The notes below the pieces were generated by a model, which searched no databases, was not told the DNA's origin, and saw nothing but the letters and a program-made list of their open reading frames with translations. A stretch of 64,000 nucleotides of DNA from Muribaculaceae bacterium (GTDB lineage: Bacteria; Bacillota; Clostridia; Lachnospirales; Lachnospiraceae), in assembly GCA_023666425.1 (NCBI GenBank), contig JAMPCA010000007.1, forward strand, positions 1 through 64,000. Reading direction: 5' to 3'. Positions 1 through 64,000 of the stretch are shown in pieces (position 1 is the stretch's first letter; each line of letters begins with the position of its first letter). The position numbers were made by a program, and so were the translations under genes.

Positions 1-172
1 TGTTGTCCCAAAAAAGATTAAATCTTAATAATCCTATTGGCTTGTTATCTTCCAACAAAATATAACCCAGCTTATCACGAACCTTCTTTTCAAACTCATT
101 GTTCGGCAAATGTCCGTCAAGGCTATACCAAAATTCTTTGTCATCTAATTGTACATATCTAATTTCGATCAT
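1..172 (-). CDS. GNAT-family N-acetyltransferase, N-terminal part only
   Basis: Reading leftward from an ATG at 172, the frame stays open to the window edge (57 codons). The translation begins MIEIRYVQLDDKEFW and continues with a strand reading GYILLEDNKPIGLLRFNLF. This layout, an early acidic/aromatic segment followed by a hydrophobic beta-strand with 'PIGLLRF', is typical of the first half of GNAT acetyltransferases, which move an acetyl group from acetyl-CoA to an amine. The acetyl-CoA-binding loop would lie outside the window, so substrate and even family rest on the N-terminal third. A GTGAG-like ribosome binding site precedes the ATG, and an ATTATA (TATAAT on the minus strand) lies at 244-249. 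Confidence 0.6.
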   Translation of the reverse strand, partial: MIEIRYVQLDDKEFWYSLDGHLPNNEFEKKVRDKLGYILLEDNKPIGLLRFNLFWDN

Positions 173-431
173 TTTATTTATCTCACTTTCAAAGCCCGAT
201 TTACAATTTGATAGTTTTTAAGGGAAACAAAATCGCATAGAACATTATAGCACAATATAAATCAGGCGAAAAGAACTGATTGAAATGTTTTCCTAATTTC
301 TCCGAAAATGCGATTAGAAAAAGAAAGGACAGATAAGACATGAGATTGATATATGCAGAATACAATATGTACCACAACAGCGCTCAATTGATGTTCTCCG
401 ACATATACACCCTTATAGGACAGGGAACGGG

Positions 432-460
432 TTGCTTTATAGCTATAATTCATATATAAT
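432..460 (+). promoter_or_regulatory. Candidate sigma-A promoter for the membrane protein at 541
   Basis: TTGCTT at 432-437 and TATAAT at 455-460 are 17 bp apart, about 80 bp upstream of the ATG at 541. It lies in a 368-bp AT-rich gap (173-540) between the divergent GNAT gene and the membrane protein gene. Apart from this promoter and the likely GNAT -10 at 244-249, I see nothing in the gap; the 63-codon minus-strand reading frame there has no ribosome binding site and a non-protein-like composition. Confidence 0.5.
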
Positions 461-540
461 ATATCTTACAATGAATTATTGAACGTCAAAAATAAGTTTG
501 AAACAAGAATATGGCAGCGGGATTTGCAGGAGATTTGAAG

Positions 541-1191
541 ATGGATTTTTTAGACAAAATACGAGCACCTCAAAAATCAAATTCTATCAAAAAACAAGTT
601 ATTATTACGATAGGTATTTTGTTTTTTGGAGTTTGTATGGGATGGTTTTCTAAATTTTTAGACTATCGGCAGGCAGAACTTCCGGCACTATTGCAGGTGA
701 TTGATCATATCTTAGATTTCCATAATTTCTTAGGCGGATTTGCACCGTGGATTGTCATTGCGGTCTGTATATCTGTATACAGCCATACTCCTATCAGAGC
801 TGCAATCAATGTCTTTTTCTTTTTTTCGGGATTTGTGGCAAGTTATTATATATACAGTAATTTTGTGGCGGGGTTCTTTCCAAGAAGTTATGCTTTCATT
901 TGGATTGCATTTACAATCGCCTCTCCTTTTCTTGCCTTTTTAAGCTGGTATGCAAACGGGACAGGTCTTATTGCTCTTATTCTTTCCTCGGGCATAATAT
1001 CTGTTCTGCTGAACACAGCTTTCTCGTATGGAATGTTTTATATAGATATTCGCTCATGGCTTAACCTCTTGATGCTGCTATTGGGAATATTTGTTTTACG
1101 CAAATCCATGAAAGAAACAATAGGTATGACAGGAATTGCCATTGCTTTCGCTATAATCATTGAAATGATTATTCCGTTCAGCTTCTACTAA
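541..1191 (+). CDS. Polytopic membrane protein of unknown function
   Basis: A 216-residue protein with about six or seven hydrophobic segments spread over its whole length (for example IITIGILFFGVCMGWF, AAINVFFFFSGFVASYYIY and LALILSSGIISVLLNTAF-like stretches). I chose the ATG at 541 (MDFLDKI) rather than the in-frame ATG at 511 because AGGAG sits 8 bp before 541 and nothing resembling a ribosome binding site precedes 511. A charged N-terminal tail (KIRAPQKSNSIKK) precedes the first helix and should face the cytoplasm. No catalytic or binding motif is recognisable; I cannot assign a function. It resembles small Firmicutes membrane proteins annotated only as DUF families. Its AT-rich composition matches the neighbouring restriction-modification genes. 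Confidence 0.7.
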   Translation: MDFLDKIRAPQKSNSIKKQVIITIGILFFGVCMGWFSKFLDYRQAELPALLQVIDHILDFHNFLGGFAPWIVIAVCISVYSHTPIRAAINVFFFFSGFVASYYIYSNFVAGFFPRSYAFIWIAFTIASPFLAFLSWYANGTGLIALILSSGIISVLLNTAFSYGMFYIDIRSWLNLLMLLLGIFVLRKSMKETIGMTGIAIAFAIIIEMIIPFSFY

Positions 1192-1265
1192 CACAACCCC
1201 TTATTTGCCAGCCATTCATGGAGATTTGTAAGTGCAGGAATACGGCGGACGGTCTGATATTAATA

Positions 1266-1294
1266 TTGACTTTATTCGTTATTTCGCATATAAT
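1266..1294 (+). promoter_or_regulatory. Promoter of the DNA methyltransferase gene
   Basis: TTGACT at 1266-1271 and TATAAT at 1289-1294 are separated by exactly 17 bp. The start codon at 1329 follows, with an AAGGAG ribosome binding site at about 1315-1320. A second TATAAT-like block (TATTATAAT) lies just downstream, near 1300. The 137-bp gap before the gene otherwise shows no reading frame. Confidence 0.7.
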
Positions 1295-1328
1295 GCATAT
1301 TATAATTTAACTTCAAGGAGACTTTTAT

Positions 1329-3500
1329 ATGCAGCTGCAATCTGTTAAAGAAACCGCTGAAAGATTCAAAATTTCTGAACGCAGAGTCCAAAAGCTCTGT
1401 GAAGAGGGAAGAATTGATGGCGCCCAGATGATCAGTAATGTTTGGGTGATTCCAAGCACATCCTTAAAACCTGTAGACGAAAGGCTTATAGCTGGTGATT
1501 CTGATTTAGTATCACTTTCGAATTTATGTAAAGAATTATCTATATCCATAGCAACTGGCCGCAACTGGTTAAAACTGGGGAAAATTACCCCCAGCAGTAT
1601 CATTAAAAACTCGGCTTTTTTTAGCCGCGAATATGTTGCAGAATTAAAAGGGAATATTAAAAGCGGCAGAAATTCATCTTTAAAAAGCAGACGCAACAAA
1701 AAATATATATCTGGCAATAATATATATAGATCATATGTGTCAGATACTTCAAAAAATATACATACAGTTCAACAAATCGTATCTTATATTGAGGAAAATA
1801 ATATTGAATTGACAAAAGATGTACTATGCGCCATAGTTGCAGAATGTGCCGTTCAGTTGATATTAGAAAAAAACAACTATGATACGTTTTCGAACAGTCT
1901 GTTAAAGTATATTCAAAAAAATTTGCCTGCAAGTGGATTTTGGTTTTTGATTGATGATTTAATCGCTGATTCTCCAAGAGTAAAAAGCATAATACAGTTA
2001 TATCCTAAACTTTTTGACCATCAATTTGTTTATGAACAGTCCGAAGATATATTGGGTCTGCTGTATATTTCTTTGAACAATATTGGCTGTAGAAAAGCAA
2101 CCGGTTCCTATTATACGCCGACTAAAGTCGTTCAAAGGTTATGCAACAAACTTTTTGACATGAACACGCCCATTGGAAAAGACGTTTTTGACCCTTGTTG
2201 TGGAACTGGAAACTTTATTCTTCAGCTTCCTCCAGAAATCGAATTTGACAATGTATATGGAAATGATATTGATCCCATGAGCGTATACATTGCACGATTG
2301 AACTATGCCCTGAAATACGATGTCTGCGACGCAGACACAGTGTATGCACATATCACAGAAAAGGATTATCTTTCATTCGGCGAGAACAGAAAATTTGACT
2401 ATATCATAGGTAATCCACCCTGGGGATACAGTTTTAATGATTCCCAGAAAACACAATTAAGGGAAAAATATGTATCTGCTACAGGTAATAATATAGAATC
2501 GTATGATGTATTTGTTGAGCAGGCACTCTCTAACCTGAAAGAGGGAGGCCTATTATCGTTTGTATTGCCAGAGGCAATTCTAAATGTAAAAACGCATACC
2601 CCAATACGAAAAGTGCTCCTGAATCATAGCAGCTTTCAGTATATAGAGTTTTTAGGAAATGCTTTTGACAAGGTTCAGTGTCCATGTATTATCCTTCAAA
2701 CAGCTTTTACCAATGCTGAATTTAGCAGTATTGGCTTGCGAATATGTGAGGCTTCCCGGGAATATACCATTCATACAAGTCGAAAAATCGACACCGAATG
2801 TATTAGCCTTTCTATGACGGATGAAGAATATCAGATGCTGGAGAAAATAGATTCTTTGAACACCAAAGTGACACTATGTGGAAACGCCCGCTTTGCATTA
2901 GGCATTGTTACCGGAAACAACAAAGAATATATCTCTCAGGTAAAAACATCTGGTAACGAAATGATTTTGAAAGGATCGGATTTATGCAGGTATAGGTATA
3001 AACCTTCTTCAAATTATATAGCTTTTAGGCCAGAGTCCTTTCAACAAATTGCCCCGACAGAATACTATCGCGCACCAGAAAAGCTGCTTTATAGATTCAT
3101 TTGCAACCAGCTTGTATTTTCGTATGACAATGCACAAACACTGTCATTGAATAGCTGCAATATACTGATTCCTGAAATTCCGGATTTAAGTATAAAATAT
3201 ATTATGGCGGTTCTTAATTCCCGAATCGCTCAGTTTTACTTTAAAAAGAAATTTAACTCGGTGAAAGTATTACGCTCTCACATAGAGCAAATTCCAATTC
3301 CCAGAATAGAAAACGCGGCACAAGATGAAATTGCAAGCGCAGTTGATTCCATTCTTGAAACCGCCGATAGTCTCCTTATACATGAGCTATATGATGAACT
3401 GGACGAGAAGATAGCTGATTTTTATAATCTAAGTGTTGAAGATTATCATATGATTAAATCATCCATGGCCGGAGAGAACCTGTTCCTTTCATTGGAATGA
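1329..3500 (+). CDS. Class I N6-adenine DNA methyltransferase of a Type II-like restriction-modification system
   Basis: The 723-residue protein starts with a helix-turn-helix region (about residues 4-45, with ISERRVQKLCEEGRI) and a second HTH-like stretch (about 60-110). The methyltransferase core follows: ATGSYYTP near residue 257 (motif X), FDPCCGTGNF near 287 (motif I, S-adenosylmethionine binding) and GNPPW near 361 (motif IV, adenine N6 catalysis). Motif I before motif IV and a large C-terminal region with a TaqI-like specificity fold (ILNVKTHTP, then KGSDLCRYRY) indicate the gamma/M.TaqI-like arrangement. The AAGGAG site fixes the start at 1329. It converges with a PD-(D/E)xK protein at 3674, and the two probably form a modification/restriction pair. 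The N-terminal HTH domains are an uncommon addition for a methyltransferase and could mediate autoregulation or site recognition. The target sequence cannot be predicted here. Confidence 0.85.
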   Translation: MQLQSVKETAERFKISERRVQKLCEEGRIDGAQMISNVWVIPSTSLKPVDERLIAGDSDLVSLSNLCKELSISIATGRNWLKLGKITPSSIIKNSAFFSREYVAELKGNIKSGRNSSLKSRRNKKYISGNNIYRSYVSDTSKNIHTVQQIVSYIEENNIELTKDVLCAIVAECAVQLILEKNNYDTFSNSLLKYIQKNLPASGFWFLIDDLIADSPRVKSIIQLYPKLFDHQFVYEQSEDILGLLYISLNNIGCRKATGSYYTPTKVVQRLCNKLFDMNTPIGKDVFDPCCGTGNFILQLPPEIEFDNVYGNDIDPMSVYIARLNYALKYDVCDADTVYAHITEKDYLSFGENRKFDYIIGNPPWGYSFNDSQKTQLREKYVSATGNNIESYDVFVEQALSNLKEGGLLSFVLPEAILNVKTHTPIRKVLLNHSSFQYIEFLGNAFDKVQCPCIILQTAFTNAEFSSIGLRICEASREYTIHTSRKIDTECISLSMTDEEYQMLEKIDSLNTKVTLCGNARFALGIVTGNNKEYISQVKTSGNEMILKGSDLCRYRYKPSSNYIAFRPESFQQIAPTEYYRAPEKLLYRFICNQLVFSYDNAQTLSLNSCNILIPEIPDLSIKYIMAVLNSRIAQFYFKKKFNSVKVLRSHIEQIPIPRIENAAQDEIASAVDSILETADSLLIHELYDELDEKIADFYNLSVEDYHMIKSSMAGENLFLSLE

Positions 3501-3522
3501 AATAAATTAAACAACTCATTGT

Positions 3523-3593
3523 AGGTCAGTACCCTATTAAAATAATTCTGTCTATGAAAGTATATGGAATTATTGTTTATATGGAACTGACCT
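3523..3593. repeat. 71-bp imperfect inverted repeat between the methyltransferase and endonuclease genes
   Basis: AGGTCAGT at 3523-3530 pairs with ACTGACCT at 3586-3593, and AATAATTC at 3541-3548 pairs with GAATTATT at 3567-3574. The intervening bases are also partly complementary (ACCCTATT against its counterpart TCCATAT). The structure could work as a bidirectional transcription barrier between the convergent genes, or be the remains of a small inverted-repeat element. No U-run is present on either side. Confidence 0.6.
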
Positions 3594-3666
3594 TCTCCTT
3601 TGTTTCCATAATACTGACGATCTGAATATCCCCCTCCCTGACTGGAAGATTTTCATTTCTACACAT
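3577..3666 (-). CDS. Possible 29-residue small ORF downstream of the endonuclease
   Basis: Directly after the endonuclease stop codon a GAGG motif, which overlaps that stop, precedes an ATG at 3666. The frame reads MCRNENLPVREGDIQ, then IVSIMETKEKVSSI and stops at 3577, inside the inverted repeat. The ribosome-site spacing and translational overlap are what coupled genes look like. It could equally be the first codons of a gene whose remainder was removed when the inverted-repeat element arose. I do not recognise the peptide. Confidence 0.3.
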   Translation of the reverse strand: MCRNENLPVREGDIQIVSIMETKEKVSSI

Positions 3667-3673
3667 AATTACC

Positions 3674-4417
3674 TCATTTTGTTCCTTTTTCAATTACGCG
3701 GGACAAAATATCTTTTTCTTCAACCCAAAACATTTTTAACTCATCTTCCGTCATAAAAACCTGCCCTTCAAATACTTCGGCTCCCGCAATACCAGTGTTT
3801 TCGTTTCTGTGTTGAGAGCCTAATTTACCGGTTCTCTGCAATTCCTCACTGGTAAGCACCCAATAGATTAATTCATCCTTACAAACACCAATCCAGATAA
3901 AGACATCGCAGCATGATGGCTTGAGCTGTTGGTAATGATATTTGAAGTTTGCCCGTTTAGCCTCTTCATGCGTATAGGCTCTACTTGATAAACTCCCTTT
4001 TGTTGTTGCACTATTAGCACGACAAGCTTTTACTTCAACTCGAATACCATCAATCCATAAATCAAATTCTCCATCAAATGACGGATATAGCGCAGCTAAG
4101 TTTTCTTTTGTAGCATTCATAAATTGAGGAAACAACTTTTTAATATGCTGTTCTCCCCATGTCTGCCCAAATGTACGGGGAGCCATGTCAAATAACCAAA
4201 TATATTGATTTTGTAGCTGATTACGCGTACAAAATTCATCACTAAGATCTGAATATTCCTTATAATCGATTTTTCCGATAGCTAATAAATATGCCAGCAA
4301 GCGGCTTTCTGTGCTAAAAGGTGGAACAGAACTTTCGTTTTTGATTGCTTCAATTACAGAGGGATTCACATTAGAGGTTTTTAATAGATATTCCAGTTTA
4401 TTCCGTAATTCTTTCAT
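3674..4417 (-). CDS. Putative Type II restriction endonuclease, PD-(D/E)xK fold
   Basis: This 247-residue cytoplasmic protein contains GEFDLWIDGIRVEVKAC near residues 116-132, that is Asp119, Glu128 and Lys130. This is the D-x8-E-x-K metal-binding signature of PD-(D/E)xK nucleases, and Glu89 is a possible additional ligand. It converges with the adenine methyltransferase gene at 1329-3500, which makes a restriction role the natural reading. The ATG at 4417 is preceded by GGAG at suitable distance. Its AT-rich codon use matches the methyltransferase. No HNH or GIY-YIG motif is present. Specificity and the exact endonuclease family are not recognisable by eye; a Mrr-like or repair nuclease role is less likely given the pairing. 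Confidence 0.7.
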   Translation of the reverse strand: MKELRNKLEYLLKTSNVNPSVIEAIKNESSVPPFSTESRLLAYLLAIGKIDYKEYSDLSDEFCTRNQLQNQYIWLFDMAPRTFGQTWGEQHIKKLFPQFMNATKENLAALYPSFDGEFDLWIDGIRVEVKACRANSATTKGSLSSRAYTHEEAKRANFKYHYQQLKPSCCDVFIWIGVCKDELIYWVLTSEELQRTGKLGSQHRNENTGIAGAEVFEGQVFMTEDELKMFWVEEKDILSRVIEKGTK

Positions 4418-4688
4418 ATTACTACTTCTCCGCTTCTAAAAATAATCTATATGTATCAAATTCAAGTGCATCTGCAGTTTTTGCATGTTATGCACAACTC
4501 TACAAAATATTGTTTCTCACGATAGTCAGGAAATATTTTATCTGTCTTAGCAAATCATTCGCCTCTGACCAATACCTATATTGCATTTTATTATATTCCA
4601 TCCGGCAAACGCTTTCAATAACAGATATGTGAAAAATAATTATGTCATAAGATGAGATTTCCTACTATTTTTTTCTCTGAATAACTGT

Positions 4689-4694
4689 TATAAT
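4689..4694 (+). promoter_or_regulatory. -10 element upstream of the AIM24-like gene
   Basis: A perfect TATAAT lies at 4689-4694, 43 bp before the start codon at 4737, with a poor -35 region. It sits at the end of a 319-bp intergenic stretch (4418-4736) between divergent genes. That stretch is AT-rich, and base composition changes sharply after it, marking the right edge of the restriction-modification island. I see no other feature in it. Confidence 0.45.
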
Positions 4695-4736
4695 GAATCA
4701 TACGTTTAAATGTTTATACATAAAGGAGGAAAATCT

Positions 4737-5417
4737 ATGACCTACTCAATCGAGGGCGAGCCGTTACCGGCAGTCATCTGCAACCTGGACGCTAACGAGA
4801 CTATGATCACCGAGAAGGGCGCTATGTCCTGGATGTCTCCGAACATGCAGATGGAGACTACCAGCAACGGCGGCATCGGCAAAATGTTCGGACGTGCATT
4901 CTCCGGCGAGAGCATGTTCCAGAACCGCTACACCGCAAGAAACGGCAACGGCATGATTGCCTTTGCTTCCAGCTTCCCCGGTTCCATCCGCGCATTCAAC
5001 ATCGCGCCGGGGCAGGAGATCATTGCCCAGAAGAGCGCATTTCTTGCCTCTACCGCGGGCGTAGAACTGTCCGTATTTTTCCAGAAGCGCGTTGCCTCCG
5101 GTCTGTTCGGCGGCGAAGGCTTTATCATGCAAAGGCTCTCCGGAAACGGCGTTGTATTCTTAGAGTTCGACGGATATATCAAAGAATATGAGCTTGCGCC
5201 GGGACAGCAGATCATCATCGACACCGGCTATCTCGCCGCGATGTCCCCGACCTGCACAGTAGATATCCAGACGGTGCCGGGCGTGAAAAATGTCCTCTTT
5301 GGCGGCGAAGGACTTTTCAACACCGTTGTTACCGGGCCGGGCAAGGTCTGGCTGCAGAGTATGCCGGTAGCACAGCTTGCGGGTGCGGTTCGCCCATACA
5401 TCCCCACTGGCAACTAA
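4737..5417 (+). CDS. AIM24/TIGR00266-family protein
   Basis: The 226-residue protein starts at the ATG at 4737 (MTYSIEGEPLPAV), preceded by AAAGGAGGAAA; an in-frame ATG nine codons upstream has no ribosome site. It is rich in glycine and predicted all-beta. Recurring GLFGGEGF/VLFGGEGL blocks near residues 120 and 185 and the GNGVVFLEFDG segment are characteristic of the AIM24 / DUF124 (TIGR00266) family. These soluble, trimeric double-beta-sandwich proteins have no firmly known bacterial function; in yeast mitochondria AIM24 is linked to membrane organisation. It is monocistronic, ending at a shared bidirectional terminator. Family assignment is firm; the role is not. Confidence 0.85.
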   Translation: MTYSIEGEPLPAVICNLDANETMITEKGAMSWMSPNMQMETTSNGGIGKMFGRAFSGESMFQNRYTARNGNGMIAFASSFPGSIRAFNIAPGQEIIAQKSAFLASTAGVELSVFFQKRVASGLFGGEGFIMQRLSGNGVVFLEFDGYIKEYELAPGQQIIIDTGYLAAMSPTCTVDIQTVPGVKNVLFGGEGLFNTVVTGPGKVWLQSMPVAQLAGAVRPYIPTGN

Positions 5418-5426
5418 TCCTTTACA

Positions 5427-5454
5427 AAAAGCCCGGCATTACCGCCGGGCTTTT
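5427..5454. terminator. Bidirectional terminator between the AIM24-like gene and tatD
   Basis: AAAAGCCCGGC at 5427-5437 and GCCGGGCTTTT at 5444-5454 form a perfect 11-bp stem with a six-base loop, with A- and T-runs on both flanks. It can end transcripts from both sides. The tatD stop codon (minus strand, 5441-5439) lies in the loop. Confidence 0.9.
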
Positions 5455-6233
5455 AATCTGGGTACTCTTGTAAAAAGTCTGTATGCATTTTCTTCTGTCA
5501 CCGCCTCAACCTCTTCTGGCGTTATCCCTTTCAGCTCCGCAATTTTTGCGATTACATAGGGAATATTTGCGGAATCATTGCGCGTTCCCCGGTGCGGCTC
5601 CGGCGCCATATAGGGACAGTCCGTCTCGAGCAAAATCCTCTCAAGCGGCAGCTCCTCCACGGTGCGCGCCAGCTTTTTCGCATTTTTGAAGGTCACCACA
5701 CCTCCCACGCCGATATAATACCCCAGCTCTGCAAACTCCCGCGCCAGCTCCGGGGAGTAGGAATAACAGTGAATCACACCGGGAATCCCGTCCGCTCCGT
5801 TCTCCCGCATCACCCGAAGCGTATCCTCCGCTGCATCTCTGGAATGGATGATCACCGGAAGCCCCGTCTCCCGCGCCAGCGTAAGCTGACGCGCAAACCA
5901 GAAACGCTGGCGCTCCTGAATTTCGGCCTCCCTATCCCAATAATAATCCAGCCCGATTTCCCCGACAGCCACGGTCTTTTCATAGGCGGTCTGCTCACGC
6001 AGCCACGAAAAAGTCTCTTCATTCAGCCCGCCGGTATCGCTGGGGTGAACGCCGACGGCCGCATAGATAAAATCATGCGCGCGCGCCAGCTTTAGCGTCG
6101 ATCTGACAGACTCCACCGAAGCCCCCACATTGATCACCGGGAAAACACCGCTCTCGCGTACCCGCGCCAGCGTCTCCTCCCGGTCGCCGTCAAATTTCTC
6201 ATCGTCGTAATGTGCGTGCGTCTCAAAAATCAT
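5439..6233 (-). CDS. tatD: TatD-family metal-dependent deoxyribonuclease/hydrolase
   Basis: The 264-residue TIM-barrel metallohydrolase shows all family ligands: THAH (His6, His8), GEIGLDYY (Glu92), IIHSRDA (His130), VIHCYS (His155) and LLETDCPY (Asp205). TatD proteins are cytoplasmic, Mg2+/Mn2+-dependent 3'-5' nucleases acting on DNA ends or damaged nucleic acids. The length is typical. Its ATG overlaps the stop of the preceding 73-residue gene by four bases (ATGA), so it is translationally coupled and is the last gene of the metG-NUDIX-small protein-tatD unit. A metG-tatD linkage is common in Firmicutes. Confidence 0.95.
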   Translation of the reverse strand: MIFETHAHYDDEKFDGDREETLARVRESGVFPVINVGASVESVRSTLKLARAHDFIYAAVGVHPSDTGGLNEETFSWLREQTAYEKTVAVGEIGLDYYWDREAEIQERQRFWFARQLTLARETGLPVIIHSRDAAEDTLRVMRENGADGIPGVIHCYSYSPELAREFAELGYYIGVGGVVTFKNAKKLARTVEELPLERILLETDCPYMAPEPHRGTRNDSANIPYVIAKIAELKGITPEEVEAVTEENAYRLFTRVPRLKARR

Positions 6234-6451
6234 AGCAGGCCACTCATTTTCCGGTCAATCCAGGTCATAATTGTCTCCGAGCGCTCCGCAAGCTGCTCGC
6301 ATTCCTTTTCCCACGCCTCATACGCGGCATTCCCCTCTTCGGGCTCCGCTTTCTCCAGCTCCTCCATCTTCCGGTTCAGCTCTGCAAAGCCCTTCCGCAG
6401 CTCCTCCAGAGAGGAGTTTTCCGTCAGCATATTGTACATATGACTCTCCAT
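6230..6451 (-). CDS. Small coiled-coil protein of unknown function
   Basis: A 73-residue, highly charged helical protein starting MESHMYNMLTENSS, containing LRKGFAELNRKMEELEKA and ending in DRKMSGLL. The start is taken at 6451, two bases after the NUDIX stop; a longer in-frame version would run back through the NUDIX coding region and is unlikely. The heptad-like leucines suggest a coiled coil. Tight packing between the NUDIX and tatD genes, with a four-base overlap with tatD, says it is part of the operon. I do not recognise a function. Confidence 0.65.
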   Translation of the reverse strand: MESHMYNMLTENSSLEELRKGFAELNRKMEELEKAEPEEGNAAYEAWEKECEQLAERSETIMTWIDRKMSGLL

Positions 6452-6453
6452 TT

Positions 6454-6996
6454 CTAAAAATATTTCTCCAGCATCTCCAGCTCTTTTATGTCGATACAGT
6501 TTAAAAATGTATTCTGCATGACCGCCTCCTTGCAGGCATAAAACTCCATCCACATCACGCTGTCAATCTCCTCACTCTGAATGGTGAAATCCTTCGCATC
6601 CCTGTCCAGCCAGAGCAGAAACACGCGGCTGACCTGCCTCTCAAGAAAAGGCTCCCCGTGAAAATGTCCCTGCATGTCGAGACACTTCTGCCCGCATTTA
6701 ATCAGCATATCGGGATCCGCCTCGACGCCAAGCTCCTCCTTTAGTTCCCGCAGCGCGGAGGTGAGGTAGCTGTCTCCCGCAGGAATATGTCCGGCGCTGG
6801 AAATATCATAGCAGCCGGGAAAGGAATCCTTATTCATGCACCGCTTTTGCAGAAGCACCTGTACTTTCCTTCCCCTGCGCCGCGCAATCCAGACGTGGGC
6901 GGTTCTGTGGCGCGCCCCTATGCGGTGCGCCTCCGTGCGCTCAATCACCTCTCCCGTAGGATTACCGTTTTCATCCACTATATCCAAATATTCCAT
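6454..6996 (-). CDS. NUDIX hydrolase, isopentenyl-diphosphate-isomerase-like subgroup
   Basis: The 180-residue protein carries the NUDIX box as GHIPAGD followed by SALRELKEELGV, supplying the RELKEE metal-binding helix. The first conserved Glu of the box (G-x5-E) is Asp here. The N-terminus (MEYLDIVDENGNPTGEVIER) and the HRTAHVWI segment match the IDI-like NUDIX subgroup, whose members hydrolyse nucleotide or other diphosphates; several are of unknown substrate. True IDI activity is not implied, because the isomerase cysteine/glutamate pattern is not evident. It starts one base after the metG stop, with GGAG about ten bases upstream, and is followed two bases later by the small coiled-coil gene. 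Confidence 0.85.
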   Translation of the reverse strand: MEYLDIVDENGNPTGEVIERTEAHRIGARHRTAHVWIARRRGRKVQVLLQKRCMNKDSFPGCYDISSAGHIPAGDSYLTSALRELKEELGVEADPDMLIKCGQKCLDMQGHFHGEPFLERQVSRVFLLWLDRDAKDFTIQSEEIDSVMWMEFYACKEAVMQNTFLNCIDIKELEMLEKYF

Positions 6997-6997
6997 A

Positions 6998-8986
6998 TCA
7001 GCAAATCTCCGCCCCGCTCGGCATCTTCTTTTCCGGCGTCATAAGCGCCAGCGCACCGTCCGCGTCCTCTGCACATAAAAGCATTCCCTCTGACAAAACT
7101 CCGGCCAGCTTCGCAGGCTTTAGGTTTACAAGCACCATCACCTGCTTCCCCACCATCTCCTCCGGCGAATAATCCTTGCGGATGCCGGAGACAATCTGCT
7201 TCACCGCGCTTCCGATCTTAACCTGGGAACACAGAAGCTTTTTCGACTTTTCCACCGCCTCGCAGGCGATGATCTCTCCCACCTGAAACTGCATTTTGGA
7301 GAAATCCTCAAAGGTAATCTCCGCCTTTGCCTCAAGGTCGATGGCGGGCTCCGCCTCCCCTGACTCCGGCGCCAGTCCAAGCTTTTTCATCTCCGCCTCA
7401 TACCCGGCTCTCTGTGCCTGCTGAATCGCCTCCACCTTCGGCATAATCTCCTTTGCATCCTGCCTTGCAAACAGAATTTCCGGCTCGCCCGTTACCTTAC
7501 TGCCCTCCGGGTAGCCGCCAAACCGGTCAAGACTGTCAAAGGCGCGAAGCCCGGTATTTAACATCGCCACAATTTTTTCCGCCGTCTCCGGCAAGAAAGG
7601 ATGCAAAAGACTTGCCCCGATGGTGATGGATTCGGTCAGATTGTAAAGCACCTCCGCCAGACGCTCCCTTTTTGCCTCGTCCTTCGCCAAAACCCATGGA
7701 GCCGTCTCGTCAATATATTTGTTGCAGCGGCGGAACAGGGTAAATACCTCGGAGATTGCATCCGCCACGCGGAGCTTCTCCATTTTATCCTCCAGCCCTG
7801 CCTTTGCCGCCGTCACGACGGATTTTAAATCCTCGTCGAACTCCCCGGCCTCGCCGTGCCTTACCACACCGTCAAAATACTTGTTGCTCATGGAAATGGT
7901 GCGGTTGACCAGATTTCCCAGAATATTCGCAAGGTCTGAATTAAAGCGTTCCAGCAAAAGCTCCCATGTGATCGTTCCGTCATTCTCATAGGGCATCTCA
8001 TGCAGGACAAAATAGCGGGTGGCGTCCACGCCGAACAGCCCGGCAATATCGTCGGCATAGATGACATTGCCCCTGGACTTGCTCATCTTTTCCCCGCCCT
8101 GCAGAAGCCACGGATGCCCAAACACCTGCTTCGGGAGCGGCAGATCCAGCGCCATCAGGAAAATCGGCCAGTAGATAGTGTGGAAACGCACGATATCTTT
8201 TCCAATCAAATGCAGCTCGGCGGGCCAGTTTTTCTGAAAAAGCTCCGAGGAGCCGTCCGGGTCGTAGCCGATTTTTGTGATATAGTTCGACAGTGCATCC
8301 AGCCACACATAGACCACATGCTTAGAGTCGAAATCCACCGGGATTCCCCAGTCAAAGGAGGTGCGGGATACGCACAGATCCTGCAGACCCGGAAGCAGGA
8401 AATTGTTCATCATCTCGTTCTTTCTGGAGGTCGGCTGGATAAACTCCGGGTGTGTGTTAATGTGCTCGATCAGCCGGCCGGCATACTTGCTCATCTTGAA
8501 AAAGTACGCCTCCTCCTTCGCGGGTCTGACCTCGAGGCCGCAGTCCGGGCATCTGCCCTCCACAAGCTGGGACTCTGTCCAGAAGGACTCGCATTCCTTA
8601 CAGTAAAGCCCCTCGTAGGAGCTCTTATAGATATCGCCCTGATCGTAGAGCTTCTTAAAAATCTTCTGTACACAGCGCTCGTGATCCTTGTCCGTGGTGC
8701 GGACAAAATTGTCGTAGGAGGTATTCATCAGATCCCAGATGCGCTTTACCTCACCGGAAATGTCATCCACATACTCCTTCGGGGTAATCCCCGCCTGCCC
8801 GGCTCTCTCCTGAATCTTCTGGCCGTGCTCGTCGGTTCCTGTCTGAAAGTAAACGTCGTAGCCCTCCGCCCGCTTATATCTGGCGATGGCGTCCGCCAGA
8901 ATAATCTCGTAGGTATTGCCGATATGCGGCTTCCCGGACGTGTAGGTAATCGCCGTCGTCATATAATATTTTCCTTTGCTGCTCAT
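6998..8986 (-). CDS. metG: Methionyl-tRNA synthetase with C-terminal tRNA-binding domain
   Basis: This 662-residue enzyme charges tRNA-Met with methionine using ATP. Class I signatures are visible: GKPHIGNTYE near residue 20 (HIGH) and KMSKSRGN near 302 (KMSKS). A four-cysteine zinc knuckle lies at about 127-147 (CKEC followed by CPDCG). After a linker at about 530-555, the last ~100 residues form an EMAP/Trbp111-like OB-fold (MQFQVGEIIACE, KQIVSGIRKDY) for tRNA binding and dimerisation. I placed the start at 8986 (MSSKGKYYMTT), where AAGGAG is four bases upstream, instead of ten codons earlier. It is the first gene of a four-gene unit controlled by a T-box leader. Confidence 0.97.
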   Translation of the reverse strand: MSSKGKYYMTTAITYTSGKPHIGNTYEIILADAIARYKRAEGYDVYFQTGTDEHGQKIQERAGQAGITPKEYVDDISGEVKRIWDLMNTSYDNFVRTTDKDHERCVQKIFKKLYDQGDIYKSSYEGLYCKECESFWTESQLVEGRCPDCGLEVRPAKEEAYFFKMSKYAGRLIEHINTHPEFIQPTSRKNEMMNNFLLPGLQDLCVSRTSFDWGIPVDFDSKHVVYVWLDALSNYITKIGYDPDGSSELFQKNWPAELHLIGKDIVRFHTIYWPIFLMALDLPLPKQVFGHPWLLQGGEKMSKSRGNVIYADDIAGLFGVDATRYFVLHEMPYENDGTITWELLLERFNSDLANILGNLVNRTISMSNKYFDGVVRHGEAGEFDEDLKSVVTAAKAGLEDKMEKLRVADAISEVFTLFRRCNKYIDETAPWVLAKDEAKRERLAEVLYNLTESITIGASLLHPFLPETAEKIVAMLNTGLRAFDSLDRFGGYPEGSKVTGEPEILFARQDAKEIMPKVEAIQQAQRAGYEAEMKKLGLAPESGEAEPAIDLEAKAEITFEDFSKMQFQVGEIIACEAVEKSKKLLCSQVKIGSAVKQIVSGIRKDYSPEEMVGKQVMVLVNLKPAKLAGVLSEGMLLCAEDADGALALMTPEKKMPSGAEIC

Positions 8987-9016
8987 AGCTCTCCTTTCCC
9001 GCGGGCTTCCCCGCAA

Positions 9017-9394
9017 TAAAAAACTCCCGCCTTCGTATAGAAGACGGGAGAATATCCCATGTTACCACTTCTGTTCGCCGGCGCCTCACAGCGCCTGCCT
9101 CTGCAGGTGTCCCCTGCCAGACAATCGTGCGCTTCTTTCCGCAAAAATCTGCATGGCATAACACCTTCCGCTATAACGGGCGACCCGTCAGAGCCTGTCG
9201 CAATCCTTTGCCATTCCATGGTTCCCCGCGCGTTCTCCGCCATTCCATGGCCGTATGCGTTCAGCCCTGCCACTCCAAAGCCATCTTCCATGCCTTCTTC
9301 CCTCTCTCCTCGCAGCATCCCGCCCCGCGGGTGGAGAGCTCTCTGTAAGGGCTTCCCGCATGTACTCTCTTTTTCTAAGTGTTGTACTGTTTTT
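9017..9394 (-). promoter_or_regulatory. T-box leader controlling metG
   Basis: On the minus strand the ~380-nt leader contains AGAGAG near its 5' end, the conserved AGTGGTAACATGGG T-box (plus-strand positions 9057-9070), and an intrinsic terminator CTCCCG-c-CTTC/GAAG-a-CGGGAG (9024-9050) followed by a T-run. T-box leaders bind uncharged tRNA through a specifier codon and the T-box bulge; binding favours an antiterminator and expression. Position and downstream gene predict a tRNA-Met sensor with an AUG specifier, although I cannot place the specifier loop with certainty. Confidence 0.9.
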
Positions 9395-9400
9395 CTTTTA

Positions 9401-9429
9401 ATCATACTTGGCGGAGCCAAATCTGTCAA
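9401..9429 (-). promoter_or_regulatory. Promoter of the metG T-box transcript
   Basis: Reading the minus strand, TTGACA (plus 9424-9429) and TATGAT (plus 9401-9406) are spaced 17 bp apart. The predicted start is near 9394, at the head of the T-box leader. Confidence 0.8.
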
Positions 9430-9738
9430 GTCATTTTTCACGGACTCTTTTGCAAAAACTGCTTTTACTGTTAAATGAGAAATCCCGACCGTTGACCTGG
9501 GTGTATTCGGAACGCCTGACGGATCAATTCTGTTCCAATGCCAGCCCAATCAGCCGGTCTGTCTGATCTGCCATGAATAGTGGAATATCTTCCTCTCTTT
9601 TTTCGTCCGGGGTTCCTTTTTTTCGTTTCAGGTATCCGATTTTCACCATCTATGGAATTTATTTTTTTCATGCGGTACACTTTTAATCAGCCGGACGTTC
9701 TGCCGGCAAAACCAGTACACAATTTGGGAGGAAATGAA

Positions 9739-11742
9739 ATGAAACCTGGTACACGCAAAAAATTTCTGGCCATCCTTCTGGCCGCCGCCATGCTTCTGTC
9801 CGGCTGCGGAACAGCCGAAAAGCAGACGCCGGACGGGAGCATGCAAAGCTCACAGGAATCTGTCAGCGACGGAGGCGGATCGCTTTCCGGCGAGCCGGAC
9901 AAATCCGTCTATATGGATCCGGACGCCGATGTGGAGGAGCGGATCGCAGCTCTTTTGGCACAGATGACCCTTGAGGAAAAGGTCGCGCAGATGGTTCAGC
10001 CGGAGCAGGCCGCGCTGGATGCCTCCAAAGTAACGGAGTACGGTATCGGCTCCGTCTTAAGCGGCGGTGGCAGCGCACCCGCCAGCGGAAACACTGCGGC
10101 GGACTGGCAGAACCGTATCAACGAATTAAAACAGGCCGCGCTGGACAGCCGTCTGGGGATTCCGCTGCTCTACGGGGTTGACGCCGTCCATGGAAACAAC
10201 AACGTCTACGGCGCAACGGTATTCCCCCACAACATCGCGCTGGGCGCAGCGAATGATCCAAAGCTGATGGAGGAGCTGGGCGCACTGACCGCGTCCGAGG
10301 TACGCGCCATCGGCGTACAGTGGACCTTCGCCCCCACTCTCGGCAATCCCCAGAGCGAGCGCTGGGGCAGAACCTACGAGTGCTTCAGCGAGCGGGCAGA
10401 GGAAATCCCCACCCTGTCCAACCCCTACATCCGGGGGCTGCAGGGCGCAAAGGATACCGGGGATTACCTGACCGGCAGCCGGGTTCTTGCCTGTGCCAAG
10501 CACTATATCGGCGAGGGCTACACCACAGACGGCGTCAATCAGGGAAATGTAGACATGTCGCCGGAGGAGTTTGACGCGCTTCTAAGTTCCGGGGTTCTCG
10601 ATCCCTACACCGGCGCAATCGACGAGGGCGTGCTCACGGTAATGGTATCCTTCAACAGCGTAAACGGTCTAAAATGCCATGAAAACAAGCATCTGGTTCA
10701 GGATCTCCTCAAGGATCAGCTGGGCTTTGAGGGGCTGGTTATCAGCGATTACAACGGTATCCAGCAGGTTTCCGGCGCCTCCTACAAGGAACAGATTGCC
10801 AATGCAGTCAATGCCGGGGTGGATCTGTGTATGGAGGTCACCACATGGGAAACCGTTATGATGTATCTGATTGAGCTGGTGGATGAGGGCGGCGTCACAC
10901 AGGAGCGCATCGACGACGCGGTCAGCCGTATTCTCAGGGTGAAATTTAAAGCGGGACTTTTCGAGGAGGAAGTGGGCGGCGCCACAGAGCAGCAGTGTCT
11001 CTCCGACTTTGGAAGCGACGCACACCGGGAAATTGCAAGACGCGCCGTGCGCGAGAGTCTGGTGCTCTTAAAGAATGATACCGTGGGCTCTTCCACCGCG
11101 ACAGAGGCGCTGGCAAATGCCGCCAGTATTTCCGTATCCGGCCAAAAGGCCTATGATATCGGCTCCCAGTGCGGCGGCTGGACAATCAGCTGGCAGGGCA
11201 GCTCCGGGAAGATCACACAGGGAACCACCCTCATAGAGGGCTTCGCCAATGCCGTGGGCGAGAATGTCAGGCTCTCGCACAATGTGGACGGCAGCATCAA
11301 AGAGGGCGCGGACGCAGTGATCGCGGTTTTCGGCGAGGTGCCCTACGCGGAGACAAACGGGGACTCCCCGGCGGACTCCCTAAAACCCGCCGCAGCCGAT
11401 ATTGAAATGCTGACCGCGCTGCGCGCTAATCTCGACGCAATGCCGGACCGTAGCGAGATTCCGGTGATCGGAATCGTGATCACCGGCCGCCCGATCAACA
11501 TTGCCGAATATATGGACATGTTTGACGCCGTGATCATTGCATGGCTTCCCGGCACGGAGGGCGCGGGCGTCGCGGACGTGCTTTTCGGCGAATACGATTT
11601 CACCGGAACCCTTTCCTACACATGGATGAAGGATATGAACGACATCGACAAAAAACACGCCGACGGAAACGGGGATCTCGTGCTCTTCCCCTATGGGTAC
11701 GGACTGAACAAGGCGGGGACAGCCCTGACCCGCAGCCGGTAA
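9739..11742 (+). CDS. Glycoside hydrolase family 3 lipoprotein (beta-glucosidase/glucan glucohydrolase type)
   Basis: A 667-residue exported enzyme. The start at 9739 (MKPGTRKKFLAIL) follows GGGAGG; upstream in-frame ATGs lack ribosome sites. The lipobox LLSGC places a lipidated Cys near residue 22, so it is anchored outside the membrane. GH3 landmarks: MTLEEKVAQM, GIPLLYGVDAVHGNN, WTFAPTLGNPQSERWGRTYE, KHYIGEG and GLVISDYNGIQQV, whose Asp (about residue 337) is the expected nucleophile. A C-terminal (alpha/beta)6 sandwich ends in FPYGYGLNKAG. The overall pattern matches exo-beta-1,4/1,3-glucan glucohydrolases that remove terminal glucose. The 309-bp region before it (9430-9738) shows no reading frame of merit and no clear promoter. 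It is monocistronic. Confidence 0.93.
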   Translation: MKPGTRKKFLAILLAAAMLLSGCGTAEKQTPDGSMQSSQESVSDGGGSLSGEPDKSVYMDPDADVEERIAALLAQMTLEEKVAQMVQPEQAALDASKVTEYGIGSVLSGGGSAPASGNTAADWQNRINELKQAALDSRLGIPLLYGVDAVHGNNNVYGATVFPHNIALGAANDPKLMEELGALTASEVRAIGVQWTFAPTLGNPQSERWGRTYECFSERAEEIPTLSNPYIRGLQGAKDTGDYLTGSRVLACAKHYIGEGYTTDGVNQGNVDMSPEEFDALLSSGVLDPYTGAIDEGVLTVMVSFNSVNGLKCHENKHLVQDLLKDQLGFEGLVISDYNGIQQVSGASYKEQIANAVNAGVDLCMEVTTWETVMMYLIELVDEGGVTQERIDDAVSRILRVKFKAGLFEEEVGGATEQQCLSDFGSDAHREIARRAVRESLVLLKNDTVGSSTATEALANAASISVSGQKAYDIGSQCGGWTISWQGSSGKITQGTTLIEGFANAVGENVRLSHNVDGSIKEGADAVIAVFGEVPYAETNGDSPADSLKPAAADIEMLTALRANLDAMPDRSEIPVIGIVITGRPINIAEYMDMFDAVIIAWLPGTEGAGVADVLFGEYDFTGTLSYTWMKDMNDIDKKHADGNGDLVLFPYGYGLNKAGTALTRSR

Positions 11743-11776
11743 CATTTCATTTGATTCTACTTTTCTCTCTGTAACT

Positions 11777-11810
11777 TAAACATTCTCCGCATAAAAGCGG
11801 AGAATGTTTA
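11777..11810 (+). terminator. Hairpin terminator after the GH3 gene
   Basis: TAAACATTCTCCGC (11777-11790) and GCGGAGAATGTTTA (11797-11810) form a perfect 14-bp stem around ATAAAA, 35 bp past the stop. The flanking U-run is weak on the plus strand. Confidence 0.75.
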
Positions 11811-11845
11811 TCGTAAAGCTTACAGTTCTGCGTTCTGCCTGCATC

Positions 11846-11874
11846 TTGAAAAAAAGAAATCCCTTTAGTATAAT
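11846..11874 (+). promoter_or_regulatory. Promoter of the hybrid histidine kinase gene
   Basis: TTGAAA at 11846-11851 and TATAAT at 11869-11874 are 17 bp apart, about 70 bp upstream of the ATG at 11945. Confidence 0.7.
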
Positions 11875-11944
11875 GGCATTGTGCAGACAGAGAATACAAT
11901 GTCTGATTCATTGTGAAAAACAAAGGTGAAGTGAGGAACTGAAT

Positions 11945-14896
11945 ATGAAAAAGAAACTATCTGTATGGGTGATGATTTTTATTGCTTTTCTTTTTGTTGC
12001 CATTATTTTTATGTTCTTCTGGTTTACCTCGCAGAACAGCAGGCGGACAGAGGAGCAGAACAGGATCTACGCTGCGGATTCTGCACGACTAAAGGCAGAA
12101 CATATCGACAACGAACTGAGCAATGCCTTAAGCCAGGTCAATATCTATGCATATTTTGTCGGCGAAAGCCTGACAGAGCCAACCATTACGGCAGATATGC
12201 TTGGCACGATGGAGGAGCATTCCCAGTTTGACGCCATTATGTTTACAGACATAGACGGCACAGACGCTACTTCTGACGGAAGAACCGCCGAGATGGCATG
12301 GCGACATTTTTATATTGACGGTATCGCCGGAAACAGTGATATCGAAATCGTATTTGACCCTCATTTTTTTGATGAGACGATGGCGTGCTTTTATGCGCCC
12401 GTCCGCTATGAGGGAAACGTCATCGGCGTGCTGCGGGGCGCTTTTCTGGCAGAGGAATACTTAAAAAATATGCTCAGTACCACCTATTTTGGAGAGGATG
12501 CGCAGGTGTTCCTCTGTGCACCGGACGGCAGAGTCATCGCCAGCTCCAACGGCGGAACTTATGACCAGAATTTACTGGACGCGCTGACCCAGACCGGAGT
12601 AATTGATGAGGCCACTGCCCGTCAGGCGCAGACGGTTTTTGATAACGGGGGAACAGAAACCTTTATATGTGATTCTTCCAGCGATACAGACAATATCTGT
12701 GTTACATATCTTCCACATAACCATTATGTGCTTGTGCAGACATTTCCCAAAAGTGTGACACAGCGTATGATTGCGGAAGAAAACCTGGTAGGAGTTCGGC
12801 TGGAAATTATGCTGATTACCCTCTTTGCCGTCTATATTGTCATTATTCTGCTTTACTCCGTGCGCAAACGCCAGAAGCTGGAAAAGGAAAACCGTGAGAT
12901 GGGCTATATTACAAGCGGCGTCAATACACTGTTTTCCCGCTTCGCCATGTTTGACCTGGAAAAAAATGCCTATCAGTATCTGGCCGGTACAAAGCCAGAA
13001 GGCACAGACATCGCAGACCATGGACAATATCCTGATATCGTAAACCATCTGGCAGCGTCTACGCCAGAGGACAGCCGGCAGGATTTTATAAATTTTATGG
13101 ATAAGAACGCCATTATTACGGCCATGGCACAGCACAATGATCTTCGCTATGAACGCTGCGTAATTATTAACGGCCGCCCTGAATGGGAACATCTGAATGT
13201 GATCTGTCTGGAAAGAAAAGATGACAGAGTTTCCAAGGTGCTGTTTATCCGTCAGAATATCACAGAGTTAAAGGAAAAGGAGCTGCGAATTCAAAAAGAA
13301 CAGTCACAGAAGCAGGCGCTTCAGGATGCGCTGATTCAGGCTCAGCATGCGAACAATGCAAAATCCACGTTTTTGTCCAATATGTCGCACGATATCCGCA
13401 CCCCTATGAACGCAATCATTGGCTTTACCACAATTGCCATCAACCACATCAACAACAAAGACCTGGTTTATGACAATTTGCAGAAGGTTCTCTCCTCAAG
13501 CAATCATTTGCTCAGCCTGATCAATGACGTACTCGACATGAGCAGAATCGAGAGCGGAAAGGTGCAGATCAAAGAGCAGGAGTGTAATATTTCGGAGCTG
13601 ATACACAATCTGATCAACATTACCCAGCCGCAGATTAAGGCCAAGCAGCTGGAACTGTTTATTGATACTTTTGAGGTGGTAAATGAAGATGTGATTGCAG
13701 ACCCCTTAAAGCTGAATCAGGTATTTATCAATCTCCTGAGCAATGCGGTTAAGTATACACCGGCCGGAGGCTCCATCACCTTCCGTATCATGCAAAAGAC
13801 CACCTTCCGGCATGGATACGGCGAATATACATTTATCATTAAGGACAATGGAATTGGCATGTCACCGGAGTTTGTGGAGCACATTTTTGAACCGTTCGAG
13901 CGGGAATCCACGGTGACACAGAGCGGCATAGAGGGAACCGGCCTTGGCATGGCCATTACCAAAAACATTGTAGAAATGATGAACGGTACCATCAGCGTTG
14001 AGAGTGAAGCGGGCAAGGGCAGCACATTTACTGTGGATCTGGTACTAAAACTGCAGGATACGGAAAAAACCTCGGAACAGATCAAGGAGCTGGAGGGTCT
14101 GCGTACACTGGTGGTGGATGATGATTTTAACACCTGCGACAGCGTCTGCAAGATGCTTAAAAAAATCGGACTCCGCTCAGAATGGACGACTTCCGGCCGG
14201 GACGCGGTGTACCGTGCCAAATCCGCCCACGAGGAACAGGATTCCTACCATACCTTCATCATCGACTGGCAAATGCCAGGATTCAGCGGTGTGGAAACGG
14301 CTAAAAAGATACGGGATTCCGTTGGCAAAGACGCGCCGATTATTATTCTGACCGCCTATGACTGGTCAGACATCGAGGAAGAGGCAAAGGAAGCGGGCAT
14401 CACTGCATTCTGCGCAAAGCCCCTGTTCCTCTCCGACCTGAAAATGGCGCTGCTGGCCGCAAACAATATGCTGGAAAAGAAGGAAGAGACTCCGGAATGG
14501 ACGCTGGCTGATTTCAGCGGAAGGCGTGTTCTCCTGGTGGAGGATATTGAGCTGAACCGCGAAATCGCACAGTTTATTCTGGAAGAGGCAGGCTTCCTTG
14601 TGGATTCAGCGCCAGACGGAACAGATGCCGTGTCTATGATGAAAAAAGCTGAGGAAAATTATTATGATGTAATTTTAATGGATATACAAATGCCCATTAT
14701 GGATGGCTATGAGGCCACGCGGGCGATTCGCAGACTTCCAAGGGAAGATGTGAAAACCCTGCCGATTATCGCGATGACGGCAAATGCGCTGGAGGAAGAT
14801 AAACAGGCGGCGTTGAAAAACGGAATGAATGCACATATTGCAAAACCACTCGATATGAATGTATTTATGGATGTGCTGCGCAAATTTGTAAAGTAA
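11945..14896 (+). CDS. Hybrid sensor histidine kinase with extracellular Cache-like sensor and two receiver domains
   Basis: The 983-residue membrane protein has an N-terminal helix (residues 5-27), a ~250-residue extracellular Cache-like sensor containing PVRYEGNVIGVLRGAF, and a second helix near 280-302. A linker domain (SRFAMFDLEKNAYQYLAG) follows. The HisKA motif SNMSHDIRTPMNAIIGF carries phospho-His at about 482. The ATPase shows NQVFINLLSNAVKYTP, DNGIGM and GTGLGMAI. Two receiver domains follow: VVDDDFNT...FIIDWQMPG (Asp about 774) and LLVEDIELN...VILMDIQMP (Asp about 913). It has no HPt domain, so phosphorelay must pass to another protein. The gene stands alone, with a GTGAGG ribosome site. 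The ligand is unknown. Confidence 0.93.
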   Translation: MKKKLSVWVMIFIAFLFVAIIFMFFWFTSQNSRRTEEQNRIYAADSARLKAEHIDNELSNALSQVNIYAYFVGESLTEPTITADMLGTMEEHSQFDAIMFTDIDGTDATSDGRTAEMAWRHFYIDGIAGNSDIEIVFDPHFFDETMACFYAPVRYEGNVIGVLRGAFLAEEYLKNMLSTTYFGEDAQVFLCAPDGRVIASSNGGTYDQNLLDALTQTGVIDEATARQAQTVFDNGGTETFICDSSSDTDNICVTYLPHNHYVLVQTFPKSVTQRMIAEENLVGVRLEIMLITLFAVYIVIILLYSVRKRQKLEKENREMGYITSGVNTLFSRFAMFDLEKNAYQYLAGTKPEGTDIADHGQYPDIVNHLAASTPEDSRQDFINFMDKNAIITAMAQHNDLRYERCVIINGRPEWEHLNVICLERKDDRVSKVLFIRQNITELKEKELRIQKEQSQKQALQDALIQAQHANNAKSTFLSNMSHDIRTPMNAIIGFTTIAINHINNKDLVYDNLQKVLSSSNHLLSLINDVLDMSRIESGKVQIKEQECNISELIHNLINITQPQIKAKQLELFIDTFEVVNEDVIADPLKLNQVFINLLSNAVKYTPAGGSITFRIMQKTTFRHGYGEYTFIIKDNGIGMSPEFVEHIFEPFERESTVTQSGIEGTGLGMAITKNIVEMMNGTISVESEAGKGSTFTVDLVLKLQDTEKTSEQIKELEGLRTLVVDDDFNTCDSVCKMLKKIGLRSEWTTSGRDAVYRAKSAHEEQDSYHTFIIDWQMPGFSGVETAKKIRDSVGKDAPIIILTAYDWSDIEEEAKEAGITAFCAKPLFLSDLKMALLAANNMLEKKEETPEWTLADFSGRRVLLVEDIELNREIAQFILEEAGFLVDSAPDGTDAVSMMKKAEENYYDVILMDIQMPIMDGYEATRAIRRLPREDVKTLPIIAMTANALEEDKQAALKNGMNAHIAKPLDMNVFMDVLRKFVK

Positions 14897-14931
14897 TATT
14901 CTCGTCAGAATCTGTGGAAAACAATTCATGG

Positions 14932-14978
14932 CCCGGCATATTACCGGTGGGACAGATGAAATCCCCCGGTATGCCGGG
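14932..14978. terminator. Hairpin between the convergent kinase and ATPase genes
   Basis: CCCGGCATA (14932-14940) pairs with TATGCCGGG (14970-14978), and the inner CCGG and GG blocks extend the stem around a loop at about 14950-14962. It sits in the 102-bp space between convergent stops and probably terminates both transcripts. Confidence 0.65.
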
Positions 14979-14998
14979 TCTGAACAGTCTGGCCGGAC

Positions 14999-16399
14999 TT
15001 ATTTTGTGATTTCCTCTAAAAGATTTTTGTATGACACCAGTGTAACATTTCCCATTTTAGCCGCCAGATCCGCGCAGCCCTTTGTAAACCCATTTTTTGC
15101 AAAGATATACAACTGCACTTTACTATAATGGAACAGGCTGCTCCGCCTTGCCAGTGTCTCCAAAACACTTGCGTCTGCCTTCTCATTTGTCCACTTGCAC
15201 TCGCCAAACAATGCGGTTTCTTTATCCTGCTCCCCCATAATGTCAATCTCTGTCTGGCTATGGGTAGACGGATCCGTCCCCCACCAGCGCCCCAGCTCCT
15301 GAAACTCCACAGGAGACTGGCCGCCCAGCAGCAGCTTCCAGAGATACTGCTTACATATTTCCTCAAATACTTTTCCCATGTAATCTGACAGGTAAGGTTC
15401 AATTCGCTTATACGCCAAATCAGCCGCTCCACGGCCAATAATGGAATTATTCTCCGGCACAAACCGATACCAGAACCGAAACATATTATCCGCAATGACG
15501 TAAATGGATTTGCGGGAGGTTTTTTCACCATAGGGCGTCTCCTTTTGAACCAGCCCCAGCGCTATCAGGTTTTTCAGATATCCGGCACAAACGCTGGTAT
15601 CTTCCCCGACCTTTGTGGAGATTTCCGCCATGCGGGAAGCGCCCCCTGCAATGGCTGTAATAATCGCATTGTAAAGCGCAGGCTCCCGAACCTCCTGCTT
15701 TAGCAAATTCTCCGGCTCCTCAAAAAGTGCAGATGTAGAATTCAGAAATGTATTCTTAATATTGTCCTCAACACTCTGCCTGTCATTCATTTGCAATAAA
15801 TACTGTGGCGTCCCTCCCACCATGCCGTAAATCATAGCCTTATCCCCGCTGGAAAAATGATTGCAATACCGGCATGTATCCGCAAAATCAAAGGGCAGTA
15901 TTTTCATCTGCGATGTCCGTCTGCCATAAAGCGGCGCCTTGTATGCCAGCACATGATCCTCCATATAAGACATCGAGGAACCGCAAAGCACCAGCATTAG
16001 TTTCGAATGGTCTTTGTATTTGTCAATTAAAAGCTGTAAAGTAGATGCAAGGCTCTTGGAGGCACGGGCCACATACGGGTACTCATCCATCACCAGAATC
16101 AGGCGCTCCTTTTCTGCCAGCTTAAAGGTATATTCCAGAGCCGCCTGAAACGAAGCAAACGCCATCTCCGCCGGAATATCCGTTCCAAATTCCATAATAC
16201 TTTTACTGAAATTCTCCAGATTTTGTTTGTTGTTGCTCTCTACCCCCATAAAATAAATCGTCTTTTTATCGCTGATAAACTGGTTGATAAGTGCGGTCTT
16301 GCCCACACGGCGACGGCCATAAATCACTATAAACTCAAATTTGTCTGATGCATATAATTGATTGAGGGATGCCAGTTCGCGCTCTCTGCCGATAAACAT
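14999..16399 (-). CDS. AAA-type ATPase with C-terminal DUF234 nuclease-like domain
   Basis: This 466-residue cytoplasmic protein begins MFIGRERELASLNQLY, followed by the Walker A motif GRRRVGKTALI (about residue 28-38) and Walker B LILVMDEYPYV (about 101-111). LCGSSMSYM supplies the sensor-like segment. A winged-helix part (MAEISTKVGEDTSVCAGYLKN) follows. The last ~100 residues carry EIDIMG...ALFGECKW, a PD-(D/E)xK-like core found in DUF234. This architecture is widespread in Bacteria and Archaea and often duplicated; a role in DNA handling or defence is suspected, but none is established. GGAGGTGGGTTT precedes the ATG. An unusual palindrome lies upstream at 16478-16499. Confidence 0.85.
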   Translation of the reverse strand: MFIGRERELASLNQLYASDKFEFIVIYGRRRVGKTALINQFISDKKTIYFMGVESNNKQNLENFSKSIMEFGTDIPAEMAFASFQAALEYTFKLAEKERLILVMDEYPYVARASKSLASTLQLLIDKYKDHSKLMLVLCGSSMSYMEDHVLAYKAPLYGRRTSQMKILPFDFADTCRYCNHFSSGDKAMIYGMVGGTPQYLLQMNDRQSVEDNIKNTFLNSTSALFEEPENLLKQEVREPALYNAIITAIAGGASRMAEISTKVGEDTSVCAGYLKNLIALGLVQKETPYGEKTSRKSIYVIADNMFRFWYRFVPENNSIIGRGAADLAYKRIEPYLSDYMGKVFEEICKQYLWKLLLGGQSPVEFQELGRWWGTDPSTHSQTEIDIMGEQDKETALFGECKWTNEKADASVLETLARRSSLFHYSKVQLYIFAKNGFTKGCADLAAKMGNVTLVSYKNLLEEITK

Positions 16400-16477
16400 A
16401 AACCCACCTCCGTTCCACCTGACTATACTCTATCACGTTATTCCTTTTTAGTCAATCATAAATTACTAAATCATACA

Positions 16478-16499
16478 TTAGTAAACTATAGTTTACTAA
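16478..16499. repeat. 22-bp perfect palindrome upstream of the DUF234 ATPase gene
   Basis: The sequence is a perfect palindrome centred on AAACTATAGTTT with arms starting TTAGT. Further partial copies (TTACTAAAT at about 16463, TTTACTAAACTA to 16503) flank it. It lies 79 bp before the ATPase start and about 140 bp before the divergent gene at 16642, in a 242-bp AT-rich gap. A TTGACT (minus strand; plus 16450-16455) lies between it and the gene. Operator function for an unidentified dimeric regulator is the simplest reading. Confidence 0.65.
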
Positions 16500-16641
16500 A
16501 CTATGCTCCACTTTTGGGGAACCATAAACCGTCTTTTCCATAAAAAGCTGTACAAATTTTCAAATTATATAAAGTATTTACGAAAAAAGTCGATAAAATA
16601 TATGAAGGAAACCGAACAGCATGTACACGGAGGTATATGAT

Positions 16642-17109
16642 ATGAGTTCAAATTTAGCGGCAAAACCAAATGTTTCTTACTATGCCAGTAAAAGCTACAC
16701 GACGGATCTCGGCAATCTGATTTCTGCGAAGAGAGCTGAATTCACGGAATGCCATGAGAAAGCGTGGGATTATGTCGGGGCAAACGCGCCGGAGGCCGTG
16801 AAACGGGCGTGGATGGAGGCCGCGGAAGCAACCGGCTGCAATGGACTGGTATTTCTCCCGGAAGGCACAGCCGGATATGTCTCCCAGCTGCAGGTTCAGA
16901 GAATGATCGCATGGTACAAGGGCAATCCGGATGCGGGCAATGTTTTGGGAGATTCTGTGGAGACAGCGACAGCCGCCGTGAAAAAGGCATTGTGCTGCTT
17001 AGAGCAGCCGCTGGTTTCCAACATGCATACAAGCGAAGAGTTTCAGCGGCTTTACCGGAAGGAGCGCGACTTTTACAACGCCTTTCTGAATAATCTGCAA
17101 CAGTTATAA
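16642..17109 (+). CDS. Conserved-looking cytoplasmic protein of unknown function
   Basis: A 155-residue protein starting MSSNLAAKPNVSYY at 16642, where GGAGG stands eight bases upstream; an in-frame ATG seven codons earlier has a much poorer site. It is soluble and largely helical, with AWDYVGANAPEAVKRAW near residues 38-54, GYVSQLQVQRMIAWYKGNP mid-protein and an aromatic C-terminus (YRKERDFYNAFLNNLQQL). No signal peptide, membrane segment or known motif is visible. It is followed immediately by a strong terminator, so it is monocistronic. I do not recognise the family. Confidence 0.7.
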   Translation: MSSNLAAKPNVSYYASKSYTTDLGNLISAKRAEFTECHEKAWDYVGANAPEAVKRAWMEAAEATGCNGLVFLPEGTAGYVSQLQVQRMIAWYKGNPDAGNVLGDSVETATAAVKKALCCLEQPLVSNMHTSEEFQRLYRKERDFYNAFLNNLQQL

Positions 17110-17114
17110 AAACA

Positions 17115-17148
17115 GGGAGCGGTAATCCAGTGATTACCGCCCCTTTTT
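17115..17148. terminator. Terminator between the 155-residue gene and the M23 peptidase gene
   Basis: GGGAGCGGTAATC (17115-17127) and GATTACCGCCCC (17132-17143) form a near-perfect stem with a four-base loop, followed by TTTTTAT on the plus strand. The end of the M23 gene lies within the 3' arm. Confidence 0.85.
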
Positions 17149-18258
17149 ATATTCCTCCACTGCCGGGTCGCGCATCTGCCGCACCCTGACCCACTCCTTC
17201 GTCTCCTCATTCTTCACAGCCTCGCTGCGGTTCTGGTACAGAAAGCGGGTAAGCTCGTAGCAGCTGACCCAGATCTCGTTGGAACCGTCCTTCTGCGACT
17301 CATCGAAAATGAGCTGCAGGCCGAAATGCAGATGGGGCGTTTCTATATTGTTCACATTTTCCGTCGTACTGTAGCCGGTGTGCCCGAGATAGCCGATCAC
17401 ATCTCCGGCAGTGACCACACTTCCCTCTTCCAGCGATTTACAGTAGGGAAAATTCTGACGCATGTGCGCGTAATAGTAATAGCGCTTTTTGTCAAAGCTT
17501 CGAATCCCCAGCCGCCAGCCGCCGTACTGGTTCCAGCCAATGGCCTCCACATAGCCCGACTCCACCGCAATCACCGGGGTTCCGGTCTGTCCCATCATGT
17601 CGTGTCCGAGATGTGGACGGCTATATCCGTAGGAGCGGGACGCGCCGAAATCATCATAATCCGTATAGGGAAAGTTTTTGGCAAGTGGAAGAAATCCCTT
17701 CAGGCCGTAACATTTCTCCCATGTCCCCTCCTCCTGCGCATCCGCTGTCTCCTGCGTGTCTGCTGTCTCCTCCGAGCCTGCTGTCTCCCCCGCGTCTGTC
17801 CGGATCTCGTACTCCCCGACCAGTCCGCCGAGCACGGCGCTGTATGCCTCGTAATAGTAATTGTAATATTGTAAATCTTTTGTGAGTTTGTTCAGAGTGA
17901 CATTTCCATTGAGCAGCTTTTGCGCTGTTTCTTCCAGATCCCCAGATTTGTAGCTTTTAAAATTTCCGCCGTTTTTACACGCCTGCAGGGCAAGAAGCGC
18001 AATCCAGTCCAAGTGCACTTCCTGCCCGTAGGTTTGTACATCATATTCATAGGCGTCCTGCATGGCCTCTTTGGTCACGTTGAAATCCACCCACTTAATA
18101 TATTCCTTCTGCTCCGACGACTCCCGGTATACGCTGCCGGAAACCTTTGCCCCCGGCGAAAAATGACGCACGATTCCTGCCGTCAGGATTACAGCCAGCA
18201 AAATGAGCTCGATTAAAATGATTAACCGCTGCCTTTTCAAACGCTTCATACACATCAT
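17134..18258 (-). CDS. Membrane-anchored M23 (LytM-type) peptidase
   Basis: The 374-residue protein has an N-terminal helix LIILIELILLAVILTAGI that acts as a signal anchor, a variable helical middle with an acidic, threonine-rich linker (about residues 165-185, AGSEETADTQETADAQEE), and a C-terminal LytM domain. Zinc and catalytic residues are visible in HLGHDMMGQTGTPV (H-x3-D), YYYYAHM and the final ETPHLHFGLQL (HxH). M23 enzymes cut peptide cross-bridges of peptidoglycan, and several work in sporulation or division. Start choice is uncertain: ATGs at 18258 and 18249 are both possible and neither has a strong ribosome site; a TTGAAT-18-TATGAT promoter lies at 18273-18302. Confidence 0.88.
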   Translation of the reverse strand: MMCMKRLKRQRLIILIELILLAVILTAGIVRHFSPGAKVSGSVYRESSEQKEYIKWVDFNVTKEAMQDAYEYDVQTYGQEVHLDWIALLALQACKNGGNFKSYKSGDLEETAQKLLNGNVTLNKLTKDLQYYNYYYEAYSAVLGGLVGEYEIRTDAGETAGSEETADTQETADAQEEGTWEKCYGLKGFLPLAKNFPYTDYDDFGASRSYGYSRPHLGHDMMGQTGTPVIAVESGYVEAIGWNQYGGWRLGIRSFDKKRYYYYAHMRQNFPYCKSLEEGSVVTAGDVIGYLGHTGYSTTENVNNIETPHLHFGLQLIFDESQKDGSNEIWVSCYELTRFLYQNRSEAVKNEETKEWVRVRQMRDPAVEEYKKGR

Positions 18259-18339
18259 TCCATGGGTGCTTCATCATATTCAGTGTATGAGAAAACATTC
18301 AAATATATACTGTACTGCCCTGCATTTTATCACGCGCCA

Positions 18340-19815
18340 TCAGCTATGTCCCAGCGCCTTCTCCATCGCATCCACCACAATTTTCAGCGCCTTGATTCTC
18401 GCATAACGCTTGTCGTTGGACTCTAAAATATGCCATGGCGCATATGTGCTGTTGGTCTTTTTCAGCATCTCATTCACTGCGTCCTCATAGAGATCCCACT
18501 TCTCCCGGTTGCGCCAGTCCTCGTCTGTAATCTTCCACTGCTTTTCCGGGGTATTCTGCCGGTCCGTAAAACGGGCAAGCTGTGTGTCTTTGTCGATCTG
18601 CACCCAGAACTTGAGGATGACTGCACCCCAGTCGTACAGCTCTTTTTCGAATTCATTGATCTCATTGTATGCCCGCTGCCAGTCGTTTTCGCTGCAAAAG
18701 CCCTCCAGTCTCTCGACCATCACGCGCCCATACCATGTCCGGTCAAAAATCGCCACATGACCCGTTTTCGGCAGCCGGTTCCAAAAACGCCACAGGTAAT
18801 GCCTCGCTTTTTCGTGCGGCTCGGGACTTGCAATCGGATGCACCTCATAGCCTCTGGGGTCTAACGCGCCGGTAATACGCTTGATATTACCGCCCTTTCC
18901 GGCCGCATCCCAGCCCTCGTAAGCAATGATGACCGGAATCTTCTCGCGGTAGATCTCATTGTGCAGCTCTCTCAGGCGGCTCTGGTATCTGTCAAGATGC
19001 GCCCGGTATTCCTCCTCGGTAAGTGTTCTGTCCAGGTCAATCTCCTCCAGCTTCGGCAGGGGAACAAGCGGAAAGGAATTCTGCAGAATCGGCACGGCGA
19101 TACTGCTGTTTTTAAGCGCGGTTCCAATTCCCTCTACCAGAAGCTCCGTAACCTGAAGCTCCGCCCATTTCTTCCGCTTCGCGTCGATTAAATACCACGG
19201 AGCCGTGGACTGGTTCGTATCGCACAGATACTGCTCAAACACCTCCATCGTCTCCTCGTAATACTTATTCTGCATACGATCCTTCTCACTGACCCGCCAC
19301 TCGGTATTCTTGTCCTCCAGCAGCGCGTTCAGCCGCTTTTTCTGCTCCTTCGCACTGATGTGGAAGAAAAACTTCATTACAAGATAGCCGTTGTCCGTGA
19401 GCTGGCGCTCAAAACGGCGCACACTCTCGATGCGCTTCTTGTACTCCTCTTCGCCGGTGACGCCCGAAAGCCGGTCCGCCGTAATCTCGTCCATCCAGCC
19501 GCCGTCCAGAAACATATACTTTCCCGCCTCCGGAATCTTCACAAAGTACCGGTATAAAAACGGTTTGCGCTTCTCCTCCGGCGTGGGTATATCCATCGTC
19601 GCCACCTTGAAAAAACGCGGGTCAATATTGCGTATCACCTTGCCGAGCACGCTGCCCTTTCCGGCGGCTCCCCAGCCCTCCATGAGCACCAGAACCGGCA
19701 GCTTTTTCTCCTTGAGCTGGGTCTGGCAGGCGGCAAGCTTCGTCCGCGCCGCAAAAAGCCGCGCCTCCAGCTCCTCTCTCTCCGGGATTTGTGGTTTGTT
19801 CCAGTCCGTCAACAT
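18340..19815 (-). CDS. pap: Two-domain PPK2 family protein, polyphosphate:AMP phosphotransferase type
   Basis: A 491-residue protein made of two homologous PPK2 domains. Walker A motifs are MEGWGAAGKGSVLG (about residue 45) and YEGWDAAGKGGNIK (about 300). The C-terminal copy has the intact lid/catalytic segment IFDRTWYGRVMVERLEGF. The N-terminal copy reads MFLDGGWMDEITADRL at the equivalent place, so its DRSWY-type motif is lost. This matches class II PPK2 (PAP), which makes ADP from AMP and polyphosphate with the C-terminal domain. The start at 19815 is preferred over an in-frame GTG six bases earlier because of AAAGGAGAGG spacing. The neighbouring CarD gene may share control. Confidence 0.92.
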   Translation of the reverse strand: MLTDWNKPQIPEREELEARLFAARTKLAACQTQLKEKKLPVLVLMEGWGAAGKGSVLGKVIRNIDPRFFKVATMDIPTPEEKRKPFLYRYFVKIPEAGKYMFLDGGWMDEITADRLSGVTGEEEYKKRIESVRRFERQLTDNGYLVMKFFFHISAKEQKKRLNALLEDKNTEWRVSEKDRMQNKYYEETMEVFEQYLCDTNQSTAPWYLIDAKRKKWAELQVTELLVEGIGTALKNSSIAVPILQNSFPLVPLPKLEEIDLDRTLTEEEYRAHLDRYQSRLRELHNEIYREKIPVIIAYEGWDAAGKGGNIKRITGALDPRGYEVHPIASPEPHEKARHYLWRFWNRLPKTGHVAIFDRTWYGRVMVERLEGFCSENDWQRAYNEINEFEKELYDWGAVILKFWVQIDKDTQLARFTDRQNTPEKQWKITDEDWRNREKWDLYEDAVNEMLKKTNSTYAPWHILESNDKRYARIKALKIVVDAMEKALGHS

Positions 19816-19875
19816 ATACACCCTCTCCTTTCCTCAGTGTCTTACCCTGCTTTGAACGACTGGCAGGGACGGGTC

Positions 19876-20376
19876 TTATTGCCCGATGGCTTCCCTGATA
19901 ATCTCCGGCATCTCCTCAACCGCACGGCCAATGGCAAAGGCCAGCTCTCCATACAGCTGATCCTCCGCCGCACGGAAATACCGTTCTTCGGATACCGGCA
20001 GCTTTTTTCCATCCTGCTGTCTCTTTACCTTATCCAAATACAAAAATTTGATTACCCTCACCAGCTCCTCGGGATTCACGCCGTTTACTATGCTCTTCAT
20101 CTCCTGATCCCGGGTCTTTCTGTTGGGATCAAGCATATCCCCAATTTCTGACATCCGGCCAATCAGCGCCCACGCTTCCTCCTCGCTCAGCACTCTCCGA
20201 AGCTTCGTCTCCGACACATCTACGGGCACATAGAGGCGGCCTCCGCTCCCCTTCTCAGGAACCAGAAAATAATATAGCTTCTCGGGATTCGCCCCGCCCA
20301 TGTCAGGGTGCCCGATTTTCTCCACGCGACAGATACCGTTCACTGCTTTAAAGACATAATCTCCAACATCAAACAT
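19876..20376 (-). CDS. CarD-family transcriptional regulator
   Basis: The 166-residue protein starts MFDVGDYVFKAVNGICRVEK, the Tudor-like RNA-polymerase-interaction domain of CarD/CdnL/TRCF-RID proteins. The helical C-terminal half (EEAWALIGRMSEIGDML, then RDQEMKSIV and VRVIKFLYLDKVKR) corresponds to the DNA-binding domain. CarD proteins bind the RNA polymerase beta subunit and modulate open complex stability at promoters. An AGGAGG six bases before the ATG at 20376 excludes the longer upstream frame. It lies 60 bp upstream of the PPK2 gene and may be cotranscribed with it. Whether it acts globally or locally cannot be told. Confidence 0.9.
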   Translation of the reverse strand: MFDVGDYVFKAVNGICRVEKIGHPDMGGANPEKLYYFLVPEKGSGGRLYVPVDVSETKLRRVLSEEEAWALIGRMSEIGDMLDPNRKTRDQEMKSIVNGVNPEELVRVIKFLYLDKVKRQQDGKKLPVSEERYFRAAEDQLYGELAFAIGRAVEEMPEIIREAIGQ

Positions 20377-20486
20377 TATACACCTCCTTATCTGACATAA
20401 AGAACATATACATACATTATACCACACTATTCTGATAATTTTCAAAGAAAATCTTTCACCGGAAGAAAAATTGGAAAAAAAATAAA

Positions 20487-20516
20487 AGCCCGGGCAGCTC
20501 CCGCCGCCCAGGCTTC
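20487..20516 (-). terminator. Terminator downstream of glgB
   Basis: On the minus strand AAGCCTGGGC and GCCCGGGCTT pair around GGCGGGAGCT and are followed by TTATTTTTTTT. It lies just after the glgB stop. Confidence 0.85.
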
Positions 20517-20528
20517 TTTCCTATGCAA

Positions 20529-22433
20529 TTAGAACTTAAACACCGCCACACCGTATGCCGGAAGCGGATATGCGATGGAATACGGCCGATTGTCCATCTC
20601 TTTCTTGACCGGCTTGTAAGAAGTCGGACGATTCGCCTCGGAACCGCCAAATCTCACGTCCTCGCTGTTTAAAATCAGCTTGTAGGCTTTGCGCTTATTC
20701 ACTCCTATCCGGTAATCGTCCCGCGCCACCGGAGTAAAGTTAATCACAAACAGCAGATTGTTCTTGCCATCTGCGCTCTTTCGGATAAAGCTGAAAATAC
20801 TGCGCTCATTATCGTCGGCATTTACCCACTCAAAGCCCTCCCAGCTGTCGTCCAGTTCATACATGCAGGGATTTTTCCGGTAAATGTGAAGCAGCTCCTT
20901 CACCCAGTCCTGCATATGCTTGTGCTTCGGGTCAGAGAGCAGATACCAGTCGAGCTCACGCTCCTCGCTCCACTCCTGCACCTGCGCAAATTCCTGTCCC
21001 ATAAACAGAAGCTTCTTGCCGGAATGCCCCATCATAAACGCATAGCCCGCCATGAGGTTCTTGAACTTGTCCCCCTCCAGCCCCGGCATCTTGTTGAGCA
21101 TGGAGCACTTCAAATGCACCACCTCGTCGTGGGAGAGCACCAGAATGTACTTCTCGCTCTCATTATAGCTCATCGCAAATGTCATGCGGTTGTGGTTATC
21201 CTTGCGGAAATACGGATCCAGCTTCATGTAATCCAAAAAATCATGCATCCAGCCCATATTCCACTTGTAGCTGAAATTCAGTCCATCGTCCGTCACCGGC
21301 CCCGTCACCTTCGGCCATGCCGTTGACTCCTCTGCAATCATCACCGCACCATGGTTGCGTCCCTCAATCAGCGTATTGATATGCTTGAAAAACTCGATTG
21401 CCTCGAGGTTCTTGTTGCCGCCGTAGATATTCGGCACCCACTGTCCGTCCTGCTTGCCGTAATCCAGATAGAGCATGGACGCCACCGCATCCACGCGCAG
21501 ACCATCTACATGATAATTCTCCACCCACATCAGGGCGCTTCCGATCAGGAAATTCTTGACCTCATTTTTTGCATAGTCAAAAATCTTGGTACCCCAGTCC
21601 GGATGCTCTCCCTTGCGGGTGTCCGCATATTCATAGGTCGGCGTACCGTCAAACATCGCAAGTCCGTGGGCGTCTCTCGGAAAATGCGCCGGAACCCAGT
21701 CGAGAATCACGCCAATCTTATTTCTGTGGAATTCATTTACCAGATAGGCAAAATCCTCCGGCGTTCCGTAGCGGGAGGTCGGCGCATAATACCCCGTCAC
21801 CTGATAACCCCAGGAGCCGTCAAAGGGATACTCGGAAATTCCCATCAGCTCCACATGCGTGTAGCCCATCTCTTTCACATATGCAACCAGCGACTTCGCC
21901 AGCTCCCGGTAGGTGTAAAAGCCCTCGTCCTCCCGGCAGGGATGGCGCATCCACGATCCCGGATGTACCTCGTAGATTGCCATGGGCTGCTTGTAGAGCG
22001 TGTCCTGCGTCAGTGCCGCGCGCTCTTTCATCCACGCATCGTCCGTCCACTTAAAATGGTCAATATCCACTACGACAGAGGCTGTCTCAGGGCGCAGCTG
22101 CGCGTAATTTGCGTAGGGATCCGACTTGTAGTGCCTGCTCCCGTCCTGCGCAATGATCAGGTACTTGTACATCGCTCCGTAATCCACATCGGGGATAAAG
22201 AGCTCGTATACACCAATCTCCTCCGGCTCTACGCGCTTCATTTCATGGGCGGTCTCATTCCAGCCATTGAAATCACCGATGACAAACACCTGCCTCGCAT
22301 GGGGCGCCCAGACGTCGAAGCATACGCCTTTTTTACGCTTCTGTGTCATAACATGCGCACCCATTTTCCGGTAAATGTCATAGTGCGTTGCCTGTCCAAA
22401 CAAGTAACAATCCATTTCTGTAAAATTACTCAT
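20529..22433 (-). CDS. glgB: 1,4-alpha-glucan branching enzyme
   Basis: A 634-residue GH13 enzyme that creates alpha-1,6 branches in glycogen. An N-terminal CBM48-like beta-sandwich (VCFDVWAPHARQVFVIGDFN) precedes the barrel. Catalytic regions: DGLRVDAVASMLYLDY (nucleophile Asp), MIAEESTAWP (acid/base Glu) and VLSHDEVVHLKCSM (transition-state Asp). The C-terminal beta-domain ends AYGVAVFKF. Length is normal for a short-N-terminus branching enzyme. GGAGGAGCTAGT precedes the ATG. It lies 26 bp downstream of the TPR/ATPase gene, so they are probably one transcript. No other glycogen genes are present in the window. Confidence 0.97.
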   Translation of the reverse strand: MSNFTEMDCYLFGQATHYDIYRKMGAHVMTQKRKKGVCFDVWAPHARQVFVIGDFNGWNETAHEMKRVEPEEIGVYELFIPDVDYGAMYKYLIIAQDGSRHYKSDPYANYAQLRPETASVVVDIDHFKWTDDAWMKERAALTQDTLYKQPMAIYEVHPGSWMRHPCREDEGFYTYRELAKSLVAYVKEMGYTHVELMGISEYPFDGSWGYQVTGYYAPTSRYGTPEDFAYLVNEFHRNKIGVILDWVPAHFPRDAHGLAMFDGTPTYEYADTRKGEHPDWGTKIFDYAKNEVKNFLIGSALMWVENYHVDGLRVDAVASMLYLDYGKQDGQWVPNIYGGNKNLEAIEFFKHINTLIEGRNHGAVMIAEESTAWPKVTGPVTDDGLNFSYKWNMGWMHDFLDYMKLDPYFRKDNHNRMTFAMSYNESEKYILVLSHDEVVHLKCSMLNKMPGLEGDKFKNLMAGYAFMMGHSGKKLLFMGQEFAQVQEWSEERELDWYLLSDPKHKHMQDWVKELLHIYRKNPCMYELDDSWEGFEWVNADDNERSIFSFIRKSADGKNNLLFVINFTPVARDDYRIGVNKRKAYKLILNSEDVRFGGSEANRPTSYKPVKKEMDNRPYSIAYPLPAYGVAVFKF

Positions 22434-22459
22434 ACTAGCTCCTCCATATATTTTATAAT

Positions 22460-25126
22460 TTATTCAAAATCCTTTTCATTTAGTACAATGCAGTCATCAT
22501 CGGTATAGCGGCTCGCCGTCAGAATACTGAAAAACTTTTTGACGCCGCCCTTTGCCTCGCGCTGAATCGCCTCGTCCACAATGTCCTTCACCTCTGTAAG
22601 CGTCGTGGCCTGATCCAGCTTTTGAATGCTGCTTATCCGCTTGTACAGTGCGAGCACCGCTAATTCGTCGATCTCATAGCCCAGCTCCTTTGAGTAAGAT
22701 TTTGCAAATGAGACGAGCTCGTCATTTGTAAAGATTGGCACCGTAATTTTCTCTGTGAACATTTCCGCAAAGCTGTCATCCTGCGACAAAAGCTTTTTGA
22801 TTCCCTTTGAGGTATCCTCAATGATTACCAAAAGCCCGCTGTCATTCTGCTTCAAAAGCTTTGCCAGCGCCGCAACGGTCCGCTTCTCCAGCTCTCCTGC
22901 CTGTTCAATGATCAGGCAGCCGCCCTCGACCTTCGCCAGAAGTTCTCCCACATCCCTGCGGTTCAGCGCCTCTGCGTGGATCTTGCCAATCTTGTCATTT
23001 GGACGTCCGGTTTCCTGCTGCAGCACCCTGATCACACTTGTCGCCAGAGTCGTCTTGCCACAGCCCTGGCCGCCCTGCACGATCAGATTCCCGGTCGTCG
23101 CCTTAGAATCCTTTGTCAGGTGACGGGTCACACCCGTGAGCGCCCTGCAGAGCTGACCCTCCATGCCCTTCACCGGAATGAAGTAGGAAAATATCTTCTT
23201 CTGCTCATCGGTAAGCTTCTCAATGGTCTCGGGCTCCGCACCGCCATCCGGCCGTCCCAGATCCTCCGGCTCCTGAATCTTTGGCAGGCGCACGGTCTTA
23301 CCCTTCCAGCGCTCTGTCTTAAATTTCTCTGTCGCCTGCTTTTTAAAGGTCTGCTTCGGCACGGACTCCTCCGCCACAGCCTTCTCCAATATCGCCACAG
23401 CTTCCTCCGCCGTGATCTCCGGCTCCGGTTCTCCGGTTGCAGGCTCTTCGGCTGTAATCTCCGGCTCCGCTTCTCCAGTTGCAGGCTCTCCCGATATCCC
23501 CGCAAACTCCTCCGCCATTATCTCTGACTCCGGCACAGGCTCTCCGGCTGTAATCTCCGGCATGGACTCTCCGGTCGCAAACTCCTCCGCGATTCCCGCA
23601 AACTCTTCCGCCATTATCCCAGCTTCCGGCTCCCCTGCCGCAAACTCTTCCGCGATTCCCGCATACTCTTCCGCCATTATCTCTGACTCCGGCACGGGCT
23701 CTCTGGCCGCCTGAATCTCTTCCTGCACGGCCTCATCCAAAAGCTGGTCGAGCGCATCCCCGGAATCACGCCCATTCTCCAGCAGCTCATTTTCTGAAAT
23801 TATCTCGATATCTGCGTGAAGCTCATCCTCCTGCGTAGGCAACACATCTGCCGCCACGGTAAACAGCTTTTCCGTAACTGCGCCCGGCAGCGGCCGCTCC
23901 TGCAGATATTCCTCCTCCAGAAGCTCCCGCGGAGTCACACCCGCATCCAGCTTCGGCATCGCGTCCGTGAGACGCTCCATAATATTTCCGGCCTCCTGCA
24001 GGGCTCTCGCCTTCGCCGATTCAAGCTTGCGCTGTTCGGCATCTAAAAGCGCAGACTCTGCCGCCCTCTTTGTGCGCTCCCACTCCTCCAGTACCTCTTC
24101 AATGGTAATCTGTCCCGTAATCTGCCGCTCAACCTGCGAGCGTTCATCCATCATCAGGCTCATCTGCCCGTCAAGCTCTTCGCCCAGCATCTCCTGAAAA
24201 TTGATTTTGAGAGAGCCGTCAATCTCTTCGTCTGTCTCGATGTGTGAAATCTCTTCCTCCTGCGTCTCCTTAGGAAGCTTCAAATAGGGAATGTCCTCCA
24301 CCATCTTGTTGATCGTCTCCAGCGTGTCCGTCACCGCCGATTTCTCGGTCGCAGCCATAATCTGCTGCATTCCCCGGGCAATCTCTTCCTGCAGATTCAC
24401 AGTATTGTAGCGCTCGGCACTGACCTGAACCGGAGGAATCGCCACCGCTTCCTTCGCAAATTCCCCGGCCTGCTGCAGCTCATCAATCGCAATATGCGTA
24501 TAACCATCCTTCGCCTGACGAAAAGAACGGTATTTTTCCTCCTGCACCTTTGTGAGAGGCTGGTAGAGCATTTTCAGCTCCAGCGCCCTCTCCACATAGG
24601 GGCCGTCTCCAAACCACAATATCAGCTCGTCGCAGGCGTCAATACACTTCTCGCTCATTCCGGCCTTGTGGTACAGATAGGCCAGCTCATAAGCCCACTC
24701 CTCCGTATACTCCTGCTCCTTGAGCTCCTCAAGAATCGGAATCAGTTCCCGGTGGGGCGCCCCCTGCGCTTTTCTGATATCATAGCTTAACACATATTTT
24801 AAATTGTCGTGGGGCGCAATCTCCACAAACTCGTCATAATACTGCTGCGCGGCCTGAAAATCCCGCAGCCTGACTGCCACCTCCGCCAGACGGTAAATAA
24901 TCGCCCGCCCGATCGGAGAACGGTCATACGCCATCAGGAGTACATTCCGGCTGTCCTCATAGCGCTCCACTTTTTCATAGATTTCTCCCGCCCTAAGCAA
25001 TGCCGTCGGATTTTTGACCTTATTCCAGTTCACCGAGTCCGCGATCTCCGCCGCTTCCTGGTACTTTTCGTCCGCAATAAGGCTTTTCATCTGATCCAGC
25101 TTAAGGTTGTATTCATATTTGTCCAT
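22460..25126 (-). CDS. TPR-containing protein with a P-loop ATPase domain and an acidic repeat linker
   Basis: An 888-residue cytoplasmic protein in three parts. Residues 1 to ~220 form TPR-like helical pairs (EKYQEAAEIADSVNW, RYEDSRNVLLMAYDRSP, FQAAQQYYDEFVEIAP). A long acidic middle (about 220-640) includes tandem Glu/Ala/Pro-rich units of the type PESEIMAEEFAGIAEEFA at about 480-580. The C-terminal AAA-like ATPase has NLIVQGGQGCGKTTLATSV (Walker A near 688), a Walker B-like GGCLIIEQAGELEKR and a helical lid. The start at 25126 (MDKYEYNLKL) has GAGGTGAC just upstream. This looks like a Lachnospiraceae-type scaffold protein; its function is unknown. The DNA repeats may vary in copy number. 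Confidence 0.8.
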   Translation of the reverse strand: MDKYEYNLKLDQMKSLIADEKYQEAAEIADSVNWNKVKNPTALLRAGEIYEKVERYEDSRNVLLMAYDRSPIGRAIIYRLAEVAVRLRDFQAAQQYYDEFVEIAPHDNLKYVLSYDIRKAQGAPHRELIPILEELKEQEYTEEWAYELAYLYHKAGMSEKCIDACDELILWFGDGPYVERALELKMLYQPLTKVQEEKYRSFRQAKDGYTHIAIDELQQAGEFAKEAVAIPPVQVSAERYNTVNLQEEIARGMQQIMAATEKSAVTDTLETINKMVEDIPYLKLPKETQEEEISHIETDEEIDGSLKINFQEMLGEELDGQMSLMMDERSQVERQITGQITIEEVLEEWERTKRAAESALLDAEQRKLESAKARALQEAGNIMERLTDAMPKLDAGVTPRELLEEEYLQERPLPGAVTEKLFTVAADVLPTQEDELHADIEIISENELLENGRDSGDALDQLLDEAVQEEIQAAREPVPESEIMAEEYAGIAEEFAAGEPEAGIMAEEFAGIAEEFATGESMPEITAGEPVPESEIMAEEFAGISGEPATGEAEPEITAEEPATGEPEPEITAEEAVAILEKAVAEESVPKQTFKKQATEKFKTERWKGKTVRLPKIQEPEDLGRPDGGAEPETIEKLTDEQKKIFSYFIPVKGMEGQLCRALTGVTRHLTKDSKATTGNLIVQGGQGCGKTTLATSVIRVLQQETGRPNDKIGKIHAEALNRRDVGELLAKVEGGCLIIEQAGELEKRTVAALAKLLKQNDSGLLVIIEDTSKGIKKLLSQDDSFAEMFTEKITVPIFTNDELVSFAKSYSKELGYEIDELAVLALYKRISSIQKLDQATTLTEVKDIVDEAIQREAKGGVKKFFSILTASRYTDDDCIVLNEKDFE

Positions 25127-25201
25127 TGTCACCTCAAAATCCCCGGTTTCTATTCACCTAAGTGTACCATAGCCGACAAGAGATGTCAAAAATCGTGCGT
25201 G

Positions 25202-26539
25202 TCATTTGCGTTTTTTCTTCTTCGGTTCCTCCTGGTAAATCATGGAACGCGTGGAGGCATTCACACCGGAGGCGCGGACATAGCTCTCCGTCTGGGAGGG
25301 CAGCCCCTTTTTTTGGATGCTCCGGTTCACAAGTCTCCGTATCACATAGTAGACCATTGCAAACATCGGCACGCCCAGGAGCATTCCAAGGAATCCAAAC
25401 ATGCCGCCGGCAATCAGGATTGCAAACATAACCCAGAAAGAGGAAAGCCCCGTAGAACTTCCGAGAATCTTCGGGCCGATAATGTTGCCGTCCACCTGCT
25501 GCAGCACAATGATAAATATCAGCAGATACAGCGCGTGCCACGGGCTCTGGATCACCACCAGAAGCAGCGCAGGAACAGCTCCGATAAAGGGGCCGAACAC
25601 CGGAATGATATTCGTCACGCCGATGATCACCGCGACCAGCAGCGCATCCGGAATACGCAAAATCAGGCAGCCCACATAGCAGATCACGCCGATAATTGCG
25701 GAGTCTGTAATCTTTCCAATAATGAAGCCGCCAAAAATCTCGTCCGCCTTGCGGAAAAATTCAATCACAACATTCCCCCATTTCGGACGAAATGTTGCAA
25801 AGACAAGCTTTTTGCTCTGCCCGATCAGTTCCTCCTTGATCATCAGAACATAGACCGCCACAATAATTCCGACGACAAAATTCAGCAATGCCTTGACCAC
25901 GGAAATCACACTGTTCGTAATCTGCACCACATAGCCCTGCGCCTGCGGAAGCAGCGTATTCTTCGCCCAGTCCTCTACATATTCCATGATCCTCGTCAGA
26001 TAATCGGCAACGACTTCCGTCACCTCGAAATGTCCCAGCACGCCCTTCTCCGCCATATCTGTGAAATTCTGCACATAGACCGGCACAGAATCAATGAGGC
26101 CTGAGATGCTGGAAATCACGGACGGCACAACCGCCGCAATCAACAGAGCAATCACCACGAGCAGGAACAGAATGGAAATGATGACCGCCAGTACGCGGGA
26201 CAGCTTCTTCACCTTCTGCTCTGACTTCATCCTCGGCTCAAGGAGTTTCATCAGCTGCCGCTCCGCAATCTTCATAATCGGATTCAGTAAGTATGCTAAA
26301 ATCAGTCCGATAATAATCGGCTCCGCCGCCTTCATTATCTTTTTCCAGCCAGACGCAAAGCCCTCATAGCGCAGGAGCACGAAGAAAAACAGGATACAGC
26401 AGGCAAAGGTGATAAAAATCATCAGGCCGATCTTGGCAAGCCAGATATTTTCATGCCGGCCTGCCGACGGAGTCTCCTGCCCCGCCGCCTTAAGCGGCGG
26501 CGTCTGTTCGTTTTGTTTTTTAGTATCTACTTCCGGCAT
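25202..26539 (-). CDS. AI-2E family transporter (YdiK/PerM-like permease)
   Basis: The 445-residue membrane protein has about eight helices. Family hallmarks are EPIIIGLILAYLLNPIMK near the N-terminus, VGIIVAVYVLMIKEEL mid-protein and IPVFGPFIGAVPALLLVV followed by GNIIGPKILGSSTGLS. The AI-2E family contains autoinducer-2 exporters (TqsA), Na+/H+ antiporters and PerM-like proteins, so the substrate cannot be inferred. A 40-residue hydrophilic N-terminus and a basic tail (EEPKKKKRK) are cytoplasmic. Its AGGAG ribosome site overlaps the stop codon (TAGGAG) of the hydratase gene 8 bp upstream, which indicates coupling. Confidence 0.9.
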   Translation of the reverse strand: MPEVDTKKQNEQTPPLKAAGQETPSAGRHENIWLAKIGLMIFITFACCILFFFVLLRYEGFASGWKKIMKAAEPIIIGLILAYLLNPIMKIAERQLMKLLEPRMKSEQKVKKLSRVLAVIISILFLLVVIALLIAAVVPSVISSISGLIDSVPVYVQNFTDMAEKGVLGHFEVTEVVADYLTRIMEYVEDWAKNTLLPQAQGYVVQITNSVISVVKALLNFVVGIIVAVYVLMIKEELIGQSKKLVFATFRPKWGNVVIEFFRKADEIFGGFIIGKITDSAIIGVICYVGCLILRIPDALLVAVIIGVTNIIPVFGPFIGAVPALLLVVIQSPWHALYLLIFIIVLQQVDGNIIGPKILGSSTGLSSFWVMFAILIAGGMFGFLGMLLGVPMFAMVYYVIRRLVNRSIQKKGLPSQTESYVRASGVNASTRSMIYQEEPKKKKRK

Positions 26540-26547
26540 AATATCTC

Positions 26548-28833
26548 CTAACCACGATAATAATTGATGAGGCAGCCCTTTAAGATAATATCCTTCTCGT
26601 CCTTTGTCAGCTCCGCCATACGCAGAGTGAAGGGAGAGAGTGCGCCGTCCCTGACCACATAGGCCTGAAATTCTGTCTGCCCGTTCTTCACCGCCTCGCG
26701 GATCCCCGGAAGGAACAGATAATCGAGATTGTGGAACGGCAGCTCACCCTCATCAATTAAGAAGGGAAGCATACCCCAGTTGATCAGATTCGAACGATAG
26801 CGCTTGGTCGCGTACTCGTTGGCAATATTCGCCCAGCCGCCCAGCACCTTCTGGCAGGAAGCCGCCTGCTCCCTTGCCGAGCCGTCTCCCGGCTTCACCG
26901 CAAAAATTGTACTTCCAAAACCAATATTGGCACGGCTCACATCCGAAAACTGCGCCTTGATGGCGTCCATCACCGCATGAACCTCGGGGAGCGCATCGCC
27001 GGGGCAGGAATCCGCCTCCACTGCCTTCTGCGCTTTCTGGATTTCCTTGGCGCGCCCTACATACGCAGGGTCTTTTCTGGAAAGTGCAAACTCTGCCAGC
27101 CCCAGCGGGTTGGAGCGGTAGGACGAAGTCTCGCCGGAAGGAATCAGCTCGTCCGTCGTGGTGACGGGGTCGTGAATCTCAGATACCACCTTGAGCACCA
27201 GATTCTCCGGCAGCGCGCTCATCGCAGGCCAGTCCTTGATGTTTGGCCCCAGCTTAATCTCCACGTCCGGATCCGCGACGCCCCTGCTGTCAAACACTCT
27301 GTTCTCATATATCGTCTTATCAAAGTAATACTTCGGCTTTGTGTAATCCACATCTATGTCCGTAGCCGCCGTCAGATAGCCCTTGTTCGCCGCGGTCGCC
27401 GCAATTGAGCGGGCGTCCATAAGCGCCACGGAGGAAATCTGCCCGTTCTGCACCTTCGAGCCTTCCCGGTTCGGGAAGTTTCTTGTCGAGTGGCGGATAG
27501 AAAACGCATTGTTCGCAGGTGTGTCCCCGGCTCCAAAGCAGGGTCCGCAAAAGGCGGTCTTTACAATCGCCCCGGTCGCCATGAGCTTCGCCACCGCGCC
27601 GTTTTTCACCAGCTCCATATAGATGGGGGTGGAGGCCGGATATACGCTTAAGGTGAACTCATCTGTCCCAATGGAGGAGCCCTCCAGGATATCCGCCGCA
27701 TCGCAGATATTTTCAAAACCACCGCCCGCACAGCCCGCGATAATTCCCTGATCTACATAGAGCCTGCCGTCTTTTACCTTGCTCTTAAGATCGAGCTTCA
27801 CCTTCCCGTCAAAGCTGACGTTCGCCCGTTTCTCGCAATCGTCCAGAATATCCATGAGGTTCGCATTCAACTCTTCAATGGTGTAAGTATTGCTGGGATG
27901 GAAAGGCATCGCGATCATCGGGCGGATCGCGCTCAAATCAATCTCTATAAGGCTGTCATAGTACGCCGTCTCTCCCGGATTCAGCTCTTTGTAATCGCTC
28001 TCCCTGCCATGGATCTCATAGAATTCCTTTACCTTTTCGTCAGTTCTCCAGATGGAGGAGAGACAAGTCGTCTCGGTGGTCATAACATCCACGCCGATCC
28101 TGAAATCCACACTCAGATTTGAAACGCCGGGGCCGACAAACTCCATCACTTTGTTTTTTACAAAGCCGTTTGCAAATACCTCTCCGATAATGGCCAGCGC
28201 CACGTCCTGCGGACCCACTCCCTTCACCGGCGTCCCGGTCAGATACACGCCGACAACGCCCGGCATGTCGATATCGTAAGTCTTGTTCAGAAGCTGCTTC
28301 ACCAGCTCCGGCCCGCCCTCGCCAATCGCCATCGTGCCCAGCGCACCGTAACGGGTATGGGAATCAGAGCCTAAAATCATTTTGCCGCCACCCGCGAGCA
28401 TCTCTCTGGCGTACTGGTGGATGACCGCCTGATGCGGCGGAACATAGACGCCGCCGTAACGCTTTGCGCAGGTCAGGCCAAACATGTGGTCGTCCTCGTT
28501 GATTGTGCCGCCCACCGCGCACAGACTGTTGTGACAGTTCGTAAGAACGTAGGGGATCGGGAACTTTTCAAGCCCTGACGCCCGGGCTGTCTGAATGATT
28601 CCCACAAAGGTAATATCGTGAGAGGTCAGCTTGTCAAATTTAATCTGGAGCTTGTCCATACTGCCGGAGGTATTGTGCTGCTTTAAAATGCTGTAGGCGA
28701 TGGTCTGCTGCTTCGCCTCCTCCCGCGGAATCTCCTTCCCGGTCTTCGCTGTTACGGCGGCTGCCGCTTCCGGGGAATCCACGATCACTTCGCTTCCGCG
28801 AACCAGATATGCTCCGTCCTGATATAATTTCAT
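26548..28833 (-). CDS. Aconitase-family hydratase
   Basis: A 761-residue iron-sulfur (de)hydratase. Aconitase landmarks: [23 protein letters not shown], the Fe-S ligand regions [17 protein letters not shown] and [20 protein letters not shown], and [14 protein letters not shown]. The swivel domain near the C-terminus has [19 protein letters not shown] and [15 protein letters not shown]. The first cysteine motif is IAGCAGGG and not the usual GSCTN, as in the clostridial proteins often labelled simply 'hydratase'. Citrate/isocitrate isomerisation for glutamate supply is likely but the substrate is unproven. AAGGAG precedes the ATG. A perfect-spacing promoter lies upstream, and the AI-2E gene follows 8 bp downstream. 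Confidence 0.9.
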
Positions 28834-28867
28834 AATTCTCTCCTTATCGTGCTGTCATGCTTTTAAA

Positions 28868-28896
28868 ATTATAGCTTTAAAAGCCCTTAAAATCAA
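28868..28896 (-). promoter_or_regulatory. Promoter of the hydratase gene
   Basis: On the minus strand TTGATT (plus 28891-28896) and TATAAT (plus 28868-28873) are 17 bp apart, 35 bp upstream of the ATG. Confidence 0.75.
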
Positions 28897-28911
28897 GGTT
28901 TTTTCCAAAAT

Positions 28912-30300
28912 CTATGCGCCTGCGCCCATACAATGCAGTGAAATTGTAGCTATGAACAGATCGCCGTCCAGTTTCAGCCTGAATTCTCCCCCCATGAGGT
29001 TCGTGAGATTCTTGGCGATGGACAATCCCAGACCGCTTCCCTCCGTGGTTCTGGAAGTCTCTCCCCGGACAAAACGCTCCGTCAGATCCTCTTTTCCCGT
29101 ATCCCCGGGAAGCGGCGTCTTGGAGATATTTTTTATGGAAAAAACGGCCTGCCCTGCCGCCTCCTCGAGCTCCACATACACCCTTGTTTTTTCCAGCGCG
29201 TATTTGGCCGCGTTGGTGTAGAGATTGCCGATCACGCGGTAGAGCTGCCGCCCGTCCGCCCGCACCATCACGCTTCTGTGGGGCAGCTTCGTCACGATGG
29301 TGAGCTCCCGCTCCTCAAAGCGTTCGTTGAACTCTCCTCCGGTCTGACAGATCAGCTCCACCAGATCAATGTTTTGCATATCCAGTTTTACATTTCCTGA
29401 GCTGATCCGGGACACCTCCACCAGATCCTCTGTGAGCTGTTTGAGACGCTGGGATTTCTCGTCGAGAATACGGATATAGCCCTGCGCCTTTTCATTTTCC
29501 AGATTTTCTCTTTTTAACAGATCCACATAATTGACGATGGAGGTCAGGGGCGTTTTGATGTCGTGGGACACATTGGTGATGAGATCCGCCTTCATACGCT
29601 CGTTGCGGGTCTTTTCCAAAACCGCATCGCTTAAACCCTCCCGGATATGGTTGACCGCCGCCGCGATGTCCCGCTCCTGCCCGTGGAACTGTGCTTCATC
29701 GAGATGTGTGTCCAGCGCGCCCGCGGCAATGGACTCAATCGCCCTCTGAATCTCGTAACGCTCCCTGCCCTTTCTTGTGCTGTGCCCCGGCTTCTGTCTC
29801 CCGATAAAAATCTGTCCCAGAAAATGGCAGAGTTTATAGCACAGGCTATGGGTCAGCAGGGTATGGGTTTTCGAACGGCGAACCATGCTCAGATAAAAAA
29901 TAAGAAACACCGCATCCGCCAGATACCCCACTGTTCCCACGGTCACGAGAAGACCGGAAAGGGCAAAATCCAGCTCACGCAGCCCCCGCCCCATATATGC
30001 GCCCAGATACACAAAAGCGACGAACAGCACAAGCTGCACGTCGGTATATACATAGTCCACAGCATTCAGATAGATCGCCTCATCCTCCTCCGAGCGGCGT
30101 CCTGCAACGCTTGTCAGATAGGCCAGAAGCACAAAGCTCCCCACCAGCCCGATCACCGCCAGAAGGCTCAGACAGCCCATCCCTTCTGACCGCTCCTTAA
30201 GCACATAGCCCGCGCCGTACAGGCTGCACAGCATCACTATAAAAAACATCTGATGAACGACGATTGCCGCGCCCTTCATTCCACTTGAATACTCTTTCAT
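28912..30300 (-). CDS. Sensor histidine kinase
   Basis: The 462-residue membrane kinase has four hydrophobic segments in its first ~145 residues (MFFIVMLCSLYGAGYVL, LSLLAVIGLVGSFVLLAYL, VQLVLFVAFVYLGAYM and a fourth around YLADAVFLIFYLSMV), with only short external loops. This intramembrane-sensing type often responds to envelope stress. A HAMP-like linker leads to NVSHDIKTPLTSIVNY (phospho-His about 247), the N-box RVIGNLYTNAAKYAL and GSGLGLSIAKNL. The DxGxG motif is degenerate. It follows the response regulator gene by 17 bp, and the pair follow a coiled-coil gene. Confidence 0.92.
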   Translation of the reverse strand: MKEYSSGMKGAAIVVHQMFFIVMLCSLYGAGYVLKERSEGMGCLSLLAVIGLVGSFVLLAYLTSVAGRRSEEDEAIYLNAVDYVYTDVQLVLFVAFVYLGAYMGRGLRELDFALSGLLVTVGTVGYLADAVFLIFYLSMVRRSKTHTLLTHSLCYKLCHFLGQIFIGRQKPGHSTRKGRERYEIQRAIESIAAGALDTHLDEAQFHGQERDIAAAVNHIREGLSDAVLEKTRNERMKADLITNVSHDIKTPLTSIVNYVDLLKRENLENEKAQGYIRILDEKSQRLKQLTEDLVEVSRISSGNVKLDMQNIDLVELICQTGGEFNERFEERELTIVTKLPHRSVMVRADGRQLYRVIGNLYTNAAKYALEKTRVYVELEEAAGQAVFSIKNISKTPLPGDTGKEDLTERFVRGETSRTTEGSGLGLSIAKNLTNLMGGEFRLKLDGDLFIATISLHCMGAGA

Positions 30301-30317
30301 CTCTGCACCCCGCCGCG

Positions 30318-31001
30318 CTATTCCTCAATTTTGTAACCCACGCCCCACACCACTTTTAAGTAGCGGGGCTCCTTCGGATTGATCTCGATTTTTTCCCGAA
30401 TGTGCCGAATATGCACCGCCACCGTATTATCTGCGCCAATCGCGTCCTCGTTCCATATGGCCTCGTAGATCTGGCTGATGGAGAACACCTTGCCCTTATT
30501 TTTCATAAGGAGCAGCAAGATGTTGTACTCGATGGGGGTCAGCTTGACCTCCTCACCGTCCACGGTCACTTTTTTTAACTCGTCGTTGATCATCAGCCCC
30601 CCGGCCTCGTAGACCGCTTCCCCTGCAACGGGCTGGGACAGTGTGGTATAACGCCGGAGCTGGGATTTGACCCTTGCCACCAGCTCTAACGGATTGAAGG
30701 GCTTCGTCACATAATCGTCCGCCCCCACGTTAAGCCCTAAAATCTTGTCCGTGTCCTCGGTCTTTGCCGACAGAATAATAATCGGGATGCTGCTGCTCTT
30801 GCGCGCCTGAAAGGTCGCCCGGATACCGTCCAGCTTCGGCATCATCACATCAATGATCATAAGATCAATATTTTTTTCCCTGAGGATACGAAGCGCCTGC
30901 TCTCCATTGTAGGCCTTTTCCACGTCATAGCTCTCCTGCATCAGATATATTTCAATCGCATCCACGATCTCCTTGTCGTCGTCACATACCAGAACCGTCA
31001 T
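30318..31001 (-). CDS. OmpR-family response regulator
   Basis: A 227-residue two-domain regulator. The receiver begins MTVLVCDDDKEIVDAIEIYL, the phospho-acceptor Asp is in DLMIIDVMMPKLDG, and the switch Lys in DDYVTKPFNPLELVAR. The C-terminal winged helix (VKLTPIEYNILLLLMKN to HIRHIREKIEINPKEPRYLKVVWGVGYK) binds DNA. Its ATG overlaps the preceding gene's stop by four bases (ATGA), so it is translationally coupled to the coiled-coil protein; the kinase gene follows. Confidence 0.95.
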   Translation of the reverse strand: MTVLVCDDDKEIVDAIEIYLMQESYDVEKAYNGEQALRILREKNIDLMIIDVMMPKLDGIRATFQARKSSSIPIIILSAKTEDTDKILGLNVGADDYVTKPFNPLELVARVKSQLRRYTTLSQPVAGEAVYEAGGLMINDELKKVTVDGEEVKLTPIEYNILLLLMKNKGKVFSISQIYEAIWNEDAIGADNTVAVHIRHIREKIEINPKEPRYLKVVWGVGYKIEE

Positions 31002-31726
31002 TTGCTTTCCTTACCCTTCTTCCACTTGAAATAATCCGCGTCGAGATCCACCTTGATCTCCGCCTGCAGCACCTGCTCCTCGATGGTCTTTTTTTCTTTT
31101 TCCTCCGGCTCTTCCTCCTCCGGCACGCTTAAGCCCAGCCGGTCTAAGTACTCCTGGTTGACCTTGATCTCCGTCTGCCGGTTCGCGTAGATGGAGGGCT
31201 TTTGGGGCGCAGGCCTGCCCTCTTTTTTCTGCTTCTCCCGCTCCCTGTTGCGCTCCTCGATCAAGTCTAAATACTTCTCGGTATCCACCAGATCCTGCAG
31301 CTGGCTCTTGAGCTCGGACTGGTTTGTGCGGATGCGCAGCTCTTCTTCCTTAAGCTTTTCCTCCATATCGGTATAGATTTTGGACACGGAGGCGCGGGAC
31401 TCCCGCATGATACTCTGAATGCCGTTGAGTGCGTCGTCCATATACAGCACGGAGGCTGCATAGATATCCTCCGCCTTGCGGCTGGCATCCCAGATAATCT
31501 GGTCTGCCTGCTTCTGAAACTCCCGCTCTGCCTTGTCCCGGCTGCTCTTTGTCAGCTCGTAATCGTCCATGATCTGATATATACAAGTGTTCAGTTCGCT
31601 CAGCAGCTGCAGCATCTGCTGCTTGTCTACAATTACTTTGCCGGGATCCCTGACATATGGCTCGCTCTTGGACAACAGTACATGCAGGCTCCGCATAACG
31701 TTTTCTGTATTGCTCTGTGTGCTCAT
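30998..31726 (-). CDS. Coiled-coil cytoplasmic protein linked to the two-component system
   Basis: A 242-residue, highly charged protein with long predicted helices (YELTKSSRDKAEREFQKQAD, MEEKLKEEELRIRTNQSEL) and a disordered Glu/Lys-rich tail. No signal peptide or membrane segment. The helical part recalls DivIVA/GpsB-like coiled coils without the characteristic N-terminal membrane-binding motif, so I do not assign it to that family. It is first in a three-gene unit with the OmpR regulator and kinase (ATGA overlap), which suggests a partner or output of that system. Confidence 0.75.
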   Translation of the reverse strand: MSTQSNTENVMRSLHVLLSKSEPYVRDPGKVIVDKQQMLQLLSELNTCIYQIMDDYELTKSSRDKAEREFQKQADQIIWDASRKAEDIYAASVLYMDDALNGIQSIMRESRASVSKIYTDMEEKLKEEELRIRTNQSELKSQLQDLVDTEKYLDLIEERNREREKQKKEGRPAPQKPSIYANRQTEIKVNQEYLDRLGLSVPEEEEPEEKEKKTIEEQVLQAEIKVDLDADYFKWKKGKESK

Positions 31727-31768
31727 TGGTTTTCCTCATTTTCACAAAATAAAAACAGCTTCTGTTTT

Positions 31769-31796
31769 ATTATAGCAAAAAGAAGCCGTTTTACAA
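31769..31796 (-). promoter_or_regulatory. Promoter of the coiled-coil/two-component operon, within a hairpin
   Basis: On the minus strand TTGTAA and TATAAT (plus 31769-31774) are 16 bp apart. The -10 lies in the loop of an inverted repeat (AAAACGGCTTCT / AGAAGCTGTTTT, plus 31752-31792) followed by a T-run, so the same DNA could also terminate read-through from upstream. Confidence 0.6.
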
Positions 31797-31843
31797 CTTT
31801 TATTCTTACAGGAGCCATAAAAACTTTTAGGTTCTGAATAGGG

Positions 31844-31873
31844 ATAAAAACAGAGCCGGCAAAAGCCGGCTCT
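31844..31873 (-). terminator. Terminator after the Ig-like surface protein gene
   Basis: AGAGCCGGC and GCCGGCTCT form a perfect 9-bp stem with a four-base loop (31852-31873), followed on the minus strand by GTTTTTAT. Confidence 0.9.
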
Positions 31874-31913
31874 CCGCCTTACCGTACATAGATTGGCACA
31901 ATGGTCATCAGCC

Positions 31914-33428
31914 CTATGGCACGATAACTGTCACAATATTCGAATCTCCAGACTGACCGGCTACACAACAATAGTAATAATGGGGACCTGGCGTCAGAGA
32001 GTTAATTGTACAAGTCATTCCATTTACAACTATCGAATCAGGAGTCGTCATAGCAAGATCCCATGAAAACGATTCCGTATCGTTAGCAACACCACTTTCA
32101 TACCACTCAATAGTGGGATTATCTACTCCTGTCACTGTAGCTGTTAAGGTTACAGAACCGCCAGTAGTAACCTCTGACGCACTAAGTACAATCGTCACAT
32201 TGGTGCCTGGTGTAGTTGTACCACCAGTTGTACCTCCGGTCGTTCCGCCTGTGGTTCCTCCAGTTGTTCCACCCGTGGTTCCTCCAGTCGTTCCGCCTGT
32301 GGTTCCTCCGGTCGTTCCGCCTGTGGTTCCTCCGGTCTCTCCACCCGTGGTAGTGCCGCCCGTGCTGTCTGTAACGGTCTGCTCTTTGCCTGCCTCTACA
32401 CTCTGCGTTCCGGCAGATGTAGTAACCTCTACTTTGGCGGTGGTATCGTTCTTCACGTCAACCGAAGCGTTTGTAGTCGTCGTCTTGACTGTGCTTCCCT
32501 CTGCTCCCGCTGCAAGCTCAATCTTTGCATTTGCTGCAGACTCCACCTTAACGGTTACTGCGGTGGTGAGCTTTGCTCCTGCTGCATCAGAGGTAATTGT
32601 AACAGCGATCTCCTTTGCCGCGCCGGTGATGTCCAGTGTTGCTGCCGCATCCACATTCACCGCCTTTACCTCTCCGTCCGCCTGGACAGAGACTGTCGCG
32701 ACTGCACTGACCGCGACTGTGTCAACGCTTCCCTTTACGACGATGGCTACATTTGCATTCGCCTTCGTAACCGTAACGCCGGAAAGCTCCGCTCCTTCAT
32801 CCACAATGAGGCGGGCGTTGGGCGCGCTTACCTTGATCTCATTACCTTTAGCCTTCTCGGTAAATGTCTCAGGCTTAATGGATTTTACGGTGATGCTCTT
32901 AAATACGCCGTTATTTACCACATCTGCATTCGGTGCGTCTACCACGAGCGCTACCTTGCTGTAGGTGCCCGCCGGAATCGTAAATGTCCTGGCTGCGTCC
33001 GTCTTAATCGTGATCTTGGTCAGCTTCTTGTTCTTAAGTGCTGACGTCAATGCGGACTGCGTCGCTACCGTCTTGCTGGTTCCCTTGACTGTGACCTTGC
33101 ATTTTAAGGTGTAGGTCTTTGCCTTTGCGGTCTTTGTCGCCTTGGTCTTTACCTTGCAGGTAACTGTGGCACTTCCCGCTTTGACAGCCTTGACAACGCC
33201 CTTCTTCAACACCGTTGCCACTGTCTTCTTGTTGCTTGACCATGTCGCGGTGGAACCCTTCGGCTGATTCTTCACCTTGAGAGTCACCGAGTCACCGACA
33301 TACATGGATTTGCTTGTCGCGGACAGCTTCGGCTTCGTCGCCGCCTGCGCCTCTGTGACAGGCAGACAGCAGACCACCAGAAGCAGCGCCAGTGCCGCCA
33401 CAAACAGTCTCTTGCATGTGTTTTTCAT
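31914..33428 (-). CDS. Secreted Ig-like (BIG2-type) repeat protein with Gly-Gly-Thr-Thr linker
   Basis: A 504-residue exported protein. The start at 33428 (MKNTCKRLFVAALALLL) has GGAGGATAGGAAC upstream; the signal peptide probably ends after TEAQA. A BIG2-like domain follows (PKLSATSKSMYVGDSVTLKV, KAGSATVTCKVK). Next comes a ~230-residue Ala/Val/Thr-rich beta-solenoid-like region (AANAKIELAAGAEGSTVK). A flexible GGTT repeat leads to a last Ig-like domain (TIVLSASEVTTGGSVTLTAT). There is no LPXTG or membrane tail, so attachment is unclear. Its promoter has a poly-G spacer and may be phase variable. An adhesin or wall-associated role is inferred only. Confidence 0.8.
   Translation of the reverse strand: MKNTCKRLFVAALALLLVVCCLPVTEAQAATKPKLSATSKSMYVGDSVTLKVKNQPKGSTATWSSNKKTVATVLKKGVVKAVKAGSATVTCKVKTKATKTAKAKTYTLKCKVTVKGTSKTVATQSALTSALKNKKLTKITIKTDAARTFTIPAGTYSKVALVVDAPNADVVNNGVFKSITVKSIKPETFTEKAKGNEIKVSAPNARLIVDEGAELSGVTVTKANANVAIVVKGSVDTVAVSAVATVSVQADGEVKAVNVDAAATLDITGAAKEIAVTITSDAAGAKLTTAVTVKVESAANAKIELAAGAEGSTVKTTTTNASVDVKNDTTAKVEVTTSAGTQSVEAGKEQTVTDSTGGTTTGGETGGTTGGTTGGTTGGTTGGTTGGTTGGTTGGTTGGTTGGTTTPGTNVTIVLSASEVTTGGSVTLTATVTGVDNPTIEWYESGVANDTESFSWDLAMTTPDSIVVNGMTCTINSLTPGPHYYYCCVAGQSGDSNIVTVIVP
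32221..32352 (-). repeat. Tandem 12-bp (24-bp higher-order) repeat coding for Gly-Gly-Thr-Thr
   Basis: About eleven consecutive 12-bp units, alternating between two variants (plus strand CCTCCGGTCGTT and CCGCCTGTGGTT), give a 24-bp period. They encode GGTT repeats in a linker. Near-identity of neighbouring units suggests recent slippage or recombination. Confidence 0.9.
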
Positions 33429-33483
33429 GTTCCTATCCTCCATTCCCTTAATTAGTAGCACCACAAAACACTACTTATATTCC

Positions 33484-33510
33484 ATTATACATTACCCCCC
33501 CAATTGTCAA
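33484..33510 (-). promoter_or_regulatory. Promoter of the Ig-like protein with a G7 tract in a short spacer
   Basis: On the minus strand a perfect TTGACA (plus 33505-33510) and a perfect TATAAT (plus 33484-33489) are only 15 bp apart, and the spacer contains seven consecutive G residues. Gain of two bases would give the optimal 17 bp. Confidence 0.7.
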
Positions 33511-33531
33511 TCCATATCACCATCAGCACAA

Positions 33532-33574
33532 TAAAAAACAGAGAAATAAGACTGAACCATCCGCTATTTCCCTG
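33532..33574 (-). terminator. Terminator after the Rpn-family gene
   Basis: On the minus strand CAGGGAAATA and TATTTCTCTG pair with one mismatch around a 16-base loop and are followed by TTTTTTAT. Confidence 0.75.
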
Positions 33575-33603
33575 CTTTATAACCGCCATATAGTTTTTCT
33601 GCC

Positions 33604-34554
33604 TTACACTTTCTGTAATCCTGCAAGCTGTTCCACTTCTGCCACATCCAGTCCCGTATCCTCTGCAATCTCCTCCATGGTCAGTTTTCCCCGTCTCAGC
33701 ATATTAATCGCTGCGTTCCTGTTTGCTTCTCTGATCCCCTGACTGATTCCCTGGCTGATCCCCTGACTGATCCCCTGATTTAAAATCTTTCTTGCACTTG
33801 TTTCAATCATCGGCCCCCTCATCATACCACCTACTTTCTTCACATTTTCGTACTTCTTCGCAAGCTCGTTGATCACATCCCCCGACAGCTCTATAATTGT
33901 GCGCTCGTCAAATGCCCCAAGCTCCCCCTTCCGGTTCAGACCGTCAAGCCTTTCCAGGATAAGCCGGTACTCCGCTTTCAGCTCTTCAAGCTTCTGCTCA
34001 TTACTATTATACTCCGGAAAGCTGTTCTCATGTGAAAATATGTAAAACGGGATCAGCATCAGCAGCCGTTTTTCAAAGATGTCATCCAGCGAGTATTTCT
34101 GCACCTTCATTATCGGTATGTCATACCCCACTGTTCCTCCCGGTGTGACGATAACATATTTCATCTTGTCCGGCGCTTTCCTGCGTGTCCGGAGATACAG
34201 CACCGCCGTGTTGGGGAATGTCACGGTCAGCGTCTCCTCTGTCAGTTCGCCCTCATCAAGCGCGATCTGCGCGTCATACTCGAAAAGCCTTACCGTGATC
34301 CTCCCGTCCGGGAAGCTGCTCTCACATTCGATATGGTATTTCTTCGGTATCTTTCCAAAAACCGTAAAATTCGTGTCGGTTATACGCTCCCTGTCCGCCC
34401 CGTCCTGCTGGTCTATAAAATGCTCATTGGGAAAAAACTGTATTTCCTCCTCTCCCGTGTATGTCTCCCCGAAAACCTCATTGATCACGGGGATGACCAG
34501 TTTCTGGCAGTCATTTAAAAGTGTGCGGAACGCCCCATCGTATATATTTGCCAT
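33604..34554 (-). CDS. Rpn-family recombination-promoting nuclease / transposase-like protein
   Basis: The 316-residue protein begins MANIYDGAFRTLLNDCQKL and contains ITDTNFTVFGKIPKKYHIECESS, a D-x(n)-ExE/PD-(D/E)xK-like core typical of the Rpn/PDDEXK transposase-like family. The C-terminal part has four Gly-Ile-Ser-Gln/Arg units (NQGISQGISQGISQGI) followed by a helix-turn-helix-like KLTMEEIAEDTGLDVAEVEQL. Rpn proteins are DNA endonucleases that raise recombination, and recent work links them to phage defence. The family's variable C-terminal repeat is present here, encoded by near-identical 12-bp repeats at about 33735-33780. It is a single-gene unit with AAGGAC upstream and its own terminator. 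Confidence 0.85.
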   Translation of the reverse strand: MANIYDGAFRTLLNDCQKLVIPVINEVFGETYTGEEEIQFFPNEHFIDQQDGADRERITDTNFTVFGKIPKKYHIECESSFPDGRITVRLFEYDAQIALDEGELTEETLTVTFPNTAVLYLRTRRKAPDKMKYVIVTPGGTVGYDIPIMKVQKYSLDDIFEKRLLMLIPFYIFSHENSFPEYNSNEQKLEELKAEYRLILERLDGLNRKGELGAFDERTIIELSGDVINELAKKYENVKKVGGMMRGPMIETSARKILNQGISQGISQGISQGIREANRNAAINMLRRGKLTMEEIAEDTGLDVAEVEQLAGLQKV

Positions 34555-34659
34555 TTATCAGTCCTTTTTCGTTTTGTGATTTTATCATAGCATCTTTTTC
34601 TTGCAAATTCAACAAGCATATAGCTTTGAAATTCGAAGGTTCTTTCTGACGTTTCTGCC

Positions 34660-35646
34660 CTAACGAATGCAGGCATAAACCACATAGGCCGCGTACAGCG
34701 CCACCATCACAAAGCCCTCCGGCTTGTTGATCTGTTTCTTGGTCGCAGCAAATATCCATACCAGAACACTAAAGACAATCAGCACACAAATGTCCACGAT
34801 ATTTTCCGTGAGAAATGCAATCGGGCTGATGGCAGAAGCAATTCCAAGCACCATGAGAATATTGAATATGTTAGAACCGATAGCATTTCCGAGCGCCATA
34901 TCGACCTCATTTTTGCGGGCGGCAACCATGGAGGTCACAAGCTCCGGCAGAGAGGTGCCAACAGATACAATCGTAAGCCCCACCAGCGTCTGGCTCATGC
35001 CGAAGGTCACTGCGATATTGCTGGCGCTGCTGACTACCACGTCTCCGCCGATGGCGATTCCCGCTACACCCAGAACAATAAAAAATATGCTTTTGGGGAG
35101 AGACAAAAGCTTCGCGGCATCCTCCTCCGCAGCGTCTTTTTCCTTTGCCGCCCCTGCCCTGCTCGCCGCCAGCGCCTTGCGAATCATATAAACGATAAAG
35201 CCAATGAAACAAACCAGAAGAATGGCTCCGTCTAAATGTCCGAGACTCATCGGTCCCATAAATCCCAGTACCAGCAGAAGAATCGCGCAGATTACGGAAA
35301 ACGGAATATCCCGGCGCACCACCTCCCGCTGCACCAGCACCGGTGTCAGAAGCGCGCAGGCGCCGATTACCACCATGAGGTTAAAAACATTCGAGCCCAC
35401 CGCGTTGCTGACAGCCAGTGCATTGTTATTGCTGATGGAGGCCGTGACGGACACCGAAGTTTCCGGCAGGGAGGTTCCCATGGCCACAATAGTGAGTCCG
35501 ATGATGATTGAGGGGACGTGGAATCTTTTTGCAATGCTGGAGCTTCCCTCCACAAAGCAGTCCGCTCCCTTGATCAGAAGCACAAAGCCAATGATTAGAA
35601 ATACGATAGCAAGCGGTAGTGGACAGGTTTCCATAAATTCAGTCAT
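34660..35646 (-). CDS. CaCA-family cation antiporter (YrbG-like)
   Basis: A 328-residue, ten-helix exchanger with the two inverted alpha-repeats typical of the Ca2+/cation antiporter superfamily: GLTIVAMGTSLPETSVSV with NAVGSNVFN, and GLTIVSVGTSLPELVTSM with NAIGSNIFN. A charged cytoplasmic loop (residues ~155-185, AAKEKDAAEEDAAK) divides the halves. The acidic residues in both GTSLPE motifs bind the ion. It begins 27 bp after mntP with AAGGAG and shares the manganese riboswitch leader, which suggests export of Mn2+ or Ca2+ in exchange for H+ or Na+. Confidence 0.93.
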   Translation of the reverse strand: MTEFMETCPLPLAIVFLIIGFVLLIKGADCFVEGSSSIAKRFHVPSIIIGLTIVAMGTSLPETSVSVTASISNNNALAVSNAVGSNVFNLMVVIGACALLTPVLVQREVVRRDIPFSVICAILLLVLGFMGPMSLGHLDGAILLVCFIGFIVYMIRKALAASRAGAAKEKDAAEEDAAKLLSLPKSIFFIVLGVAGIAIGGDVVVSSASNIAVTFGMSQTLVGLTIVSVGTSLPELVTSMVAARKNEVDMALGNAIGSNIFNILMVLGIASAISPIAFLTENIVDICVLIVFSVLVWIFAATKKQINKPEGFVMVALYAAYVVYACIR

Positions 35647-35672
35647 AATGTTTTCTCCTTTTCTTTTTTATT

Positions 35673-36251
35673 TTATCCAAGAATTCCAAGATGCTCCAAC
35701 AGTATCTTAAGCCCAATCAGTATGAGTATGATGCCCCCGGAGATTTCCGCCCTTTTTTTGTAGCGGGTTCCGAAAAAATTCCCGACAATCACGCCAACGA
35801 TTGAGAGGGCAAAGGTTGTGCAGCCGATAATCGCAATGGCCTCGAGAATCGGCGTATCCAAAAAGGCGAAGGTGATTCCCACGGCCAGGGCATCGATACT
35901 GGTCGCAATGGCGAGCAAAAGCAACTCTTTGTGGTCTAATGGCTGATCCTTCGGTCCCGAATCGATCTCCTCCTTTTCCCGCAGCGCCTCCGCAATCATC
36001 TTGCCGCCGATGAAGGCGAGGAGCACAAAGGCAACCCAGTGGTCGATGGAAGTGATGTACTTCTGAAACCGGATTCCCAAAAGCCAGCCAAGCATTGGCA
36101 TGAGCGCCTGAAAGCCTCCGAAGTACAAGCCGATGACCACCGCCTGCTTTTTGTTGACCTTTTCCATTGCCAGACCCTTGCAGACCGAGACTGCGAACGC
36201 GTCCATGGACAGTCCCACTCCGATCAAAAACAATTCAATAAATATGCCCAT
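35673..36251 (-). CDS. mntP: Manganese exporter MntP
   Basis: A 192-residue, six-helix protein of the MntP (DUF204/YebN) family. It has GVGLSMDAFAVSVCKGLA in helix 1 and ATSIDALAVGITFAFL in helix 4, the paired Asp-containing motifs needed for Mn2+ transport, and FGTRYKKRAEISGGIILI near the end. It removes excess Mn2+ from the cytoplasm. It lies directly behind a yybP-ykoY riboswitch that senses Mn2+, in agreement with the assignment. Full length, AAAGGACAGAGT before the ATG. Confidence 0.96.
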   Translation of the reverse strand: MGIFIELFLIGVGLSMDAFAVSVCKGLAMEKVNKKQAVVIGLYFGGFQALMPMLGWLLGIRFQKYITSIDHWVAFVLLAFIGGKMIAEALREKEEIDSGPKDQPLDHKELLLLAIATSIDALAVGITFAFLDTPILEAIAIIGCTTFALSIVGVIVGNFFGTRYKKRAEISGGIILILIGLKILLEHLGILG

Positions 36252-36289
36252 ACTCTGTCCTTTCTTTGTCTGCCATACCGTCGGCGGTT

Positions 36290-36474
36290 CTGTAATAAAA
36301 AAGACTCATATATGTACGATGCCGATTCCCGGCGTATGTACATACATGAGTCTCATTCTTTAATGCTTGCCAGATCTGATACAGACCGAGGTTGTTGACA
36401 AGCAACACATCCGTGCGAACTACTCCCCCACATAAGGTATGGCGCGCTTCTAACGAGCGCTTTGTTGTTCAGGT
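36290..36474 (-). promoter_or_regulatory. yybP-ykoY manganese riboswitch upstream of mntP
   Basis: The minus-strand leader carries GGGGGAGTAG (the near-invariant GGGGAGUAG loop) and then GTCAACA about 30 nt later, the two conserved blocks of the yybP-ykoY aptamer. A long terminator hairpin follows before mntP. The motif activates Mn2+ exporters when Mn2+ is high by preventing termination. Confidence 0.88.
36303..36352 (-). terminator. Expression-platform terminator of the manganese riboswitch
   Basis: GACTCAT-A-TATGTAC (36303-36317) pairs with GTACATA-C-ATGAGTC (36338-36352) with one mismatch, with an inner GCCG/CGGC stem. The minus strand continues TTTTTTAT. Confidence 0.88.
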
Positions 36475-36480
36475 AGGATT

Positions 36481-36510
36481 ACTATAGCAGAGACCGATAT
36501 GGTTAGTCAA
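36481..36510 (-). promoter_or_regulatory. Promoter of the riboswitch-mntP-antiporter transcript
   Basis: TTGACT (plus 36505-36510) and TATAGT (plus 36481-36486) are 18 bp apart on the minus strand, ahead of the aptamer. Confidence 0.7.
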
Positions 36511-36519
36511 CACAAACTT

Positions 36520-37170
36520 TTATTTTTCTGCGCTCTCCTCCCAAATAATATTGTACTCTGTGCCTGCAAGCGCCCCGATGCGGTCTACATAGTTTTCTAT
36601 CAGCTTTTTGGCTCTCGCCTGCGCCTGCTCCAGCAAGGCCGTATTGTTCTCTATGCTGACCTTCATATTTTCCTGCGCCTCATCAACGGCCTGCGTCTGC
36701 TCCTCTGCTGTAATCGGATTTTTATTAAACCAGGAATCGTCTGACGAGATATAGCTGTTCTGGTCTATCAGCGCCACCTCGCACTCCCCTATGATTTCGC
36801 CCCCGGGAATGGTAATGTGTACGTCCGCCCCGTCCATGGACAGCTTTACCTTAGACATGTCAATGCCGATCCTTGCAACTCCCGTGTATTCAATCCAGAG
36901 CGTTCTGTCCTTTTCACCTATATGGGAAAGTCCGGTACCTTTCTCCTTATGAAGCTTTGCAACATTATGATAATGGCATTCCAGTGTGGCAAGCTTACAA
37001 ATGGACTGAATCTGCGACAAATCCGGCTCACTGTTTCCCTGCGTATACCCGGATTCCTCCTGCTGCCCTTCGCTCTGCCCCACATCTGCGGCATCCGTTT
37101 TCCCACCGCACGCGCACAACAAAAGCACGAAAATGCAACATAAAACAGAGGCCGATATTCTTTTCCTCAT
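36520..37170 (-). CDS. DUF4230-type lipoprotein
   Basis: The 216-residue protein has a lipoprotein signal, VLCCIFVLLLCACGG, with the lipidated Cys near residue 21, then an acidic Gln/Glu-rich linker. The remainder (ICKLATLECHYHNVAKL, ARIGIDMSKVKLSMDGADVHITIPGGEI) is the DUF4230 fold. The C-terminal helix (ALLEQAQARAKKLIENYVDRIG) is rich in Ala/Gln. It faces the cell exterior. DUF4230 has no known function. It starts 11 bp after a second DUF4230 gene, with AGGGGTG upstream, so the two form an operon. Confidence 0.85.
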   Translation of the reverse strand: MRKRISASVLCCIFVLLLCACGGKTDAADVGQSEGQQEESGYTQGNSEPDLSQIQSICKLATLECHYHNVAKLHKEKGTGLSHIGEKDRTLWIEYTGVARIGIDMSKVKLSMDGADVHITIPGGEIIGECEVALIDQNSYISSDDSWFNKNPITAEEQTQAVDEAQENMKVSIENNTALLEQAQARAKKLIENYVDRIGALAGTEYNIIWEESAEK

Positions 37171-37181
37171 GCGTACACCCC

Positions 37182-37817
37182 TTAATTGATATTTACCTGG
37201 TATTCATTGTCAATCTGCTCTATCCACGGCTCTACCCATGCGCGGACAGATGAAATTGCATTTTCTCTTGCGAGCTTAAGCAATTCCTCCTCATACGCCG
37301 CTCTCTGCTGTATATCACTTTTACACAGTTCATACGCCTCGTGGGAAATGGTCTCATCTTCATATTTTTTATCTGTAAAAATATATTCCATGGAGCCAAA
37401 ATCTACGGTTGTTTTCTGAATCGTACAGTCGGGGAGCGTGAGATTGACCACCTTGTTCTCATCACTTATGTCAATTTGTATCTTACTGAAATCAATGCCA
37501 GCCGTCACCGAGCCCTCATATGCCACATAGTATTTCGGCGTCACGCCATCCTCCTCATATGCCCGGGCAATGGCGTTGTAGGTATAATCAATCACGGACA
37601 ACTCGCTGATTTCAAAAATATCCTCCAGATCCGCTCTTGTGACTACGGCAACCTTTCCCTCCGTCCCGATTACCACATCACCAACCGACTCTTTCGCCCT
37701 GCCGAGAGCGGACTGTGAAAATGTTTTGATCCCGATGCCTGCTGCAATCCCCAAAACCGCTGCCAGCAGGATATACTTTGCAATTTTCTTTTTCTGCAAA
37801 TTCTCTGACTTTCTCAT
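37182..37817 (-). CDS. DUF4230-type membrane-anchored protein
   Basis: The 211-residue protein has an N-terminal membrane anchor (IAKYILLAAVLGIAAGIGI) and an external DUF4230 domain with VTRADLEDIFEISELSVIDYTY, AGIDFSKIQIDISDENKVVNLTLP and a C-terminal helix ending WIEQIDNEYQVNIN. It shares the GIDxSKxxx...xxTxP pattern with the lipoprotein encoded 11 bp downstream, so the two arose by duplication. The ribosome site is weak (AAAGAAA). The operon role is unknown. Confidence 0.83.
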   Translation of the reverse strand: MRKSENLQKKKIAKYILLAAVLGIAAGIGIKTFSQSALGRAKESVGDVVIGTEGKVAVVTRADLEDIFEISELSVIDYTYNAIARAYEEDGVTPKYYVAYEGSVTAGIDFSKIQIDISDENKVVNLTLPDCTIQKTTVDFGSMEYIFTDKKYEDETISHEAYELCKSDIQQRAAYEEELLKLARENAISSVRAWVEPWIEQIDNEYQVNIN

Positions 37818-37886
37818 TTTCTTTGAAATACCGCATTTTCTCTGCTAATTGTGAAAATACATATCATCCTACTTTCTTTCAAAAAT

Positions 37887-37915
37887 ATTATACTGAGAAT
37901 ATCCCCCTTTTTCAA
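37887..37915 (-). promoter_or_regulatory. Promoter of the DUF4230 pair
   Basis: TTGAAA (plus 37910-37915) and TATAAT (plus 37887-37892) are 17 bp apart on the minus strand, 70 bp before the first start codon. Confidence 0.75.
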
Positions 37916-38008
37916 TCTAATTTTCAAACTTTAAATGAGAAAGGGCTGTCGCTTTCTGCGATTTGTGGTAAAATACTCATAACTTAATTTAATCAGGAGG
38001 TTATTATT

Positions 38009-38353
38009 ATGCCCTTTATCAATTCAAAAATCAGCACACCGCTCTCCAAAGTTCAGGAGACTGCCATCAAAGAACAGCTTGGAAAGGCCATCGAGCTCAT
38101 TCCGGGCAAATCCGAGAGCTGGCTCATGGTCGGCTTTGAGCCTGAGAGCTCGCTCTATTTCCGCGGGGATAACTCCCAGCCCATCGCCTTTGTGGAGGTC
38201 AGTGTCTATGGCGCGGAGAACCCGGACGCATTTTCCAGCCTCACCGGCAAAATCTGTGATATCTATGCAGAGGTTCTGGGAATCGCCAGGGATCACATCT
38301 ATGTCAAGTATCAGGCTGTGGACAACTGGGGCTGGAACGGTTCCAACTTCTAA
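38009..38353 (+). CDS. MIF-like tautomerase
   Basis: The 114-residue protein is a homologue of macrophage migration inhibitory factor and phenylpyruvate tautomerase. It starts MPFINSKIS, so initiator Met removal would expose the catalytic Pro. It has MVGFEPESSLYFRGDNSQP in the central part, matching the MIF loop, and ends YVKYQAVDNWGWNGSNF, aligned with MIF's ...NVGWNNSTFA. These trimeric enzymes tautomerise phenylpyruvate-like keto acids; physiological roles in bacteria are unclear, and secretion is not evident here. CAGGAGG precedes the ATG, and a perfect terminator follows within 3 bp of the stop, so the gene is alone. Confidence 0.93.
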   Translation: MPFINSKISTPLSKVQETAIKEQLGKAIELIPGKSESWLMVGFEPESSLYFRGDNSQPIAFVEVSVYGAENPDAFSSLTGKICDIYAEVLGIARDHIYVKYQAVDNWGWNGSNF

Positions 38354-38355
38354 CC

Positions 38356-38390
38356 AAAAGGCGTTCTGCATAATCTGCAGAACGCCTTTT
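38356..38390 (+). terminator. Terminator after the MIF-like gene
   Basis: AAAAGGCGTTCTGCA and TGCAGAACGCCTTTT form a perfect 15-bp stem with a five-base loop, then TTCTAT. The A-run on the 5' side means it can also act for the minus-strand surface operon. Confidence 0.92.
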
Positions 38391-38472
38391 TCTATGATTA
38401 CTCCCCTAACAGAATGACTTTTTCTATCATTGCTCCTCTGACAAAACATCTTTTCTATTATTGTTCCCCTAC
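38378..38472. repeat. Three degenerate tandem copies of a 32-bp unit at the end of the fusion gene
   Basis: Copies at 38378-38409, 38410-38441 and 38442-38472 (plus strand) share CTTTTTCTAT-ATT-CTCC-CT. On the minus strand each copy holds a -GEQ-stop-like string: the first contains the real C-terminus (VGEQ, stop), the second SEEQ-stop, the third LGE-stop. The third copy merges into the terminator stem. Confidence 0.8.
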
Positions 38473-39795
38473 CCGCAGGGCATGCACGACAAAACGGTTT
38501 CCCGTCGTGGAGCAGGTCGAGAGAGTCACTACCAGATCGTCCTTCGTCGCTGTCACTCCCGTATCACGCAGGGACAGACCGTACAGCGAATCCAAAAAGG
38601 CCGCAAATTCCTCGTCCGGGGCAAAGGGTACCGCATAGATTGCACTGTCCTGCGGCACATGCTCGTAGGCAAAGATGCGGTAGCGATAAGCCGCTTCCTC
38701 CGTGAGAATCTGAAAATACTGGTGATCCCCATAATACTCATCCTGCAGATAATAATAGCGAAGTTTTCCAAACATGCTCAGATTGCGCATATTATGTCCA
38801 TACACAATCGTGTGACTGTCTGAAAAATCCGGGGTATTCTTTCCCTCCACGAAGATGCATCCCGCAGTTGCATGCGTTCCGTCTAAGGCCGTCCGCAGAT
38901 AGGTGGCGTCATCGCCGGAATAGAGGATCGGATAGCTGATATCCTCATTCTCAAAGCACAGCCAGCCCACCACGTCCGCATTTTCAGCCTTAAGGCCTGC
39001 AAAGTCTACCTCCGCGCACACCTCCCAGTCCGGCGCCGCCTCTGTCTGCTCCTGCACGGTTGTCAGCCCGTCATTCGCATTCGCCGCCGTATTGTGGGAG
39101 ACATATTCCCGGTCGAGCGTTTCATAAAGGTCATTCGATTTACTGTAGTTCCTCTGCATGACGAAAAGCCAGCCCCCTGCTCCCAGCACCAGCACGGCTC
39201 CCACTAAGAGAAACATCACCGCCAGACTTGGACTTTTACCCCTGCCCGGATTTCTGTTCTTCTTAACCCTTCCGCTCTTTTCCTTCGGCTCGTCCTTGTC
39301 CTTCGCCATGGCGTGCAGCAAAGCCGCCATCATTCGAAGAACCACTGCCAGCGCTAAAAGCGCAATCAGCGTCATTCTGCCGGAGGTCGTGGAAAGGATC
39401 CCACAGAGCACTCCCAGCCGCGGAATGGTGAAGGTCACAATGCCCAAAAGCCTGCTGTAGCGCACCGGGGACAGATCAGGCTCCGCATTCGCGTCTCCCT
39501 TCGTAATGAAATTCTGGCCGTCGGGATTGTTCTCCGTCACCCGGTGGGTAATCACCTCCGAGCCGTCCACCCCGCTGGAATAGGCAATCACATCCCCCAC
39601 CGCCACCGATGCGGGCTGCGCCGACTTCACATAGACCAGACTTCCCACAGAAATTGCGGGTTCCATGCTTCCACTGATAATATGATAACTCTGATAGCCG
39701 AACACCCGCGGAACCGCTACGGGAATACACAAAATAATTACAACTGCCAGAATGAAATTACTGATTATGCCGACAGCCTTCGATAATCTCATCAT
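38458..39795 (-). CDS. Fusion of a SipW/ER-type signal peptidase with a class B sortase
   Basis: A 445-residue membrane protein with two enzyme modules. Residues ~1-135: TM helix ISNFILAVVIILCIPVAV, then SGSMEPAISVGSLVYV (Ser43), EVITHRV (His84) and TKGDAN (Asp101), the Ser-His-Asp layout of SipW/ER signal peptidases, not the Ser-Lys of LepB. A second TM helix is near 142-163. After a basic linker, a third TM (LAVMFLLVGAVLVLGAGGWLF, near 193-213) leads into a sortase: GWLCFENEDISYPIL, IVYGHNMRN (His334), VVTLSTCSTTGNRFVVHAL (Cys428, Arg434), the class B pattern. It is last in the surface-fibre operon, behind TasA/CalY-like genes with SipW-type signal peptides, so one enzyme could both cleave and anchor these substrates. 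Confidence 0.88.
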   Translation of the reverse strand: MMRLSKAVGIISNFILAVVIILCIPVAVPRVFGYQSYHIISGSMEPAISVGSLVYVKSAQPASVAVGDVIAYSSGVDGSEVITHRVTENNPDGQNFITKGDANAEPDLSPVRYSRLLGIVTFTIPRLGVLCGILSTTSGRMTLIALLALAVVLRMMAALLHAMAKDKDEPKEKSGRVKKNRNPGRGKSPSLAVMFLLVGAVLVLGAGGWLFVMQRNYSKSNDLYETLDREYVSHNTAANANDGLTTVQEQTEAAPDWEVCAEVDFAGLKAENADVVGWLCFENEDISYPILYSGDDATYLRTALDGTHATAGCIFVEGKNTPDFSDSHTIVYGHNMRNLSMFGKLRYYYLQDEYYGDHQYFQILTEEAAYRYRIFAYEHVPQDSAIYAVPFAPDEEFAAFLDSLYGLSLRDTGVTATKDDLVVTLSTCSTTGNRFVVHALRVGEQ

Positions 39796-39797
39796 TC

Positions 39798-40808
39798 TTA
39801 TCTTTCTCTCTTGCGGCTTTTAAAGCGGAAAAACAGTATCAGTGTAACGATAAATCCGACTGCCGCGACCACTCCGATGATAACCGGAAGCAGCATTCCA
39901 TTCTCCTTTGCCCTTGCAAGAGGTGCCGCAGAGGTTTTCGCTCCGGCATTGCCTGCCAAAGGTACTGCATTGTCCTCGATGGTATTGATCTCCAGCCCGC
40001 GTTCCTCCTCGCTGCCTCCCGCGTTCTCGATATCCACCACACTCGCTTCTCCGCCGTCTTCTAAAGCTTCTTCGCCGTTTCCGTTATTCCCATCGGCTCC
40101 ATTCTGTCCGTCAGCGGCGTTCCCGCCAGCCGCGCCATTCTCACCGTCTGTCTCTTCTCCATCGCCCGCACCCCCGTCACCGGGTTCTGCGACCGACGTA
40201 TCCTGCCCCGGCGTATATACGAAGCGGAATTCGTTCTCCGCCGCATTCTCCGAAAGCGTCCTTGTAATGTTGCGCTCCACCGGCACATATCCGTCCACAT
40301 ACATATAGGCAAGCACCGGCTCATCTCCTACATTTCCCGAATAGGTCTGACTGTCCGCCAGCTCGTTTCCCTGCTCGTCTACATAGGAGACTGTATAGGT
40401 CGTCATCTTCCCAAGGATTCCGTAAGCAATTACATAATCCTGGCTTTCCGCTACCGTAAAGGCAGCGTTTTTGGCTATCGTATTGTTATCGCGGCCGCTC
40501 AGGCGGATCCCCCGGACATAATACTTGCTGTCCGCCGCCACCGCCACTGTCCGCTGGGCGTTACAGCTCACATTGTCGCCATAGCTTAAGCCGGAAATGA
40601 CAATTTTGTTTTTCCCAACCGATATCTGCACCTTTGCGGGATGCTTTGAAGCAACACTGATTCCCGAGGCATTTTTTACCGTTCCCTGGTTCCCGGCATA
40701 GATGGTCACCGTGTAGGTGTAGGTATCTGCCAGGGCAATTGTCCGCCCCCCGAGAAAAAGTGAACACACCAAAACCGCACAGACCAGATATCTTCCCAAT
40801 CTCTTCAT
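39798..40808 (-). CDS. Membrane-anchored surface protein with a MucBP-like domain
   Basis: The 336-residue protein has a signal peptide ending near GGRTIALA, two beta-rich regions (YTYTVTIYAGNQGTVKN; then TTYTVSYVDEQGNELADSQ to VPVERNITRTL, resembling a MucBP/InlB-type repeat), and a low-complexity acidic Gly/Asn/Asp/Glu stalk at about residues 200-265. It ends with a C-terminal TM segment (LLPVIIGVVAAVGFIVTLILFF) and basic tail. No clear LPXTG is present before the TM, so it may simply be membrane-anchored. AGGGAGGAAT precedes the ATG. It lies 2 bp upstream of the signal peptidase-sortase fusion. Confidence 0.78.
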   Translation of the reverse strand: MKRLGRYLVCAVLVCSLFLGGRTIALADTYTYTVTIYAGNQGTVKNASGISVASKHPAKVQISVGKNKIVISGLSYGDNVSCNAQRTVAVAADSKYYVRGIRLSGRDNNTIAKNAAFTVAESQDYVIAYGILGKMTTYTVSYVDEQGNELADSQTYSGNVGDEPVLAYMYVDGYVPVERNITRTLSENAAENEFRFVYTPGQDTSVAEPGDGGAGDGEETDGENGAAGGNAADGQNGADGNNGNGEEALEDGGEASVVDIENAGGSEEERGLEINTIEDNAVPLAGNAGAKTSAAPLARAKENGMLLPVIIGVVAAVGFIVTLILFFRFKSRKRER

Positions 40809-40812
40809 GCCG

Positions 40813-41535
40813 CTATTCCTCCCTTTTTTTGTACACGCAGATCCCTACAAGCATTAGAATCACGCCAAGCCCCAGCGCAATCACCGCTCCGAGCGTCCAG
40901 ACGTCCCCCGTCTTGACCCCGGGCGTGTGGCTCGAATTGGAGCCGGGACGATCCGAAGGCGTCCCCGAAGCCCGTTCTACCGCAAAATTCATCTTGAGCT
41001 GTGCCAGTGTATCCTGATAGGCATTTCCCTGGCTCTCTCCGTCCAGCGCAATCAAAAGCTGCACCTCACCTGTCTCTCCGGCCTCAAGGCGGTCCAGATA
41101 AAAGAATTCATCCAAAGAATCTGTGACCTCATTTAAGCCCTCCCCGGCATCCGAATCCTTCTCTCCGCCGACGCTCTCACTGTCATAGAGAGGCGTCACG
41201 GTTCCGCTCTGGTCAGTGTAGGTCAGCCGATAGGTGTAGCCGCCGTTCTCCGCCACGCTCTGGGCATCCTCCAGGGAGGACAGCACCTCGTTGGACATAT
41301 ACCAGTCCGTCACAAAATCAGCATTATTCGCAATCCGAACCCGAAAATCCACGGAATCCCCGGGCTGCATCTCTGACACAGACACCGCAAGCTTTGAGGA
41401 AGAAAAGGAGCTTTTCAGACCGTTTCCGTCAAAGCTGACCGTCCCCGCCTCCGTGGTCGTCGTCTCCGCATAAGCCGTCACTCCCATGGAAAGAGTCAGC
41501 AGAGCCGCCGCAGCCATCATCCATACTTTCTTCAT
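40813..41535 (-). CDS. Cell-surface protein with TasA/CalY-like domain and VKTGD sorting signal
   Basis: A 240-residue exported protein: signal peptide MKKVWMMAAAALLTLSMGVT-AYA, a beta-sandwich domain (VSEMQPGDSVDFRVRIANNA, FYLDRLEAGETGEVQLLIAL) similar to camelysin/TasA-type proteins, a Ser/Pro-rich linker, and a C-terminal cell-wall sorting region HTPGVKTGDVWTLGAV followed by a hydrophobic helix and KKREE. VKTGD resembles the NPKTGD/xxKTGD variants seen in clostridial sortase substrates. It is the best candidate substrate for the adjacent class B sortase module. GGGAGG precedes the ATG; the next gene starts 4 bp after its stop. Confidence 0.78.
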   Translation of the reverse strand: MKKVWMMAAAALLTLSMGVTAYAETTTTEAGTVSFDGNGLKSSFSSSKLAVSVSEMQPGDSVDFRVRIANNADFVTDWYMSNEVLSSLEDAQSVAENGGYTYRLTYTDQSGTVTPLYDSESVGGEKDSDAGEGLNEVTDSLDEFFYLDRLEAGETGEVQLLIALDGESQGNAYQDTLAQLKMNFAVERASGTPSDRPGSNSSHTPGVKTGDVWTLGAVIALGLGVILMLVGICVYKKREE

Positions 41536-41548
41536 ACCCGTCCTCCCG

Positions 41549-42304
41549 TTATTGCAGGCTCAAAATGCCGCTGTCCGAAATATTTACATCCACGCCCCAC
41601 GCGCTTCGAATTGCCTCCTCGGCGTTGTGCGTCTGCACCGCATCCACCTCCGCCTCCACAATAAACTGCACGTCGTTGTAGAAATAGTCCTGCGTAGCCG
41701 TTGCCTTGCCGCTCCCATTTTTCTTTGCAATCATCGCATTTATGATGCTGTCGTCGATCGCCAGCGTATCGGTTAATGCCGCGCTGCTCTCCCCGGAGGC
41801 AAGCGGCCGGTTGTAATACAAAACCGTGCGCTCCGGCGTCGAGGCGGACGGGTCGATGATCCAGCCCTGATTCTCCAGAAAATGCAGGCGTATCGCCGCC
41901 GGATCCATATCTGTCCTTTTTTTCGTAGTCGCATTGCCGGAGGCATCACAATCCACCCAGTATTTTGTCACCGTCACCCGGACATACTCGTCGATCGTTC
42001 CGCTGTTTGTCACAGACAGAGCCTCCTCGTACTTTTTCCCGAAAGCCAGCTCCTCGTTCTCCCCAAGCATATGCTCTAAGAGCTTGCCGCTGCTCTGGCT
42101 CCACGCATCATCCTGATGGAGATAATCCCTCCAGCTTACCGCCGTCCCGTTCTCCACGAGGGACACGCCGATGGACTTAATATCCATCTGTGCCACATAA
42201 TCTTCACTGTAATAGGTGAGCGCCGCCCGGGCGCTGCCCGCCACACTGCCCGCCAGAAGCAGAACAGCCACACCAATCATAATCAGGGAAAGCTTCTTTT
42301 TCAT
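41549..42304 (-). CDS. Secreted TasA/CalY-like fibre protein
   Basis: The 251-residue protein has the signal MKKKLSLIMIGVAVLLLAG ending near ARAALTYYSEDYVAQ. The aromatic 'A-LTYYS' just after the cleavage region recalls the AYFTD-type context of SipW substrates. The mature part is a beta-rich domain with GKKYEEALSVTNSGTIDEYV and YVRVTVTKYW, and VIVEAEVDAVQTHNAEEAI-like C-terminal text ending AWGVDVNISDSGIL; AVQTHNAEEAI is a TasA-family-like segment. No anchor, so polymerisation or secretion. It starts 2 bp after the preceding gene's stop. Confidence 0.75.
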   Translation of the reverse strand: MKKKLSLIMIGVAVLLLAGSVAGSARAALTYYSEDYVAQMDIKSIGVSLVENGTAVSWRDYLHQDDAWSQSSGKLLEHMLGENEELAFGKKYEEALSVTNSGTIDEYVRVTVTKYWVDCDASGNATTKKRTDMDPAAIRLHFLENQGWIIDPSASTPERTVLYYNRPLASGESSAALTDTLAIDDSIINAMIAKKNGSGKATATQDYFYNDVQFIVEAEVDAVQTHNAEEAIRSAWGVDVNISDSGILSLQ

Positions 42305-42306
42305 AA

Positions 42307-42825
42307 TTACTCTGCCTCCTCTACATACTGCGCTGCTCTTGTCCAGTCAGCATTTGCCGCTCCCGTGGGGTTGCCAGCCTCGTCATAGACTGCCATGGTG
42401 CACTCTTCCACCACCACCACGTCAAAATCCATATTCAGCCCCGCCGGAACCGTGATTGACGCCACCAGCGCCTCCTCTGTCACGCCGCCGGAGGGCACCG
42501 GATTTGCATAATACCAGTAACCGTCGCTCCCCTGGCTCCAGTTTGTGCCGCTGGCACTGATCGTATACTGGCTGCCTGCCAGCACTTTTACACGCACATA
42601 GCACGGCTGCAGACCGGAATTGCGAATGCGTATCGTCTTTTTCCAGTCCTTAAATTCTTCCTCCACCGTAGTCCTTGCACTGTCGAGGGAAACCCTGACT
42701 CCTCCCTTTGCCGTCGCGTAAGTGGTAAAATATGCCATTGCACTCTGGGCGGAAAATGTGGATACAAGCACTGCCGCCAGTACCGCCCCCACTGAAAATT
42801 TTATATTTTTCTTCAACCGCTTCAT
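42307..42825 (-). CDS. Secreted TasA/CalY-like protein with SipW-type signal peptide
   Basis: The 172-residue protein starts MKRLKKNIKFSVGAVLAAVL; I chose the ATG at 42825 over a GTG two codons earlier because GGGAGG spacing fits. The signal ends STFSAQSAMAYFTTYATAKG; the A-YFT motif after the cleavage site is diagnostic for the TasA/CalY group processed by SipW. The mature domain is beta-rich (KKTIRIRNSGLQPCYVRVKV) and ends AADWTRAAQYVEEAE-like without an anchor. Operon position between an accessory pilin and a second TasA-like gene supports assembly into a surface fibre. Confidence 0.78.
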   Translation of the reverse strand: MKRLKKNIKFSVGAVLAAVLVSTFSAQSAMAYFTTYATAKGGVRVSLDSARTTVEEEFKDWKKTIRIRNSGLQPCYVRVKVLAGSQYTISASGTNWSQGSDGYWYYANPVPSGGVTEEALVASITVPAGLNMDFDVVVVEECTMAVYDEAGNPTGAANADWTRAAQYVEEAE

Positions 42826-42839
42826 GCTCACCTCCCGGC

Positions 42840-43856
42840 TTACTGCCTGATACCGTTGACCGTGCTGGAATTATCCGTCTGCTGCGTCCAGCTGTAGCCG
42901 CTGCCATCATAGCTGAAATGATTGACAACTCCATTGCCATATACAAGCTTATCCGCGTATGCGTTCGTAAAATCTGCCTTCGCGGGCTCCCCCGCCTCCA
43001 GCTTCTCAATCGTTACCTTCGTCGGGGAAACAGCCGTGTAGCTCGCGCCGGAATAGACCTCTGTGACCACCACCCGGCTTCCCACCGGAAGACCGCTCAC
43101 GGTCACGGACTTTGACCCCTCCTGCGTAAAGGACAGCGAGACTACATTGCTGTACACCACTGTATTTCCATTGTAAACTTCTACATCAAACGCAAACAGC
43201 GGATTTCCCAGACTGGGATTATAGCCCTTTAAGGTCTTTGTAATCAAAACCTCTCCCGCCAGCGGGTTCCTTGTCGGCTTTAAGGTCACGGCAATCTGGT
43301 CGTACACCCACTCGTCCGGAAGCTGCCCCATGGAAAGCCAGGCGTTCTCCGGCGCTGAGATCAGTCCGCATGTAAAATCATAGGCATAGGCATCCGTCTG
43401 CACCGAATCCGCGAGAACCAGATACAGTCCGGTCGGCAGGTCAGATACACTTCCCACACCGTTTTTCAGTACGATTGCCGCATCTGCTTTTCCCGCGGCC
43501 GCATCCTTTTGCGCCAGCGCAGCGATTGCCTCCCAGTCGGAGGCCTTGCTGTCCGCCGTAATCGCGTCGAGACTGCTCTGTATATCCGTATAGCCATTTA
43601 CCGCCGTATAAGCCCCCGAGCGGCTGATATCTGCTATCCGGTAGAGCCTCGCGGTCACGTCCAGCTTCTTAAGCTCCGTGTAATCCTCCTCGTTGCTGAT
43701 GCTAATCTGCATAGAGCAGGAGCGCTGTGTGTCCACATAGCCCTGCGCCCATGTCTGCAGGGACGGAACGGTCAGAATCACGGCCAAAAGCAGCACAAGT
43801 CCCAGCCGCCTACGTTTTCTTCCGTTTGCTCTTCTTTCTGTCCGCTTTGCTTTCAT
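42840..43856 (-). CDS. Accessory pilin-like protein lacking a sorting signal
   Basis: The 338-residue protein starts at 43856 (MKAKRTERRANGRKRR), after GGGAGGGAAGAAG, and overlaps the sortase C gene by 47 bp. A signal peptide (LGLVLLLAVILTVPSLQTWA) precedes an N-terminal pilin-like domain (RLYRIADISRSGAYT, NGVGSVSDLPTGLYLVLAD) and a Cna-B/DUF7601-like domain (GEVLITKTLKGYNPSLGNPLFAFDV, VTVSGLPVGSRVVVTE). Such domains can form intramolecular isopeptide bonds. It ends NSSTVNGIRQ with no LPXTG, membrane segment or charged tail, which is odd for a pilin encoded between a sortase and its substrates. Confidence 0.75.
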   Translation of the reverse strand: MKAKRTERRANGRKRRRLGLVLLLAVILTVPSLQTWAQGYVDTQRSCSMQISISNEEDYTELKKLDVTARLYRIADISRSGAYTAVNGYTDIQSSLDAITADSKASDWEAIAALAQKDAAAGKADAAIVLKNGVGSVSDLPTGLYLVLADSVQTDAYAYDFTCGLISAPENAWLSMGQLPDEWVYDQIAVTLKPTRNPLAGEVLITKTLKGYNPSLGNPLFAFDVEVYNGNTVVYSNVVSLSFTQEGSKSVTVSGLPVGSRVVVTEVYSGASYTAVSPTKVTIEKLEAGEPAKADFTNAYADKLVYGNGVVNHFSYDGSGYSWTQQTDNSSTVNGIRQ

Positions 43857-44703
43857 CTTCTTCCCTCCCAAATGCATGTTCCAAAATATATTCCCAGTCA
43901 ATCAGACCGAGCAGCTTTCGCGCGATAATATATAAAACCAGAATGACCACTGTGAGAATGACCGCCTCATGGGTATAAGGCACCATGGACGCATCCTGCA
44001 CAATAATTCTTGCGTTCTCCTCATTTTCAATCCGGCGTCCCCGCACGAGCAGCCGGTGTGAATTTACCCCGTAGGGGGTACATGTGACCAGTGTACAGTA
44101 ATCCTGATTCCGGTCAATCTCCAGATCGTTCAGCTCGTTCGGCAGGACAATATGAATCTGGTCTACCTGATAGGTGAGTGTCCCCCCGAGAACACTGATC
44201 CGGAATATGTCTCCCTCCGTAAGCTGGTCTATATCTGTAAAAAGTCTTGCAGAGCTTAATCCCCGATGCCCGGATATCACGGCATGTGTACCGATACCTC
44301 CCACGGGCAGGGAGGAACCCTCTATATGTCCCACGGCAATCTGCAGCACCGTAGCGTCCGTCCCATGATAGATGGGGAGCTGTACCTGAATACTCGGAAT
44401 CTCCACATATCCCATGATTCCCGTTCCGGAAACATTCAGGATTCCCTCGTACTCTGCGTAATCCTCATCCGTCATAGTCCAGCGGTCGGCTTTCGTGAGC
44501 AGCCGCTTATTATACGCATCCGCCTCCTGCAGAATCGTCTGCCGCGACGTCTCGTCGATGCTGTCTACCGTATTTTGATAACTTGCGATGGCCCGGGACT
44601 GATGAAAAGAATTCCAGTAATCGCTCACTGTCGGATACAGCAGCAAGGAGAGCCCTACCACTAACACGATCACCAGTATGATTGTGGATAAATGCTTCTT
44701 CAT
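43810..44703 (-). CDS. Class C (pilus) sortase
   Basis: The 297-residue transpeptidase has an N-terminal TM helix (TIILVIVLVVGLSLLLY), a lid region, and GYVEIPSIQVQLPIYHGT, AVISGHRGLSSARLFTDI (catalytic His) and YCTLVTCTPYGVNSHRLLVRG (Cys and Arg). A second C-terminal TM (AVILTVVILVLYIIARKLL) and highly basic tail are typical for class C sortases, which polymerise pilins via backbone Lys and LPXTG. It directly follows the LPSTG backbone pilin gene. The 47-bp overlap with the next gene suggests coupling. Confidence 0.95.
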   Translation of the reverse strand: MKKHLSTIILVIVLVVGLSLLLYPTVSDYWNSFHQSRAIASYQNTVDSIDETSRQTILQEADAYNKRLLTKADRWTMTDEDYAEYEGILNVSGTGIMGYVEIPSIQVQLPIYHGTDATVLQIAVGHIEGSSLPVGGIGTHAVISGHRGLSSARLFTDIDQLTEGDIFRISVLGGTLTYQVDQIHIVLPNELNDLEIDRNQDYCTLVTCTPYGVNSHRLLVRGRRIENEENARIIVQDASMVPYTHEAVILTVVILVLYIIARKLLGLIDWEYILEHAFGREEDESKADRKKSKRKKT

Positions 44704-44716
44704 AGGGTTCTCCTTA

Positions 44717-44752
44717 CTGTTGCACCGGGAGGAAACTCCTCCCGGCCAACAG
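44717..44752 (-). promoter_or_regulatory. Intergenic hairpin between backbone pilin and sortase genes
   Basis: CTGTTG/CAACAG (outer) and CCGGGAGGA/TCCTCCCGG (inner) form a strong 36-nt hairpin with a three-base loop. There is no U-run on the minus strand, so it may be an mRNA stability or attenuation element that keeps pilin expression above sortase expression. Confidence 0.65.
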
Positions 44753-44764
44753 TATGTATTTCAA

Positions 44765-46252
44765 TTACTTACTTGCGCGTTTTCTTGCTACCAAAAAGAT
44801 CGCAGCTCCAAGAACAAGTACAATACCAACCACATAGATGAGCACTGTTCCAGCACCACCGGTCGAAGGAAGAACTGCTCCTGAGAAGTTTACAACGTCT
44901 GAGGAAAGAACACCCGTCGCCACATCTCCGCCAAATGCCAGAATCGCATCTCCCTCAGAGGTCTGGGTCGCGGTCAGCGAATCCAATGTAATCGTCTGCT
45001 CTCCGTGATTTGCAACTACCGTAAAGGTTACATCAGGAATGGAGTTGTAACCGTTCGGGGTCGTCGTCTCACTTAAAATATACACACCGTCGTCAATGTG
45101 TCCAAAGCTAAAGCTGGTCTGATCCTCCGAAATTTCTACACGGTCGATCGTCAGCTGTGTTCCGTCTACAAGCACCTTGTACAGTGTAAAGCCTGCACCT
45201 GCCAGCGGGTTGTTATCGCCATCTACCTTGTTGATCACTACATTGTAAGTGAATACGATAACCTTATCCTCCGGCGTCTGTCCTACATCGCCTTCCCCGG
45301 AAGCATTCGGATTGTTGGAGAACTCGAGATATACCTCGTTCGGGTTACCTGCAGCGCCAGCTACCGCCTCGCTGTTTAATACAGCGCTGTACTCTACCTC
45401 AACGGTAGTGTTCGCTGTGATCTCCTGACCCAGCGCCTTAATATCATCACATGCAAAGGTAATGCTCTTGCTTCCGTCTGCATTTGCCTCGACGGTCTTG
45501 GTAAAGCCCGTCACTGCCACACCGTTGATCATTACCGTATAAGCATCCCCATCTGTATAGGTAAGTCCCGCACTTAAAGTATCGTGGAACACCAGTCTGT
45601 AGGAGGCATAATCCGCCACATTGGAGGGCATGGTCGCCACCAGACGGAAGGGAACGGTATCCCCAAGGTCATAGTCTGCGGATTTCTGCCAGTCTGTCAG
45701 CTCATACTCTGTGGAATCGTTGATATCCTTTACCCACTTAGATACGGAGGGCACATCTGCCTTCGGGGTAATGGTTACATTCTTTACTACCTGCAGGATA
45801 TTTGCAGTATAAGCAGAACCGGTTCCGTCCTGGCTTCCTTCTGCATCCTTGATCAGATAATAGCCTGCCTTTGTTACCATAATACTATATTCGCCGTAAT
45901 CGTTTGTATCTGCAACGCCCGTCGGCACTGTCAGATACTGCGCCAGAATCTGTGCAGCTGACTCAGCCGCAACTGTTCCGTTTGCAAGCGACTCCGCATA
46001 CTCTGCGGCATTTCCAAGGGCGTCCTGCCCCTCTGCGGAGATTCCCTCTCCCCACTGAATGTTGGAAAGTGTGGTGCCGTCCTCGCTCAGCTCGCCCGCG
46101 AAAATCTGGTAAGCCTCGTAGACGTGTCCGCTCTCCTCATTCTGCACCGTAATCAGGTATCCGCTCTGCGTATCGGCGAATACCGTCATACTCATTGCCA
46201 GTGTCAGTACAAACACCAGCATTGCTGCAACGACTCTTCTTGCTTTCTTCAT
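44765..46252 (-). CDS. Backbone pilin, SpaA-type, LPSTG-anchored
   Basis: A 495-residue pilus shaft protein. A signal peptide (RRVVAAMLVFVLTLAMSMTVFA) is followed by an N-terminal domain ending VVKNVTITPKADVPS; Lys ~164 in ITPK is the likely pilin-motif Lys. A middle isopeptide domain (YDLGDTVPFRLVATMPSNV) follows. A SpaA/Cna-B domain shows VVINKVDGDNNPLAGAGFTLYKV and the E-box YILSETTTPNGY. The sorting signal is VLPSTGGAGTVLIYVVG plus TM and RKRASK. Sortase C would join LPST to the Lys of the next subunit. AGGAGAG precedes the ATG; it is 12 bp downstream of the large adhesin gene. Confidence 0.95.
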   Translation of the reverse strand: MKKARRVVAAMLVFVLTLAMSMTVFADTQSGYLITVQNEESGHVYEAYQIFAGELSEDGTTLSNIQWGEGISAEGQDALGNAAEYAESLANGTVAAESAAQILAQYLTVPTGVADTNDYGEYSIMVTKAGYYLIKDAEGSQDGTGSAYTANILQVVKNVTITPKADVPSVSKWVKDINDSTEYELTDWQKSADYDLGDTVPFRLVATMPSNVADYASYRLVFHDTLSAGLTYTDGDAYTVMINGVAVTGFTKTVEANADGSKSITFACDDIKALGQEITANTTVEVEYSAVLNSEAVAGAAGNPNEVYLEFSNNPNASGEGDVGQTPEDKVIVFTYNVVINKVDGDNNPLAGAGFTLYKVLVDGTQLTIDRVEISEDQTSFSFGHIDDGVYILSETTTPNGYNSIPDVTFTVVANHGEQTITLDSLTATQTSEGDAILAFGGDVATGVLSSDVVNFSGAVLPSTGGAGTVLIYVVGIVLVLGAAIFLVARKRASK

Positions 46253-46264
46253 GTTCCTCTCTCC

Positions 46265-49200
46265 TTAATATTTGTGCTGTTTTTTGCATCTATATACAAT
46301 GGAAAACACTCCCGCAAGCACTAATAGCAGCATTCCTCCATATGTATAACATTTTGTTCCCATACCTCCGGTGGCCGGAAGCACATACGAATTTTCCTTA
46401 TTCGTAATGATGATGGTTCCGCTCGCCGCCGCGACGTCCCTCGCCGCGCTATAGCTCTCCCCGTCCTCCGTATTGGAGTAGGAGACCAGATAATGTCCGG
46501 TAGAGTTTGAAGTGTTCCCCTGGGTGCTCACGCCGACTTCCTCCACATAATACTGGTATAGCTGCTCATTTCCCGCCGCATCCCAGTAGCTCTTTGTCAG
46601 ATGGCCGAAGGTAAAGCTCCACGCCTTCTGTGTATCGAAGTCGATGGTTGTCGTATCATTTCCCTGATAGGGCACCAGCTCCGGCTCCCCGCTTTCGCCC
46701 AGCCGGTACAGCCGGACGTAAATCGTTCCATAATTGCGCTCCACTGCCGCGCCGTCAGAACCCTGCCAGCGTTTCTCCACCGTCAGTTCGGTAACATCCG
46801 GCGTATTTTCTATAATAGAGCGTTTATTGACCGACCACAGATTGACCGGCTCATTGATCAGTCCGCCGCTCTCGCCGCCGCTCCGCAGATCCAGCTGCTT
46901 CTCCGGGGGCAGCTTAAACTTAGAGTCCGCCGTTGCATAGTAAAAATAGTATTTGGGCGGATCCTTCTCGGTCAGATAGCCGTCCGGCGCTGTGGTTTCC
47001 TGAATATAGTACAGCGTATCCTTCTTGAAGAGCGCCGTGTTATCCGCTCCCTTGTCTGTCTTAAACTTTATGTAGATCTTGCCCTCTGCGTTGGTGGTTC
47101 GCGAGTCGATCTGTATATCCCCGCCGTCCTCCGCATACTGGTAGATTGCAAACTCTGCTCCCGGAAGCTGCAGGGCATAATTACCGCGCTCCACCTTCAC
47201 GATCTCGTAGGTGCACTCCGTCTTGATTCCTCCGGAAGTGCCGGACTTTTTCCACTGTTCGCGGATCACCTCGCCCGTCTGCGTATTCTGCACTCCCACC
47301 AGCTCCACACGGTTGTCAAAGGTCATGGGCGGATCGCTCACACCCGGAATGCTGGTAATCGACTCCGCATACTCCTTCCACTCCTTGAAGTTACCGGAGA
47401 TTGCATATTCGTAATCCAGAATCAGCGGTGTGCCGTCTGGTATTTTCGCCACTATGGTGTAGCGGTTGCTGCTCACATCTCCCGCCTCGGGATCCCAGTA
47501 AGACTGATAACCGTCATACTCCTTCGCCTCGCAGGTATAGCTCCACTGGGAAGCGGCAAGCTCCTGCCCCTTGCTGTAACTGATATTGCCCTCGCCGTCC
47601 TCGTTCGCCTCCGCATAATACAGCTTCACCTTTTCCAGATTCAGCTCTGCCTTCGCTTCCAGAGGAAACGCCAGCTGGTTCGGCCACACATACCTGCCGA
47701 TGGCAAGCTCATCCTTAAGCTCTATTGTTCCGCTGTCCGAGTATTTTCTTGCCGCCGGATTGATAACGACGGAATACTTCACGCTCTGCTTATTATAATC
47801 CCAGCTTCCGGTCTTGGAGAGTACCCGCACATCGGGCTCCGGCTCCTTTTCCTTCGTCCAGTTCTGAATCTGTACATTGGAGGGAATCTCCTTATCCGCC
47901 TCCCACAGCGTCGCACTGTTCTCGAAGGCTATGGTCTCTCCGACTTCCAGCTCCTCCAGATTCTCCACCACACAGCGATAGGTGATGGTGAAAGTATCCT
48001 CGGAGCTAAAATAGTTCTCCCCATTGTCAAATTCTACATTGATCACACCGTCCTCAACCCAGTAGGTACAGCTTAGGGTGCTGCTGCCGACTGTCCGCGT
48101 AACCTTCTCCTCCTCCGGCATAATATCCGCAAGGCTTCCCTTTGGTGTGCCGAGGAAGATTGCCGTGAGTGCGATTCCCTCCGGCAGACGGTCTGTCACC
48201 CGGAGCTTCTTGTAGGTATTGTCCAGATCCGGCGCCACCTTCACCTTCCATGTAAGCGCACCGTCGGAATTGGAAATATCGCTGGCTCCCGTTCCTCCGC
48301 TCTCATCTGTCTTGATAATGCCTCCCCGGGAGAAGGTATAGCCGCTGGACACCTCCTTGGGCGTCTCAATGTAAGCGTAGTTGATATAGTACTGCGTCTC
48401 TCCAAAGGCAGCCGCACCGCTCACATCTATGAATGTGGAATAATCAAATACAAACTCTCCGCTGTCCGGTTTCGCTATCTGCCGCTTTGCTTCTATATAA
48501 AAGGCATAGTATTTGCTATTCTCATCTCCGGCCGGAAATACGGTATACCCCGCCTTTGTACTATCCGGGTCGCGGTAATCCTTTTTCAGCAGGCCTCCGT
48601 TTGCAGATACATACAGTGTCCAGTCGTCGCCCAGCACCCGCTGCAGCTCTTCCATCTGGCTGTAGCTCATATACTGAACCGAGCCCTTGTCACCGTTAAA
48701 GTAGTCGAAAATCCGGGTTCCCTCTGATATATCTCCGCCCATCACCGTAAGCCTGGTCTTCCACGCCTGTGTGATGGTATTTTCATCGACCACGGCATAG
48801 CTTCCGTTCCGGTTCTTACTGATATTGTACAGCTCCACCGCAGCCGTCCCCGTCGCGACGCTGCCTCCTTCCGCATCGAGCAGAGTCACTGTGTTGCGGA
48901 TTCTTGAGGTACTCGTCTGCCCCACGGAGGTCTGGTAAGAAATACTGTAGCCGTTGAGATTAGGCTTCCCATTGACCTCGAAGAAATCGATGCTCGTCAC
49001 CTTGCCGGAATCCGAGACATTGATGCGGTACTCGCCCTCCACAATCTTCGTTCCGTCCGAATGCGTAATTTTAAGCCCCTTTGCATCTGCCTGCCCGAAC
49101 ATCGTATCTGTGAGCTTATAGCCCGCGAGGTTCACACCCGTATTGTGTATGCTGATACTCCATGCCGCCGTGCCGTCTGTGAGTCTTCCGTACTTAGAGA

Positions 49201-50422
49201 CAGTGCAGCTCTGGTTATGGCTGATTCTAAAGGAACAGTCGCAGACATCCTTCACCGGCTTGCCGGTCCACACATCCTCGCCCGACACCGTCACCTGATT
49301 GTTCACAGTCCGGCTTCCCTGCTCCCAGCTGTTGACAGCGTAACTGTACTTAATCTCATAGTACTCGCCCTGCATACGGCCGTTTCCGTCGCTGTGCGCT
49401 TCGTTCAGCCCCGGCAGCTCCAGCTTAAATCCATTCCCGTCCCTGCGAACGCTTATGTCGGAGACGACAAGCTCCTCCATCTGGCTCACGTCATAACAGT
49501 CCAGCCAGTCCTCCATGACCGCGCTGTTGTAGATACCGCTCCACCGCCCGATGCTCTCAAGCTGAAAGCTTGCCACATCCAGCATCTGATCCTTATCGGT
49601 CAAAACATCGGAGACCGTAATCATATCCGGCGTCCCCTTGAGGGAATAAATCTTAAGCGTATAGGCCACCCGGTTATTGACCGTATCCTCCGCCGCGGAT
49701 TTCTTGACCAGCAGATCGTAATTCAGGCTCACGTCCTCTGCGGGGAGCTTAATCTCGGATGGATTAACAATAAGCTCATACAAATCCGTAAATCTGATAG
49801 AAAGCTGTTCGGTCTTGGCAATCAGCCGGGAACCAAACTGGGCGTCGAACTGTACATATCCTTCCACCCACTCCCCCGGCGTCCCGGAAAACTGTGCGAG
49901 AATCCGGTATTCCCTGCTGTCTGCGTCATACACCAGACGATAGCGGCCTTTCAGGCTGCCGCCCTCGACTGCCATATCGTAGGCGTCTCTTCCGCTGCTC
50001 TCGGGATTTAGAAGCTCCTCCGGGATCTGCACCTCATCCGGGCATGTAAACACATAGAGGCTGGAGGTATCCAGCATGGAGCCGTCATCAAAACGGAAAT
50101 CCAGATGAAGATCCGATACAGAGACTGTCTCATTGCTCTTGTTATATGTATAGGAGTCCGCTGTCACATTCGTGACAAACTCATCAAGCGAACGATCCTC
50201 CCCCTGCTGGGAGAAGGCTACCGGAACTCCGTCGTAAGTCTCCATCGTAAGCTCCACGGCCTCCGTATTATCCCCGGTCGTCGCGGAGGCGGGTCCCGTC
50301 AACAGCCGCATGGTTCCCGCCAGAACCACCAGTGCGACCAGAACGACGATCTCCCACCACAATCTTGTATTTTTCTGCTTGGACAAACGCTTTTCGCTCT
50401 GTTTTATCAGATCCTTATCCAC
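46265..50422 (-). CDS. Very large pilus tip/adhesin with isopeptide-type domains, LPATG-anchored
   Basis: A 1385-residue surface protein. GTG start at 50422 (VDKDLIKQSEKRLSK) with AGGAGGG upstream. The first TM/signal (WWEIVVLVALVVLAGTMRLL) is followed by many beta-sandwich segments, including DUF11/isopeptide-type repeats (ITYRCVVENLEELEVGETIA, VKYSVVINPAARKYSDSGTI). Near the C-terminus are a SpaA-like domain (YEIVKVERGNYALQLPGAEF, YYIQETTAPDGY) and a Cna-B-like domain (LTVEKRWQGSDGAAVERNYG). The sorting motif is YVLPATGGMGTKCYTYGG plus TM. Its size and place before the shaft pilin fit a tip or minor pilin. The ligand is unknown. Confidence 0.9.
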   Translation of the reverse strand: MDKDLIKQSEKRLSKQKNTRLWWEIVVLVALVVLAGTMRLLTGPASATTGDNTEAVELTMETYDGVPVAFSQQGEDRSLDEFVTNVTADSYTYNKSNETVSVSDLHLDFRFDDGSMLDTSSLYVFTCPDEVQIPEELLNPESSGRDAYDMAVEGGSLKGRYRLVYDADSREYRILAQFSGTPGEWVEGYVQFDAQFGSRLIAKTEQLSIRFTDLYELIVNPSEIKLPAEDVSLNYDLLVKKSAAEDTVNNRVAYTLKIYSLKGTPDMITVSDVLTDKDQMLDVASFQLESIGRWSGIYNSAVMEDWLDCYDVSQMEELVVSDISVRRDGNGFKLELPGLNEAHSDGNGRMQGEYYEIKYSYAVNSWEQGSRTVNNQVTVSGEDVWTGKPVKDVCDCSFRISHNQSCTVSKYGRLTDGTAAWSISIHNTGVNLAGYKLTDTMFGQADAKGLKITHSDGTKIVEGEYRINVSDSGKVTSIDFFEVNGKPNLNGYSISYQTSVGQTSTSRIRNTVTLLDAEGGSVATGTAAVELYNISKNRNGSYAVVDENTITQAWKTRLTVMGGDISEGTRIFDYFNGDKGSVQYMSYSQMEELQRVLGDDWTLYVSANGGLLKKDYRDPDSTKAGYTVFPAGDENSKYYAFYIEAKRQIAKPDSGEFVFDYSTFIDVSGAAAFGETQYYINYAYIETPKEVSSGYTFSRGGIIKTDESGGTGASDISNSDGALTWKVKVAPDLDNTYKKLRVTDRLPEGIALTAIFLGTPKGSLADIMPEEEKVTRTVGSSTLSCTYWVEDGVINVEFDNGENYFSSEDTFTITYRCVVENLEELEVGETIAFENSATLWEADKEIPSNVQIQNWTKEKEPEPDVRVLSKTGSWDYNKQSVKYSVVINPAARKYSDSGTIELKDELAIGRYVWPNQLAFPLEAKAELNLEKVKLYYAEANEDGEGNISYSKGQELAASQWSYTCEAKEYDGYQSYWDPEAGDVSSNRYTIVAKIPDGTPLILDYEYAISGNFKEWKEYAESITSIPGVSDPPMTFDNRVELVGVQNTQTGEVIREQWKKSGTSGGIKTECTYEIVKVERGNYALQLPGAEFAIYQYAEDGGDIQIDSRTTNAEGKIYIKFKTDKGADNTALFKKDTLYYIQETTAPDGYLTEKDPPKYYFYYATADSKFKLPPEKQLDLRSGGESGGLINEPVNLWSVNKRSIIENTPDVTELTVEKRWQGSDGAAVERNYGTIYVRLYRLGESGEPELVPYQGNDTTTIDFDTQKAWSFTFGHLTKSYWDAAGNEQLYQYYVEEVGVSTQGNTSNSTGHYLVSYSNTEDGESYSAARDVAAASGTIIITNKENSYVLPATGGMGTKCYTYGGMLLLVLAGVFSIVYRCKKQHKY

Positions 50423-50451
50423 GCTTCACCCTCCTACTGCCTGTCATTCCG

Positions 50452-51045
50452 CTACTTTACTCCGCCAAACCGATTGAATGGCCAGACGCAATACTTTACC
50501 TTCCCGACAATCTGCTCCTCGGAAATACACCCCATGGAGGTATTTCTCGAATCCAGGGAAACGCTCCGGTGGTCTCCCATCACAAAAATCCGCTCCTCCG
50601 GCACCTGATAGGGAAGTTCGATATTACAGTCCCCCAGTGCCTTCTCGTTCAGATAAGGCTCATCAATCGCGATATCGTTTACATATACCGTGCCATCCTC
50701 GGAAATATTCACCCAGTCTCCCGCCCGGGCGATCACCCGCTTCACTAACAGCTTGTTATTATAATAAAATGCAATTACATCCCCGGTCGTATAATCATCC
50801 AGCTTCGATGCGACCAGAATCTGCCCTTCCGCAAGGGTCGGGCTCATGGAGCTGCCCGTCACCTGCATCACCGGAAGCCACAGATTCGCAATCAGAATCG
50901 CGATCGCCGCCGCTACAAGCAGAGTCCCTGCCGTGTTGGACAGCGTCCCCGCAAACTTTTGATTGTACTTGACTCTCCGCAGCTCATCTCTGAGCTCCCG
51001 CACCCGCAGGTCGGCATTCTTTGCGTCTTTTTCCTTTCTATCCAT
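50452..51045 (-). CDS. lepB: Signal peptidase I, LepB-type
   Basis: A 197-residue membrane peptidase. TM helix LLVAAAIAILIANLWLPV, then GSSMSPTLAEGQILVAS (catalytic Ser), YYNNKLLVKRVIARAGD (Lys) and FVMGDHRSVSLDSRNTSMG (box E). This Ser-Lys type contrasts with the SipW-like module at the other end of the operon. Pilus operons often carry a dedicated signal peptidase. It overlaps the coiled-coil gene by 8 bp, and the adhesin gene follows 29 bp later. Confidence 0.95.
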   Translation of the reverse strand: MDRKEKDAKNADLRVRELRDELRRVKYNQKFAGTLSNTAGTLLVAAAIAILIANLWLPVMQVTGSSMSPTLAEGQILVASKLDDYTTGDVIAFYYNNKLLVKRVIARAGDWVNISEDGTVYVNDIAIDEPYLNEKALGDCNIELPYQVPEERIFVMGDHRSVSLDSRNTSMGCISEEQIVGKVKYCVWPFNRFGGVK

Positions 51046-51718
51046 TGTGCTTCCTTATCGGCCACAGTGCCAGTGCATCGATCCTGGTCGCAATGGCGCA
51101 GGCCTGCTCTACTACGCGCTCTGTCTGCTGGGAGAGAGAGCTGATCCTCTGCTCTGCCTGGCGCGCCCGCTGCACGCCCTCGTCTGCATGTCCAAGCGCC
51201 TCGTCCGCGTGTCCCAATGCCTCGTCTGCCTGTCCTAATGCCACCTCTGCCTGACGGTACGCCTGCTTGGAGTGCTCCAGTGCTTCCCCGGCCTGACGGG
51301 ACGTCTCCAGAGAATGCTCCAGCGCCTCCCCGGCACGGCGGGACGCCTCCCACGACTGCTCTAAAGCCTCGCCTGCCTGACGTGCCGTCTCACGGGACTG
51401 TGTCAGCGCTTTCCCGACCTGCTTCGTCGCCTCTCTGGACTGTTCCAAGGCTTCTCCGGCCTGACGCGCCGCTTCCTCCGCCTGTCTTGTGGCGGCGTTC
51501 ACCTTGTCAGCGGTCAGCTCCAGTCCGTGGATCGTATCCTTCAGTGTGCCAATCGCATTTGTGATCTCCCCAACCTGCTGAATCTGTCTCTCGCACTCGT
51601 CAATCCTCAGATTCGCTTCCTCCAGATAGTTGCGGAGATGCTCAATCTCCTTGCTGCGGTCCAACAGTAATTCCAGCAGGTCCACTCGTTTTAATTTTTT
51701 AAGGTCAAGCTCTGCCAT
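51038..51718 (-). CDS. Coiled-coil protein with 14-residue repeats at the head of the surface operon
   Basis: The 226-residue soluble protein has a leucine/charged N-terminal helix (KKLKRVDLLELLLDRSKEIE) and then about six tandem ~14-residue units of the form QAGEALEQSREATK between residues ~85 and 160. Shorter seven-residue units (ADEALGH) follow, and a basic end (LALWPIRKHNG). There is no signal peptide. The repeats predict a long rod. It overlaps lepB by 8 bp (coupled). An intracellular scaffold or regulator for the operon is conceivable; nothing proves it. Repeat number may vary between strains. GGTGGAGG precedes the ATG. Confidence 0.8.
   Translation of the reverse strand: MAELDLKKLKRVDLLELLLDRSKEIEHLRNYLEEANLRIDECERQIQQVGEITNAIGTLKDTIHGLELTADKVNAATRQAEEAARQAGEALEQSREATKQVGKALTQSRETARQAGEALEQSWEASRRAGEALEHSLETSRQAGEALEHSKQAYRQAEVALGQADEALGHADEALGHADEGVQRARQAEQRISSLSQQTERVVEQACAIATRIDALALWPIRKHNG
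51245..51480 (-). repeat. 42-bp tandem repeats within the coiled-coil gene
   Basis: About six units of roughly 42 bp, with recurrent plus-strand CGGCCTGACG/CCTGCCTGACG and CTCCAGCGC blocks, encode the 14-residue coiled-coil units. They diverge in third positions, indicating older duplication plus selection for the protein repeat. Confidence 0.75.
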
Positions 51719-51777
51719 ACTGCCTCCACCCGCTCGTTTTAGAGTACCTTAATAAAAGGTATGAAACCCCTTTCTCC

Positions 51778-51806
51778 ATGATACCACTTTTTCCGCTATA
51801 TGTTAA
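51778..51806 (-). promoter_or_regulatory. Proximal candidate promoter of the surface-fibre operon
   Basis: On the minus strand TTAACA (plus 51801-51806) and TATCAT (plus 51778-51783) are 17 bp apart, about 60 bp before the first start codon at 51718. Confidence 0.55.
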
Positions 51807-51869
51807 TTAGTAATGTGCACTAAATTTTTTAAATTTTTTATAATAAAATACCTACGAAACTACTCATAA

Positions 51870-52207
51870 CAATAGCGCCATCTGATATCAATTACCAGAT
51901 GACGCTATCTCTGCTCGCTGTCCATTGGAGTATACCTCTCTTTTCGTACTTGTTCACCCAGCTTCCACTGTTCTCCATCGCGGCCTCCCGGACTGGCTTT
52001 GTATCCGATTAACGATCTTATCCAAAGCTCCATCCCTTTTTTCTTACACTGTCGCCGCGGGTGTCCGGAACCGAATGCACCTTTGTACTTTTCGCCTGGG
52101 TTGCTTCTTACCTTAACTTATGTTCCCTTTGGACTGTACCTCCTTTCTTAGATTCTTACGCGGGGATCTTCCGTCTCCCCCGTCTTACTTTCCTCTCTCT
52201 TTTTGAT
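51870..52207 (-). ncRNA. Candidate structured leader RNA or stand-alone small RNA ahead of the surface operon
   Basis: A promoter at 52214-52242 would start a transcript near 52207, but the first gene begins only at 51718. The 590-bp space holds no ORF with a ribosome site on the minus strand. In the minus-strand RNA I see a local hairpin CGGGG...CCCCG near the 5' end, and three distant complementary pairs: TCCAAAG/CTTTGGA, ACCCAG/CTGGGT and GTAC/GTAC. An ACAC/GTGT helix lies within the GC-rich centre, and the hairpin at 51872-51908 is at the 3' end. I cannot match it to c-di-GMP, T-box, 6S, raiA or other known classes. Confidence 0.4.
51872..51908 (-). terminator. Hairpin at the end of the leader RNA
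   Basis: ATAGCG-c-CATCTG (51872-51884) and CCAGATG-a-CGCTAT (51895-51908) pair with one mismatch and a ten-base loop. The minus-strand continuation TTGTTATG is only a weak U-run, so it could be an attenuator or the 3' end of a small RNA. Confidence 0.55.
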
Positions 52208-52213
52208 AAATCT

Positions 52214-52242
52214 AATATACCACCCAGGCTTTACTTTGTCAA
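52214..52242 (-). promoter_or_regulatory. Strong promoter of the leader RNA / surface operon
   Basis: A perfect TTGACA (plus 52237-52242) and TATATT (plus 52214-52219) are 17 bp apart on the minus strand, with a very A/T-rich stretch just upstream resembling an UP element. Confidence 0.8.
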
Positions 52243-52305
52243 CATATTTTTTAAAAATTTTTAAAAAAGTTTTCTCTTATCTCATTATTGTACTTTTTTA
52301 TCATA

Positions 52306-53115
52306 TTATTCAGACAATATATCTTGTTCCGACTTTTCTACACGAATCATGCGGACGGCCAGACAGACGGTTACAGCCGTCAGCAGCGCAACGATTCCTT
52401 CTACAGCCACAACGGACAGATAGTTCATACCCACCACTGCGGCGAAGTCCACAAGAAAGTGCATGGCAAAGGCGAGAAGCCAGCCGCTCTTCTTTTTGTA
52501 CCTGACTGCCACATAGACAAGCACGGAAAAGGCGATATGTGAAAAAATCGCAAAAATGCGCTCTGCCCCGCCGAGAAAGAACTGATACGCCGGAAGTGTC
52601 CAGAGGGCGGAAAGCTGCTCCATGACGGTGCCTGCCACCGCCGGATCCAGCGCATTGAGGGTGCTTTCCATTCCACCGCTGTTAATCATTATGGACGTTA
52701 CCAGGTTGCTGATGCTGCTTAAACCCACGATCAGAACTGCTTCTATCCCGCCGTGCCCCACACCGTACATCAGCGCGTTTGGCAGATCCAGCCGCTTTTT
52801 CATAAAAAAGCGCATGGCGGTAAACCGCCCCGTCTCCTCAAACAGTGCCGCCGCAAGTCCGCCGTATAAGCCGTACACCCAGATGTTATTTGTGAGCGTC
52901 TCCTCCCCGAAAATTCCGAGGACGGTAAAATGCAGAATCTGCTCCAGCACCATCGCAAACAGAAAGAAAGTCGCGCCGCCCGTCAAAAAGCTCACCATAC
53001 CCGCCTTTGTCTTTTTACACAGTAAAATCACTAATGCAAGCGGCAGCCCAATGCTCACCACCAGCGTAAACAGGATGCCTGCTATGGTTCCCGCGCCTAC
53101 TGTTCCCACTTCCAT
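52306..53115 (-). CDS. YhfC-family intramembrane metalloprotease
   Basis: The 269-residue, about eight-helix protein carries AALFEETGRFTAMRFFM, NALMYGVGHGGIEAVL and LAFAMHFLVDFAAVVG, the Glu/His motifs of the YhfC family, relatives of CPBP/PrsW-type membrane proteases. The substrate is unknown. It is the last gene of the MerR-YbjQ-YhfC unit: the YbjQ stop codon overlaps its ribosome site (TAGGGGGAC). Confidence 0.88.
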   Translation of the reverse strand: MEVGTVGAGTIAGILFTLVVSIGLPLALVILLCKKTKAGMVSFLTGGATFFLFAMVLEQILHFTVLGIFGEETLTNNIWVYGLYGGLAAALFEETGRFTAMRFFMKKRLDLPNALMYGVGHGGIEAVLIVGLSSISNLVTSIMINSGGMESTLNALDPAVAGTVMEQLSALWTLPAYQFFLGGAERIFAIFSHIAFSVLVYVAVRYKKKSGWLLAFAMHFLVDFAAVVGMNYLSVVAVEGIVALLTAVTVCLAVRMIRVEKSEQDILSE

Positions 53116-53126
53116 GTCCTGTCCCC

Positions 53127-53447
53127 CTATGCCTTTTCTCTATATGCGACAGCGGTGCCGTATGCGATCACCTCCGCCGCGCCGCTCATCACCTGCGAGC
53201 TGCCGTACTTGATGCCGATCACCGCATCCGCCCCCAGCGCCTTCGCCTCGTCCACCATGCGCTTGACCGCAATCTGCCTCGCCTCGTTGAGCATCTCTGT
53301 ATAGCCGACAATCTCACCGCCCACCAGCGTCTTCATGCCCGCCATAAAATCACGTCCGATATTTTTTGTCTGTACAATTGTTCCCTTTACCATTCCAAGC
53401 GCCTCGATCTCCTGCCCCGGAATATACTCAATACTTAGAAGCTTCAT
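53127..53447 (-). CDS. YbjQ/UPF0145-family protein
   Basis: The 106-residue protein matches the YbjQ heavy-metal-binding-like domain: GMVKGTIVQTKNIGRDFMAG, GEIVGYTEMLNEARQIAVKRM and ALGADAVIGIKYGSSQVM. The proteins form pentamers, with unproven metal or ligand binding. Its first 20 bp overlap the MerR gene, with GGAGGGGAAGAGG before the ATG. Confidence 0.93.
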   Translation of the reverse strand: MKLLSIEYIPGQEIEALGMVKGTIVQTKNIGRDFMAGMKTLVGGEIVGYTEMLNEARQIAVKRMVDEAKALGADAVIGIKYGSSQVMSGAAEVIAYGTAVAYREKA

Positions 53448-54057
53448 CCTCTTCCCCTCCTTTAATCTCTTTCATCCGCCCGATCAGTGCCGCAAAAACG
53501 GCTGCCCCAATCGAAACAGACATTACAATATAGACAATAATCACGACGGGCGGAACCGGGTCTATCGTGTTCACCCACAACAGTACCAGCACCGGAATAA
53601 TCACTGCCAGCAGGATAATGACAAGTCCGGCGACAACTGCGCCCGTCAGCTTTTTCTTCTGGCGGTCTCTTTTTTCCACATTCATAAAATGCATTCCCTC
53701 CTTCTGCTCCAGGCAGCTCTCTGTGTCAAGGCTCCGGAGTGTCTCATGCCGTTCGATCATCTGCCCCGCCAGCGCCTGCATACGGTCAAGCCTCTCCTTC
53801 TGCCGCTCCAGCGTATCCAGATGTCTGTCCAGACATTCCTCCAGCCGCATCCGTCCCGCCAGCAGAGCCCCAATATCCTCTATGGACACGCCGAGCTTTC
53901 GCAGAAGCTTGATCTGCTTCAAGCGCTCGATATCCTCCTGCCCATATTCCCGGTATCCGTTTTCTGCCCGGTTCGGAGTCAAAAGCCCCTGCTCCTCATA
54001 GAAGCGGATGTTCTTCCTGGTGATCCCCACCAGTTCCTCCACATACTTGATCCTCAC
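53428..54057 (-). CDS. MerR-family regulator with C-terminal membrane segments
   Basis: A 209-residue protein with a GTG start at 54057 (VRIKYVEELVGI, AAAGGGAGTG upstream). An N-terminal MerR winged helix (RKNIRFYEEQGLLTPNRAENGYREYGQEDIE, split here by eye at residues ~12-45) and dimerisation coiled coil are followed by two TM helices near the C-terminus (AVVAGLVIILLAVIIPVLVLLW and VVIIVYIVMSVSIGAAVFAAL). A membrane-tethered MerR is uncommon but recurs in clostridia, where it may sense envelope stress. It lies under a MerR-type 19-bp-spacer promoter and overlaps the YbjQ gene by 20 bp. Confidence 0.9.
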   Translation of the reverse strand: MRIKYVEELVGITRKNIRFYEEQGLLTPNRAENGYREYGQEDIERLKQIKLLRKLGVSIEDIGALLAGRMRLEECLDRHLDTLERQKERLDRMQALAGQMIERHETLRSLDTESCLEQKEGMHFMNVEKRDRQKKKLTGAVVAGLVIILLAVIIPVLVLLWVNTIDPVPPVVIIVYIVMSVSIGAAVFAALIGRMKEIKGGEEDEASKY

Positions 54058-54100
54058 AGCTTCACTCCCTTTCGCAGCGGGTCTGCCCGTTTGCATATCC

Positions 54101-54131
54101 GTTATACAGCTTCCACAAGGTGGAAGGTCAA
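54101..54131 (-). promoter_or_regulatory. MerR-type promoter with 19-bp spacer and internal palindrome
   Basis: TTGACC (plus 54126-54131) and TATAAC (plus 54101-54106) are 19 bp apart on the minus strand. The spacer holds CTTCCACCTTGTGGAAG, an imperfect palindrome of the type bound by MerR dimers, which untwist the long spacer. This strongly suggests autoregulation. Confidence 0.85.
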
Positions 54132-54195
54132 GAGTTTTTTGCATTTTTATTATATCTTTTTTCATAAATACCTGCAACTTTTCGCAAAATACCTC

Positions 54196-54226
54196 TTGAC
54201 ACATTATACTATGTCATGTATAGTAT
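54196..54226 (+). promoter_or_regulatory. PadR-operon promoter with overlapping operator palindrome
   Basis: TTGACA (54196-54201) and TATAGT (54219-54224) are 17 bp apart. ATACTAT (54206-54212) and ATAGTAT (54220-54226) form a perfect inverted repeat around GTCATGT that covers the spacer and -10. A bound repressor would block RNA polymerase; PadR autoregulation is the obvious candidate. Confidence 0.8.
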
Positions 54227-54247
54227 ACCGCATAAGGAGGTATCGCA

Positions 54248-54568
54248 ATGGATATACAACTAAAACGGGGAATGCTGGATGTCTGTGTCCTAAGCGCCCT
54301 GCTGCGGGAAGATTCCTATGGGTATAAAATCATCAAGGATCTGCAGCCCCATATCGGGATTTCAGAGTCTACGTTATACCCGATTCTGCGCCGGCTGGAG
54401 TCCGCGGGAGCCGTGACCGTATATTCCTCGGAGCACAACGGGCGGCTGCGAAAGTATTACGCCATCACAGAGGCAGGAAGAGAACGTATCCGGGAATTTC
54501 TCGAAGAGTGGAAATCAATTCTGGATATCTACACATTTATAGAGGAGGAGATGAAAAGCCATGAATAA
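54248..54568 (+). CDS. PadR-family transcriptional regulator
   Basis: The 106-residue protein begins MDIQLKRGMLDVCVLSALLR, with the winged helix LREDSYGYKIIKDLQPHIGISESTLYPILRRLE and wing YSSEHNGRLRKYYAITEAG typical of PadR subfamily 1. It probably represses its own operon through the palindrome overlapping the promoter. AAGGAGG precedes the ATG. Its last 8 bp overlap the DUF1700 gene. Confidence 0.95.
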   Translation: MDIQLKRGMLDVCVLSALLREDSYGYKIIKDLQPHIGISESTLYPILRRLESAGAVTVYSSEHNGRLRKYYAITEAGRERIREFLEEWKSILDIYTFIEEEMKSHE

Positions 54569-55175
54569 GCAGGAATTTTTACAAGCATTAAAGGCAAGGC
54601 TTTCGGAATATCCGAAGGAAGAAATAATGAAATCCATCGGCTACTATTCAGAGATGCTGGAGGACCGCATAGAAGACGGCATAAGCGAGGAGGAGGCGGT
54701 CGCCTCTCTTGGAAGTGTGGACGCGATTGCAGAGCAGATCAAATGCGAGCTGCCGATGGGGACGCTGATCCGGCACAAGACAAAGGAACGGACAAAAGAC
54801 AGACGGATGCCCGCATGGGCAATCGTACTTTTGGTCATCGGGTCGCCGCTGTGGATCGGTATTGTGGCACTGCTGTTTGGACTTTTTGTTATGGTGTACG
54901 CACTCGTCTGGACGGCAGACCTTATGCTGTGGGCTGCCGATTTCATGCTGGGCTGCGGGGTTTTATGCGGCATTGCGGGCTTCGCCTTAAGCCTGACAAA
55001 GCTGGCGGCAGGCTCGTCGCTCATCTATCTCGGCGGGATGCTCACATGCGGCGGACTCGGAATCTTTCTCTTTTTCGGCAGCCGGGCCGTCACTAAGGGA
55101 ATTCTTTATGGCACAAAGCAGAGCTATTTGGGCATCAAACGGGCACTGGTCGGCAAAACAGCAAAGGAGGCATAA
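54561..55175 (+). CDS. DUF1700-family membrane protein
   Basis: A 204-residue protein with the N-terminal DUF1700 signature (MNKQEFLQALKARLSEYPKE, EDGISEEEAVASLGSVDAIA) followed by about four TM helices (AIVLLVIGSPLWIGIVALLF, LGCGVLCGIAGFALSLTKLA and others) and a basic tail. The family is nearly always encoded between a PadR regulator and a DUF4097 protein, as here, and is thought to join envelope-stress responses; the function is unproven. Confidence 0.92.
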   Translation: MNKQEFLQALKARLSEYPKEEIMKSIGYYSEMLEDRIEDGISEEEAVASLGSVDAIAEQIKCELPMGTLIRHKTKERTKDRRMPAWAIVLLVIGSPLWIGIVALLFGLFVMVYALVWTADLMLWAADFMLGCGVLCGIAGFALSLTKLAAGSSLIYLGGMLTCGGLGIFLFFGSRAVTKGILYGTKQSYLGIKRALVGKTAKEA

Positions 55176-55178
55176 ATA

Positions 55179-56171
55179 ATGAAAACGATTCAAAAATTAT
55201 TGTGCGGCGCAGGCATCGCGACCGCGGCGGGAATCCTTGTCATGGGAATCGGCGTCGGCATTCTGCGGACGGAAGCAAATCCGCAGGCACGGGATTACCA
55301 AACACAAATCTATACAGCAACGGGAGATGTCACAGCGATCCACGCCTCCCTGATCAGTGAGGATATTGATGTGAGGCCCGCCGATATTTCATCGGTCGAG
55401 ATTACCTATACCGACGATGTGGGCAAACCGCTCTATACGATATCAGAAAAGAATGGCACCCTGCAGATCAGGCGGAAAAGTGCCATAATAAACCTTCCGG
55501 TCTTTTACTCCGACTACTTTTCGGAGGAACTGCCCGCAACTGTATCCATCCGGGTTCCGAAGGACTCTGTTTTAAGTACGGATTTTTCGACTACCTCCGG
55601 CAATCTTAGTATTGCTGACCTCACGGTCAGTAAGCTGAATTTTGACGGAACATCGGGAAAAGCGACCGTTCAAAATATGGTTGTGGAGGGAGATCTGGTG
55701 ACAGACACCACCTCCGGGGATATATACATGAAGAATGTCAGCGTAGCAGACAATCTGCTGTGCAATTCTACCAGCGGCAAGGTGCGTATGGACATGGTTC
55801 GGGCAGACAAAAATATCCGCGTGGACAAAACCTCCGGGGACTGGAATCTGTTTGATGTGACTGCACTGGGCGTGCTTTCCATGGAGAGCACCTCCGGCAG
55901 CATCGACGGAACCCTCGTATCTGCGCAGAGTGTGCTCATGGATACCACCTCCGGAGACGTCGCCCTCTCTCTGCTTACTGTGGCAGAGAAAATTGATGTG
56001 GACGGAACCTCCTCCAATGTGCGCATCGGGCTCACCGATTCGTGGGAGACTTACAGGATCCGCATCGATACGACCTCTGGCCGCTCAAATCTTCCGAACC
56101 GCTACGAGGGCGGCGGAAAAAAGGAGATTCATATAGATACTACCTCCGGAGATGTTCTGTTTGAGGAGTGA
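55179..56171 (+). CDS. DUF4097-family beta-helix surface protein
   Basis: A 330-residue protein with an N-terminal membrane anchor (LLCGAGIATAAGILVMGIGV) and a DUF4097 domain. About ten tandem ~20-residue turns carry a T/S-T-S-G/S-D/K/N motif (TTSGDIYMKN, STSGKVRMDM, TTSGDVALSL), typical of a right-handed beta-helix adhesin-like domain outside the cell. Function unknown. It is last in the PadR-DUF1700-DUF4097 operon. Confidence 0.93.
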   Translation: MKTIQKLLCGAGIATAAGILVMGIGVGILRTEANPQARDYQTQIYTATGDVTAIHASLISEDIDVRPADISSVEITYTDDVGKPLYTISEKNGTLQIRRKSAIINLPVFYSDYFSEELPATVSIRVPKDSVLSTDFSTTSGNLSIADLTVSKLNFDGTSGKATVQNMVVEGDLVTDTTSGDIYMKNVSVADNLLCNSTSGKVRMDMVRADKNIRVDKTSGDWNLFDVTALGVLSMESTSGSIDGTLVSAQSVLMDTTSGDVALSLLTVAEKIDVDGTSSNVRIGLTDSWETYRIRIDTTSGRSNLPNRYEGGGKKEIHIDTTSGDVLFEE

Positions 56172-56189
56172 GGCAGGCGGGCTTTTCGC

Positions 56190-57416
56190 CTATGCCCCGA
56201 TTACCTTTGCAAACTTCTTCTTGCCGCGCTTCACCACCCTGCCGTCGCCACCAAAGTCAGAGAGCTTGTAGCTTACGCCGATATCCGTAATCTTCTCGCC
56301 GTCCACGGTGACGCCGCCCTGCTGCACCGCACGGCGGGCTTCGGAACGGCTCTCGCACAAACCGGCTTTTACGAGCACCGCCATGATATCCATGTCCCGC
56401 ACGGCAAAATCTACTTCGGTCACCTCTACGGTCGGCATACTCGAGGCGTCCCCGCTGCCTGCAAACAGCGCGTGGGATGCCTCTTTTGCTTTCTCTGCCT
56501 CCTCCCCGCCATGCACGAGCTTCGTCAGCTCAAAGGCAAGAATCTCCTTCGCCTCGTTGAGCTGCGCGCCCTCCCATGCATCCATTTTCTGAATCTCCTC
56601 AATCGGAAGGAAGGTCAGCATCCGGATGCATTTCAGCACATCTGCATCCGCCACGTTTCTCCAGTACTGGAAAAACTCAAAGGGCGAGGTCTTCTGCGGG
56701 TCAAGCCACACGGCATTGCCCGCGGTCTTTCCCATTTTATTTCCCTGCGAATCCGTGAGCAGCGTGATGGTCATGGCATGGGCGTCCTTCCCCAGCTTGC
56801 GGCGGATCAGCTCCGTGCCGCCCAGCATATTGCTCCACTGGTCATCTCCCCCGAACTGCATGTTGCAGCCGTATTTCTGGAACAGCATGTAAAAGTCGTA
56901 GCTCTGCATAATCATATAGTTGAACTCGAGAAAACTCAGGCCCTTCTCCATACGCTGTTTGTAGCACTCCGCCCGCAGCATATTGTTGACGCTGAAGCAC
57001 GCGCCCACCTCCCGGAGCAATTCCACATAATTCAGTTCCAGCAGCCAGTCTGCGTTGTTTACCATCATGGCCTTTCCCTCGCCGAAATCAATGAAACGCT
57101 CCATCTGCCGCCGGAAACATTCCGCATTGTGGTCAATGTCCTCCTTCGTCAGCATTTTTCGCATATCCGTCCTGCCGGAGGGATCTCCAATCATCGTGGT
57201 TCCGCCTCCGATCAGGGCGATGGGTCTGTTCCCCGCCATCTGCAGACGCTTCATCAGGGTCAGCGCCATAAAATGCCCTGCGGTCAGGGAATCCGCCGTA
57301 CAGTCAAAGCCGATATAAAAGGTCGCTTTCCCCTCGTTGATCATGCTCTTGATTTCTTCCTCATTCGTCACCTGGGCAATCAGGCCTCTGGCAACCAGTT
57401 CATCGTACAATGTCAT
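56190..57416 (-). CDS. tyrS: Tyrosyl-tRNA synthetase
   Basis: The 408-residue class I synthetase has YIGFDCTADSLTAGHFMALT (HIGH equivalent), NYMIMQSYDFYMLFQ and QFGGDDQWSNMLGG for tyrosine binding, and KMGKTAGNAVWLD (KMSKS). A C-terminal S4-like domain has CESRSEARRAVQQGGV. The start at 57416 (MTLYDELVARGLI) follows AGGAGGAAATAA; a longer frame runs into the T-box leader and is not real. It attaches tyrosine to tRNA-Tyr. Confidence 0.97.
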   Translation of the reverse strand: MTLYDELVARGLIAQVTNEEEIKSMINEGKATFYIGFDCTADSLTAGHFMALTLMKRLQMAGNRPIALIGGGTTMIGDPSGRTDMRKMLTKEDIDHNAECFRRQMERFIDFGEGKAMMVNNADWLLELNYVELLREVGACFSVNNMLRAECYKQRMEKGLSFLEFNYMIMQSYDFYMLFQKYGCNMQFGGDDQWSNMLGGTELIRRKLGKDAHAMTITLLTDSQGNKMGKTAGNAVWLDPQKTSPFEFFQYWRNVADADVLKCIRMLTFLPIEEIQKMDAWEGAQLNEAKEILAFELTKLVHGGEEAEKAKEASHALFAGSGDASSMPTVEVTEVDFAVRDMDIMAVLVKAGLCESRSEARRAVQQGGVTVDGEKITDIGVSYKLSDFGGDGRVVKRGKKKFAKVIGA

Positions 57417-57436
57417 TTTATTTCCTCCTATCCGAT

Positions 57437-57715
57437 AAAAAAACCCCCGTCCTAAAATAAGGACGAGGGGGGATTCCCGTGTTACCACCTTAGTTCGCAC
57501 ACTGCTCACACAGTATGCCTCCGCGAGTTCTATCAAACTCCAGCCTCTATAACGTGCGCCACTCCGCCGCTTCCTACTCTGTCAGCCATTTCAAAAACGA
57601 AGCTCGGGGATGTATTTCCAGTCTGCTTTCCATGCACCTCTCACCAGCCGGTAGCTCTCTGTCTGTTCCACAAAATGTACTTCTTCCCGTCACAGCCTGT
57701 ATCTGTATGAATTTG
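57437..57715 (-). promoter_or_regulatory. T-box leader controlling tyrS
   Basis: The minus-strand leader has AGAGAG and GGTGAGAGGTGC in stem I, a candidate UAC (tyrosine) specifier at plus 57613-57615 (GGAAATACATC), the T-box AAGGTGGTAACACGGG (plus about 57476-57490) and an intrinsic terminator CCCCCGTCC/GGACGaGGGGG (57444-57472) with a U-run. Uncharged tRNA-Tyr should raise read-through into tyrS. Confidence 0.93.
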
Positions 57716-57721
57716 ACACTA

Positions 57722-57750
57722 ATTATAGCCGCCAATTCACGCCTTGTCAA
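57722..57750 (-). promoter_or_regulatory. Promoter of the tyrS T-box transcript
   Basis: Perfect TTGACA (plus 57745-57750) and TATAAT (57722-57727) are 17 bp apart on the minus strand. The -35 overlaps the stop of the upstream ABC ATPase gene (57747). Confidence 0.9.
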
Positions 57751-58541
57751 CCTAAAATTGCCTTGTCGCTCGAGAATTCTTCTCCGCTGGCCTGCTCAAA
57801 CTTGTGGAGCAGATCCTCCACCGTAAGCTTACGTTTCTCCTCGCCCCGGATATCTAAAATGATATTGCCGTCCATCATCATAATCAGGCGGTTGCCATGG
57901 GCGATCGCGTCCCGCATGTTGTGGGTGATCATCAGCGTCGTCAGCTTATCACGGTTCACGATCATATCCGTCGTCTCCAGCACTTTCGCGGCCGTCTTGG
58001 GGTCGAGCGCCGCCGTGTGCTCGTCCAGCAGCAAAAGCTTGGGCTTTTTCAGTGTCGCCATGAGAAGCGTCAGCGCCTGCCTCTGCCCGCCGGAGAGAAG
58101 CCCAACCTTCGAGGTCATCCGGTCCTCCAGCCCGAGTCCGAGGGTCGCCAGCATCTCACGGTACTGCTGCCTCTCTTTCTCCCGGATGCCTCTGCGCAGG
58201 GTACGGCTCTGGCCTCTGCGCATAGCGAGGGCAAGATTCTCCTCAATCTCCATCGTCGCGGCGGTTCCGGTCATTGGATCCTGAAACACCCGCCCCAAAA
58301 AACGCGCCCTCTTGTACTCCTTTAGCTTTGTCACCTCCATCCCGTCGATGGCGATGGAGCCGCTGTCCACCGGCCAGACGCCCGCAATGGCATTGAGCAT
58401 CGTGGACTTGCCTGCGCCGTTGCCCCCGATAACGGTAACAAAATCGCCGTCCTCCAGAGTGAGGGAGAGTCCCTTAAGCGCTGTTTTCTCATTGACAGTT
58501 CCCGGGTTGAAGGTCTTGTATACATTCTTAAGCTCTAACAT
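57747..58541 (-). CDS. ABC transporter ATP-binding protein, TrpXYZ-like importer
   Basis: The 264-residue ATPase has Walker A IGGNGAGKSTMLN, signature LLSGGQRQALT, Walker B PKLLLLDEHTAALD and MITHNMRDA. It energises import with the permease encoded 1 bp upstream and the binding protein before it, and lies next to tyrS, so aromatic amino acid import is plausible. Confidence 0.94.
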   Translation of the reverse strand: MLELKNVYKTFNPGTVNEKTALKGLSLTLEDGDFVTVIGGNGAGKSTMLNAIAGVWPVDSGSIAIDGMEVTKLKEYKRARFLGRVFQDPMTGTAATMEIEENLALAMRRGQSRTLRRGIREKERQQYREMLATLGLGLEDRMTSKVGLLSGGQRQALTLLMATLKKPKLLLLDEHTAALDPKTAAKVLETTDMIVNRDKLTTLMITHNMRDAIAHGNRLIMMMDGNIILDIRGEEKRKLTVEDLLHKFEQASGEEFSSDKAILG

Positions 58542-58542
58542 A

Positions 58543-59475
58543 CTACGCCGCCTCCTTCCCCGGAGCCGTTCCGGTCTTTACCCGGGAAAAATATTTGCTC
58601 TTCCAGTAGGGGATTGCAAGGAACACCGCCACCACCAGCGCCTGGAACAGCTTCAAAAGATCCGTGTCTATTCCGCACCAGATGACGATCTGCAGCACGA
58701 TATAGTAGATTACGCCGCCTAACGCTACGCCAAAGAGCTTGAGCGCAAAATTCTTAAAGATACGGCCAAAGACCGCCTCGCCGATAATGACCGCCGCAAG
58801 GCCGATCACGATTGCGCCCTTTCCCATATTGATATCCGCAAAGCCCTGATACTGCCCGAGCAACGCACTCGAAAGAGCCACAAGGCCGTTGGAGATCATA
58901 AGCCCCAGCACTTTGCCGAGATCCGTGTTGATGCCCTGCGCCCTCGCCATATTTTCATTACAGCCGGTCGCACGCAGACTGCAGCCCAGCTCCGTCCCAA
59001 AAAACCAGTACAGAACCGCTATGATCGCAAGGATAAAAAGAAAGACGACAAAAATGGTATTTTTGTCCAGCAATGCGTTTTTTACATAGCGCAGGGAAAC
59101 CAGAAGATTATATTTATCCACATTGATTGCCTGATTGGATTTTCCCATAATCTTAAGATTGACGCCCCACAGACCGAGCTGTGTCAGGATCCCGGCCAGT
59201 ATCGCCGGAATCCCCATCACGGTATGGAAAAAGCCGGTGACAAAGCCGACAAGCATTCCCACCAGCGTCGCCACAAGCAGGGCCGTCCATACACTGGCCC
59301 CGCCCTGCATCATCATTATACAAACTGCCGCTCCCGTACACATGGTGCCATCCACCGTGAGGTCGGCAATATCCAGAATGCGAAAGGTGATATATACGCC
59401 AATCGCCATAATTCCCCAGATCAGTCCCTGCGCTGCCGCTCCCGGCAGGGCGGAGATTAAGCTGCTAATGTCCAT
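58543..59475 (-). CDS. ABC transporter permease, TrpY-like
   Basis: The 310-residue protein has about eight TM helices, including LIWGIMAIGVYITFRILDIADLTVDG (here given in part: LIWGIMAIGVY, DIADLTVDG) and CSLRATGCNENMARAQGINTD, family features of the branched-chain/TrpY-type permeases (PF02653). It pairs with the ATPase and binding protein. The start has no strong ribosome site; it lies 21 bp after the binding protein gene. Confidence 0.93.
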   Translation of the reverse strand: MDISSLISALPGAAAQGLIWGIMAIGVYITFRILDIADLTVDGTMCTGAAVCIMMMQGGASVWTALLVATLVGMLVGFVTGFFHTVMGIPAILAGILTQLGLWGVNLKIMGKSNQAINVDKYNLLVSLRYVKNALLDKNTIFVVFLFILAIIAVLYWFFGTELGCSLRATGCNENMARAQGINTDLGKVLGLMISNGLVALSSALLGQYQGFADINMGKGAIVIGLAAVIIGEAVFGRIFKNFALKLFGVALGGVIYYIVLQIVIWCGIDTDLLKLFQALVVAVFLAIPYWKSKYFSRVKTGTAPGKEAA

Positions 59476-59496
59476 AGTCTTTTCTCCTGCTTATGA

Positions 59497-60498
59497 CTAC
59501 TCGATTACTTCGTATCCGTCCGGGATCGTAATTCCCAGCCCGTCACAAATCTCCTGATTATACTTCTTGGTGAAATTCGGTGCGTACTCAATGGGCATCT
59601 CCTCAATCTTAGACTCACCCTTAAGGATCTTCGCCGCCATCTTTCCGGTCGCTACGCCAAGATCATAGTAGCTGATCGACAGAGTCGCCACGCCGCAGCC
59701 TGCGCAGATACCTTCCTCGCCCGCAATAATCGGAACATTTGCCAGCATACATACATTCTTGATAATCTCCGTATTGTTCGCGCAGGTATTGTCCGTCGGA
59801 ACATAAAGCACGTCGCACTCCTCCGCCGCCTTCGTCACTACAGAAGAAAGATCGTTGGAATCGGAAAAGGAATAATATGCGGTAGTGTAACCCATCTCGT
59901 CAAGGCTCGCCTTCACCGTATCCACCTGATACTGGGAGTTCGCTTCCGCAGAGCAATACAAAAGCCCCACATTCTGCGCGTCGGGGAACAGCTCCTTTAA
60001 CATCTGTGCCTGCTCATCCAGCGGCGCCAGGTCGGATGTACCGGAAATATTGCGTCCCACTGTCCCGTCAAACTCGGAAAGCTCAAGGGCAACGCCATAC
60101 TCCGTCACAGAGGTGCCAAGGATCGGAATGGTGTCTGTAGCCGCCGCAGCTGCCTGCAGGGCAGGAGTCGCATTCGCGAGAATCAGATCCACATTCGAGG
60201 ATACAAAGCCGTTGACGATGGTTGCACAGGTATTGGAGTCGTTCTGCGCGTTCTGCAGATCAAACTTCACATTCTCCTCCCCGAGCTCTTCCTTGAGGGC
60301 GTCCTGAAAGCCCTGCGTCGCCGCATCGAGCGCGTCATGCTGTACCAGCTGGCAGATGCCGACATTATAAACCTTGCCGTCTGCCCCCCCGTCGCCGTTC
60401 CCTGCGCCGTCTTTTGCAGAATCATTTGAGCCGCAGGCTCCAAGAGAAACTACCATAGCCGCAGCCATAAGAGCCGCTAAAAACTTTTTCTTCTTCAT
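59497..60498 (-). CDS. ABC transporter substrate-binding lipoprotein, TrpX-like
   Basis: The 333-residue lipoprotein has the lipobox VSLGACGSN and a Gly/Asp-rich linker. It belongs to the ABC_sub_bind family (PF04392): YNVGICQLVQHDALDAATQG, ILANATPALQAAAAATDTIP and YYDLGVATGKMAAKILKG. It would capture the ligand (a Trp/Tyr-like amino acid is predicted from family and neighbourhood) outside the cell. First gene of the ABC operon. Confidence 0.94.
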   Translation of the reverse strand: MKKKKFLAALMAAAMVVSLGACGSNDSAKDGAGNGDGGADGKVYNVGICQLVQHDALDAATQGFQDALKEELGEENVKFDLQNAQNDSNTCATIVNGFVSSNVDLILANATPALQAAAAATDTIPILGTSVTEYGVALELSEFDGTVGRNISGTSDLAPLDEQAQMLKELFPDAQNVGLLYCSAEANSQYQVDTVKASLDEMGYTTAYYSFSDSNDLSSVVTKAAEECDVLYVPTDNTCANNTEIIKNVCMLANVPIIAGEEGICAGCGVATLSISYYDLGVATGKMAAKILKGESKIEEMPIEYAPNFTKKYNQEICDGLGITIPDGYEVIE

Positions 60499-60565
60499 TT
60501 TATACTCTCCTTATTTCAAAATTTTGCCGCTTTACCGCATCAAAGCAGCCTATAGTACCACCAAA

Positions 60566-60594
60566 ATTAAACCATTTTTATAGAGGATTGTCAA
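60566..60594 (-). promoter_or_regulatory. Promoter of the ABC importer operon
   Basis: TTGACA (plus 60589-60594) and TTTAAT (plus 60566-60571) are 17 bp apart on the minus strand, 68 bp before the first start. No T-box is visible in the short leader. Confidence 0.7.
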
Positions 60595-60612
60595 GAAAAG
60601 GCGTTATGTGTT

Positions 60613-61962
60613 ATGATATTTCCTATGAAACGTGATTTGACAAAAGGAAGCATTTTAAAAAATTTAATCTATTTCTCTCTGCCCTACCTGCTGTCCTGCT
60701 TTTTGCAGACCTTTTACGGTATGGCAGACTTGTTCATTGCGGGACAGTTTTGCGGCAAGGCGGTCATTACCGCGATCTCCACCGGCAGCCAGATCATGCA
60801 CATGGTGACGCTTATTATTGTAGGCCTTGCCATGGGCTCCACGGTGCTGATCAGCCAGGCCGTCGGCGCAGGCCGGCAAAAGGAGGCGTCGCTTGCCGTC
60901 GGCAATACCGCCACGCTCTTTCTCGCCGTGGCAATTGCCGCTACCGCTCTCACCCTTTTGTTCCTTGGCGGAATTATCCGCATCATGTCTGTGCCTGCGG
61001 AGGCGGTGGCGGACACCCGCATTTATCTCGCCATCTGCTTTGGAGGGATCGTCTTTATCACTGCCTACAATATTATCAGCTGCATTTTCCGGGGCCTCGG
61101 GGACTCGCGGACGCCGATGTACTTTATTGCAATTGCCTGCGTCTCGAATATCCTGCTGGATGTGCTGTTTATGGGCGGGTTCCGCATGGGAGCCGCCGGC
61201 GCCGCCCTCGGCACGGTCATCTCCCAGACCATCAGCGTCATCTGTGCCCTCGCCGCCCTGCGGCACAGCTCCCGCAGGAGCGACCTCTCCCTTACGCGCG
61301 CGGACTTACGTCCCCGGCGTGCCATTTTGGGAAAAATTATGAAGGTCGGCGTACCTGTGGCTCTGCAGGACGGGCTTATCCAGGTTTCTTTTATCGTTAT
61401 TACCATCATTGCCAACAGCCGGGGGGTCACCATTGCCGCCAGCGTGGGAATCGTGGAAAAAATTATCAGCTTCCTCTTTCTGATACCCTCCGCGATGCTC
61501 TCCTCTGTGTCCGCCATCGCCGCACAGAATGTCGGGGCGAACCAGCATGACCGCGCCAGAAAAACACTCGGCTATGCCACTGCAATTGCTCTCGGCTGCG
61601 GACTTCTGTTTGCCCTTGTGTGCAACCTCGTCACCACACCGCTCATCGGACTGTTCACAGACGATGCTGACGTGATCCGGCTGGGGGCGCAATATCTGCG
61701 CACCTACTCGTTCGACTGCGCTTTCGCGGGAATCCATTTCTGCTTTAGCGGCTTTTTCTGCGCCTACGGATACTCCATGGTATCCTTTTTTCACAACATC
61801 ACTTCCATTATTCTGGTGCGGATTCCCGGCTCTTACTATGCCTCGAAGCTCTATCCCGACACGCTGCTCCCCATGGGCATGGCCGCCCCCCTCGGCTCAC
61901 TTCTGTCTGCCCTGATCTGCGTGACGGTCTATCTTATTTTCCGCAAAAGGGGCAGACTTTAA
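60613..61962 (+). CDS. MATE-family efflux transporter
   Basis: The 449-residue, twelve-helix exporter has LTKGSILKNLIYFSLPYLLSCF, split across residues ~8-29, FYGMADLFIAGQFCG and two repeated halves, with GLAMGSTVLISQAVGAGRQ and AIAAQNVGANQHDRARKTL. MATE proteins expel cationic drugs or metabolites using Na+ or H+. ATG at 60613 or 60625 (MKRDLTKGS) is possible; neither has a strong ribosome site. It converges with the FtsX-type gene. Confidence 0.93.
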   Translation: MIFPMKRDLTKGSILKNLIYFSLPYLLSCFLQTFYGMADLFIAGQFCGKAVITAISTGSQIMHMVTLIIVGLAMGSTVLISQAVGAGRQKEASLAVGNTATLFLAVAIAATALTLLFLGGIIRIMSVPAEAVADTRIYLAICFGGIVFITAYNIISCIFRGLGDSRTPMYFIAIACVSNILLDVLFMGGFRMGAAGAALGTVISQTISVICALAALRHSSRRSDLSLTRADLRPRRAILGKIMKVGVPVALQDGLIQVSFIVITIIANSRGVTIAASVGIVEKIISFLFLIPSAMLSSVSAIAAQNVGANQHDRARKTLGYATAIALGCGLLFALVCNLVTTPLIGLFTDDADVIRLGAQYLRTYSFDCAFAGIHFCFSGFFCAYGYSMVSFFHNITSIILVRIPGSYYASKLYPDTLLPMGMAAPLGSLLSALICVTVYLIFRKRGRL

Positions 61963-61968
61963 GCCTGT

Positions 61969-64000
61969 CTATTCTACGATCAGCTCACGAACCTCCACCT
62001 GCTTCACCCGGCGGGCAGACAGCCATGCAAAGACGAAGAAGCAGATTCCCATGACGGAAACCGGAAGCAGAAGCGTTGCGGCTGTGTATTCTGTGCTGAC
62101 AGTAGACAGCCCGATCATACTTAAAAAGGCTCCCAGCAGCGGCGCGGAGAACAAAATGCTTAAGACAGTCCCCAGTATGGCTCCGATCAGCGCCACGACA
62201 AGAAAACGGAGGGCAAACTGCAGCCGGAGCTTTCCCACGGTAAATCCGATTGCTTTGTAGATGCCGATATCTGTGCGTTCCTGCACAAAATTCTTGGCGC
62301 ACACCATCCGAACCACCAGCAGAATGAACAGAACGGACAGACCGTAGATGAGTATCTGTATCGCCAGCACGCCCTGCTGCACGGAGTCTCCAAGGTACAC
62401 ATTCAGGGTAAACGTTTCCGCCTCTACCAGATCCCCAAACTCCTCCTCTATTGCGCGGGCAAGCACATCGCTTTTTGACGGATCTGCCAGACCAAAGTCC
62501 ATATAGGATACATGGTCAATCCCTAAGCGCTTCGCGCCCTCCATGGAGAGGGCAAAGGTCATACCGCTGTCACTGCCGCTCTGATAGATTCCGGAGACCA
62601 GATAGCGCGCCTCCTCGTCTCTGTAAGCTACAGTGACCTCGTCCCCCATTCCCGTCTCAAGAGCGTCCGCGACCATCTCTGTAATCACGATTTCATTGTC
62701 ATAGAGAGGCTCCCTGCCCTTTAAAACGGGGTGGATATATTCCGGATACTGGTAGCAGCTTCCCCGCAGATTTTCCCCATTGACAGACATATAGACAACG
62801 CTTGCGAAATATTTTTTCTCCACCTCCGTCACAGAATCCGCCAGCTCCTCGATTTCTTTTACCTTTTCTCCCTTCTGGGTTTCGTCCTTCCAGACCACTT
62901 CCACATCGCCGACGTCCATCCCCATCGCGGACAATGCGTTTCTCGAGGTCATCAGATTGCCAATCAGCTGGGCAGACAGCAGAAAAAACATAAGTATCGC
63001 CGCAATGAAGATTGTCCCCACATACCGTTTTGTACTGGAGGTAAACTGCCGGAATGACAGGCTTACAGTGAGCAGCCTCTTTGATATGGGCATATGCATA
63101 CGGCTGTCAAACCAGATTTCCTCCCTTCCCCCAGCGATTGCACGGATTGGGGAGATTCTTCCAATTTTTCCCGTCCGCAGATAAATCATAAGGACGGTAA
63201 ACACTATGATTACTCCGACGACCGCCGCACTTTTGGGAACAGAGACGCCGCTGACCGGAAGAATTCCCGTATTGCCTATCATGGTGAGGCAAAAGCCCCT
63301 CTCCAGCGGATACGCCAGTATACAACCGGCCACAATGCCTAAAAACTCCGCAAGCAGATACTGCAACGCGAGCACGACCCGGATACGCCCCCTGGTAAAG
63401 CCCTGCGATTTCAGGATTCCCAGATTGACATAGTCCGTCTCCAGCTCCGAGGAGATGCTGTGGCTCATAACAATCAGCACAATCACAAAGAGAAAGCCTC
63501 CGAATACTAAAAGCACATAGGCAAACATATTCTGCAGAAGCCCGGTATAGTTTACCGACTGCTGCTTCGTCAGCGAACCGTGCGCCTTCGCAATGATCTT
63601 TGTGTCCAGATTCAGCTGCCTCTGGAATTTCATGTCGGACAGCCCACAGTCCTTTGTCTTGTATATCAGCATCAGCTGCATTCCAGCCTCGTCCCTTTGT
63701 TCACCGCAATTCTCAAGGATTTTGTCAAAATCCTCCCCGCTGATAAAGACCTGCTTCCAGCCCATATTTTCTGAGCCCGTGACCGGCTCCTGCACAAATC
63801 CCCTGATACGGAAACTATGTTCCCCATCCAGGCACTGCAGGGTAAGGGTATCCCCCTCCGCGCATCCCATCTTGGATTTTATGCCTAAGGGTAAATAAAT
63901 TTCTCCTTCCTTCAATGCCGGAATCTCCTCCTGAAAACCGTCAAGCTTCTCGTTGTAGAGAAAGATTCCCTCCCGAAGCTCCATGAGATACCAGCCGTTT
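61969..64000 (-). CDS. FtsX-type ABC transporter permease, 5' end outside the window
   Basis: The frame is open to the window edge (residues NGWYL precede the first internal Met at 63984), so the N-terminal TM is missing. The visible ~676 residues hold two FtsX-like modules: YVLLVFGGFLFVIVLIVMSH...GILKSQGFTRGRIRVVLALQ and VLFILLVVRMVCAKN...GIYKAIGFTVGKLRLQFALR, with large extracytoplasmic domains between. These permeases (MacB/BceB/LolC superfamily) act in export of lipids, peptides or antibiotics with a separate ATPase, probably encoded just upstream of the window. Confidence 0.9.
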   Translation of the reverse strand, partial: NGWYLMELREGIFLYNEKLDGFQEEIPALKEGEIYLPLGIKSKMGCAEGDTLTLQCLDGEHSFRIRGFVQEPVTGSENMGWKQVFISGEDFDKILENCGEQRDEAGMQLMLIYKTKDCGLSDMKFQRQLNLDTKIIAKAHGSLTKQQSVNYTGLLQNMFAYVLLVFGGFLFVIVLIVMSHSISSELETDYVNLGILKSQGFTRGRIRVVLALQYLLAEFLGIVAGCILAYPLERGFCLTMIGNTGILPVSGVSVPKSAAVVGVIIVFTVLMIYLRTGKIGRISPIRAIAGGREEIWFDSRMHMPISKRLLTVSLSFRQFTSSTKRYVGTIFIAAILMFFLLSAQLIGNLMTSRNALSAMGMDVGDVEVVWKDETQKGEKVKEIEELADSVTEVEKKYFASVVYMSVNGENLRGSCYQYPEYIHPVLKGREPLYDNEIVITEMVADALETGMGDEVTVAYRDEEARYLVSGIYQSGSDSGMTFALSMEGAKRLGIDHVSYMDFGLADPSKSDVLARAIEEEFGDLVEAETFTLNVYLGDSVQQGVLAIQILIYGLSVLFILLVVRMVCAKNFVQERTDIGIYKAIGFTVGKLRLQFALRFLVVALIGAILGTVLSILFSAPLLGAFLSMIGLSTVSTEYTAATLLLPVSVMGICFFVFAWLSARRVKQVEVRELIVE

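Follow-up and report, generated by a model that had tools for sequence, protein, structure and literature searches.

We find that the minus strand of the window, by which we mean the whole analysed stretch of 64,000 nucleotides of a Lachnospiraceae genome, carries a row of genes running from position 51045 down to 38458, the last of which encodes a fusion of a SipW-type signal peptidase with a class B sortase (Table 1). The last five genes of this row are separated by gaps of 2–13 bases, and by this spacing the row may constitute one operon. LPxTG pilins with pilin domains lie together with a class C sortase in the same row, which identifies it as a sortase-assembled pilus cluster. The frame of the DUF5979 protein was listed from a TTG codon inside the sortase gene, and its true start is probably located downstream. 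With the Lep-type peptidase at its head (50452-51045), this one row encodes a pair of signal peptidases that differ in type and a pair of sortases that differ in class. Elsewhere on the minus strand of the window, positions 31914-33464 encode a secreted-looking protein of 516 aa with a long TGG repeat tract.

Table 1. Features of the gene row and of the fusion protein in the window, with the basis for each assignment.
Feature	Coordinates	Strand	Basis
SipW-type signal peptidase::class B sortase fusion, 445 aa	38458..39795	minus	uninterrupted frame and domain matches
Class B sortase domain, residues 243-431 (His334, Cys428; Arg434 just beyond)	38503..39069	minus	TIGR03064 under cut-off, and sortase B structures
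TM2-TM3 linker, about residues 161-192, net charge +6, probably cytosolic	39220..39315	minus	hydropathy scan
Signal peptidase domain, residues 11-153 (Ser43, His84, Asp101)	39337..39765	minus	TIGR02228 over cut-off
MucBP-like protein, 336 aa, C-terminal hydrophobic stretch	39798..40808	minus	PF06458 25.6 bits, cut-off 23; conserved in order
KTGD-family protein, 240 aa, wall-sorting signal, likely sortase substrate (predicted)	40813..41535	minus	TGD invariant in 24/24, window included
VKTGD sorting motif, then hydrophobic stretch and basic tail	40903..40917	minus	translation, alignments
TasA/BsaA-like protein, 251 aa, likely SipW substrate (predicted)	41549..42304	minus	hhalign 99.5% to SipW-cognate set
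BsaA-like protein, 174 aa, likely SipW substrate (predicted)	42307..42831	minus	TIGR04090 E 2.3e-5, under cut-off; hhalign 99.8%
DUF5979 pilin-like protein, 353 aa, no sorting motif seen	42840..43901	minus	PF19407
Class C (pilus) sortase, 297 aa	43810..44703	minus	NF033745 279.7 bits, cut-off 160
Pilin, 495 aa, isopeptide D2 domain, LPSTGG	44765..46252	minus	PF16569, PF17802, TIGR04226
Large pilin/adhesin, 1385 aa, LPATGG	46265..50422	minus	PF17802, translation
Bacterial (Ser-Lys) Lep-type type I signal peptidase, 197 aa, just upstream of the pilins	50452..51045	minus	frame; weak TIGR02228 match under cut-off; Ser/Lys motifs by eye

SipW-type peptidases of the TIGR02228 family have an active site of Ser and His (not Lys) with Asp, and class B sortases anchor special substrates. 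The original prediction had placed a SipW/ER-type signal peptidase and a class B sortase in one polypeptide at this locus, and this is confirmed: the frame of 445 codons for amino acids is uninterrupted and both domain families are matched. In the domain search (NCBIfam), TIGR02228 scored 93.2 bits against a curated cut-off of 51.85, while TIGR03064 was the best-scoring sortase model with 140.3 bits, below its curated cut-off of 153.75. The fusion shares the His, Cys and Arg of the class B sortases of TIGR03064, from which it differs by its N-terminal peptidase and by this score under the cut-off. The equivalog model of Bacillus SipW (NF046067) was not reached, with 79.1 bits against a curated cut-off of 190. 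In a sequence comparison with solved structures, sortase B chains came out on top (lowest E 3.1e-25), and the first part of the protein came closest to SEC11A (E 3.7e-5). Ser43, His84, Asp101, His334, Cys428 and Arg434 are found at the positions originally given for them, and all six are identical in the 17 fused proteins that we collected. We rejected the idea of a dead peptidase domain.

The architecture differs in one respect from what had been predicted, namely three modules separated by membrane segments ahead of the sortase. The hydropathy profile points instead to two outer modules and three membrane helices, TM1 near residues 10-28, TM2 at 142-160 and TM3 at 193-211, so that the two enzyme domains would lie outside and the linker of about 32 residues on the inner side of the membrane. 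Among the 17 fused proteins the linker between TM2 and TM3 is 12-52 residues long with a net charge of 0 to +7, and its sequence is not conserved. An extra, mostly weaker hydrophobic stretch at about residues 111-134 is seen in five of the 17, including the proteins of the window and of a Blautia metagenome-assembled genome (MAG; locus L029).

The same full frame is present in that Blautia MAG, at 94% identity to the fusion of the window. Comparison of these two assemblies gave dN/dS values of 0.18 for the peptidase (residues 1-140), 0.29 for the linker with the stalk (141-250) and 0.12 for the sortase (251-445). In all we collected 17 distinct fused proteins from 17 genomes of four genera in one family, 16 of them from outside the genome of the window, with L029 and genome G372, which have identical proteins on contigs of equal length, counted as one entry. 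A contig scan with the fusion protein found one relative only, and whole-genome searches found far more. A full-length frame without a stop occurs in 8 of the 62 genomes of the genus, in at least 9 of 344 genomes drawn from the order and, with a single-sequence query, in at least 4 of 299 drawn from the family, the window's own genome being included each time. The 348 genomes of a phylum draw, again with the own genome, gave no fusion beyond that one among the four or five top-ranked candidates of each genome. These genome sets overlap, and as scoring for the order, the family and the phylum went no further than these four or five top candidates, fused genes may have been missed there.

Separate genes in some relatives (L083, L172) could suggest that an assembly error or a frameshift has joined two genes in our sequence, an explanation to which we assign a negligible probability. 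It is refuted by the independent assemblies, in which the frame is intact and neither active site has been lost, by the 16 further fused proteins from other genomes and by dN/dS values below 1 in every part. The recurrent fusion of two known enzyme families within a fibre gene row is thus real. We found no published description of it in our searches of open-licence papers, and protein databases may already pair both domains.

The surroundings of the fused gene recur as well. In 11 other loci (L029, L059, L060, L062, L079, L173-L178) the genes stand in the order BsaA-like, TasA-like, KTGD-family, MucBP-like and fusion, and 10 of these have a class C sortase within the stretch, the one without being L079. 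In L079 and L178 the set of BsaA-, TasA-, KTGD- and MucBP-like genes is found in two tandem copies. The second copy of L079 is close to where the stretch ends, and in L178 a fusion terminates just one of the copies.

Three TasA/CalY-like proteins had been proposed next to the fusion, and for two of them the likeness is clear by profile comparison. The score of the 174-aa protein against TIGR04090 was 24.3 bits, under the cut-off of 60, and 14 of the 17 members of its family, including that of the window, match this model at E <= 0.05. In the family of the 251-aa protein 7 of 22 members match, and the window member has no match at 0.01. The hhalign probabilities of these two families (Table 1) were obtained against a SipW-cognate reference set, in which the BsaA model is matched by 14 of 17 and the SipW-cognate signal-peptide model by 11 of 17. 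The third protein, which carries the sorting motif, is doubtful: its family reached 95.1% over 72 columns against the SipW-cognate set and 85.5% over 39 columns against a TasA-like set, and TIGR04090 was absent from the families matched by its 24 members. Because the AlphaFold models, made for the rows of the window and L029 only, were poor (pLDDT 45.0 for the VKTGD protein and 32.2 for the 251-aa protein), the claim of a TasA fold rests on sequence profiles. A sequence search of the PDB gave nothing significant, with best E values of 0.19 for the KTGD profile and 4.9 for the TasA-like profile.

The VKTGD sorting motif that had been noticed in this third protein is present, and its TGD is retained throughout the family. 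We had considered that the motif might be present only together with a fused or nearby sortase; this was rejected, as L076, which has SipW alone, keeps AKTGD and the TGD is invariant. The signal peptide of the KTGD protein ends by eye in an ordinary AxA-like site, so a Lep-type peptidase could cut it. In the genome of the window, a profile of the KTGD anchor region found the neighbour gene with E 6.4e-14, and the next match (0.003) concerned the membrane part. TGD anchors were counted in 16 of 290 ORFs less than 3 kb from a class B sortase gene (SrtB), in 1 of 116 at 3-6 kb and in 7 of 226 beyond. We set this enrichment aside as general evidence, since the KTGD family itself makes up 20 of the 24 cases and drives the count, and used only the three near cases from outside the family: the unfused sortases of L085, L089 and L069 lie 61, 0 and 2599 bases from anchor proteins with APKTGD, APKTGD and AVQTGD, respectively. 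One further TGD case from outside the family, in L177, is far from SrtB.

Among 60 related stretches, which were all selected by a match to the fusion protein and are not a random sample, KTGD-family genes accompany a SipW-type domain in 24 of 29 cases, and none of the 31 stretches lacking such a domain has one. The corresponding counts were 24/29 and 0/31 for TasA-like genes, and 22/29 and 0/31 for BsaA-like genes. L179 (= L083) and L169 (= L029) were excluded from these stretches, and a recount over all reading frames agreed. For three of the 17 fused genes (L082, L170, L171) the stretch has neither a KTGD nor a TasA-like gene, two of these contigs being only 7.8 and 5.9 kb long. The KTGD genes of L061 and L084 stand farther off, at 9.9 and 10.9 kb from the fused gene, and in both loci a separate SipW gene intervenes. 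KTGD genes also occur without SrtB in the stretch (L076, L186, L188), and the one in L182 is about 10 kb from L181, the closest SrtB known there. The end of the cassette itself varies from SipW alone (L076, L188) over SipW followed by SrtB (L172, L083) to the fusion, and L183, a stretch of 10.3 kb at a contig end, has a class C sortase (SrtC), a pilin, a DUF5979-profile protein (without Pfam match) and SrtB, with neither SipW nor any of the BsaA-, TasA- or KTGD-like genes. This series, L183 included, is the pattern expected if SipW serves the BsaA/TasA-like part.

The sortase half seems to have a history of its own. In this genus a core-locus row has the order BacA, PPTase (phosphopantetheinyl transferase), GreA, MTHFR, SrtB and a gene of about 150 aa, as assigned by Pfam in L063 and by eye in L181, where there is one extra gene. 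In a tree of 103 sortase domains, of a quick kind without bootstrap, the domain of the window falls among 24 rows (support 89, not starred) comprising 15 fused and 9 unfused sortases. The ~150-aa core-locus gene is beside seven of these nine unfused sortases, and it follows 12-216 bases after the fused gene in L060, L061, L062, L170 and L171. A second SrtB match above 200 bits, a threshold picked after seeing the table and applied to genomes of which several are incomplete, was found in 0 of 8 fused genomes of the genus versus 23 of 53 others (G381, in which the genes are adjacent, was set aside). From the tree grouping, the adjoining ~150-aa gene and the missing second match, our tentative reading is that the fusion took over from the core-locus SrtB of this genus, although other histories are conceivable. 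In L061 (genome G005, 1233-15856), GreA and MTHFR are found by eye upstream of the fused gene; TasA-like genes and two SipW domains stand between MTHFR and the core-locus SrtB, and the last SipW is fused to SrtB. In the genome of the window, the ~150-aa gene is situated well inside a different contig (C11; L198, 7130-9023) beside BacA and GreA, by eye, and MTHFR and SrtB are absent there. In G372 and G033, too, the ~150-aa gene and the fused gene are on different contigs. Upstream of the core-locus SrtB of L067 (10568-11086) and L080 (9632-10147) we observed weak SipW-like proteins (39 and 42 bits) without the Ser motif, which look like dead relatives and are reminiscent of SipA.

Such a history raises the possibility that the sortase half still is a general core-locus class B sortase, with substrates elsewhere in the genome among which the VKTGD neighbour would be at most one. 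The 24-row group, the ~150-aa gene next to unfused and fused members alike, the lack of a second SrtB above 200 bits in the eight fused genomes of the genus and the stretches of L170 and L171 without a KTGD gene all agree with this. We nevertheless find it rather doubtful, since the KTGD anchor profile has no second strong match in the genome of the window and since, among the five sortases encoded there (the fusion included), two of the three further class-B-like ones adjoin KTG-type anchor proteins of their own. These separate sortase-substrate pairs are located in L199 (3782-5807) and L201 (4397-6243), where the anchor proteins carry SPKTGA and TPKTGV.

More than one origin of the fusion is probable. 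Seven changes of the fused label are required on the sortase tree, at least three of which are forced by starred branches, and the tree of 38 peptidase domains likewise gives seven changes with at least three forced; these counts do not separate gain from loss. The best example of a separate event is L033/L082 (G293), placed together with L034/L083 and L106/L172 (support 100), in which the genes are separate and adjacent: in L083 no more than one stop codon interrupts a frame shared by the peptidase and the sortase, and in L172 there is a gap of 18 bases. L084 (G349), on a long branch, is another candidate for a separate fusion. In the sortase tree the row of one candidate fusion, L035, is on a long branch.

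The original prediction went further and proposed that the fusion couples signal cleavage to anchoring for all three neighbours. The recurrence of the fusion, the two retained active sites and the row with BsaA/TasA-like genes and a sorting-motif protein lend such coupling partial support; the part concerning three common substrates is doubtful. No sorting signal is visible at the ends of the two BsaA/TasA-like proteins, so that cleavage and anchoring would most likely concern different subunits of one fibre. We suggest a bifunctional enzyme with three membrane helices that brings two steps together at one place, namely maturation of the BsaA/TasA-like subunits by the SipW half and attachment of the VKTGD protein to the wall by the sortase half, and to this account, in which we infer the operon, the substrates, the activity, the order of events, the coupling, the site of origin and fibre formation by the BsaA/TasA-like proteins, we would give an even chance. 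The SipW-type domain, held at the outer face between TM1 and TM2, would cut the signal peptides of the BsaA/TasA-like proteins as they leave the translocon. The short linker would cross the cytosol and TM3 would bring the class B sortase domain back to the same outer face, where it could cleave the VKTGD protein at its sorting motif and join it to the cell wall as the base of a fibre. Because the sortase half would link the VKTGD protein to the wall at this spot, the released BsaA/TasA-like subunits could assemble beside the wall-fixed base, and the LPxTG pilins would fall to the row's Lep-type peptidase and class C sortase. In favour of this account are the conserved active sites, the position of the genome's only SipW-type peptidase over the cut-off beside two BsaA/TasA-like genes, the result of the KTGD anchor profile and the invariant TGD. 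Against it count the KTGD genes with no SrtB in the stretch, the three fused genes whose stretches have neither a KTGD nor a TasA-like gene, the distance of the KTGD genes in L061 and L084, and the AxA-like site of the KTGD signal peptide. As for its origin, the fusion may have formed at a place with a class B sortase gene directly downstream of a cassette whose last gene was sipW; in Blautia this sortase gene would most likely have been the core-locus SrtB.

It is also possible, and we take this seriously as a minority view, that two enzymes simply share one polypeptide, each with its own substrates, and that the fusion brings 1:1 expression and no functional coupling. The genes are already adjacent in relatives and sometimes in the same frame (the single stop of L083, the short gap of L172), so that fusion would be a small step, and a cytosolic C-terminal end of SipW and a cytosolic N-terminal end of the sortase, as the hydropathy suggests, would make it easier still. 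Against this stand the three or more changes of the fused label on well-supported branches and the meeting of both activities in one fibre cassette, and the linker, although not conserved in sequence, is short in all 17 proteins.

A precedent for a different role of the first half is found in Streptococcus pyogenes, where SipA is dead as a peptidase but essential for pilus assembly, a role that is called unclear (PMC4049620, PMC7900414). The SipW half could thus mainly be a substrate-positioning partner of the class B sortase, in the manner of SipA, a signal-peptidase fold without catalytic residues on which the pili built by a class B sortase depend (PMC4049620, PMC7900414); the Ser-less SipW-like relatives upstream of the core-locus SrtB in L067 and L080 would fit such a role. 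We consider this unlikely, as none of the 17 fused proteins has lost Ser, His or Asp and the fusion is the only SipW-type enzyme over the cut-off in the genome of the window.

The combination of a signal-peptidase-fold protein with a class B sortase, acting or encoded side by side for a single surface fibre, is shared with the FCT-2/3/4 pilus of S. pyogenes (SipA/LepA) and the NE pilus of Clostridium perfringens (PMC4049620, PMC7900414, PMC8088525), which differ from the fusion in that, as described there, the two are separate proteins, SipA is dead and Lep-like, and no TasA-like subunits are named. According to a review of the S. pyogenes pili, the reason why some of them use a class B sortase as well as SipA/LepA is not clear (PMC7900414), and the fusion would offer a testable single-chain case of this unexplained partnership. 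Closer in gene content is the sipW-bsaABCRSD operon of C. perfringens with srtB, which likewise combines a SipW-type peptidase, BsaA-family proteins and an adjoining putative sortase gene (PMC7395162), whereas sipW and srtB are separate genes there and the operon description names no fusion, class C sortase or pilin (PMC7395162). Deletion of this srtB next to sipW-bsaA changed neither pellicles nor BsaA polymers (PMC7395162), which counts against the coupled mechanism that we suggest.

A SipW-type peptidase serving a TasA-family fibre is otherwise known from Bacillus subtilis (tapA-sipW-tasA) and Bacillus cereus (sipW-tasA/calY/CapP). SipW is a protein of its own there, and the B. cereus system has been characterised as sortase-independent (PMC13082335). 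In B. cereus, CapP is wall-associated and chaperone-like and regulates the polymerisation of CalY (PMC13082335). The fusion is in contrast a candidate route for covalent wall anchoring of TasA-like proteins in gut Lachnospiraceae. We tentatively propose a sortase-anchored TasA-family fibre, in which one enzyme would cut the N-terminal ends of the subunits and fix the C-terminal end of the base at the same spot, possibly joined to the class C pilus. If true, this would be a covalently wall-anchored form of a fibre type that the B. cereus account presents as sortase-independent (PMC13082335).

A last observation concerns the C-terminal ends of the two proteins encoded next to the fusion. A short acidic motif, [IVL]x[DE]..(V/T)PL, is located near the C-terminus in 13 of 24 KTGD-family and 14 of 25 MucBP-family proteins versus 5 of 541 other ORFs in these stretches, with a pattern that was chosen after seeing the alignment and with one stretch counted twice (L179 repeats L083). 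In the window the motif is found only in the MucBP-like protein, as IEDNAVPL.
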